IMG/VR virus record: IMGVR_UViG_3300033155_001273
Span: 1 to 34,273 of that record
DNA from: a virus
Length of the DNA stretch: 34,273 nucleotides
Direction: 5' to 3' (one strand)
The position numbers were made by a program, and so were the translations under genes. Under the pieces are notes generated by a model. The model had not been told where the DNA came from, made no database searches, and worked only from the letters and a program-made list of their open reading frames with translations. Within the stretch, counting starts at the first letter, position 1, and the number at the start of each line of letters is the position of its first letter. Below, piece by piece: positions 1-34,273 of the stretch.

Positions 1-3000
1 CCCTTCTGGAGCTCGTAGACGTCGCCGGTCGCGATCTTCTTCATAACGCCGGCAGCGGTCTCGGGGGTGATGCCCAACGACTCCGAGAATGCACGGGCGA
101 AATCGTAGATGGCTTTCAAGGCACGCTCGGCCACGGTCAGCTTCTTCTCGCCCTCGAAATGCTTCTCCGCAAGCTGTTGGTAGGCTTTAGCTGCTTTCTC
201 CTCGGTCCCGTACTCCTTGAGGATGGCCTGGCGCTGCTTCTCCTCCAGAACGTTGTGGAAGGCGAAGTGGAAGGACTCGTGGTAGAGGGTGTCTGGAGTC
301 GCGTGAGGCGCCACGAGGCTGATTATGTGGGCCCCGGTAGCCTCGTAGAAGGTGTAGCTGCCCTTGACTACAGCGGTGCCGGCGGCGAGGCGGGCCCTGA
401 CCTCATCAGGATCCATCTTGTAGGCTTTCGCCATTCGCTGAATGCTTGCCTCGCTGTGGACCTTCGGCGCGGTGAAGTTGACCTGGAGGACGGGTTGGCC
501 CTTACGTGTTACCTGGAAGCGGCCGGGCTTGGTTTGTCTGACGCCCCACCCCCTGAAGGTGCGTCGGATGTCCTGGACGGTTGGGAGCTTGGTTTCGGTT
601 GGTTTTTCTAGGGACTCCTGCCTGAAGTCTTTTGGGCGGGCCATTTGAGGCTTCGGCCCAAGCCCCATGTTGCCCTTGCCGGTCTTGCTGAGGAGAGCAA
701 CCGCATCATCGACGGTGGACAGATCAGTGAGAAGGCCACGTTCGATCGCTGATTCTCGAACCTGATCTGTGTGGACCTCGACACTCTTCGCTCGAGCCTT
801 TGTTCCAGACACAGGCGCGGCTGTGGGTTTCGGGGCACGGAAGTATGGAAGAATATCCCTGTTCTCATCCGGCACAAACCACTTGCCGGTTTTCGGGTGT
901 CGCTCGTAGACTTGAACCAGACCCTTCATCTCTTTTAAGAATTCGTATTGCCTCTCATGCTCCTCTCGTTCGGCCTCGATGTTCTCGTTCGCGTACTCTG
1001 CCTGCGCTCGGGCCACTTCGATGCCGTAACGCATCCCGGCCTCGTTGATCGCAAAGCCGTCCGGGTCGATTCGTCCAGGCAGGACGCGGTAGGCGCCATC
1101 GACCTTCTCGACGACACCGAGCTTCACAAACTCCTCGATCGCATCATTGACCCTGGCTATTCTGATGCCGGCCTTACCAAAGCCGGTCATCTCCATGAGC
1201 TTCTCCTGTACCTCGTCCCCTGTCAGTAATTTACCTTCATTTTGGGTGAGTACGGCAGCTACGGCCTTGGGGTACTCTGAGGTGTTTTTGGTTTGCTGGA
1301 TGCGTGATGCCTGTTTGGGCTTGAAGGTAATAGCAGGGGCGGCTTCACCCGTAACGGGGGCAATGGGTGCCGGGACCGCTCCTGCCGGTTCTATCCCGGC
1401 TTGTCCTTCTTCCTCCTTCGCAGCGATACGGTCAATCTCTGCCTCTTCACCCACCGGCACCGGAGCCCCAATCTCGTCGAGGTCGGCCTGTGTGGGCTGT
1501 ACCGGCTGTTCTATCCCCCCGGGCGCCACAAGGCCCTCTAACGGCGCGGAAGGTTGGGCCTCAGTAGCGGGCACGGCGCCCTCTGGAGCGGCAGGGAGCG
1601 GCCCAGGCTCCTCGATGGGCACCATTCCAGGCTCTACGGCGGCCTCGTCCTCCGGCAAGACACTCAAATCCTCCTGGTCTGGCTGTTCCATGCCACCAGA
1701 GAGGAAGGTTTCGGCCTCTTCTGCCGCTTGCTCGAGCTGCACGATCGCATCCTCGAGTGTCACATCGGCGCGGCCCTCGATAATCCGCTCAAGGTCGATC
1801 TCCTGGCCCTGGGCCCATGCGAGGCGGTCGTTGCCCTCGAGCCACAGAGGGGCGGCATTCCAGCGGGCGTTGTTGCGGACCTCTGGAGGAATGGTGGGTC
1901 CTTCCGGCCCCCCTGCCGGCGGGAGGAGATCTTCGCCAACAGGTGCCGCAGGACCGGATGGACCCTCAATCGGTGCTACGCCTTGTTCTATCGGCGGCAT
2001 TGGCTCGAATTCAGGTACGGCAAGGGGTTGATCGCCGGGGACTCCCTCGGCCTGTTGGATGTTGCCGGGGCCGGCGCCGCCCATGATCCCACCAATGAGG
2101 GCCCCTTGAATCATCGACTCAATCACCTGGGAGATGTTTTGCTCTATGCCCTCTGGAGTCAGCCAGCTTACCTTCTCGAGCTCGCCCTTCTCTGCATGGG
2201 CTATGTCGACCGCGGTTTGCTCAACGAGTGTTTGGATCCCCTCGGTTCCGGCCTCCTCGAGCGCCTGGCGGCCACCGGACATTACACGCGCAACGAGCGC
2301 CTTCTTGAACGTGTCGCGGACGATAGGCACCCTCTTGAGGAGGTTAGCGATAGGCATGGCCTCGAGTGCGCCGGCCATTACGCCGTAGGTGGCCGCAATG
2401 ATGTCCGCTTCCGGGCCCTCGAATCCGGCACGGGCCAGGTCCTCAGAGATAGAGCCGGTTTCCAGGCCAGCGCCGGCAGCAAAGACAAGCCCCGTACCTA
2501 TCCCACCAGCTACCGCAGCTGTGCCGGCGCCACCGACGCCAGCCAGGGCAGCGGCTCCAGCGATACCGCCAGGCAGCAGGCCAGCCCCGACGATCGAGCC
2601 CATGATCGGGGTCTGTGTCCCGAGGGCCTGTGCGACGTACATGGTGAAGTCGTCCCACCCGTGGACATCGCCAAACTCACCGACCCTCGGGGGCGGAGCC
2701 ATGAGCTCGGAGCCCACAGAGAGATCCGTAGCCATCTCACGGGCCGCATCCCCAACCTCGGTGCCTTTATTTGCGAGGTAGCCGCCGGTCTTGGTTTGGA
2801 AGAGTGGATTTGTGTAGCCGATTCCGGTCGCGCCAGCCACAGTTGGAGAGTTTGCCAGGAACCCGGCGCCGTTCTCTATAGCGATGCCCGCCGCCCTGGT
2901 AAAGAACGCAGCGGTCTTCGAATTCGATCGCTCGAGGGCCCGGCCGTACTCAGCTACCGTGGTAGCGGCCTTCTGTGTCGGGAGGTTTGACGCTACCCCG

Positions 3001-3389
3001 GCGATAACGCCGACCTTCTCCAGCGCATCCCAAATGTCGGTGCCACTCCTAACAAACGGCGAATCCCAATGGCTCTCCGTCTCCTGCTCGTTTGCCTCGT
3101 CGTCCCCAGTAATCAGCTCACGGAGAGTGCGGCGCTCGGGGGGAGCAATCTGATCCCAGTAGGCGCCGGTGCTCCTGGCTTCCTCATTGAAGCGCCTCTG
3201 TCGCTCGATCCTCGGCAGGGCGAGAAACTCAGGGTCGTCGCGGAGGTTGTGGAGGCGGGTCCTCTGGTTCATGGCCTCGAACCCGCCGAATTTTTCGTAG
3301 TCATTCAGCAGGTTTTCGATGTACAGCCTAGAGGTGCCATCCGGGAAGGCTACGACCTCTCCGCCGGGGAATCGGAGCCGGAGGGTCAT
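1..3389 (-). CDS. Giant multidomain polyvalent-type virion protein with HESFH metallopeptidase motif (3' end beyond window)
   Basis: The frame is open for 1129 codons and runs off the left edge. The ATG at 3389 overlaps the TGA of the preceding gene (ATGA). In order I see: a charged N-terminus; a Gly/Ala-rich, helix-prone hydrophobic region at about residues 250-350 that could be membrane-active; a Pro/Glu-rich linker at about 455-690 interrupted by a folded-looking stretch at 500-565; a winged-helix-like segment at about 700-775; charged helices; and HESFH at 1037-1041, an HExxH zinc-protease signature preceded by strands as in zincin-like domains. Giant proteins mixing proteases and other enzymatic domains at the end of podovirus structural operons are usually packaged and injected with the DNA. 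The role as an ejected effector is inferred; the protease motif and domain order are seen. More domains are likely beyond the window. Confidence 0.8.
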   Translation of the reverse strand, partial: MTLRLRFPGGEVVAFPDGTSRLYIENLLNDYEKFGGFEAMNQRTRLHNLRDDPEFLALPRIERQRRFNEEARSTGAYWDQIAPPERRTLRELITGDDEANEQETESHWDSPFVRSGTDIWDALEKVGVIAGVASNLPTQKAATTVAEYGRALERSNSKTAAFFTRAAGIAIENGAGFLANSPTVAGATGIGYTNPLFQTKTGGYLANKGTEVGDAAREMATDLSVGSELMAPPPRVGEFGDVHGWDDFTMYVAQALGTQTPIMGSIVGAGLLPGGIAGAAALAGVGGAGTAAVAGGIGTGLVFAAGAGLETGSISEDLARAGFEGPEADIIAATYGVMAGALEAMPIANLLKRVPIVRDTFKKALVARVMSGGRQALEEAGTEGIQTLVEQTAVDIAHAEKGELEKVSWLTPEGIEQNISQVIESMIQGALIGGIMGGAGPGNIQQAEGVPGDQPLAVPEFEPMPPIEQGVAPIEGPSGPAAPVGEDLLPPAGGPEGPTIPPEVRNNARWNAAPLWLEGNDRLAWAQGQEIDLERIIEGRADVTLEDAIVQLEQAAEEAETFLSGGMEQPDQEDLSVLPEDEAAVEPGMVPIEEPGPLPAAPEGAVPATEAQPSAPLEGLVAPGGIEQPVQPTQADLDEIGAPVPVGEEAEIDRIAAKEEEGQAGIEPAGAVPAPIAPVTGEAAPAITFKPKQASRIQQTKNTSEYPKAVAAVLTQNEGKLLTGDEVQEKLMEMTGFGKAGIRIARVNDAIEEFVKLGVVEKVDGAYRVLPGRIDPDGFAINEAGMRYGIEVARAQAEYANENIEAEREEHERQYEFLKEMKGLVQVYERHPKTGKWFVPDENRDILPYFRAPKPTAAPVSGTKARAKSVEVHTDQVRESAIERGLLTDLSTVDDAVALLSKTGKGNMGLGPKPQMARPKDFRQESLEKPTETKLPTVQDIRRTFRGWGVRQTKPGRFQVTRKGQPVLQVNFTAPKVHSEASIQRMAKAYKMDPDEVRARLAAGTAVVKGSYTFYEATGAHIISLVAPHATPDTLYHESFHFAFHNVLEEKQRQAILKEYGTEEKAAKAYQQLAEKHFEGEKKLTVAERALKAIYDFARAFSESLGITPETAAGVMKKIATGDVYELQK

Positions 3390-4285
3390 TGGCGCCTGGC
3401 CGGATTAATCTGTCCGTCTCCACCCACGGCGTACTCATTCGCATCTTGGATTTCAGATCCAGTAAATATATCAAAAGCCTGCCCTTTAAGTCGGCCCTCT
3501 CTGGCACGGGCAAGATACTCAAGATATTGGGTTATGTGAGGCCCAAGCCTCGTCTTAGCAAGATCAGACACCTCACTGTCTATAAATTTTTGAACGATAG
3601 CGTCCCAGTTGTTGCCCTTAAATTCTGTCTCCAGTTCCGGCCAAAACTGGACAACCTCAGTCATTACTTTTGCAGCAAGAGTACTCGCCTTCTCTTCTTG
3701 CCCCATCGCAAATTTATCCCATTGCGCCTTTCCTGTTGCCGTCATGTTGCCCCTGGCGCTGGCACGAACGGACTGTTCGAGAATCGGATCTGTTGGGATA
3801 CCGCCGGCCTGGGCCGTCATTCGGTCTGCGGAAGTCATCGCTGGTTTCGGAGCGATCATCATGGGATCTTTGCCGGGAACCGACATGGTGCCACCGGCCT
3901 CTATCCCGCGTCCTGTCATCAGCGTGTCAGACTTCTTGAGCCGATCCATAGCGATCTTGTGTTCCTCGTCCTCTTTCATCTGTTGCATGATGAGCTTCGC
4001 CGCGGCCTGGTCCTCACCGGAGACGCCCGCACGCCTCGAGGGGCCGTAGTGAGTGAATCTGCCACCTGGGGAGATCGACCGCTCACGACGATGGCGCGGG
4101 GTCATCAGGAAGTCGTAGAGGTCCTGGAGAGTGCTGCCCCGCGGCTCCTCTGACGGGTCCGGGCCCAGGCCGGACATATCGAGCTCTCGCGGTCCGCCGG
4201 GGACATTTGGAGGCATTGGCGGAGGACCATAGCCCCCAGTCTCGTAACCGCGCATGAGGATGTCGAGCATTTGTGGGTCAATCAT
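3386..4285 (-). CDS. Hypothetical internal virion-like protein (299 aa)
   Basis: I do not recognise this family. The N-terminus (to about residue 60) is rich in Gly, Pro and Met; residues 90-290 look helical and charged, with a hydrophobic stretch around 200-220 (KVMTEVVQFWPELE). There is no signal peptide and no clear membrane helix. It sits between another Gly/Met-rich gene and the giant protein, overlapping the latter by four bases, so the two are probably translationally coupled. Position suggests an internal core or ejection protein, by analogy with the T7 gp14-gp16 region, but no residue-level similarity supports that directly. Confidence 0.7.
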   Translation of the reverse strand: MIDPQMLDILMRGYETGGYGPPPMPPNVPGGPRELDMSGLGPDPSEEPRGSTLQDLYDFLMTPRHRRERSISPGGRFTHYGPSRRAGVSGEDQAAAKLIMQQMKEDEEHKIAMDRLKKSDTLMTGRGIEAGGTMSVPGKDPMMIAPKPAMTSADRMTAQAGGIPTDPILEQSVRASARGNMTATGKAQWDKFAMGQEEKASTLAAKVMTEVVQFWPELETEFKGNNWDAIVQKFIDSEVSDLAKTRLGPHITQYLEYLARAREGRLKGQAFDIFTGSEIQDANEYAVGGDGQINPARRQ

Positions 4286-4295
4286 AGCTTCCCCC

Positions 4296-5153
4296 TCACC
4301 GAGCGTAGAGCATCATCAGTTTGTTGCGGTTGGCGGCATTGATGGACTCTTGATCCATCTCTTGATCGTATCGGTATCTGTCGTAGTCGGTGCCGGCATC
4401 GAACCCGCCCCATCCGTGTTCCTGTTTGGCGCCCCACGCTCCGTACCGCCGACGCTCAGAATCCTCGAAGGCACGCAGCTCAAGCTCCGCGGCCTTCATC
4501 CTGCGATCGGCGTCGGCCTGTGCAGCTTGGAAATCGTACTGGTGTTGGAGAGCCGCGAAGTCACGGTCACGACCACGCTCAGACTCTCCCAGGGTGCCCA
4601 TGTAGCCACCGCCGAGCCCGCCGCCGGATGACAGCATCCCCAGGCCACCAAACTTCCGGGCTGCATCAGCCATCTCGCCGCCCATACGCTCGTCCAGGTA
4701 GGCTCCAGTAGCCGCTACCACCGCCCGCGTATCGACATTGGCGCCCGTGTTGCCCACGCCGCCCCATGAGCCGCCTTCCCAGTCTTCCCACCCAGGGATG
4801 TCCCGCATGTCTGGGATACCTGGCAACGTACCGGCCTCGGCGTCTCTACGGGCCTTCATCAGCCAGCCGGGGGTGTTGTTCACATGGGCCCCCTGCGGCG
4901 TGTGGGTTTTGCCAGTTGGAGCCATGGGCTTGACCCAACCATTCCCCGCCCCGGTCCCATACCCGATGTTCAAAGCGCCCTGGGCAGGGGATGCGCTGTT
5001 TGGGGTTGAGCGTCCCCCTGACGGCCGGAGGTAGGTTCCGGTTCCGGGCCCGGTTCCGCCGTAGGACGGGTTGGACATTCCGGGCCCAAAGCGTCCCCCG
5101 GTCCCGCCCCGGTATCTATTCGGATCCTGCGCGTATGGTGTGTCGTAAGGCAT
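4296..5153 (-). CDS. Gly-rich hypothetical virion protein (285 aa)
   Basis: Unrecognised. The first 100 residues are low complexity, dominated by Gly, Pro, Ser, Thr and Tyr, and look disordered. A second Gly-rich patch lies at about residues 170-190 (GLGMLSSGGGLGGGYMG), followed by a long charged helix with many Glu, Arg and Ala (about 190-240), probably a coiled coil. The C-terminus is Asp/Tyr-rich. The alternation of flexible glycine segments and a helical rod is common in phage internal or ejection proteins. The gene is spaced 10 bases before the next one and 3 bases after the previous one, so it is part of one transcription unit. Confidence 0.7.
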   Translation of the reverse strand: MPYDTPYAQDPNRYRGGTGGRFGPGMSNPSYGGTGPGTGTYLRPSGGRSTPNSASPAQGALNIGYGTGAGNGWVKPMAPTGKTHTPQGAHVNNTPGWLMKARRDAEAGTLPGIPDMRDIPGWEDWEGGSWGGVGNTGANVDTRAVVAATGAYLDERMGGEMADAARKFGGLGMLSSGGGLGGGYMGTLGESERGRDRDFAALQHQYDFQAAQADADRRMKAAELELRAFEDSERRRYGAWGAKQEHGWGGFDAGTDYDRYRYDQEMDQESINAANRNKLMMLYAR

Positions 5154-5156
5154 TTT

Positions 5157-5804
5157 CTATCTCCCACCCATGTACCGCATGCGTTCACGGCCACTCATGC
5201 CGCGCTTGGCGCGATTGCCAGCCATGAATTCTTTTCTATCGACTCTTTGAGGCAGGCCGAGCAGCCCTCGCTGATACTCCGCCCATTCTTTCGCCTTTTC
5301 CCGAAGTGCCTGTAGCTCCTGGGAGTTCATAAAGTTTGAGGCGGGCCCCCACGACCCGAAGCCTTGCTCCACAAAATTGATGTGCTGTTCGACGCCAGGA
5401 TACTTCGAGAGGGCGTAGGTGCCCTCCGGCTCATCCTCTCGTCTCTTGCGGGTGTAGCCGAGCTCCATCCCAAGCCTGGCATCATTCGCCATCGAGTTCG
5501 CCATCTTCTGCCGGCGCTCATAGTTCCCAGGCATGTCGTACTCACTGGTGCTCCAGGGGGCCTTTTCAGCCGGTGGGTTGCCGATGTAGCCGGTAAACCC
5601 CTCCGCGAATGGATCACGCTGGATGGTGAATTCCGAAAGGGACCTCATCTGGCCGAGAAGCTCTCGTTCGGCGGTCTGGAGCTGCTCCCGCGCTCGCGCC
5701 GGGTCCATGCCGGCCTTCACGAGCTTTTCTTGAGCCCCTGCGCTCTTGATGGCATCCAGCATGGACATCATGTTTTCCATCTCGGGGGTCATGCCAACAG
5801 GCAT
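5157..5804 (-). CDS. Helical hypothetical virion protein (215 aa)
   Basis: Unrecognised. The N-terminus is Met-rich (MTPEMENMMSMLDAIK) and probably amphipathic; residues 25-60 look like a charged helix. The rest is polar and basic, ending in a Gly/Arg/Met-rich tail (MSGRERMRYMGGR) that could touch DNA. No membrane segment, signal peptide or catalytic motif is visible. It starts one base after the stop of the upstream gene and belongs to the run of four small genes that precede the giant protein, which is the only hint of a virion-internal role. Confidence 0.68.
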   Translation of the reverse strand: MPVGMTPEMENMMSMLDAIKSAGAQEKLVKAGMDPARAREQLQTAERELLGQMRSLSEFTIQRDPFAEGFTGYIGNPPAEKAPWSTSEYDMPGNYERRQKMANSMANDARLGMELGYTRKRREDEPEGTYALSKYPGVEQHINFVEQGFGSWGPASNFMNSQELQALREKAKEWAEYQRGLLGLPQRVDRKEFMAGNRAKRGMSGRERMRYMGGR

Positions 5805-5805
5805 T

Positions 5806-6261
5806 TTAGCCTCCAGACATCAGCGCATCGAGTATCGCGGGGTCGAAGCCGCCCCCTCCGCCGCCGGAGCTGCGATTCCCCATTGTCGGTCCGCGCCTGA
5901 AGCCCCGCTGTTTGGGCTTGTATGTTTCGGGGTGAAGCCCCCTGTTGCTCTGTCGCCACTTCTCGGTTTCCTCGCGCTTCTTCGCCCAATGATCCTGGAC
6001 CTCCTGTTGCCAGGGGGCATAGACGTTCTGGCGCCACGCGGGGTCATCGTAGGTTTGCTGGTTGATCCAGTCCCCCTTTACGAGATACTCCCACTCCCCA
6101 GGGCTGGTGCCGTGGCGCGACTGTGGTTTGAGAGCGTCACGGACGGCCCGTTGCCAGTCGCCCTCGCTCCAGTCACCCCGCATTTCCTTCTTCTCGCGTT
6201 CCAGCCTTTGCCGATTTTGCGTGTACGCTCCGAGCCACACCGGGGGATTTTCGATTGGCAT
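5806..6261 (-). CDS. Hypothetical Trp-rich small virion protein (151 aa)
   Basis: Unrecognised. The protein is strongly polar and unusually rich in Trp and Arg, with repeated W-containing helical segments (for example DWSEGDWQRAVRDALK and DPAWRQNVYAPWQQEVQDHW). It ends in a glycine run followed by FDPAILDALMSGG. The C-terminal motif DPAILDALMSGG resembles the start of the 299-residue protein two genes further on (DPQMLDILMRGY), which may mark a shared short helix in this cassette. It begins one base after the upstream stop. Probably an internal or minor structural protein; function unknown. Confidence 0.68.
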   Translation of the reverse strand: MPIENPPVWLGAYTQNRQRLEREKKEMRGDWSEGDWQRAVRDALKPQSRHGTSPGEWEYLVKGDWINQQTYDDPAWRQNVYAPWQQEVQDHWAKKREETEKWRQSNRGLHPETYKPKQRGFRRGPTMGNRSSGGGGGGFDPAILDALMSGG

Positions 6262-6262
6262 A

Positions 6263-8737
6263 TCAACCTCCGCTGTCTTTCTTCATTTCTTTCCCTGTGG
6301 GCAGATAGCCCAATTCGAGACCCGTAATCTTCGCTCCGGTCGCATCTACCGTACCATGTGGAATTATAAGCACTTGAAGCATAATTTGGTCGAATCCCCT
6401 ACCGAGTCCGAAGATGAGCTTCCCGTCGCCCCACTCGCCGCCTTCCGGCATGGCCTGGGCAGGAACGTAGGTCCCGGCGGCCACCTGTGGCGGATACCAG
6501 TCGAGTTCCACATCAAAGGAGGTGTTGACGACGGTGATTCGATGCGCTCCATACTCAGTAAAGATATAGTCTCCGACCCTTCCGCGCACGAATGGGCGCA
6601 CCGGGCCGGGGTTAACGTAAATCTTTTCGGTATCATCCAGGTCATCATCGATCTCGATTTGGCTGTCGCCGGTCTTGGTGTAGTCAAGCGGGGTACGGAC
6701 TTGGGAGATGTCCTCGACGTAGAAATCGCACTGGTCAACGAGCCAGGGAAGATCAAAAGTGGCCCCTCCGGTTTGTGGCCCGAGGGCAATGTAGCGGCTC
6801 CAGGCGGTCTCGGTCCCCGTCACGCTCGAGGTGCCAACCGAAACGGACCCCACCTGATCGGTGTCAGTCTGCCAGTCGTCATCGGACTCTTCTCTGATGC
6901 GGACGGCAATATCCGGCCTCACGGTGGAGTCAGGATCCGCCCAGGTCCGCACCATAACCTCGTTCATGTCGCCCCGGATGCCTAGCGTCTGGAGGCGGAA
7001 TGAGCCGGTTTGAAGGTCCCCGCGGTAGTGGATGACCTCTCCAGAGGACGGTTCATCCTTGCCGGTGATCGCGCCGGCCAGGTCGAGGTTCACTGTCACG
7101 AGCTCGGCCGCGGCGCCGGAGACCCTCGCGTACCCGGCATGGATCCCGTCGTGGAGGCCGTCGATGATGAAGGCCGACCGTGGCTCATACGCCTCACCGT
7201 CGATCTCCACTTCCGGCAGCACGAGCTCCGTGATGCCCCCGGTGGAGTCGTTGACGAGCCACACGGTCCAGGGAGACTTCTGCCGGAAGATGAACAGAAC
7301 TTGGTAGGTTGGGTCGAATTGGAGCCATACCGACTCAGCCGAAGCGTCCCAGTCCTCGAACTGGCTCAAATCGAACAGGCTCTCGAGGCGTGAAACCCCA
7401 ACCGACATGGCGGTGTAGATCAGGCCATCGTCAGAGACCACGTAGCCCACCCCATTGAACGAGGCCAGGTTCGAGACCGGCTTGATGCCCTCGCCGTAGT
7501 CGTCGTGGTACATCCAAGGCGCCTGAGTCGAACCGGCGTCGGTGAGGAGGGTAAGCTGGTCTGTCTCGGCAATCAGGATGCCGCTATTAATCGAGGTCAT
7601 GTCGAGCAGGGAGCCGGTGCCTGGGAGATCGACGAAGAACCATCCAACACTCTCGAAGTCGTCGATGCTGCCCGGAGCTGCGTTCATTATCCGGCGCGGG
7701 TAGGGGTTCCAGAGGCCATTCGTGATGTTCCCTTCCGCATCCTCGTCGCCCTCGAACCACATGCACCCCCCGTAGACCATGTAGGCGCCAAACTGGGCAA
7801 AGCATTGGGCCCTGTACCTGTCAGAGATCGGCTGGAATGGGTTGAATGCTGGACGGCCGGCCCCGGTCACTGAGTAGCCGATGAGGAAGTCGTTCCCCAA
7901 GGTCACGAAGCGATCATCCCCGTAGCCAATGTCGGTGAACACCGCATCGTCGATGCCGGTTTGCTGCGCGAGCCAGGTCACACCGTCAGTTGAGGTTATG
8001 GTTTGGGCATCGCTGCCGACTGCCACCAGGAGACCGCCGCTGTAGGTGATGCTCTGGTAGTCGGAGACTGTCGGGGAGGTCCGTACCGAGTAGGAATCCC
8101 CATCGTCATCCGTGAAGAGAATTGTGGAATCGTCCCCGACGATGTAGAACCCGCCTGGGCCATAAACAACATCTCGGAGGGTTCCGCTTGCGGAGGCGCT
8201 TTTGCCATCCCATGACGCCCCATCGTCGGTGGAGACATAGACATTGGCAGGAGAGCCTCCCACGGCCATCAGCGTGCCGCTGTGATTGTGAATGGCACGA
8301 CCACCCCCGGCTGCGCTGAACGACCAAGTTAAGCCGTTGTCTGTGGTTCTGGTGGTGCCATTCACACAAACAGCACACCATATTTCAGAGGCGGCATAGG
8401 CTATCCCGTAGTGATGTTCGGTCCAGACATCCCCAACATAAATAGCCCCTTCGCGGAAATCCCACGAGACGCCATCTACGGATGAGGCAAAGACCCCTCC
8501 GGCGCAACAGGCCATGAACATATCCGGGCTGCGGGCGACATCCAGGAACTTTAGGTATCCGCCGCCGCTCGCCATCTCGAAGGTGTAGACCTGGAATCCC
8601 TCTTCCAGCTCTTGCCCGGTCGAGTAGAGGATCGTTCCAACGTCTCCAACGATGACGGCCACCGCAGGGCTGATGACCTCATCCCAGGCAATCGCCTCTA
8701 AATCAGGACTGGTGAGAGCGGCATCTAGGAAGCTCAC
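6263..8737 (-). CDS. Large tail (nozzle-like) protein with Asp-box repeats (824 aa)
   Basis: The N-terminal third carries repeated Asp-box (BNR-type) turns: SVDGVSW near residue 86, TDNGLTW near 131, STDDGASW near 168 and STDGVTW near 247. Each sits at the end of a short hydrophobic strand group, as in beta-propellers of sialidases and photosystem assembly factors. The C-terminal 500 residues are beta-rich without such repeats and end in a conserved-looking stretch (GKLIFGLGRGFDQIMLQV) with a short basic tail. The start overlaps the preceding gene's stop by four bases. Size, place after another large beta protein and before the internal-protein cassette suggest a tail nozzle or tubular protein B type role (T7 gp12 is itself a propeller). 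The Asp boxes are seen; the role is inferred. Confidence 0.75.
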   Translation of the reverse strand: MSFLDAALTSPDLEAIAWDEVISPAVAVIVGDVGTILYSTGQELEEGFQVYTFEMASGGGYLKFLDVARSPDMFMACCAGGVFASSVDGVSWDFREGAIYVGDVWTEHHYGIAYAASEIWCAVCVNGTTRTTDNGLTWSFSAAGGGRAIHNHSGTLMAVGGSPANVYVSTDDGASWDGKSASASGTLRDVVYGPGGFYIVGDDSTILFTDDDGDSYSVRTSPTVSDYQSITYSGGLLVAVGSDAQTITSTDGVTWLAQQTGIDDAVFTDIGYGDDRFVTLGNDFLIGYSVTGAGRPAFNPFQPISDRYRAQCFAQFGAYMVYGGCMWFEGDEDAEGNITNGLWNPYPRRIMNAAPGSIDDFESVGWFFVDLPGTGSLLDMTSINSGILIAETDQLTLLTDAGSTQAPWMYHDDYGEGIKPVSNLASFNGVGYVVSDDGLIYTAMSVGVSRLESLFDLSQFEDWDASAESVWLQFDPTYQVLFIFRQKSPWTVWLVNDSTGGITELVLPEVEIDGEAYEPRSAFIIDGLHDGIHAGYARVSGAAAELVTVNLDLAGAITGKDEPSSGEVIHYRGDLQTGSFRLQTLGIRGDMNEVMVRTWADPDSTVRPDIAVRIREESDDDWQTDTDQVGSVSVGTSSVTGTETAWSRYIALGPQTGGATFDLPWLVDQCDFYVEDISQVRTPLDYTKTGDSQIEIDDDLDDTEKIYVNPGPVRPFVRGRVGDYIFTEYGAHRITVVNTSFDVELDWYPPQVAAGTYVPAQAMPEGGEWGDGKLIFGLGRGFDQIMLQVLIIPHGTVDATGAKITGLELGYLPTGKEMKKDSGG

Positions 8738-11676
8738 TCTGTCACCTCCTCAACATATACGTCGATCTCGTAGGCGCCTAGCTTCCAAACCATGTTCTTC
8801 AGCCCGTGCTGATTTGTGCCCACAAACGCAAAGAAATCCGTTCCATCAGAACAAATTGGCAGGAAGTTGGACTCATAGGGGCCGGTTACATAGTGACCAA
8901 AATAATAACCGGATCCGGTCGGGGCAGGCGTCAAAAACTGCGGGTCCTCCCAATCATAAGAATTAACATTCGTTGACCATGTTCGTCCACCATCAGTCGA
9001 GGTTATGAACCCGGTCCTTTTGTTAGCCGAATAAGGGCTGCTGGCATATATGATCCTACAAACATAAGTTGGATGAACCGTATCAGCATCAACAACTGCT
9101 ATTGAGTTCGCACCATGTTTCCAGTACCCGGAAGCGTCGAATTCACCATCAAACGACCGCCTGGTGGAAACCCCAAGGTGATTATCAGAAGGTCCGTATT
9201 CCACATAAGTAATGAGCCAGTCGGTGTTTCTCGATGCCCCGAAGGAATGAGCCTTGTATTTGGAGCCCGCGATAGAGGCAAAGATTGGCGGTGTATACGG
9301 CCGGAGCTGGTCAGGAGGAAAGTCCTGGAGAAATGCGTTTGCTGGTTTGGTGTCCCATTCCGCCCATGCGTTGAAGCCTCCGGCGCCTCCGCTGGAGCCG
9401 GTGTAGTAGATTTTCGCGCTTTGGGCAGAAATGGTAATATCGTATTCATCGCCAAGATTGCTGCTAGTACCAATCGCCCAAAGGGTTGAGGTTGTTGGGA
9501 ATGTCATCGGGCTCCAAGTGAGTCCGTCCGATGCAGACTTGAGAACCGTTCCCTCTTTGCCAATAGCCAGGTATTCCCTCTTGGTAACTCCATCCCCGTC
9601 GTTGATAACGGCAATGAGATCAACCGTGACGCCGCTCGATGGGGTAGTCCAGGTGACGCCGCTATCAGCAGAATGCCAAATGATGCCACCAAGACCAACG
9701 GCAACGATGCTGTTCCCGTCCTTGGGCTCAAACGCTACTGAGGTCAGGGTGCTGGCCGGCGGATTGCCTCCGATTTGCCTCTCCGTCCAGTTGCCAGTCG
9801 CCGCATCTGGAGAAGTCCACACCCTGTTCCCAACGGCAATAAATTGGCTACCGTCATGTTGAGCATCGCAAATGAAATCTGACAAATCCCCAAAATCTGC
9901 ATAGCTCGTGGCGCCGGCCTCGATCCTAACGCGCCGCCTAATCTTCCAAACCTTCCCGTTATCCATCAGGGCGTAGAAGCATCCATCCATCGCGTTGTAG
10001 GAGAGGTCAACAAACCCGCCGGCGCCGTGCCACGTATATTTGTATTCCCAGGTGATGCCGTCGAGCGAGAAGTAGGCTCTTGTTTTGGTGTAGTCTACTC
10101 CGTCTACCTCTTCTACATACGAATCGCCAACAGCGCAGCAACACCGGCCCTCGTCGTCCCATGCAACAGCGTGGAGATCAACCGTAATGGCGGGGTCGAG
10201 GATGTCACAAGGCACCCAGTCGATCCCATTATTGTCTGATGTCACGCAGGCCCCGCCGGTTCCAACAGCAACCCATAAGTCGTGATATGGACTGTACGAA
10301 ACCGAAGCCAGCGACTCGGTTGTGTTGCTTGTTCTCTTGGTGATCGAGGTTGGATTTGTGAAGGTGAGAATAACGCCGTCGCCGCCCTCCGCGTCACCAA
10401 CGACAACGTAGTAGTGAGTCCCGCCTTCGACCTTCTGTGCAACGGCCATACTCCGCAGGGTAACGAGTGTATTGGTTGTGTAGATCGTGCCATTTTCGTC
10501 CCCAACAAGCCCACCCGCTCCACAGTAAAGCCAGGTACTAGGGGCCGCGGTTCTAGGCACCATAGAATATAGGGCCACTTCACCAAGCGGTGAGTCCTTT
10601 TCAAGATAATTCGACGCCCAATTGTGATTGTAGGTTTCAAACGACCCACCCTCTGTTAGTGGAGGAGGGATTCTGTATTTTCCATCGGACCTAATGTGTT
10701 CACCCTGAAGCGTTAAAATATGTTTACTCGTTGAGAGCAGGCCAGCATCATAGGCTTTTGTAAAAGATATATCCTTGTTAGATGGGAGCGGGATTCCGTA
10801 GAGACCTTCACTACCAAACACGTTTCGAGAGAAGGCCGCACCTTCCTTGCCGGTAACGCAGATCGGCCAGAACGTTTCCTTGACGTCATCGAAGAAATCA
10901 TACCGGAGCTCCCCGCCTGCCGAAATCGACGTGACTTCGATAGGCTCCCGTTCCGGCGCCTCAGTCTCCGCCTCATACCATGCGCCAAGATTCGTGCGAC
11001 TGATGTTGGAGTAGAACGGGCCCGAAATGAGCCTCTCGTCAATCGGCTGATCCATGTTCACCGTGCCGTAGACAAGCCAGCCTCCCAGGGACTCAATCCT
11101 GATCGGCCATATTGCACGATCGGCAGGATGGACTCTGAGGATCTCGTAGGGTTCATCGGTGAGGGCCGGCATGATCTCGTCGGTGAGGATGTGGTTGTCA
11201 TCGACCACCTTCTTGATCGTGTAGAGGTCGTTACCGTCCCCCGGCTCACGGATCAGGCACCCAGGCCACACCTCTTGCAGCCAGGCGGTGTTCTCGCCGT
11301 CGCTCTCCACTTCGGCCTTGACCCCATCGGTCGTAATCGTGCCGTCCTTGTAGACGGAGTAGAGAGGCGCAACGACGCTGGAGACCCAGGTGAAGGGGGC
11401 CCACCGGCCGAACCAGATGGTGTGCCCTGAGCGGCTCACGTAGAAGGCGGAGTTCAGGTAGTCCTCGAGGTCAGACCCGGTGAGGTCCGCGGCCCATGAT
11501 GCCATGCCAGCGTAGGCGGCCCGCCAGTTAGAGCGGAGGCTGATCGCGTTGTCGCTACGGGCGATGTAGAGGTTCTCGAGCTCGGTCATCCCCGGCGGGT
11601 CGATCTGTGTCGAGTGGGCCCGCAGGACCTTGGTGGCGCCTGAGAGGGGGATCGCCTTGTATTTCTTGTTTGCCAT
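8734..11676 (-). CDS. Large tail protein, nozzle-like N-terminus with Asp-box repeats (980 aa)
   Basis: The N-terminus (KYKAIPLSGATKVLRAHSTQ, then MTELENLYIARSDNAISLRS) looks like the start of podoviral tail-nozzle proteins, where an assigned list of parameters or coordinates is laid out on the tail. Asp-box turns follow: NNGIDW near residue 478, SLDGITW near 537, SADSGVTW near 667, SASDGLTW near 714 and STDGGRTW near 892, so the C-terminal half is probably a propeller-like fold. The ATG directly follows the TAA of the upstream gene, and a GGAGGA site lies just upstream. Its stop overlaps the start of the 824-residue protein, which carries the same repeats. It could instead be a fibre or a glycan-binding tail component. 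Confidence 0.75.
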   Translation of the reverse strand: MANKKYKAIPLSGATKVLRAHSTQIDPPGMTELENLYIARSDNAISLRSNWRAAYAGMASWAADLTGSDLEDYLNSAFYVSRSGHTIWFGRWAPFTWVSSVVAPLYSVYKDGTITTDGVKAEVESDGENTAWLQEVWPGCLIREPGDGNDLYTIKKVVDDNHILTDEIMPALTDEPYEILRVHPADRAIWPIRIESLGGWLVYGTVNMDQPIDERLISGPFYSNISRTNLGAWYEAETEAPEREPIEVTSISAGGELRYDFFDDVKETFWPICVTGKEGAAFSRNVFGSEGLYGIPLPSNKDISFTKAYDAGLLSTSKHILTLQGEHIRSDGKYRIPPPLTEGGSFETYNHNWASNYLEKDSPLGEVALYSMVPRTAAPSTWLYCGAGGLVGDENGTIYTTNTLVTLRSMAVAQKVEGGTHYYVVVGDAEGGDGVILTFTNPTSITKRTSNTTESLASVSYSPYHDLWVAVGTGGACVTSDNNGIDWVPCDILDPAITVDLHAVAWDDEGRCCCAVGDSYVEEVDGVDYTKTRAYFSLDGITWEYKYTWHGAGGFVDLSYNAMDGCFYALMDNGKVWKIRRRVRIEAGATSYADFGDLSDFICDAQHDGSQFIAVGNRVWTSPDAATGNWTERQIGGNPPASTLTSVAFEPKDGNSIVAVGLGGIIWHSADSGVTWTTPSSGVTVDLIAVINDGDGVTKREYLAIGKEGTVLKSASDGLTWSPMTFPTTSTLWAIGTSSNLGDEYDITISAQSAKIYYTGSSGGAGGFNAWAEWDTKPANAFLQDFPPDQLRPYTPPIFASIAGSKYKAHSFGASRNTDWLITYVEYGPSDNHLGVSTRRSFDGEFDASGYWKHGANSIAVVDADTVHPTYVCRIIYASSPYSANKRTGFITSTDGGRTWSTNVNSYDWEDPQFLTPAPTGSGYYFGHYVTGPYESNFLPICSDGTDFFAFVGTNQHGLKNMVWKLGAYEIDVYVEEVTE

Positions 11677-12069
11677 TTATCCTCCAGGGAGCCCAACGGC
11701 AAAGAGACGAACGATGATACCGACAGCAGAGCCAATCAGCAGAAGAATTATCGCCCACAACATCTTCGTCTGTCCGTCCAGCCGGTGATGTGCAGATTTC
11801 GCAGACACCTCCACCAGTGCAGTCCGTTCGCTCTGAACGGCACACAGGCCAGTAATGGTACTCTGAAAACCAGTCACCGCACTGAGCGTCTCGTCGTGAT
11901 TTACGCGGCTACGCATCTCCGCAGCTTCGATCACGCCGGTCAGCTTCGACAAAGCCCTGGCCTGGTCGTTGTGCCCATTTCTCACCCGAGCTATTTCGCC
12001 TCTGACCTCCGCAAACTCACGGGCGCACTCGATCAAGGGCCCCCCGGTCTGGTTACTACTGCCGGTCAT
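11677..12069 (-). CDS. Coiled-coil protein with C-terminal membrane helix, XhlA-like holin candidate (130 aa)
   Basis: Residues 10-95 are polar and heptad-like, suggesting coiled coil. A single strong membrane helix (AIILLLIGSAVGIIVRLFAV) fills about residues 106-125 and the protein ends in GLPGG. A cytoplasmic coiled coil followed by one C-terminal helix is the layout of the hemolysin XhlA family, which works with holins and endolysins in some phages. A GGAGGG ribosome site precedes the ATG by about six bases. It lies about 7.5 kb from the M15 endolysin, so it could also be a tail-associated membrane protein or an accessory to DNA ejection. Holin-like function is inferred from topology only. 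Confidence 0.6.
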   Translation of the reverse strand: MTGSSNQTGGPLIECAREFAEVRGEIARVRNGHNDQARALSKLTGVIEAAEMRSRVNHDETLSAVTGFQSTITGLCAVQSERTALVEVSAKSAHHRLDGQTKMLWAIILLLIGSAVGIIVRLFAVGLPGG

Positions 12070-12082
12070 AAAATTCCCTCCA

Positions 12083-12550
12083 TTATGTCAACCCCGTAAC
12101 GACACCAGTACGAACAACCCCAAGGTCATCCTTGACTTTAATCTTCAAAAGTGGGGGCTCTGGCTCACCACAGGCCCCCTCTACAACAATCAACCCCGCC
12201 GAGTTGGTCGGGATAACCTGGACCTGATTCTGTACCAAGATTCCATTGAGAACGTCATGGAAGTTGTTATTGCTCCCCTCAATAATTACCGTGTACTGCC
12301 CGTCCTCGAACTCAATCGAGTAGCCATTAATTATCTCGATGGTCTTGGCATATGTCACGCCAGCAATCGTGACCTCCGGGTTGTGACGGTGCGTGTCGGG
12401 GTGCGCGATTCCCTCTTCATCGTCTTCTAAATCCTTGAGGTCGAGGCGCAGGACATCGCTGTCCAGCGTGTAGATCGTGCCGGATTCGAGAGTCAGGTAC
12501 GTCTTAGGAACGTAGATGACAAAGGTTGCATACGTGATCGAGATCGCCAT
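12083..12550 (-). CDS. Hypothetical phage structural protein (155 aa)
   Basis: The protein begins MAISITYATFVIYVPKTYL and contains the strand-rich segment NGYSIEFEDGQYTVIIEGSN followed by NNFHDVLNGILVQNQVQVIP and NSAGL. This arrangement (a measured 'gradient' strand, GSNNN, a helix with D-V, then VxVxxxNSAGL) is one I recall from small conserved proteins of tailed phages that sit near tail-fibre genes; function is not established. I chose the ATG at 12550, which overlaps the upstream TGA (TGATG), rather than a TTG one codon earlier. An AGAGG site lies seven to ten bases upstream. Probably a virion component. Confidence 0.7.
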   Translation of the reverse strand: MAISITYATFVIYVPKTYLTLESGTIYTLDSDVLRLDLKDLEDDEEGIAHPDTHRHNPEVTIAGVTYAKTIEIINGYSIEFEDGQYTVIIEGSNNNFHDVLNGILVQNQVQVIPTNSAGLIVVEGACGEPEPPLLKIKVKDDLGVVRTGVVTGLT

Positions 12551-12834
12551 CAATTAACCTCTGTTGACAACCCTGCTTCTCTGAGCCTGGAGCGAAGCTC
12601 GCCTATCTCTGCCGCTGCCATCCTCGAACGCTCATTAAAATCGTCCCCGAGTAATTGTGCGTTCTGCTGTGACGCAGCCGCCTCTGCCCCGAGTCGGATC
12701 ACGGTACTCTTGAGTGCGGAGTTCTCAGCCGCCAGCTTGCCGACCTGGGCCTGATTCTTGTCCGCCGCTTCACACATCGAGTCGTACCTGAGCTTGATGT
12801 CCTTGTATTTCTCTTCGAGTGTTGGGTCTGCCAT
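12550..12834 (-). CDS. Small coiled-coil protein (94 aa)
   Basis: Almost the whole sequence is helix-forming and rich in Ala, Glu, Gln, Leu and Arg, with heptad-like spacing from about residue 5 to 90. It has one Cys, no membrane helix and no signal peptide. An AGGGGG site precedes the ATG. The stop overlaps the next start by one base. It may be a small scaffold or a linker rod; it lacks the N-terminal anchor expected of an inner-membrane spanin. Function unknown. Confidence 0.65.
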   Translation of the reverse strand: MADPTLEEKYKDIKLRYDSMCEAADKNQAQVGKLAAENSALKSTVIRLGAEAAASQQNAQLLGDDFNERSRMAAAEIGELRSRLREAGLSTEVN

Positions 12835-12842
12835 GTTGCCCC

Positions 12843-15056
12843 CTAGCTATCCGGTATCAGATACACGGTCACTGATAGCCCATTGTCCTTGTCCACGGTC
12901 TCGTTGATCGGAGATGACTTGTACAGGTCTGGGGACGTGGACAACCGCGCCCGGCCAGTCACAGGCTGATCCGCAGAGATTGTGCGGCTGTCAGTCACGA
13001 TGCCGCCTGCGTTGGTCAGCGTATTGAAGTAGCCCCCGGTGGCCTTGATCGTGCCGGTGGCCGGGGAGGTTGGACTACCGCCCACGGTGTAGGTATAGGT
13101 ATCTGCAGTGAGTACCTCGATCTCGAAGGCCCCGTTGTACTCATCCTGGTCGGCTCCCTCGATGAAAACAAAGTCACCAGTAGCCAGCCCATGACCTGTG
13201 TGAGTGACGGTGGCCGTGTTCCCACCTACCCCAACATCCCCGATCCAGTCCACTGTTCCAGCAGCGCAGTCGTCGATGTCGATGTAGTCATCGGTTTGTG
13301 GGTCGCCGGTATGATCGCTCCCCCCAAACCGAATATCAGTCTGAGCTAGATCGGTGGATGCGTGAGTAAAGTCACCAGAGTCCCACAATGAATCAAGGTT
13401 GTGATCCCACAGCTTGCACCTGATGGTGTCATCACCAGTTCCGCCGCCGTTGTTCGAATAGAACTCACACATCATCCAATCTGTGTGAACCGTCATTAAG
13501 CTGGACGCTGTAGATGTGAACCCGCTGTAGTTGAAATTTATTGAGAACTTCCAGCCCGTTTGGGGGTCTTGTGTTTGGACCTTGAAACTTACATTTGGAC
13601 TGCCGGTGGCCTGATGACAGATCCCCGCTAAGTGCATTTGCTGATACACCGCATCAAAAATAAACCCACTTGAAACCCTGAACCAGAAGCGAAGATATAC
13701 GGTTTCCTCGTCGGAGATTGTTTCGTAAACTCTAAGATCGGCACCATCCCCATCAAATACAGCCCTCGCCCCCCAGTCGCCGTTTTTATTCGCGCTGTCT
13801 GAGGCAGCAATCGTGCCGTGGGTTGTTACTGATCCAGAAAACTCACTCAGATCCTCTTCTTCAAAATCGTTATCAAACAAATTTCGCAGGGTGCTGCGCG
13901 TGATCGACGTAACTGACTCCTGGTAAGGGAAGTCGCCAGCATCGCTCGACGCCAACAGGAGAACCCGCGCATCCTCAAGCACGGCCTGGGTGTCGATGTC
14001 CTTGACCGTCACCTGAGTCGTCACCGGATCCGCCACGAAGTTGACTACCGTGGTCCCTGCCGCCTTGTAAGAGATGTTGCCGGTGCAGCCTGAGAGGTTG
14101 ACTGTGATCGTGCCGCTAGTCCTGGCGAAGTAGAGTGTCGAGTTGTTCGCGTCATCTGCGGCGTTGTAACCAGAGAACGCAATTCCGGTCAACGTCATGG
14201 TTGTGGGTGAGGAGGTTCCAAACTCAATCGCATGGGTCTCAGCGGTGCCCTTGGTGAACTCGGTATTGTCCATCTCACCATTCGGGTCAGCCGCCTCGTC
14301 GTAGATCAAGTAGGAAGTATCAGCGGTGCCCTCGTAGTTCTTGAATACGCAGTCATCCATGTCAGCGCCACCGTGTGTGATCTGGCCGCAATCATCAAAC
14401 GTATTGCCGGTGACTGTTTGGCCGGACCCAAAAGTACTTGCGGCTGCGCGTACAATAAGATTGTCTGTAATTGAAACGGTTGCATCCGTGTCAGAAAAAT
14501 CAAAGATGAATCTCGTTGAATCGCCGGTGCCTGCCGCCTTGAGAACAGAGTTCTTGATGACACAATCGCAACCGGACCCCTGCGCGTTGATCTCGTAAAG
14601 GCCCGAAGCAACCGTAAGACTTCCTGACGGATCAACGAAAACGAGAACCTCGCCATCCATCTCGAAATATGTAGTGGTTGCGCCGCTGCCTATCTGCACT
14701 TCACCAGTACCAAAATACACGCCGTTGACTTCTCGAATGATCCCATATCCGTAGAGTGTAGTCGTGCCACGGTCTGCCTCTTCGATATCGGCTAACGTCA
14801 CCTCGTCGCCAAGCGTTAGGGCCAGTGAACGCATCCATGTCTTGCCAGAAGTAAAACCAGCCACCGAAGTAGGTGTCCGAGCCAAACATTGTAATGTGGT
14901 TCGATTCAGTCGAGCCGTCGTAGACCCATAACTGATACCCGTCGTTGGCCTCATCTTCCATGTACGGCATGTTCGTGGTGTTGATCCAACCACGCAGGGT
15001 TTTCCCAACACCAGTCGAAGGTGCGCCACCATTGTCGTAGTACGAGTCCTCGCCAT
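12843..15056 (-). CDS. C-terminal part of a frameshifted tail fibre/spike-like protein with LamG-like module
   Basis: The open frame runs to 15056, but the first 75 residues look like out-of-frame noise (Thr/Arg-rich), and meaningful protein begins at about 14830 (ALTLGDEVTLADIEEADRG). It then shows a strand-repeat region (about 14760-14040), a stretch beginning VTVKDIDTQAVLEDARVLLL, a LamG/concanavalin-like module at about 13895-13215 (FEEEDLSEFSGS to DWIGDVGV, with NNGGGTGDDTIR), then TATVTHTGHGLATGDFVFIE and a C-terminus ending VTVYLIPDS. The last segment resembles a C-terminal domain common in phage fibre-type proteins. Joined to the 14701-15198 frame by a +1 shift, it makes one protein of about 784 residues. 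Likely a host-recognition or tail-decorating protein. Confidence 0.7.
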   Translation of the reverse strand: MARTRTTTMVAHLRLVLGKPCVVGSTPRTCRTWKMRPTTGISYGSTTARLNRTTLQCLARTPTSVAGFTSGKTWMRSLALTLGDEVTLADIEEADRGTTTLYGYGIIREVNGVYFGTGEVQIGSGATTTYFEMDGEVLVFVDPSGSLTVASGLYEINAQGSGCDCVIKNSVLKAAGTGDSTRFIFDFSDTDATVSITDNLIVRAAASTFGSGQTVTGNTFDDCGQITHGGADMDDCVFKNYEGTADTSYLIYDEAADPNGEMDNTEFTKGTAETHAIEFGTSSPTTMTLTGIAFSGYNAADDANNSTLYFARTSGTITVNLSGCTGNISYKAAGTTVVNFVADPVTTQVTVKDIDTQAVLEDARVLLLASSDAGDFPYQESVTSITRSTLRNLFDNDFEEEDLSEFSGSVTTHGTIAASDSANKNGDWGARAVFDGDGADLRVYETISDEETVYLRFWFRVSSGFIFDAVYQQMHLAGICHQATGSPNVSFKVQTQDPQTGWKFSINFNYSGFTSTASSLMTVHTDWMMCEFYSNNGGGTGDDTIRCKLWDHNLDSLWDSGDFTHASTDLAQTDIRFGGSDHTGDPQTDDYIDIDDCAAGTVDWIGDVGVGGNTATVTHTGHGLATGDFVFIEGADQDEYNGAFEIEVLTADTYTYTVGGSPTSPATGTIKATGGYFNTLTNAGGIVTDSRTISADQPVTGRARLSTSPDLYKSSPINETVDKDNGLSVTVYLIPDS

Positions 15057-15198
15057 CCGAACGAGTAATCCCCGACATCGACGCCAAGCCTTCGACTTTC
15101 AGATCAGTGTCCCCGGTCGTCAGGTTCACCCAACCAGTGTTGACATCAGCATCATCCAACTCCGTGTGGTTCAATAGGGTGAGGGTCGGAGCGGCCAA
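14701..15198 (-). CDS. N-terminal part of the frameshifted tail protein (TTG start)
   Basis: This frame supplies the likely true N-terminus of the 12843-15056 protein. It begins with TTG at 15198, behind a GAGGAGG site at 15203-15209, and reads as a normal beta-rich protein (TLTLLNHTELDDADVNTGW, then a LamG-like stretch with TYFGGWFYFWQDMDAF) up to about residue 125. After that it turns into an Arg/Trp-rich tail (GPNAWRRGDVSRYRRGRPW) that ends in a stop at 14701 and looks out of frame. The other frame becomes sensible at exactly the same place, so a base has been gained (or two lost) near 14815-14840, in nature or in the assembly. Confidence 0.65.
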   Translation of the reverse strand: MAAPTLTLLNHTELDDADVNTGWVNLTTGDTDLKVEGLASMSGITRSDGEDSYYDNGGAPSTGVGKTLRGWINTTNMPYMEDEANDGYQLWVYDGSTESNHITMFGSDTYFGGWFYFWQDMDAFTGPNAWRRGDVSRYRRGRPWHDYTLRIWDHSRSQRRVFWYW

Positions 15199-15202
15199 TT
15201 AT

Positions 15203-15209
15203 CCTCCTC
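15203..15209 (-). promoter_or_regulatory. Shine-Dalgarno site deciding a TTG start
   Basis: GAGGAGG on the minus strand overlaps the TGA stop of the gene at 15208-17136 and lies four bases before TTG at 15198. No ATG or GTG in the correct frame is near, and the reading frame from this TTG gives a clean protein start (L/M-AAPTLTLLNH), so TTG is the best start call. Confidence 0.6.
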
Positions 15210-17136
15210 AAGAATCGCTGATTCTTGATGCCGTAGCGCCACCGCCGGTCGAGAGAAGCTGAGAGTTCCCCTCATAGGTCTTGATTGGGGAAGCCCCGCC
15301 ATCCCTCACCCGCACCCTCAAGTCCTGCGGACCGGAGGTGTAGATCGTGGTGTAGTCAATAGTGATCCCGCTCGCTTCGTCGTCGATGTAGGAACACATG
15401 GTCGGCTGCGAGATTGCCGCATCATTTGGGGTAGACCAACTCTCATCCGTAATCGTGAACGTGTCCGTCCCATTATGCGCCGTGTACGCGATCCTCCGAA
15501 TGCGGAGATCGTCCAGTGTGACCCGTAGTGTGCCGGTTGCTGGAGTGTTGTCTGGGATTGCGTTCACCACACAGGATGTTTCACTTGCTTGATCAAGTGC
15601 CTCAGCGAGAGTCATCTGATCGAACTCGAATGCGTCCCCGGTGTCCTTGGGTCCAACCAGGCAACGGTCGCCTGAGATGACGCCTCCAAGGGTCCAGGTG
15701 ACATTGTTGGGGGGCGTATTCACGTCGCCGTCGAGATCCGTAACGGTATCCGATGAAGTAAGGTTGGTATCAAGAACCCCGACCCCGAATCCACCAATGA
15801 GCGTACCCACATAGGAACCAAGGAAGACCGGAGTAACGGTCTGTCCAATCACCGTGTCCGTCGCATCGCAGTAGGCATCAGAGGTCAACCCATACACATA
15901 AGAGTTGTTTACCGGGTCGCCGCCCGTCTGCTTCATGATGTGGTGCCTCAAGCCAGCAGTATCGTTGGCGAGCAAGATGCCTGAGCCGCCCTCCAGCCCG
16001 TTGTCCACAATGGTCGTGTCAATCGCTGCCGTAGTACCGGACGCACCGTTCCCCTCTCCCATCTCGTACTCGGTGATCACGTCGTTGTTCAGGAGGGTGA
16101 TGGCCGTATCCTCCAGTGCAACGATTAAGATGTCCACCCCGTCGTCAAACATCACTCGACCGGCTGCACCACTGGTCCCGATAATCACGTAGTGGCCCGG
16201 AGTGAACGGACCACTCACCAGGGTCTTGTAGGTGATCTGCGTCCCCCACACCACCGTCTCGTCCTCTTGGAATGTGCCACTCAGCCCGTCATAGTCGTAA
16301 CTATGAGTGATGCCTGCGAACAGTTCGCCGTCGATGCCGCCGTGAACCGTGTCGGTGGTCCCGGTGCGAGTGATGTCCTTACCCCACTCCCACACGGCCT
16401 TCAACTGATCGCCGGAAGTATCGGCACCGTAGGTCCACTTGGAGTAGTACGGCTGGTCCCCATTGCCATCTCCGATGTCAATTTCTTGGAATCCTTCGGT
16501 GTTGGTGACATGGGTGTAGGCTGTGATTGTAGCGTGGTCGTGGTCGTTCTGCGGATCATCGACTGAGCTAACAGCCGCAACTGCAATGCCGTCACCGAGC
16601 GTCACGTTGAAGAAAGCGTAGCTGTCTTCGAGATTGCGGATCTGCACAATGATCTGTCCCTGGTCGATCTCGCAGCCCCACTCCTTCGATTTGACCATGA
16701 ACTCGCAGAGCGTCGAGCCGCCGCCGTTGTAAGGGGCCACCTGATCGCCCCAAAACGGAGCATCCCCGTCATACAGCGTCTTGTCCTGCACGACCTGGAC
16801 CTGCGTGGAGGTGCTGACCACGGAGCCAAGAACCCTCACGGTAGAGTAGCGGGTCTCAGTAGCCCCGCTGCCCTGCGTGATTGACCCGTTGTAGAAATAC
16901 TCGCTCGCATCATCGTCGATATTGTATGTCGATAACAACGCGATGATGTTGTCCGTATCACGCCTTGATGGGGTCACGCTCGTGATGTCTGTGATGTCCC
17001 CACCGGAGGCAGACGACTCGTTATCCGCTAGATCCTGAAGCCACCTGTGTAGCTCCAGGACCGTGTAGTGGTTAGTGTTTGCCGTATGGCGAATGTCGCC
17101 TCCGACGTTGAGCGTAAAATCGTCACCTATCGCCAT
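15208..17136 (-). CDS. Large beta-rich structural protein (642 aa), possible fibre or tail component
   Basis: A strong GGAGG lies eight bases upstream of the ATG. The N-terminus (DDFTLNVGGDIRH, then YTVLELHRWLQDLADNESS) is a recognisable opening that I recall from large uncharacterised phage virion proteins. The rest is beta-rich, acidic and repetitive in Asp, Thr and Gly, with many N/D-G turns, for example GRVMFDDGVDILIVALEDTA, and a C-terminus around YTTIYTSGPQDLRVRVRDGG. There is no enzyme motif, membrane helix or signal peptide. It is placed between the connector genes and the frameshifted fibre-type gene, so I call it a tail or fibre structural protein; an exact role cannot be given. Confidence 0.7.
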   Translation of the reverse strand: MAIGDDFTLNVGGDIRHTANTNHYTVLELHRWLQDLADNESSASGGDITDITSVTPSRRDTDNIIALLSTYNIDDDASEYFYNGSITQGSGATETRYSTVRVLGSVVSTSTQVQVVQDKTLYDGDAPFWGDQVAPYNGGGSTLCEFMVKSKEWGCEIDQGQIIVQIRNLEDSYAFFNVTLGDGIAVAAVSSVDDPQNDHDHATITAYTHVTNTEGFQEIDIGDGNGDQPYYSKWTYGADTSGDQLKAVWEWGKDITRTGTTDTVHGGIDGELFAGITHSYDYDGLSGTFQEDETVVWGTQITYKTLVSGPFTPGHYVIIGTSGAAGRVMFDDGVDILIVALEDTAITLLNNDVITEYEMGEGNGASGTTAAIDTTIVDNGLEGGSGILLANDTAGLRHHIMKQTGGDPVNNSYVYGLTSDAYCDATDTVIGQTVTPVFLGSYVGTLIGGFGVGVLDTNLTSSDTVTDLDGDVNTPPNNVTWTLGGVISGDRCLVGPKDTGDAFEFDQMTLAEALDQASETSCVVNAIPDNTPATGTLRVTLDDLRIRRIAYTAHNGTDTFTITDESWSTPNDAAISQPTMCSYIDDEASGITIDYTTIYTSGPQDLRVRVRDGGASPIKTYEGNSQLLSTGGGATASRISDS

Positions 17137-17151
17137 AGTAAACCTCCAAGG

Positions 17152-17607
17152 TTAAGTCTCTTGAACCCAAAATACTGCCTCACCGAGCCCGAGCAAAAGG
17201 TCTGCCGGCTCCGCGGTCGCCAGTGTCAAATAAAGATCGCCCGTAAGCGGGTATTCATGTCCTGCGGTTAAGGGCAGGTAGCCATCTGCCGGCCGGCCTG
17301 AATCATCGGTGCCGCTTGCAGACATGGTGTGGAAGCTGCCTGCCCACTGAAGAACGAGATAGAGCTCGTCCGCCGAGGAGTCAACGTAGATGCCGAGCCC
17401 GTCTTTCGGGTAATCGGCAGACAACGGCTCACCGCTGCCGGTCCTGGTCTCGTAGAACAGGGTGCCGGCGAGGTTGGGGTTCGAGATGAAGACGAGAGAC
17501 TCGAGCAGTTGCCAGGCGCGTTCCGCCTGTGCTTTCGGAAGGTTATCGCCTATCCACTTCCGAAAGTTGCGTACCTGTTCGCGCTTGGCGAGATCACCTG
17601 ATGCCAC
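17152..17607 (-). CDS. Hypothetical structural protein (151 aa)
   Basis: Unrecognised. The first 35 residues form a charged helix (SGDLAKREQVRNFRKWIGDN), followed by a compact mostly beta region with many Gly and Tyr (FYETRTGSGEPLSADYPKDG and LTGDLYLTLATAEPADLL). No motif for catalysis or membrane insertion. It lies one base after the adaptor gene and 15 bases before the 642-residue protein, so it may join the connector to tail or fibre parts. Function unknown. Confidence 0.65.
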   Translation of the reverse strand: MASGDLAKREQVRNFRKWIGDNLPKAQAERAWQLLESLVFISNPNLAGTLFYETRTGSGEPLSADYPKDGLGIYVDSSADELYLVLQWAGSFHTMSASGTDDSGRPADGYLPLTAGHEYPLTGDLYLTLATAEPADLLLGLGEAVFWVQET

Positions 17608-17608
17608 G

Positions 17609-18283
17609 TTACCTCCGACGATTCCTTCTCAGAAGTTGCCCGAATGTCACGATGCGCTGTTTGTAGTAGGCCGCGGCCGGGAGGGAGCGCCTGGCGCTGA
17701 GTCCCGACTTGCTGGAGAGCTCCGCCTGCTTCTTGGCCTCGTCGCGCTGGCTTTGAAGCTCGAGGCTGATTTCGGTTGCTCTGTTGATAACCTGGAGGTC
17801 GTACCCCTGCGGCAGATCGGAGAAGTTAGCCTCCGAATGATCCGGCGCGGTTGGGACCTTGATGAAGGGGATGCGAATGGTGTTGACGCCGCCGGGTTTC
17901 GGACAGAACTGGACCTGGCGCCGACCGTCCGCCCCTAGCCCCTCTTCCCAGTAGTAGAAGGGGTCCTGTTGGCCCAGGAAGATCCCGGTGTTCCTGTACC
18001 AGTCGGCGTCTCTCAGATCCATTGGAATCCCGGTCGTGAGGTTGTTGGCAGGCTCGAGGAACTTCAAGACGTTGGTGGCCGTCATCTGATAGAGCTCTAC
18101 GCCGGCCTCGGTGTCAATCTCCTCAGAGTCGCGGAGGTTGGCGAACTCGTACATCTCCGCAATGTCCATCTCCGCGAGCCAGATGTGTTGCGCGAGCTCG
18201 GCATTAGGCACATCGCCGGTAGCCGGGTCGCCGGTAGCCGATCGAAGCATCGCAATTTTGTCGAGTGAGGAGAATCTAGCCAT
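17609..18283 (-). CDS. Head-tail adaptor (connector) protein candidate (224 aa)
   Basis: The pattern matches phage adaptor-type proteins: a helical N-terminus starting at SLDKIAMLRSATGD; a DLRDADWYRNTGIFLGQQDP segment; WEEGLGADGRRQVQFCPKPG; a strand IRIPFIKVPTAP; then LPQGYDLQVINRATEISLEL and a basic helical C-terminus ending RRNRRR. In this family the first and last parts are helices that pack against the portal and the middle strands form a ring continuing to the tail. The start codon overlaps the stop of the upstream gene by one base. I am fairly sure of the structural role and less sure of the precise family. Confidence 0.7.
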   Translation of the reverse strand: MARFSSLDKIAMLRSATGDPATGDVPNAELAQHIWLAEMDIAEMYEFANLRDSEEIDTEAGVELYQMTATNVLKFLEPANNLTTGIPMDLRDADWYRNTGIFLGQQDPFYYWEEGLGADGRRQVQFCPKPGGVNTIRIPFIKVPTAPDHSEANFSDLPQGYDLQVINRATEISLELQSQRDEAKKQAELSSKSGLSARRSLPAAAYYKQRIVTFGQLLRRNRRR

Positions 18284-19380
18284 TACAACTCCTGGTCCTC
18301 GTCGTCAACGGTCTCGACACTATCAAACGACGGGTCGTACTCGTTGATCTGTTTCGGGAGACGCTCCCAGTGTTCTCTGCAAACCACGGTCTTCCCCAGG
18401 TACTTCTCAGCCGGGTCGAGGATGCGTTCTGAGCCGGAGGTTGGAACGTTGGTCATTCCTGGCTTGGAAACATCTTTCTGTACCCGGAAGGACTCACCCC
18501 ACCAAATTTGCTGGTCGTCGTAGGTTGTCACCTTGAAAAACGCATGGACGGCATCAGCGTCAAAGAAGCCAGCCGGATACCACATATCATCAGAGACCCA
18601 GGCTTGTTGCCCCTCAACTCCGGTCCAGGTCCCCATAACTTGCCGTTCTTCTCCTCCCCCGCCGTAGTCGTAGTAAAACCCAAATTCGACCGTCAGGGAT
18701 GGATGAACGGTTGTTTGATGCGTCCCAAAGGTGCCCTGCATCAAATACTTGGTAAACGATGTCAGATTAATCGCGTCCTTTGAAACAATCTCACCGTCAC
18801 CCCAAAAGGAGGCCGCGCCGTTCACTATGTTGGCGCCGGCATAGGGATGGACCTTCCAATGCCACCGCGGGCGGCCCATCGAGACTTCACCAAGATCGTC
18901 GGTGTCCACCGTCCATCCGGCGTCATTGAACCGCGACCATGGGAGGTAGTTTGCTGCCTTCTCGATCCGGCGCACCTGGATCTGGCGCACGAGCTCCTCG
19001 ACTGGGAACCATCCGTGACAGACGTCGCATTGCTCGGTGTACTTGCCACCGGAGCCCATAAAGGAGCCCGTGCCAACTGCAATCGCCTTGGTTGCCCACT
19101 CCAGGCCGCCGGGGTAGGTGGGGCTGGTGATGGTGATTGTCGCGTCCTCGTGGTCAGCCGTGAAGGAGACCATCGGCACCAGGGCGACGATCTCGCCCCG
19201 CCTGGTCTCCGAGGTGTCCCATCTCACGGGCCCGCCGTCGTGGGAGGTGGAGTAAACTGCTACTGCGCCAACCTCAACCGTTACAGCGGTTACGTCCGAA
19301 AGGTCGGGGCTATCGAACCCATCCTTGAGGATGAATTGTTGGAGCCCGCCTTTCTGCGCGTGAAGGAATGACCGTGCCAC
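18283..19380 (-). CDS. Structural protein with split zinc-ribbon cysteines (365 aa)
   Basis: Residues 1-105 look beta-rich (VTAVTVEVGAVAVYST and ATITITSPTYPGG). A CxxCH motif follows at Cys118, Cys121 and His122 in QCDVCHGWFPVEELVRQ, and a matching CREHW at Cys334/His337 near the C-terminus. Small phage zinc-ribbon proteins have these two halves close together; here about 210 residues separate them, with a beta-sandwich-like segment (WYPAGFFDADAVHAFFKVTT) that could bind sugar or another protein. The C-terminal tail is acidic. The ATG overlaps the holin candidate's stop. Metal binding is inferred from the residues; the function is unknown. Confidence 0.65.
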   Translation of the reverse strand: MARSFLHAQKGGLQQFILKDGFDSPDLSDVTAVTVEVGAVAVYSTSHDGGPVRWDTSETRRGEIVALVPMVSFTADHEDATITITSPTYPGGLEWATKAIAVGTGSFMGSGGKYTEQCDVCHGWFPVEELVRQIQVRRIEKAANYLPWSRFNDAGWTVDTDDLGEVSMGRPRWHWKVHPYAGANIVNGAASFWGDGEIVSKDAINLTSFTKYLMQGTFGTHQTTVHPSLTVEFGFYYDYGGGGEERQVMGTWTGVEGQQAWVSDDMWYPAGFFDADAVHAFFKVTTYDDQQIWWGESFRVQKDVSKPGMTNVPTSGSERILDPAEKYLGKTVVCREHWERLPKQINEYDPSFDSVETVDDEDQEL

Positions 19381-19637
19381 TATTCGCCTCTCCCATTCTC
19401 GATCTTCTTCTGCGCGACGTTAGCTCCGAAGTAGAGCCCTATAATGAATATAACTCCTCCTGACCAGATTGCGAGGGAGGAGCTCCATTGAGTCTGTAGA
19501 GCTGCGTTGTCGAGCCATTTGAGCAATCGCGCCAGGAGAGCGATCCCCAGGTTCAGGAGGTGCATGGAGGTGTAGAGGATCAGGGCGCCTTTCGTTAGGG
19601 CCCATTTCCTCGAGGCGCGGGGGTCGAAGTCGGCCAT
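19380..19637 (-). CDS. Holin-like membrane protein (85 aa)
   Basis: Two hydrophobic stretches are visible: LILYTSMHLLNLGIALLARL at about residues 20-40 and LAIWSGGVIFIIGLYFGAN at about 56-74, with basic residues at the C-terminus (KKIENGRGE). This is the usual two-helix holin shape, and it lies directly downstream of the M15 endolysin. The ATG at 19637 overlaps the endolysin stop by one base (TGATG), so I prefer it over two GTG codons 9 and 12 bases further upstream. Function as a holin is inferred from topology and neighbour; it could be another small membrane protein. Confidence 0.65.
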   Translation of the reverse strand: MADFDPRASRKWALTKGALILYTSMHLLNLGIALLARLLKWLDNAALQTQWSSSLAIWSGGVIFIIGLYFGANVAQKKIENGRGE

Positions 19638-20035
19638 CAGTAGCACCACGCACTAGGCCGAGGCTTCACACTGCCCTTGTGGACGTCTACATGGATGAAG
19701 CCCCTCGCCGTGCCTACTCCCTCCGCCCCGTGGTTGTGGGCGGCTTTCTGTACGACGTAGCGGTGCCTGCCGCCCTCCACCTGAATGTCCGCTGCTTCGC
19801 CTAGACAATGGACGGAGTTTTCGACCCCGCCCTCATTTTGATTATGGTGTTGACAGCGACACCAGGACGTAAGGCGAACAGGCCCGCCAACATCTTCTCT
19901 GATTGCTTCAAGGAGCATGATGATCTCCAGCTGGACGTCCCCGATCTCCCGCCCGAACCCGCACCCGCACTTGCAGGCCGCCTCGTAGACGTAGAAGTTT
20001 CGGGCGCCAGGCAGGAGGTCATTCATGTCTAGCAT
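19637..20035 (-). CDS. M15-family peptidase endolysin (132 aa)
   Basis: The motif SVHCLGEAADI (His76, Asp83) and FIHVDVH (His115) are the zinc-binding signature of peptidase M15 (Peptidase_M15_3 type, as in D-Ala-D-Ala carboxypeptidase and L-Ala-D-Glu endopeptidase endolysins). The preceding arginine-rich region (PVRLTSWCRCQHHNQNEGG) matches the usual Tyr/Trp-Arg-Cys-xxHN part, and the C-terminal RPSAWCY is typical. The enzyme would cut peptidoglycan peptides at the end of infection. Its length is normal for the single-domain enzyme, without a wall-binding domain. Unusual is the number of cysteines (KCGCG near residue 22, plus Cys59, Cys61, Cys77 and Cys131). It is followed by the holin candidate. 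Confidence 0.85.
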   Translation of the reverse strand: MLDMNDLLPGARNFYVYEAACKCGCGFGREIGDVQLEIIMLLEAIREDVGGPVRLTSWCRCQHHNQNEGGVENSVHCLGEAADIQVEGGRHRYVVQKAAHNHGAEGVGTARGFIHVDVHKGSVKPRPSAWCY

Positions 20036-20223
20036 TGCCGGTCCTTTAGGCCCCTCTTGTACGCAATCTGATCTATGGCCTGGAGCACCCCTTCGGCTAT
20101 GCGCTGCCTGTAGGTCCGCGAAGTCACTCTCCCCTGGCAGGGCTTACGGACCTCTTCCATGACGGCCCTGTGACAGTAGACCCAAATCGGCTTGAGGTCT
20201 GGAGGGATTACCACTTGCGCCAT
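20029..20223 (-). CDS. Small hypothetical protein (64 aa)
   Basis: Unrecognised. A basic, helix-prone protein (VTSRTYRQRIAEGVLQAIDQ) with three cysteines. It overlaps the stop of the LamG-type protein by 16 bases and overlaps the start of the endolysin by seven bases, which supports translation in the same operon. The start ATG at 20223 has no clear Shine-Dalgarno, so coupling to the upstream gene is likely. It could be a lysis accessory or a regulator; nothing in the sequence decides. Confidence 0.5.
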   Translation of the reverse strand: MAQVVIPPDLKPIWVYCHRAVMEEVRKPCQGRVTSRTYRQRIAEGVLQAIDQIAYKRGLKDRQC

Positions 20224-21842
20224 ATACTTTGCCAGTCCCAGGCGGGTTTACGGTCAGCCTTGGTATTGGTTGCCCCGACAATTGGGTTAAAGCCAGCAAG
20301 CTCCATCGTGCCGAGCGTGGCGTCAACATCGGCCCCGGCACCAGACGCACTCACGGTTGGATTGTGCCCCTGGAGAACCATCGTACCAAGTGTTGGGTTT
20401 ACCTTGATCTCGTTCAGCACATCGTAGATGTACGCGCCCATTTCCCACAGGCCGGTAGCGGTGCCTACGGTTGGGTTGAAACCAGCAAGAACCATAGCTC
20501 CGACTGGGTCTTGCTCCACCTCTGTTGGGCCGGTATCTAACCCGCCAATCCAATCAGTGTTATCAAGCTCAATATCATCAAAGTAAAGCTCAGATGTCGC
20601 ACCCGGAACAGCGGAGCCACTAGCACTCGCGCCGCACCGAAGCGTGTCACACAAGGCCGCTGATTGTGCCCCGGTGTAATCACTACCGACTGAGGTTCCG
20701 TTTACTTTGAGTTCGCCGCCGCCGTCTGAACCAGACCCGGCCTGCCAATGAAATTCAATAAGCATCCAGGTATCAAGAGCCGGGTCTTCAGCACACACGC
20801 CATCTAAGATCGTGGTGTTTCCAGACCCGTTCCAGTAAATACAACGCCACCTAAAGGCTTGGTCGTCTGCTTGCACCCTCAAATTAAGTTCCATGAGGGA
20901 TTGGGTATCGTCTTTTATTTCAAATACCTTGCATGATTGATAATCTGTAGGCACATTGAAGGCTGCATTCACCTTAAGGTAACCCCTAAAATACACCTCA
21001 TCCTGGTCAGCTACCGTCTTGTAAGCGTAAACACCATTGTTCGTACCATCAAACGTTATCTTCGCACCCTTGCTGCCGCTGTTGATGTGGGCAGGAGTCG
21101 AAGAAACGGTGAGAGTGTTTGACCCCTCCTCCACCTTAGATGTGAACTCAGTGGTAAAGGCATCGACTTCGGTCTCTATGCCGGATGCGAAAACCACACC
21201 TACTGGGCCTAGCCAGTCAGCATCGTCAGCACCAAAATTGTCAACGTCAAGGGTTGAGCTTCCAGACGTTGTTCCCTTGTAACATCCGGCATAAATCGTA
21301 TCGTGAGTCTTCGATACCGATGTCATCGTGACATTGTTTGAATCCCATACCAAAACTCCCGAGTCGTTATAAACCCTGGCTCTTATGGTGTCGTCGCCCG
21401 TGCCACCATTGTTGTGCGAGTAAAGCTCAAACCGGTAGTATCCACTTGGTTTTGTGGCATAGCTGCTTGTTGATGATGTGTAGCCACCATAGCCAAATTG
21501 TACCCTCCACGCCCAGTCCCCGCTTCCATCCACTATGGCCCTGAGTTGAGCTCCTTCATCATACGCAGTTTCACCAGCAGCCAAAATCGTTAACCCGCTT
21601 GAGTTCGGCAAATCAAGGCTAGAAACATCTATGTATGCACGAGCATAGATTGTTAATTCAGCCGAGATGTCCTTGTACACGCAGGCTTGATCGTTTGTCC
21701 CGCCTAATGTGCAGCGTGCCCCGTACGTCCCTGTGTGTGGCGCAGAACTGGATGCCGCTACGGAATTGCCGGATTCAGTCAGCGAACCAGTTACGTCAGT
21801 GAGATCGCCTTCTTCAAAGTCGGCTTCAAATATGTTTGCCAT
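20208..21842 (-). CDS. Tail fibre/spike protein with two LamG-like modules and C-terminal repeats (544 aa)
   Basis: The start at 21842 overlaps the upstream stop (TGATG). Residues 1-215 form one module starting FEADFEEGDLTDVTGS and ending ADWLGPVGV, with NNGGTGDDTIRARVYNDSG in the middle. Residues 225-435 form a second, related module ending LDNTDWIGG. Both have the jelly-roll look of LamG/concanavalin-type carbohydrate-binding domains: strands with YFRGYLKV and a D-x-G-x loop. The C-terminal 110 residues carry three copies of a short motif (GAMVLAGFNPTV, GTMVLQGHNPTV and GTMELAGFNPIV). A role in binding host surface glycans is inferred. It follows two tailspike genes, consistent with a receptor-binding island. 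Confidence 0.72.
   Translation of the reverse strand: MANIFEADFEEGDLTDVTGSLTESGNSVAASSSAPHTGTYGARCTLGGTNDQACVYKDISAELTIYARAYIDVSSLDLPNSSGLTILAAGETAYDEGAQLRAIVDGSGDWAWRVQFGYGGYTSSTSSYATKPSGYYRFELYSHNNGGTGDDTIRARVYNDSGVLVWDSNNVTMTSVSKTHDTIYAGCYKGTTSGSSTLDVDNFGADDADWLGPVGVVFASGIETEVDAFTTEFTSKVEEGSNTLTVSSTPAHINSGSKGAKITFDGTNNGVYAYKTVADQDEVYFRGYLKVNAAFNVPTDYQSCKVFEIKDDTQSLMELNLRVQADDQAFRWRCIYWNGSGNTTILDGVCAEDPALDTWMLIEFHWQAGSGSDGGGELKVNGTSVGSDYTGAQSAALCDTLRCGASASGSAVPGATSELYFDDIELDNTDWIGGLDTGPTEVEQDPVGAMVLAGFNPTVGTATGLWEMGAYIYDVLNEIKVNPTLGTMVLQGHNPTVSASGAGADVDATLGTMELAGFNPIVGATNTKADRKPAWDWQSIWRKW
20274..20510 (-). repeat. Three-copy protein repeat, GxMxLxGxNPxV type
   Basis: The C-terminus of the 544-residue protein contains three copies of the motif GAMVLAGFNPTV, GTMVLQGHNPTV and GTMELAGFNPIV, separated by about 20-40 residues. 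The copies are close in protein sequence and in DNA. Similar G-x-L-x-L-x-G-x-x-P-T-V repeats occur in other phage tail proteins; the role is not known to me. Confidence 0.6.
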
Positions 21843-23575
21843 CAGTAATCTCCCTGATCGCCAGTTACAATGTCATCGGGCCAAGCTGCGGCTGGCAGAA
21901 ACGCCTCGCTATACGGCCCCCCAAGATCAACTCCAGTGTCAATACACGGAGAGCCAGCCAACAGGGTGTAGTCATTGTTGTCCCTATCGGTGAACAACGG
22001 GTCTTCACCTGTGGAGTGTTCAGCAAATCCATACGTTGAAAACCATGTGTCGAGGGTGTACTGATTCCACTGACGGCTGATCACATTGGTTGACTCATCT
22101 TCCTTGCGGAGAAGGTTGTAGTCAGAGTCAAATCCGGTGTAGTCATCGAGCGACGTGTAGAGGTAGATCGCGTGCTGCACAGCACCGATGATGATGTTGT
22201 TCTTGATCTTGGTCCCTTGTGGGCTACTGTCACCCTCGATGTAGATGCAGCGGGTTGAGTAACCGGCCCCGTCCAAAATGTTCCCATAGACCAGCGTCCC
22301 GTAAGAGCCGCTCCCCACACCAGATCCACCAATCCCAAGCAGAATATTAGTGTAGCCATTATCGTATGTCCTATATACGATATTGCCCCAAATTTCATTG
22401 CTATGCGCCCGTTGCCACAGCCTGATCTCATATCCCTGACCGCCCCACCCGTTGTCCCATATCCTGTTTAGATAGACATGGTTGGAGTAAGAATCTATTT
22501 CTACGAGAATCCCGCATTGTCCGTTCCCTGAGATGGTGTTCTTGTAAATGTGACAATTCACGCAACCCTCGCCAGAGGAGCCGTCAAGGTCAATCCCGTC
22601 GAGATCGTTGTCGTGAGAGTGGTTCCCAACCATCGTGCAATTATCGACCCAAAGAAACTTCAGCCCGTAACCATCGAACGGGGTCGTACCTGAATACCCA
22701 GTGGTTCGGCTGTGGTGAGTTTCGTTGTTGGAAAATGTGACTCGCAAGAGCTTGTTGGTCGGCCCGCCGCCGGCAGATATGTTGTGAGCGCCGCAATACG
22801 AAACCGTGTTCCCATCAGCCAGAGAGTCTGCCGCCTTGAGTGTGACCCCCTCGCCAGCACACCACTCGACGGTGCAGTTTTGGATGGTCACATGATGGGT
22901 AAGTGCCTGACCGCCATCACAGCGGAATCCCCCATTCTCATCGTTCCCACGTTTAATATGGATGCCGTCAACCATGATGTAGGTTTGTCGGTACAGCCTA
23001 AAGCACCCGATCTGCGGAACCTCAATTACCACCCCTGATGTGGTGGGGTTTCCACCCGTGTCATCGCGGACGTAGACGGTATCGTAATTCAAGCCATCAT
23101 TGTCGCCGTATCCCCACTCAAGGTCATTCAGAGCACCGAGCCCGTTAAAGTCTGGAACAGCCCCGCCCTTGGTGAGACTCACGTCATCCATGAACACCAG
23201 CCCAGGATCTATGAGAGTTGGGTCTCCTCCGCCGGAAAGCTCACAGAAGAACTCTCCGGGCTTGGTTGTTGATTCTGTCCATTTGTGCGTTCCGGTAGTG
23301 ATATCAACCGAGCCATCGAAGACCGGAGTGTGACCTGGATAAGCGAGGTGTGAGATATCAGAAACAGCAGAGCCGCTGGCTTTGAACGACAACATCGTTG
23401 TGTTGTAATCTCCACCAGTATCAGCGAGATAGACGTTATCCCCGGCAGACAAGGCAGTTGCCCAAATGTTGTGGTTGGCAACGCTCATGCACTCACTCGC
23501 GATGTCCGGGTCTCCGTCCAGGCACGCGGCAAGACTCACCGCTGTCCCGAGCTCCCGGGCTGTGTAGTTCGCCAT
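21842..23575 (-). CDS. Right-handed parallel beta-helix tailspike-like protein, copy B (577 aa)
   Basis: After an N-terminal region (MANYTARELGTAVSLAACLD, then GDNVYLADTGGDYN), about 350 residues show the short-coil pattern of PbH1/NosD-type parallel beta-helices: repeated N-x-I/V turns such as NCTVEWCAGEGVTL, HIYKNTISGNGQCGI, NHVYLNRIWDNGW and KIKNNIIIGAVQHAI. The C-terminus (GEDPLFTDRDNNDYTL, then AGSPCIDTGVD) matches what I recall as the choice-of-anchor Q type ending of secreted bacterial proteins, and ends WPDDIVTGDQGDY. Spikes with this fold usually bind or cut surface polysaccharide. It is a paralogue of the upstream gene (same start and end motifs). The start overlaps that gene's stop by one base. 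Confidence 0.78.
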   Translation of the reverse strand: MANYTARELGTAVSLAACLDGDPDIASECMSVANHNIWATALSAGDNVYLADTGGDYNTTMLSFKASGSAVSDISHLAYPGHTPVFDGSVDITTGTHKWTESTTKPGEFFCELSGGGDPTLIDPGLVFMDDVSLTKGGAVPDFNGLGALNDLEWGYGDNDGLNYDTVYVRDDTGGNPTTSGVVIEVPQIGCFRLYRQTYIMVDGIHIKRGNDENGGFRCDGGQALTHHVTIQNCTVEWCAGEGVTLKAADSLADGNTVSYCGAHNISAGGGPTNKLLRVTFSNNETHHSRTTGYSGTTPFDGYGLKFLWVDNCTMVGNHSHDNDLDGIDLDGSSGEGCVNCHIYKNTISGNGQCGILVEIDSYSNHVYLNRIWDNGWGGQGYEIRLWQRAHSNEIWGNIVYRTYDNGYTNILLGIGGSGVGSGSYGTLVYGNILDGAGYSTRCIYIEGDSSPQGTKIKNNIIIGAVQHAIYLYTSLDDYTGFDSDYNLLRKEDESTNVISRQWNQYTLDTWFSTYGFAEHSTGEDPLFTDRDNNDYTLLAGSPCIDTGVDLGGPYSEAFLPAAAWPDDIVTGDQGDY

Positions 23576-25221
23576 CAGTAGTCCCCCGGATCACCAAGCA
23601 AGACGCCATCCGGCCACGTTGACCCTTCTAGCAACATCTCGTTGTACGGAGGTCCGAGAATTTCGCCAATGCCGATGCACGGAGAGTTGGACTTCAGGGT
23701 GAAGTCGTGGTTCTCGGCGTCGGTGAACTGCGGGTCATCGGGGATAGAGTGGGCGTCTTGCGGATTTCCAAGCCCGTCTGTGAGCGCCTGCCACTGTGCA
23801 AGCGTGTACCCGGTTGTGCCGAGCTTGATAAGCCCGACGCCATTACTATTGAAGCAATTATAATCAGAGTCGATGTCCACGAAGGTAGCGTCATTGCACC
23901 GCAGGTCTGGACCTGTTGATCCAGCAACAATGTTGTTTCTCAAATACACATCTATGGTGCCAGAAAGCTCAATCCCCCAGGAGCATCCGTAGACAACATT
24001 CCCGACAATGAAGTTCGTGCCATCCTGACCAGAAGCGAAGAACGTTCTAATGGAAGACCTTGATGTATCGGTCGCCCCCCATGTGACGTTGCCCATGATG
24101 GTGCAATGAGAACTACGAGACAGCCCGATGTTGCTGCCACCGTCGATGTTGTCATACACCATGTTGTGCTTGATCATGTTGTAATACGAGAACTCAAGAA
24201 GAATCTGCTGGATGGTCCCAGGCTGGCCGTCGAAGTCACCACCGTTTTCATAGATTAGGTTTTCCGATATGGTGTTCCACCTACAGCCCCAGTGATTAGG
24301 GTAAGCCCCGCCGCCATCCAACCTGATCGCACCAGAGTCGTTGTGGTGCCAGGTTGACTTGGTGAGAATCGAGTTATCCATCCCAAAGGCTTTGATGCCA
24401 GCGCCGTCGTTCGAAACGCCGTCGATGAAGACTTGGTGATGGATCTCGCAGCCCGTTACAGTCAACCGTTCAAGCTTGTTGACTTCACCGGCGCCAGTTC
24501 CGATTCCATCCCCTGAGTTGTAGGAAATGTGGCAAGAGTCGATGAGACCATCGTCGGAGTGTGCGGCCCACTTGATCCCCACGAAGTTCCACGAGACATC
24601 GCAATTGCTAACGATGCACCAGTCGCTATTGTTGAGGGCATAGATCCCAAGCCAATCTGAGTGCATAATCGTGAGACCATCAAATTTCACGTAGTCAACG
24701 CCATCAAACCTAGCAACGTATCTACGTGAGCCTGATTCCGTGCCGGGGCTAGTGTAACGAGTATCTGGATCTGTGGCGCTGTACTGGTAGAGAATGTCCG
24801 ATTCCCAGCACCAGTCTTGGTCTGCTGCCAGGTTCGCCGGAAGCGCCTTCTTAGCACCACGCACCCCATCAAGAAATACCATGATTGGCTCGTCGGCGGT
24901 GACGGTGGCCTTCCACACATTCGTATCATGTAAGGTCCAGCCGGTTATGATGTTCGATCCCTTGAATACAGGAGTGTCGCCTGGGTATGCGAGTACCTCG
25001 ATGTAGTTTCCTATCGAACCCGAGCCTTGAGGAGTCAGATACCCCCGGTAATCTAATCCAGCAGCTGAATCGTCCGCACAATAAATTTTATCTCCAGCCA
25101 CAAACGTCTCACCGTTGAAAACACTCAAATTCATGCACTCGGCGACAAGGGTTGGGTCGCCATCTACAGCCGCTGCCTTGTTCGCCGCCGTGCCGTCTTC
25201 TCGAACAGTGTAATTAGGCAT
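23575..25221 (-). CDS. Right-handed parallel beta-helix tailspike-like protein, copy A (548 aa)
   Basis: Same architecture as the next gene: MPNYTVREDGTAANKAAAVD at the start, GDKIYCADDSAAG near residue 40, then parallel beta-helix coils (NNSDWCIVSNCDVSWNFVGI, GLIDSCHISYNSGDGI, LTVTGCEIHHQVF and NHWGCRWNTISENLIYENGG). It ends DDPQFTDAENHDFTL, NSPCIGIGE and WPDGVLLGDPGDY. Such spikes usually recognise or degrade host polysaccharide; no catalytic residue can be assigned by eye. The N-terminus has no obvious virion-anchor domain, so another protein may dock it. The two genes look like a tandem duplication that has diverged considerably in the central coils. Start overlaps the preceding gene by eight bases. 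Confidence 0.78.
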   Translation of the reverse strand: MPNYTVREDGTAANKAAAVDGDPTLVAECMNLSVFNGETFVAGDKIYCADDSAAGLDYRGYLTPQGSGSIGNYIEVLAYPGDTPVFKGSNIITGWTLHDTNVWKATVTADEPIMVFLDGVRGAKKALPANLAADQDWCWESDILYQYSATDPDTRYTSPGTESGSRRYVARFDGVDYVKFDGLTIMHSDWLGIYALNNSDWCIVSNCDVSWNFVGIKWAAHSDDGLIDSCHISYNSGDGIGTGAGEVNKLERLTVTGCEIHHQVFIDGVSNDGAGIKAFGMDNSILTKSTWHHNDSGAIRLDGGGAYPNHWGCRWNTISENLIYENGGDFDGQPGTIQQILLEFSYYNMIKHNMVYDNIDGGSNIGLSRSSHCTIMGNVTWGATDTSRSSIRTFFASGQDGTNFIVGNVVYGCSWGIELSGTIDVYLRNNIVAGSTGPDLRCNDATFVDIDSDYNCFNSNGVGLIKLGTTGYTLAQWQALTDGLGNPQDAHSIPDDPQFTDAENHDFTLKSNSPCIGIGEILGPPYNEMLLEGSTWPDGVLLGDPGDY

Positions 25222-25471
25222 TCAGGATACCCTCGACCTTCTTCCGCACAGCCCGCATCTCTCTAGCCACCCGGTCGGCCTGCGGGTGCCCGATCCCCTC
25301 AAGGACTGAGATCCAGAGATGAAATGATGTGAACTGGTGGGACAAGGCGCTGCCCTTTGTGCGGAGCTCGTCCATTTGAGCCTTCTGGAGCCTCGCCCTG
25401 TCACGAAGCCCGTCAAGGATCTCAGGCTTGTCCCGCTCGAACTCGGCCGCAACCTTAGCTGCGAGGTCCAT
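25214..25471 (-). CDS. Small helical protein (85 aa)
   Basis: Unrecognised. The sequence is mainly helical and basic/acidic mixed (AAKVAAEFERDKPEILDGLR and LQKAQMDELRTKGSALSHQF), with a C-terminal helix rich in Arg and Lys. There is no membrane or signal segment. It lies eight bases after the preceding gene and overlaps the first tailspike start, so it may be a small adaptor or a chaperone for the spikes, but nothing confirms that. Confidence 0.6.
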   Translation of the reverse strand: MDLAAKVAAEFERDKPEILDGLRDRARLQKAQMDELRTKGSALSHQFTSFHLWISVLEGIGHPQADRVAREMRAVRKKVEGILNA

Positions 25472-25479
25472 GACGCCAC

Positions 25480-25932
25480 CTATGCGGTGCGAGTCAGAGT
25501 CATTACTCCGCTGGTGTTCCAGGTGATCGACACGTCATCGACGATCATGGAGACCGGCCCGCCCATGTCGAGGTAGCCGGGGCATTCCAGGTTGCTCGCG
25601 TCATTGTTCACCAGGATAGCCCAGTAAATGTCTTCCGGCGAGCTGGCCGCAGCCGTCCAGAGCACGTTCCCGGTGTCATCGAATGTGGTAACGCCAGCCG
25701 CATGAGCAATGCCTGTGCCAGTCAGCACCTTCCCGCCTGTGGTGTAACTACCCCCCTGAGCACACTCATTGGCTGAGAAGTCAGCCCACCTTGGCGTAGC
25801 GGTGGTTACAATCGGTTCGGTACCGGCGTTGGTAATCAGGCGAACACTGAACTCGTCATTGTCAAAGTCATGTACCTTATTCAGTACATCGAATGTCGCT
25901 TCGTTAAACGTTACCCAGTCATTTCTTGCCAT
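25480..25932 (-). CDS. Beta-rich minor structural protein (150 aa)
   Basis: An AGGAGG site seven bases before the ATG supports the start. The protein opens NDWVTFNEATFDVLNKVHDF, then DNDEFSVRLITNAG, then RWADFSANECAQGGSYTTGG, then a beta-rich rest with AILVNNDASN. This order (an N-terminal helix, a 'D..F.V.L.T' strand, W-x-D-x-x-x-N-E, GG-Y) is one I recall in small phage virion proteins of unassigned function near capsid and tail genes. Probably a decoration or fibre-base protein; exact role unknown. Confidence 0.68.
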   Translation of the reverse strand: MARNDWVTFNEATFDVLNKVHDFDNDEFSVRLITNAGTEPIVTTATPRWADFSANECAQGGSYTTGGKVLTGTGIAHAAGVTTFDDTGNVLWTAAASSPEDIYWAILVNNDASNLECPGYLDMGGPVSMIVDDVSITWNTSGVMTLTRTA

Positions 25933-25940
25933 GATTCCTC

Positions 25941-26321
25941 CTAGATCCCTACACCGTGGCGGCAGAGTCCGAAGAAGCAGACTGTGACATCATCATCCAG
26001 CGTAATCACAAACCGATACGATGCGAAGGGTCGGTCCATCGCGGTTGGCGGATCGAAGAACCCCGCATCGTTATTGGCGCCGGAAGCCAGGGCCACGAAC
26101 TCCTCGTAGGCATCTGCCGGATCCACGCCTCGCCGGCCGTAGGCGTCCGCAGGGCTCACCTGGACGTCGATCTTGACGTTAGCCACGTCCGGGTAACTCA
26201 AGAAGAACTGGCACCCGTTGAGGTCTTCTGCGTTGTACCACTCGGTAGTGATTGGGCTATCTGCGACCAGAACCGGCTCGCCCTTATAGAACCAATGCGT
26301 GACGTTATGAAAAGCGCCCAT
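25941..26321 (-). CDS. Hypothetical structural protein (126 aa)
   Basis: Unrecognised. A strong GGGAGG site lies seven bases before the ATG, just downstream of the terminator. The protein is beta-rich (VANVKIDVQVSPADAYGRRG, ASYRFVITLDDDVTVCFFGL), without membrane or catalytic motifs. Since it follows the capsid terminator with its own good ribosome site, it may be translated from read-through transcripts or from an unseen promoter. Likely a minor head or head-surface protein. Confidence 0.62.
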   Translation of the reverse strand: MGAFHNVTHWFYKGEPVLVADSPITTEWYNAEDLNGCQFFLSYPDVANVKIDVQVSPADAYGRRGVDPADAYEEFVALASGANNDAGFFDPPTAMDRPFASYRFVITLDDDVTVCFFGLCRHGVGI

Positions 26322-26332
26322 AGTGCCTCCCT

Positions 26333-26380
26333 AAAAAGCGGCGGGGGGCTTGGAGGAAAGGAGACTCCTCACCCCCCGCC
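26333..26380 (-). terminator. Rho-independent terminator after the major capsid gene
   Basis: On the minus strand a nine-base stem (GGCGGGGGG at 26380-26372 and CCCCCCGCC at 26348-26340) is closed by a 23-base loop that holds a second small hairpin (GAGG with CCTC), followed by GC and TTTTT at 26337-26333. It begins nine bases after the capsid stop codon. The stem is all G-C and the U-run is in the right place, so this is a convincing intrinsic terminator for transcripts coming from the head module. Confidence 0.85.
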
Positions 26381-26388
26381 TTCGTGAG

Positions 26389-27366
26389 TTAGGAGCCCGG
26401 ACGCCCCACAAAGTCGAGATAGTCGATCACGCCTGTCATCAGCCGCATGTGGTTGAAGACGGAGCGTGTGCGATTGCGACGGCCAAATTCCCACTTGGCC
26501 GAGAGGTTCTTGCGGATACGGAAGACGAGGTTCTGCTTGGCGTTCTTGCCGAGCATGAAGTTATCATCCGTGTCCTCGAGCTCGATGCAATAGACAACCT
26601 TGATGTTCTTCTTTGCCAACGAGTTAACGTTCTTTGAGGAGACGTACTCCGTGCCGGTTGCGGAACCGCCGGTAGCCACTGTCCCATCGAACTCATACTG
26701 TTGGTTCAGAATCCTGGTGATGTCTCGTGCATGGCTGTCGTGGAGAACGATCGACTCCGGCGTACCGCGTTTCCTCAGTCCATTGTGGGTGTACTGGTCA
26801 ATGCGGAGCTTGTCGATCATGTCCCAAATATTCGAGAACGACACTGAGCCGGCGGCCAGCTTGTTGTCGTAGACCTCGCCGGTCCCGTACAACGGGTGAT
26901 CGTCAGCGCAGAGCGCCTTCGAGTCGTACATGACCTGGCCGGTGGCGGCCGAGAACGCACGGTTGAAGACCGAGGCCGCATAGAGGCACCGGGCCTGAGA
27001 GAAGCTCTGACCCATGCTCGTACCGAGCTTGTTGAGGAACTGCTTCTCGGTGATGTGCCGCATGTCCTCGAGCAGTTTGTCGTCGATATCGGAGCCGAGC
27101 GCGATTTCCACATCGGATAGCGTCCACTCCCCGATCTCTTTCATTGCCTCGGTCTGGATGTCCTCACCGAACTTGCGCTCGTGAGGCAGTCCGAAGCCGC
27201 TCCAGAGGTAGCCCCGAATTTCCTGGTCGCCGGGGCCGAGTTTTGCCTTGTCTCCGAACACCTGGCCGTAGTCCCAGGTATTAGAGATGGCTTCGTCAAA
27301 CATGGGCTTCTCATACTCGATCAGAGAAGTCGTGCGAGTCCACTGGGAGGTTGTCATTACCATCAT
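26389..27366 (-). CDS. Major capsid protein (HK97-fold type, 325 aa)
   Basis: The protein shows features of HK97-fold coat proteins of the Mu gpT-like group: FSQARCLYAASVFNRAFSAA followed by DSKALCADDHPLYGTGEVYD, with NKLAAGSVSFSNIWDMID, a strand SIVLHDSHARDITRIL, and a C-terminal NLSAKWEFGRRNRTRSVF. These match the E-loop/spine/A-domain pattern in such proteins, though fold families are not separable by eye. The mRNA has AGGGAGG at 27376-27370; spacing fits the second ATG (27363) better than the first (27366). A strong terminator follows, and scaffold, decoration and portal genes lie upstream, as usual for a head operon. No N-terminal extension for self-cleavage is obvious. Confidence 0.85.
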   Translation of the reverse strand: MMVMTTSQWTRTTSLIEYEKPMFDEAISNTWDYGQVFGDKAKLGPGDQEIRGYLWSGFGLPHERKFGEDIQTEAMKEIGEWTLSDVEIALGSDIDDKLLEDMRHITEKQFLNKLGTSMGQSFSQARCLYAASVFNRAFSAATGQVMYDSKALCADDHPLYGTGEVYDNKLAAGSVSFSNIWDMIDKLRIDQYTHNGLRKRGTPESIVLHDSHARDITRILNQQYEFDGTVATGGSATGTEYVSSKNVNSLAKKNIKVVYCIELEDTDDNFMLGKNAKQNLVFRIRKNLSAKWEFGRRNRTRSVFNHMRLMTGVIDYLDFVGRPGS

Positions 27367-27374
27367 TTACCTCC

Positions 27375-27815
27375 CTAAATTCCGACGTGCTGTGATATTT
27401 CCTCTTTCAAGGTGCCCTGGGGTGCGATGAAGATGAGGGCGTCCGCGATGCCGGTAACGGCAGATTTATCGAAATCCGCGTACCACTCGCCCGCGACCGC
27501 AACGAGACCGTACTTGGTTCCTGGGATGAATGTTGAGGCGTCGGTAACAACCGCGCCACTCACATCCCATGTATCGAGTTGGATAATATCGCCGGGAAAC
27601 AGCGGGGTAGCAACAGCGTCTTCGCCTGTCGTGCCCGATGCGTCGGCCTGTGCCAGTCCTAAGAGTACGGAGTCTGCGTTATCCAGAATCCGCATCTCGC
27701 CAGAAGCGTCGAGGGCGAGAAAATCACCGGCTTCCCACGATTGGGAAGCGTCTTCGAGCCCGTGATAGGACTGACGGCGCCAGGTTGAAACAATAACCGG
27801 CTTTACTGCCGCCAT
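27375..27815 (-). CDS. Capsid decoration-like protein (146 aa)
   Basis: The mostly beta protein (SWEAGDFLALDASGEMRILD, then ADSVLLGLAQADASG, then LFPGDIIQLDTWDVSGAVVT, then GTKYGLVAVAGEWYAD) has the beta-tulip flavour of small phage head decoration proteins that trim the capsid at the three-fold axes. It lies directly upstream of the capsid gene with an AGGAGG ribosome site, the place where such genes are expected. The size of 146 residues fits. Assignment is by position and composition, not by a diagnostic motif. Confidence 0.65.
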   Translation of the reverse strand: MAAVKPVIVSTWRRQSYHGLEDASQSWEAGDFLALDASGEMRILDNADSVLLGLAQADASGTTGEDAVATPLFPGDIIQLDTWDVSGAVVTDASTFIPGTKYGLVAVAGEWYADFDKSAVTGIADALIFIAPQGTLKEEISQHVGI

Positions 27816-27833
27816 TGGGAGCCTCCTAGTTTT

Positions 27834-28487
27834 TTATTCGACCGCGCTCCCTTCTGAATTTTGACTTTTGCCCTCAATCGGATTCAACGGCAGCTTTCTG
27901 AAGGTCTCAGTGACCTCAAGAGGACCTGTGGCTTCGCCGGCAACGGAATTCGGTTGCCTGTGCTTCATTGCGTGCTCAAGTCTCTTATCCTTTGCTGCTT
28001 GTTGCCTCTTGGCAAGCTCCGTTGTTTTCACACAAACTATGTGTCGTTCAACCGTTCCCCTTCCATACCATGCTACAGCACCCTCGTAGTTTTTCAGGCC
28101 AGCTTCGTGCTGGAGCTGCGAGCTCCACGTATCACCGAGCATGTGGACCTGGAGGACCTTGTAGCCTTTCGCCCCCTGCGAGCGCGGGTCTTTCTCGAGG
28201 AAGAACCCCACCTCCCAGGTACGCGGGTCGTCTGGATCGCCGCCGTAGTTTTTGTTCAAGAACGTCTGGATGATCCCCTCGAGGCGGGTTGTTTCGACGC
28301 TGGTGGAGGCGTACTCCGCATTGAACTTGTCGAACTCGTAGGGGTCAAGAACCCCCTGGTTCCGGTCCGCGCTGGCGCCTGGATCGATTTTCTGGTCCTT
28401 GAGTGCCTGCGGGATGGAGGTTTTCTTCTGATCTCGGATCTTTTGCAGGGCGTCCTTTTGGGTGCCCGTGGTGGTTTCTTTAGCCAT
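27834..28487 (-). CDS. Hypothetical head-region protein (217 aa)
   Basis: Unrecognised. The first 60 residues are charged and probably helical (QKDALQKIRDQKKTSIPQAL). The central part has mixed strands and helices (WEVGFFLEKDPRSQGAKGYK, then VLQVHMLGDTWSSQL), and the C-terminus is basic and disordered. No cysteine cluster or membrane region. It lies between scaffold and decoration genes with a GGGGGAG site upstream. A role in capsid assembly or as an internal head protein is plausible from location only. Confidence 0.65.
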   Translation of the reverse strand: MAKETTTGTQKDALQKIRDQKKTSIPQALKDQKIDPGASADRNQGVLDPYEFDKFNAEYASTSVETTRLEGIIQTFLNKNYGGDPDDPRTWEVGFFLEKDPRSQGAKGYKVLQVHMLGDTWSSQLQHEAGLKNYEGAVAWYGRGTVERHIVCVKTTELAKRQQAAKDKRLEHAMKHRQPNSVAGEATGPLEVTETFRKLPLNPIEGKSQNSEGSAVE

Positions 28488-28488
28488 G

Positions 28489-29430
28489 TCACTCCCCCCT
28501 TAGTGCTTGGGCGGCCTTGAGTTGCTCTGGAGTGTACGTCACGCCGTCAGCCTTGGCCGCTGCAAGCGCGTCACGGTCCTCCTGGCCCAATCCATCGGTT
28601 GCGGGAGGGGACGCGGCCTGGGGCCCCTGTGGAGACGCTCCAGGGCGCATTGTAGGTGCAGAGATTTCGACCTCCCCTTTCGCCATGTGCAGGACCCTGG
28701 CGAGGAATTTCTGGTTATTGACGATGTCATCGAGTCTCGCGGTGTCGCCTTCTCGGTCGGCAACCTCCATCGCTCGAGTGACACACGCATTGATGGTGTC
28801 CTCGACGTGGCGCTGGATCTCGGGGCTGTTGCGGAACTCCTCATCCCGGTTAAGGATGCTGTCTTTCGCGTAGAAGCCGTCCACGGCGGCCTCACACGCC
28901 TTCGCGGAGTGCTGGACCTGGGCGGAGATGCGGGCGTACTCCGCGTCGTTGGCCGCTTGACCGCGGCGGCTTTGCTCCTCGATGGTTTTATGGAGCGGCG
29001 CGGTCTCGTTGTAGATCTTCCAGTCGTAGTGGGCTTGGAGCTTCTGAGCGGCCTTGCCTGGCTCCAGCTCCCACTCTTCCTGGGTCGGAAGATCGACCTT
29101 GGGCGGTGCGGCCGGGGCCGTTGGTGGGGCCGCTGCCGGATAGCCGTCATTCGGCGGCCCTGGCGGGTGATGTGTTACCGGCGGAGGCTGCTGGAACGTC
29201 CCCTTGATGCTATCCGGCATGGCAATAGGTTCATGCTCAACCGGAGCGACGGCGGGGTCCGAAGGGGGCGGCGTGGTCGCATCGCCAGTCGGCACCGGCT
29301 CATCTGGCGGAGTGACTGGTTCCACCGCCGGGGTTGGGGTAGGGCTGGCGGGTGCGGGAGCTGAGTCGCCGCCACCCCCTCCAGGCTCCGCCTCGAACTG
29401 ATACGCTGTTTTAAGCCACTTAAAATCCAT
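28489..29430 (-). CDS. Scaffolding protein candidate (313 aa)
   Basis: The N-terminal third is Pro/Ala/Asp-rich and disordered (PTPAVEPVTPPDEPVPTGDA), followed by charged helices from about residue 110 (WELEPGKAAQKLQAHYDWKI and SAKACEAAVDGFYAKDSILN) and a polar, Gln/Ala-rich C-terminus ending LKAAQALRGE. A Pro-rich start, long helices and its place between portal and capsid genes are typical of internal scaffold proteins that leave the procapsid. AAGGAGGAG precedes the ATG. No protease motif is seen in it. Assignment rests on composition and position. Confidence 0.65.
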   Translation of the reverse strand: MDFKWLKTAYQFEAEPGGGGGDSAPAPASPTPTPAVEPVTPPDEPVPTGDATTPPPSDPAVAPVEHEPIAMPDSIKGTFQQPPPVTHHPPGPPNDGYPAAAPPTAPAAPPKVDLPTQEEWELEPGKAAQKLQAHYDWKIYNETAPLHKTIEEQSRRGQAANDAEYARISAQVQHSAKACEAAVDGFYAKDSILNRDEEFRNSPEIQRHVEDTINACVTRAMEVADREGDTARLDDIVNNQKFLARVLHMAKGEVEISAPTMRPGASPQGPQAASPPATDGLGQEDRDALAAAKADGVTYTPEQLKAAQALRGE

Positions 29431-29433
29431 GAG

Positions 29434-29706
29434 TTACTCCTCCTTCTCTACTTTCGGCGGCTTTTCGAGAGCCATTGCGAGATAACCATCCTGGGTTCTA
29501 CCCTGTGCGGCGAGGGTTGCAAGCTCTGCGGGATTTCTCCCTAGCTGGAGCATTGCATCCTGGGTGGCATATTTATCGGCTGCGAACATATCTATCATCG
29601 CTCCCCATTCAGGCTGACGCTTGAGGTGGTTGATCTCCGTCTGGTTCCATTCCGGCAGGTGGGACGTCGGAGACCTGTCCTCCAATGTCCACGAGTTGTG
29701 ATTCAT
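29434..29706 (-). CDS. Small hypothetical protein overlapping the portal gene (90 aa)
   Basis: I chose the ATG at 29706, which lies inside the 3' end of the portal gene in another frame and overlaps it by 98 bases, because the residues before it (Arg/Ser-rich) look like an out-of-frame shadow. From there the protein reads sensibly: SWTLEDRSPTSHLPEWNQTE, then PEWGAMIDMFAADKYATQDA, then a helix MLQLGRNPAELATLAAQGRT. No strong ribosome site is visible, so translation may be coupled to portal. Unrecognised; possibly a small head assembly factor. Confidence 0.5.
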   Translation of the reverse strand: MNHNSWTLEDRSPTSHLPEWNQTEINHLKRQPEWGAMIDMFAADKYATQDAMLQLGRNPAELATLAAQGRTQDGYLAMALEKPPKVEKEE

Positions 29707-31585
29707 CGTCGATGACTCTTGCTTGGAGCTGTTGGATGATGTTCGTGAGTTGGGCGATGGTTTGCGCCATAGCCTCGCCAGCCATTTTGGAACCCTCGAT
29801 GTCGAGCTCATTCTTAACCTCCTGCATATCGAACTCCGCGAGGAATTCGTTGAGGACGAGATCATACACATCAAGGAAGTTTCCGGCGAGGGCAGCAAGT
29901 GGCCCGCCCTCAACAGCCACCGATCCCATCTCCGCCGCACCGTTGAAGATTTCCGGTAGCTTGTCGACCATTGCCAGGATCTCTTGTTTCTTGATCGCCT
30001 TGGACATGGTTTGCGAGTTGACCTTGGTCTCGATGATGATTTGGTCTTTCCAGTATCCCGGCGGGAACTCGATGGTCATGGCCTTCATCATCTCGCCAAG
30101 CTCCTCGTCCTGGGCGTCGATGAAGATTTGCATGGACTGGGGATTGAACTGGCGGTAGCGCGAGTATTGCATCTGGACGATGCGGGCGAGGAACTCCCGG
30201 TAGCGGGTCATCATCTCGAACAGGGGTTGCATGGCCCGCTCGAGGATGGCGCTGGTTCCGGTCGCGGTCGGCCGTTCCGCGAGCTCCTGGCCGAAGAAGG
30301 CCGGCGGGATAGAGGCGGCATCGTGCATGTGCTTGACGATGCGCTCGAGCAGGTTGAGGAGGAAGCCAACATCGCCGGAGGCCAGGCGGACCTCCATGAT
30401 CCCTTTGCGGAGATCGTCGATCATCGCATCCTCAACTTCGGCCAGGCCGGGGCCGAGTTCCCCGTTATCGAGGAAGTTGGAGAGTTTGAGGCGCTTGAGG
30501 GCGATGAGGAGCGGGTTGATCGCTCGCACGCCAGCGTCGAGGAGGATGTTCATAATCGCCACGTATGCGCGGTGGAGCTGATCCAGCACGGAGCAGAGCG
30601 ATTTGCCGTCCATTGAGGCGAGGGTTGGGTGCCAGGCGAAGGTTGAGTACGGGCGGGGGAAGTCCTGGTAGAAGGGGCCATGCGCTGCCAGCCACGTTTT
30701 CTGTTTCAGGTCGAGGATGATGACGACCTCTTCGCCGTCGTAGACGGTGTAGGTCTCCATGAGGGAGACCTCCGAGAGTTCGGTCTTGTTCGCCTTGGGC
30801 TCAATCCCGTGGGCAGCATGGATCTCTTCCTTGGCGAGTTCGGCATCGGCATCCTCGCGGGCCTCACCGATCGACATAGGATCCAGGTCTTTGCGGTAGT
30901 AGTCCTTGTCCTGTTCGATCTTGATTTTCCCCGGCGTACTCTCGAACCGCTCACAGAACCACCTTGCCTCATCGACCGATGCGGAGGGGATGGGGTGATA
31001 GATCCGGCGGGTATCGACAACGTAGGGGAAGCACCCCTCGTCCTCGATAATGGTTTTGGTTTGTTCAACGTCCTCGCCCATCTCATCGACATCCCAGTAC
31101 CGGATTTTTCGCTCACGGAAGGACCAGGCGGTTTTGACGACGGACTTGGTGAAGATTTGGGCGCCGCGGATCGAGTCGTTAACGACGGCCTCGTATTTCG
31201 AGCGATCGGCCATCCAGTCGATGAGGACATCGTGCGCGGAGGCCATTTCGGTAAATCCAGGCCGGCCCTTGCCGACGAAGATTTGATCCTGGGCGAACAC
31301 TGGGTTGGAGATGTTCGACCCGGCGTGCCTGCAAATCTCGAACGTGATGGTGAAATCGAGTTGCGCGTCTTTGTCGCCGCGGGCCTTGGGATCTCCGGTG
31401 GCCCAGTAGTTTTCCTCGCAGGACGTCCATTCCGGCTCGAGGGTGTCCTTGCGGTTCTCCACCACCTCGTCGATCTCGTCACAGAGGGCGACAACGAAGG
31501 CATCGAACGCCTCATCTTCTCCGAGCTTCTTGACTAAGTGGGTTATTTCGTAGGTTTGCGGGGGTTTCCGTGTGGCTTGAGTCAT
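29609..31585 (-). CDS. Portal protein (658 aa)
   Basis: The size, position directly after the large terminase, and sequence suggest a podovirus-type portal. A crown/wing region with helices opens the protein (VVALCDEIDEVVENRKDTLE); then PYSTFAWHPTLASMDGKSLC and DQLHRAYVAIMNILLDAGVR match the clip/stem region of large portals; then HMHDAASIPPAFFGQELAER and ATGTSAILERAMQPLFEMMT; and a C-terminal helical, Gln-rich tail with Pro at the end. Twelve copies would form the ring through which DNA enters and leaves. The start overlaps the terminase stop (ATGA). Confident in role, unsure of the subfamily. Confidence 0.82.
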   Translation of the reverse strand: MTQATRKPPQTYEITHLVKKLGEDEAFDAFVVALCDEIDEVVENRKDTLEPEWTSCEENYWATGDPKARGDKDAQLDFTITFEICRHAGSNISNPVFAQDQIFVGKGRPGFTEMASAHDVLIDWMADRSKYEAVVNDSIRGAQIFTKSVVKTAWSFRERKIRYWDVDEMGEDVEQTKTIIEDEGCFPYVVDTRRIYHPIPSASVDEARWFCERFESTPGKIKIEQDKDYYRKDLDPMSIGEAREDADAELAKEEIHAAHGIEPKANKTELSEVSLMETYTVYDGEEVVIILDLKQKTWLAAHGPFYQDFPRPYSTFAWHPTLASMDGKSLCSVLDQLHRAYVAIMNILLDAGVRAINPLLIALKRLKLSNFLDNGELGPGLAEVEDAMIDDLRKGIMEVRLASGDVGFLLNLLERIVKHMHDAASIPPAFFGQELAERPTATGTSAILERAMQPLFEMMTRYREFLARIVQMQYSRYRQFNPQSMQIFIDAQDEELGEMMKAMTIEFPPGYWKDQIIIETKVNSQTMSKAIKKQEILAMVDKLPEIFNGAAEMGSVAVEGGPLAALAGNFLDVYDLVLNEFLAEFDMQEVKNELDIEGSKMAGEAMAQTIAQLTNIIQQLQARVIDDESQLVDIGGQVSDVPPAGMEPDGDQPPQASA

Positions 31586-33255
31586 CGTCTACCCCCACCT
31601 CTCACCAGTCCATAACGGACGGGCATTGGATGAACATTGGTTCCGTATTCGTCATCGCTCTCATCTCGAATATGGGTCGTGGAGTAGCGTTTGTCATCCT
31701 CTGCGTAGATCCACCAGTCAACGTGCATTGGCATGGTGTCCGCCAGCGCAGGGCTGTCTCCCATGATTGTTCCATCTGGTGCGATGTTGAGGTTGACCAG
31801 ATGGGATACAACTTCTTCATGATCAGGGTATAGCACAAAAACCTGATGATCCGCAACGTAGGGATGGAATCTGTCGAGCAAGCGCCTGCCCTTGCTCTGC
31901 CCTCCTGGGGTAAACGGTTCGATTCTGATGTAGATGCTCCGCTTGACCATTTCCTGCTTCAGCCAGGCGCCAACCCACACTTGCATGGCGCCGGCCTCGG
32001 GGATGAGCAAGCGGGCATCCCACTTGATCCCCATGTCGAGGAGGGCGGTGATTTGCGCCATCGGGTTTGGGTGTTCCTCGCGCCAGTAGTCGAGCAGGCA
32101 CCCGAAGCGCATTGACGGCAGCCACCAGAACGCGGTGATACCGGAATCGTTGGAGTCTTTATTGAGTCCGCCGGTCGGATCCATCGCCACGGTAACGAAG
32201 CCGAGCGATGCTGGGTAAGCCACGCCGTCGATGTAGATGGCTTGCAGTTTGCCGTTAGAGTCATGTGATCTGGTGTAGGGCAGGAAGTCCTCACGCCGGA
32301 AGCGCCGGATCCCCTCGTCGAGAAGGACGTTGAGCATCTGGTGAGCGAACTTGTAGGATCCCATTTGCCGGAGGGTTTTCTTGAGTCCCTCCATTGTTCG
32401 CCGCTCGGGGAAGATGGGTTGCCCCTCCTGCCACACGAGCTCGCGGTTGGGCTCCAGCACGCTCTCGTTGATGTACTCCTCGTTATCGGTTGGGAGTTTC
32501 AGGCCGAGGGAATCGAGGAAGTTATACCACTGGTCGTTGCAGTAGCATCCGAGAACCATCTTGCAGTAGTCGGGGCTCTTGAGGAGCTGTTCATAGTAGC
32601 CCTTCTCGCCGCCGGGCCAGAGGGTGCCGATGATGAGGAGGATGGAGTTTTCATCCTCGAACAGCGGGTCCAGGGTCTCAAGGAACTCGACGGCGCCGAC
32701 CATCTCCGCGGCTGAGTTGGCGGCTTTGTTGTCCACACCGTCGTCGACGATGATGATGTCGTAGTGCCCGCCGACGATACCGGACTTGACGCCGGCCAGG
32801 GTGACGGATGCCTCGGGGCTCTCGATGGTGCGCGTGACGGAGAATTCCGTAGCGGTCCAGACGTTGCGCCTGGCATCCGGTGGTGGGACAAGGCCGGGGA
32901 AGTAGAGGCGCATGGCGCGGCCCTGGAGGATGTGTTTGATCTTCCGGCCCTTCTTCTTCGCCTCGTCCAAGTTGTGCATACACATCAAGATACGTTTGTT
33001 TGGGTCGTTGATTAGGATGTGGACGATGTAGGCGATGTTGAGGAGCGAGGTCTTGAAGTGACCTCGAGGGACCATGCAGAGGAACCAGCGGTTTCCTTCG
33101 TCGAGCCCCTTTTGGAACCACATCGCCATAGCGAAGTGCAGCACGAGGGAGAGCTTGTGGAATTCGCAGAGATACCAGGCGGTCCAGAAGATGCTTTTCC
33201 GACACTTTGCTTGGATTTTCTTGATGTCAATGGGCGCTTCTTCGGCGCCTGGCAT
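31582..33255 (-). CDS. terL: Terminase large subunit (557 aa)
   Basis: The ATPase half shows a variant Walker A, VPRGHFKTS at residues 62-70, and Walker B DIIIVDDGVD at 166-175, followed by IIGTLWPGG at about 208-216, the coupling motif. The nuclease half has VAMDP (Asp359), LLIPE (Glu420) and GDSPALADTM (Asp500, Asp506), which fit an RNase H-like metal site, and RFHPYVADHQVFVL, typical of the region before the last acids. It pumps DNA into the procapsid and cuts it. The small terminase candidate overlaps upstream by one base, the portal follows with a four-base overlap. Length is normal. Confidence 0.9.
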   Translation of the reverse strand: MPGAEEAPIDIKKIQAKCRKSIFWTAWYLCEFHKLSLVLHFAMAMWFQKGLDEGNRWFLCMVPRGHFKTSLLNIAYIVHILINDPNKRILMCMHNLDEAKKKGRKIKHILQGRAMRLYFPGLVPPPDARRNVWTATEFSVTRTIESPEASVTLAGVKSGIVGGHYDIIIVDDGVDNKAANSAAEMVGAVEFLETLDPLFEDENSILLIIGTLWPGGEKGYYEQLLKSPDYCKMVLGCYCNDQWYNFLDSLGLKLPTDNEEYINESVLEPNRELVWQEGQPIFPERRTMEGLKKTLRQMGSYKFAHQMLNVLLDEGIRRFRREDFLPYTRSHDSNGKLQAIYIDGVAYPASLGFVTVAMDPTGGLNKDSNDSGITAFWWLPSMRFGCLLDYWREEHPNPMAQITALLDMGIKWDARLLIPEAGAMQVWVGAWLKQEMVKRSIYIRIEPFTPGGQSKGRRLLDRFHPYVADHQVFVLYPDHEEVVSHLVNLNIAPDGTIMGDSPALADTMPMHVDWWIYAEDDKRYSTTHIRDESDDEYGTNVHPMPVRYGLVRGGGRR

Positions 33256-33899
33256 CAGTTCTCCTCGCCCGGCATCTCGAGTGCGTCACCAAGCATTCGC
33301 TGTAGGCGGTCGTCCATTTGCTCGGCCTCTTTGTGGGCTTTCTTTAAGTCTGCGGGGATGAGCTCACGCATAGCGGACTTCTGTTTGGTTTTCAGGAACA
33401 GCCCGGTCCACTCGCGGATCTCTTTGGCGGCCAATTTGCGGTCGTCCTTGGAGGCCCCATCCTTGCCGGCCTGCCAGTCCTTCCACATTTTGATGGTTTC
33501 CGGAGCGGCTTCGATGAGGTGTTCGAGGAGGGTGATTTTGTGGCGGTAGAAGCGGTGAACGCACTCATCGACGTGCTGTTCGGTCCAGACCTTGTACGCA
33601 GCGGGGTTCTTTTCGGCCCATCGACGAGAGAGGCCGGGGTCGAGGCCGAGGATGCGGTCGATCTGCGTAAACTCCTCACCACCGACCTCATGGAGCAGGG
33701 AAACGTATTTCAGGCGGATGTTTTCGATGGCTGTGAGCTTGTCGGCGCCTACTGCGATGCGCCTTTCCTCGAAGGTGTCTTTGAGGGTTTGGTCGCCGCG
33801 GCCGTCCTCCGGGGAGGACACATCGGCGTCACGGCGGGCTTGCCGTTGAGCGATCCATCGTTTCGCCTTGGCGGTATCGGCGGGCTTTTTGCTCACCAT
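33255..33899 (-). CDS. Putative terminase small subunit (214 aa)
   Basis: The gene stands directly upstream of the large terminase and overlaps it by one base. The protein is helical and charged, with a likely helix-turn-helix in the middle (FTQIDRILGLDPGLSRRWAE), followed by a long helical region (IEAAPETIKMWKDWQAGKDG) and a C-terminal coiled-coil-like tail (KKAHKEAEQMDDRLQRM). Small terminases bind packaging-start DNA with such motifs and form rings. The assignment is by location plus HTH-like sequence. Only a weak CCTAAG precedes the ATG. Confidence 0.65.
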   Translation of the reverse strand: MVSKKPADTAKAKRWIAQRQARRDADVSSPEDGRGDQTLKDTFEERRIAVGADKLTAIENIRLKYVSLLHEVGGEEFTQIDRILGLDPGLSRRWAEKNPAAYKVWTEQHVDECVHRFYRHKITLLEHLIEAAPETIKMWKDWQAGKDGASKDDRKLAAKEIREWTGLFLKTKQKSAMRELIPADLKKAHKEAEQMDDRLQRMLGDALEMPGEEN

Positions 33900-33997
33900 C
33901 TTAGGATAACATGGGTTTCAAATGCTGCCGGCGCAACCCCGTGGTCTGCTAAACCGCGTCTGAGTTTAATTTTTCGTAGTCACACCGACAGCAAAAC

Positions 33998-34081
33998 TGG
34001 GGGGACTGCAGGAATCGAACCCACTAGCGAGAGGCCACCCCGCCCCAGGTAATCCTGGTTCTCGCAACCATGCGCGCCCCC
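33998..34081 (-). tRNA. tRNA-like element (degenerate tRNA or tmRNA-like acceptor/T-arm domain)
   Basis: On the minus strand the RNA begins GGGGGCG and ends AGTCCCCC-CA, giving an acceptor stem of six pairs with one G-U. The 3' part has GTGGG-TTCGATT-CCTGC, a five-pair stem with a classic seven-base T-loop and two wobbles. Total length is 82-84 bases, as in tRNAs with a long variable arm. However, I could not place a five-pair anticodon stem with a seven-base loop. Instead a six-pair helix GCGAGA/TCTCGC encloses a CCAGG-ATTA-CCTGG hairpin, reminiscent of a tmRNA-type tRNA-like domain. It may also be a decayed tRNA. It sits between two genes upstream of the terminase. Confidence 0.4.
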
Positions 34082-34086
34082 ATCAA

Positions 34087-34273
34087 TCATTTACAGGCGT
34101 CTCCGAACGCCTTTTGGGTTGACTCACTGACGATCTCAGCCATCCTTTGGGTCGTCATCATCTTCTTCGCGTCGTCGTAGTTTTCCGGGTGAACGACGAG
34201 GGTTTGTTCGCGCTTCTTGAAATACCGGTGGCGTCTTTCTCGGGCCTCGAGGTACGGCGCCATCGCCGCGGTC
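34087..34273 (-). CDS. Small hypothetical protein, probably 5'-truncated by the window edge
   Basis: The frame is open from the right edge to a TGA at 34087-34089. If the ATG at 34261-34263 is used it encodes 58 residues (APYLEARERRHRYFKKREQT, then a helix DDAKKMMTTQRMAEIV), but the three codons upstream to the edge are also open, so a longer protein is possible. The sequence is basic and helical at the start; no family recognised. It ends five bases before the tRNA-like element. Confidence 0.55.
   Translation of the reverse strand, partial: TAAMAPYLEARERRHRYFKKREQTLVVHPENYDDAKKMMTTQRMAEIVSESTQKAFGDACK

Follow-up and report, generated by a model that had tools for sequence, protein, structure and literature searches.

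The window (the whole 34,273-nucleotide stretch, IMG/VR record IMGVR_UViG_3300033155_001273) begins within a giant gene on the minus strand (Table 1). A first-pass annotation had claimed that the gene continues past the window, with more than 1,129 residues visible. This is borne out: the open reading frame is real and starts with ATG, 1,129 residues are visible and the frame is open beyond the window end. In the longer contig IMGVR_UViG_3300033143_002559, which belongs to the same virus (shared blocks 100%, 99.98% and 99.93% identical), the gene product has 2,245 amino acids.

Table 1. Features of the giant gene and its surroundings (positions in the window unless stated otherwise)
Feature	Position	Strand	Basis or remark
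Visible part of giant protein (residues 1–1129 of 2,245)	3..3389	-	large polyvalent protein
Remaining part of giant protein, LPD38 at residues 1941–2138	L002:13388-16738, outside window		longer contig
Zincin-like domain, residues 965–1125	15..497	-	alignment A2, AlphaFold2 model, structure comparison
HESFH, residues 1037–1041: predicted zinc ligands H1037 and H1041, predicted catalytic E1038	267..281	-	
E1064, predicted third zinc ligand	198..200	-	alignment A2, model
Pro/Ala/Glu/Gly-rich linker, residues 441–690	1320..2069	-	composition; disorder inferred
N-terminal Gly/Ala-rich helical module (N-module), residues about 166–467	1989..2894	-	profile, decoys, N4 homology, weak helical model
62-residue uncharged run, residues 248–309, candidate membrane-inserting hairpin	2463..2648	-	composition; hydropathy borderline; poorly modelled
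299-aa gene directly upstream of giant gene	3386..4285	-	stop overlaps giant-gene start (ATGA)
Three more small genes (285, 215 and 151 aa), same direction	4296..6261	-	function unknown
Terminase large subunit	31582..33255	-	phrog_38, E 6.5e-42

The giant gene shares its strand with the terminase gene, whose position puts it at the far end of the block of late/virion genes. This is the late or packaging-gene position of large polyvalent proteins (LPPs). The product of the 299-aa gene, for which a search of the phage collection at E 1 gave no relative, is a possible co-ejected or virion protein.

Phage-type LPPs are multidomain proteins, often of more than 2,000 amino acids, with LPD/MPTase domains (PMC5512222, Iyer et al. 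2017). The giant protein belongs to this class, which has been known since 2017. In addition to its size and the zincin-like domain, it contains the Pfam domain LPD38 near its C-terminus (E 6e-33; 114.9 bits versus a curated cut-off of 27 bits), in line with the earlier guess of a polyvalent protein. Residues 1554–2221 match PHROGs made up of giant phage proteins of unknown function, with profile lengths of 2,793–3,925 positions. Several unrelated enzymatic domains in one LPP are a common theme, not an obligatory one (PMC5512222). In the giant protein, Pfam revealed no payload enzyme at E up to 1 and no RNA polymerase domain, the zincin-like domain being the only candidate enzyme; nor were the helicase/methylase modules that occur in some relatives detected. 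As a single-sequence query, the half of the protein inside the window gave no match in phage records and only the same virus in viral contigs. Relatives were collected via the LPD38 half. Of 221 relatives, one set retained 80, and near-identical loci occur in the sets (117 collapse to 89).

The HESFH motif lies exactly where it had been reported (residues 1037–1041, nt 281–267). The motif alone is no more than suggestive, since shuffling yields HExxH in 1.5% of shuffles of P0001 and in 3.8% of full-length shuffles; the claim is carried by the relatives and the model. In the AlphaFold2 model, HESFH is part of helix 1032–1046 (pLDDT about 90), which lies behind a three-stranded sheet (968–973, 1010–1015 and 1020–1026). 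E1064 is located on helix 1063–1075, with one helix between it and the HESFH helix. The E1064 column of alignment A2 has Glu in 26 of 26 rows. A2 was built from HExxH-bearing segments (24 of 86, the HEW type, were left out and 25 of the 50 non-redundant others were used), and the H, E and H of the motif are invariant in it by construction. The invariance of E1064 is not, though the Glu-rich region may let the alignment favour Glu.

Upstream of the LPD38 module, HExxH is present in 52 of 79 viral relatives (2.1 expected) and in 49 of the 81 non-redundant ones (2.0 expected); with relatives collected via the LPD38 half, these counts are uninformative on zincin frequency elsewhere. Only 9 of the 81 have the motif within 300 residues of the module, as in the giant protein. 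Two profiles were derived from HExxH segments, and part of each of the following scores comes from the motif itself. The subclass profile (16 sequences) places the giant protein barely above shuffles (E 0.15 versus 0.32) and does not find N4 C1. The wider one (50 sequences) finds the giant protein at E 0.005, with 0 of 200 shuffles near, and N4 at E 0.004. Among PDB sequences, a profile search ranks designed helical proteins best (E 4e-4 and 0.004), followed by IrrE-type metallopeptidases (E 0.007 and 0.022). Structure comparison (VIA) of the zincin model is led by anthrax lethal factor (Z 5.3), with ArdC next (Z 5.0); the note of the tool rates a Z of about 5 as middling. The nine top-ranked PDB chains are of the metallopeptidase type. 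Foldseek listed no PDB or BFVD match to the model at E 0.001 or better, and the region has no Pfam match. Used alone as a single-sequence query, it has no hit below E 1 in phages and none at E 0.5 when the relatives are searched. The first-pass annotation had proposed a zincin and had named a loop position of HESFH with a missing third ligand as evidence to the contrary. The motif is found on a helix, E1064 is a candidate ligand and, judged by model and relatives, it is very probable that HESFH marks a zincin site.

The linker (39 P, 38 A, 37 E and 27 G among 250 residues) is probably disordered, given its composition. Further upstream, residues 250–350 contain 22 Gly and 24 Ala among 101 residues, of which 8 are charged, and residues 248–309 are the longest run without D/E/K/R. 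The hydropathy of this segment is borderline (Kyte-Doolittle 19-residue peaks of 1.65 and 1.63). A peak of at least 1.6 is absent from the N-modules of 63 of 70 relatives, and the longest uncharged runs in the relatives' N-modules have a median of 25, versus 23 in the rest of the protein, the rest being longer. Membrane prediction by hydropathy is indecisive for the N-module. The helical model of the module is weak, with low confidence over 248–309. Comparing this model with known structures is uninformative, since no listed match exceeds Z 5.0, and the listed BFVD matches are also weak (E 0.019 at best). Several of the BFVD matches bear the suffix _1, taken to mark the opening piece of a long protein. 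For A0A1X9HW54, piece 1 weakly matches the N-module and piece 3 weakly matches the zincin model.

The N-module is conserved in 70 of 121 relatives. Profile seeds were picked for a blast match to the giant protein, which makes the first-round E-value flattering; a profile built without the query recovers it at 2e-9 to 3e-20, and 0 of 401 decoys were matched. The profile finds residues 143–473 of the N4 virion RNA polymerase (vRNAP), its N-terminal domain (NTD), at E 2.2e-10, a score reached by 0 of 1,500 locally shuffled copies. The reverse, N4-type profile finds five LPP N-termini (best 5e-18) and does not reach the giant protein directly. At the level of sequence profiles, the N-module and the N4 vRNAP NTD are thus linked as homologues via the LPP family profile. 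The suggestion that the Gly/Ala region could act during DNA entry gains computational backing from this homology. In the PDB, the N-module profile also matched a fragment of the T6SS toxin Tse5 (E 4.6e-4), which was put down to Gly/Ala composition. According to PMC12633501, the N4 NTD has predicted membrane helices at 224–278, which fall inside the profile match, and it is reported to enter lipid nanodiscs. In the literature searched, no earlier description of a front end shared by N4 vRNAP and LPPs was found, nor any work connecting ejection with polyvalent proteins.

The overall order of N4 gp50 (Schitoviridae) is similar to that of the giant protein: an N-terminal membrane module, homologous at profile level, is followed by a low-complexity linker, an HExxH domain and a C-terminal part of ~1,100 residues. 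The HExxH domains are alike only at weak profile level. N4 gp50 has an RNA polymerase, whereas the giant protein does not; the polymerase part (N4 1007–2101) gave no match at E 0.01 among 122 proteins including the giant protein. The C-terminal parts share no detectable similarity: none was detected between N4 C2 and the LPD38 half, whose profile does not match N4 and reaches only E 0.46 in the PDB. Burkholderia phage DC1 gp67 has the C-terminal LPD38 half in common with the giant protein (25% identity in an alignment of the C-terminal halves) and likewise an HExxH upstream of it. The LPP genes of DC1 and JC1 occupy the same late-gene position; there, opposite-strand genes and a lysis module follow. 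With 2,245 aa the giant protein is about half the size of DC1 gp67 (4,650 aa) and JC1 gp69 (4,515 aa), and the transglycosylase and helicase-type domains given for JC1 gp69 were not recognised in it. JC1 gp69, a related LPP, is reported from virions with 51 unique peptides (PMC9144972). P1 DarB is described as a giant protein of the phage head that is believed to pass into the cell (PMC9024508); the likeness lies in size and believed cell entry, 'DarB-like' being a label of relatives only. T7 gp16 matches the N-module weakly at residues 295–419 (15.4 bits, E 1.4e-4 among 176 proteins), where the EG..E..Q motif is not conserved; the match is a lead, not a claim.

The giant protein is best explained, with a probability of about two in three, as an ejected entry protein that consists of a membrane anchor, a disordered linker, a zincin and the LPD38 half, with no recognised payload enzyme. 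The domain order, the zincin fold with its ligands, the N-module homology and the late-gene position are supported by computation. We infer that the protein is packed in the capsid and leaves with the DNA; its delivery into the host during invasion would follow by analogy with JC1 gp69 in virions and with N4 gp50. The N-module (166–467) would insert as an anchor into the new host's inner membrane and contribute to the ejection channel, a role already proposed for the NTD of N4 vRNAP, and the Pro/Glu linker would tether the remainder. The zincin (965–1125) may cut its own chain and free the C-terminal half, or may cut a host protein. The LPD38 half (about 1207–2245) might have a packaging or regulatory role. 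Of the two options offered by the first-pass annotation, the entry machine fits better; the effector with an enzyme mix fits less well because no payload enzyme is recognised.

Possibly, though on the unlikely side, the zincin acts, as ArdC would, on a host target in defence or antirestriction, with the membrane module serving for delivery only. ArdC, an antirestriction protein of R388, ranks near the top of the structural matches, Burkholderia relatives are labelled DarB-like and polyvalent proteins have been proposed to counter host defence (PMC5512222). However, no host target is known, and the giant protein lacks recognisable counterparts of the helicase/methylase modules of some relatives. 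It is doubtful that the zincin is degenerate or purely structural, retained for packing or regulation and not for catalysis. N4 C1 carries HExxH, and the accessible part of PMC12633501 describes the C-terminal domain as autoinhibitory and does not name proteolysis, but H, E, H and the third Glu are all present in the giant protein and HExxH recurs in relatives whose zincins otherwise differ greatly. These two readings differ from that of an entry protein only in the role of the zincin and overlap with it, and the probabilities need not sum to one.

A protease that processes head proteins in assembly and is not ejected would suit a gene in the late block. It is improbable given that the N-module is homologous to a domain of an ejected protein and that a related LPP is reported from purified virions. 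Least credible is a chance HExxH in a repetitive protein: against the shuffle rates of 1.5–3.8% stand the relatives, which carry the motif at about 25-fold the expected rate, the helix placement and the third Glu.

The LPP class was known beforehand, and the interesting part is the anchor shared with N4 vRNAP. The chances are about even that the N4 vRNAP NTD represents one form of a mobile anchor for the inner membrane, which in many phages stands at the front of giant ejected proteins with quite different cargoes (polymerase, ADP-ribosyltransferase with ATPase, helicase-methylase, or hardly more than a zincin). On this view, the inner-membrane portion of the DNA-ejection channel would include giant polyvalent proteins, with enzymes travelling as their passengers, and the giant protein described here would be close to the bare chassis. 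This touches on the question of how proteins of 2,000–5,000 residues get out of the capsid and on their role at the inner membrane. A small LPP with almost no cargo is convenient for testing anchor and zincin separately. If the LPP front end is the N4 vRNAP anchor, results obtained with N4 extend to a large set of phage proteins that have yet to be characterised.

The window is a virus record of 34,273 bases. The giant gene (minus strand, ORF 3..3389, ATG at 3389) is open at its edge. The first-pass annotation expected it to continue, and it is indeed complete in a longer record of the same virus, IMGVR_UViG_3300033143_002559 (53,539 bases), which aligns with the window in three blocks of 100%, 99.98% and 99.93% identity. 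There it encodes 2,245 residues (L002:10001-16738, L002 being a part of that record). Its ATG overlaps the stop codon of an upstream 299-aa gene (ATGA). The longest ORFs past its 3' end (291, 217 and 183 aa) are all on the opposite strand, and therefore the giant gene is probably the end of its block. On that opposite strand, a membrane protein and a protein with a lipobox-like start (L004:2273-2734 and 2689-3129, in a part of the same record) form a possible spanin pair, hinting at a Gram-negative host.

Near 14,815 (window 14812-14816) the two records differ by about 120 bases, and the window ORF 12843-15056 has a start frame unlike that in the longer record. About 50 bases differ near 27,396 (window 27396-27397). 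These differences are either strain variation or assembly error. Near each end of the longer contig (253-415 and 53377-53539) there is a copy of a 163-base near-repeat (96%), which may mean that the genome, of about 53 kb, is almost complete. The adjoining large proteins at window 6263-8737 and 8734-11676 (824 and 980 aa) have weak sortilin-like matches below the cut-off (E 0.004 and 0.003) and are perhaps related tail or fibre proteins. A right-handed beta-helix protein (21842-23575, E 1.4e-16) is a tail-spike candidate. Of 24 window proteins compared with PHROG, only 5 match a family at E 0.01 or better. The terminase has hits in 63 phage records, none of which covers over 80% of it. The phage represents a little-known lineage.

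The proposed relation to polyvalent proteins, described by Iyer et al. 2017 (PMC5512222), is borne out by LPD38, a large-polyvalent-protein domain that these authors list among phage-type-only domains. Residues 1554-2221 match PHROG families made up of giant, functionally unassigned phage proteins (best E 2.6e-94), and Pfam finds no payload enzyme in the full-length protein. In tblastn the protein matches 134 phage records, each below 60% identity and none spanning 80% of it; among the matches listed, every one begins at residue 1207 or later. Relatives were collected through the LPD38 half: 80 of 221 viral loci were kept, one of which is the same contig, leaving 79, and bacterial genomes gave 38 (both sets include some near-identical entries).

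HExxH occurs upstream of the LPD38 module in 52 of the 79 viral relatives (2.1 expected from shuffling the same stretches) and in 49 of 81 non-redundant viral and bacterial loci (2.0 expected). As close to the module as in the giant protein, within 300 residues, it is found in only 9/81 (0.5 expected), or 21/81 when HExxxH is counted too. The giant protein was aligned with 25 segments from relatives, these picked for carrying HExxH; beyond H, E and H the single extra invariant column is E1064 (EEKAAKAY in the giant protein, EEAIAEAF-like in many other rows). The AlphaFold2 model from this alignment (mean pLDDT 71, pTM 0.60) places HESFH not on a loop but on a helix (1032-1046, pLDDT about 90) behind three strands (968-973, 1010-1015 and 1020-1026), as the first-pass annotation had it, with E1064 one helix further along (1063-1075). 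The modelled domain agrees with the zincin core of Iyer et al., in which variable inserts lie between two conserved helices (PMC5512222). Foldseek against the PDB gives no match at E 0.001 or better. In VIA-align, metallopeptidase-type chains rank first with Z values that are middling by the tool's own note: lethal factor (Z 5.3, 113 aligned, rmsd 4.6), to which Iyer et al. likewise link the N4 HExxH domain (PMC5512222), and ArdC (Z 5.0, 97 aligned, rmsd 4.5). In BFVD, a fragment of a long phage protein scores best (E 2.2e-3). It is very probable, though not certain, that the HESFH domain is a zincin. Zincin-like metallopeptidases are the commonest domain of polyvalent proteins and are proposed to process the polypeptide (PMC5512222).

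For the Gly/Ala-rich N-terminal module, blast with residues 240-460 gives four weak matches among the relatives (best E 0.025). A profile seeded from three blast-matched relatives, picked for matching the giant protein, and never including that protein finds it: E is 2e-9 in round one and between 3e-20 and 1e-13 in later rounds. The profile grew to 70/121 relatives and lists none of 401 decoys at E 50 (300 shuffles, the reversed protein and 100 random Gly/Ala-rich sequences). Of 82 relatives whose 5' end is closed and which have 400 or more residues before the LPD38 module, 60 carry the N-terminal module. Pfam assigns four families, two of them Gly-zippers, to one member each of 54, and none to the giant protein's own module. 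The structure model of the latter contains helices only, is weak overall (pLDDT 61, pTM 0.45) and can be relied on only around residues 300-440.

The same profile finds residues 143-473 of the phage N4 virion RNA polymerase (33.5 bits, E 2.2e-10). Because of a large bias term (33 bits), composition was tested by local shuffling: none of 1,500 N4 copies shuffled in windows of 10, 20 or 40 residues reaches the score (best 21.7). In a set of 176 proteins, drawn from N4, T7 virions, the window ORFs and those of 50 kb of E. coli K-12, the profile lists only the giant protein, N4 and, weakly, T7 gp16. Eight of nine N-termini of N4-type virion RNA polymerases are found (E 1e-5 or better at Z 100); that of one Rhizobium phage is missed. 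The reverse profile of these nine matches the N-termini of 5/121 relatives (E 5e-18 to 3e-9), 0/174 controls and 0/121 locally shuffled copies, and fails to reach the giant protein itself. With N4 residues 1-906 alone, phmmer finds the relatives L040 (E 8.5e-11) and L061 (E 2.8e-10). The N4 polymerase part has no match at 0.01, and its HExxH domain (C1) and C-terminal domain (C2) have none at 0.1. L061 and a further relative, L037, combine LPD38 with ADP-ribosyltransferase, ATPase or helicase/methylase domains, with no polymerase domain listed. A wider zincin profile (50 sequences) has C1 as its weak top hit among 102 sequences (domain E 0.0018), and a narrow one (one subclass, 16 sequences) does not match it.

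According to a 2025 preprint (PMC12633501), the N4 N-terminal domain has membrane helices predicted in the stretch 224-278, enters nanodiscs and is proposed to join an inner-membrane complex; a 100-residue low-complexity linker, the polymerase, C1 and the mostly helical C2 follow. The predicted helices fall within the profile match, and the giant protein has the same domain order minus the polymerase.

Domain layout of the giant protein (residues of the complete gene product)
Feature	Residues	Remark
N-terminal module	166-467	uncharged run at 248-309
Pro/Ala/Glu linker	441-690	
Zincin domain	965-1125	HESFH at 1037-1041
Remainder after zincin	about 1,120 residues	includes LPD38
LPD38	1941-2138	Pfam E 6.1e-33

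T7 gp16 residues 295-419 match the profile of the N-terminal module weakly (15.4 bits; 0/1,000 locally shuffled copies score as high), and a wider reach of the anchor module is possible.

Virion location is reported for two other large phage proteins. The LPD38-bearing gp69 of JC1, with Bcep22 gp75 as best match, is the second-highest scoring protein of purified virions (51 unique peptides; PMC9144972), and P1 DarB, a head protein, is believed to pass into the cell (PMC9024508). No literature joining ejection with polyvalent proteins was found in a search outside which most subscription papers lay. The first-pass observation is right in all particulars checked. Its interpretation as an ejected effector or entry machine is supported as far as sequence reaches; virion location, ejection and activity are beyond that reach.

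The giant protein is a rather small newcomer in the already known class of large polyvalent proteins. The surprising part is the anchor it apparently has in common with the N4 virion RNA polymerase. Iyer et al. report that, when they searched from N4's N-terminal region and polymerase, the polymerase module alone came up, in related phages and prophages (PMC5512222), and the shared module may therefore be undescribed so far.
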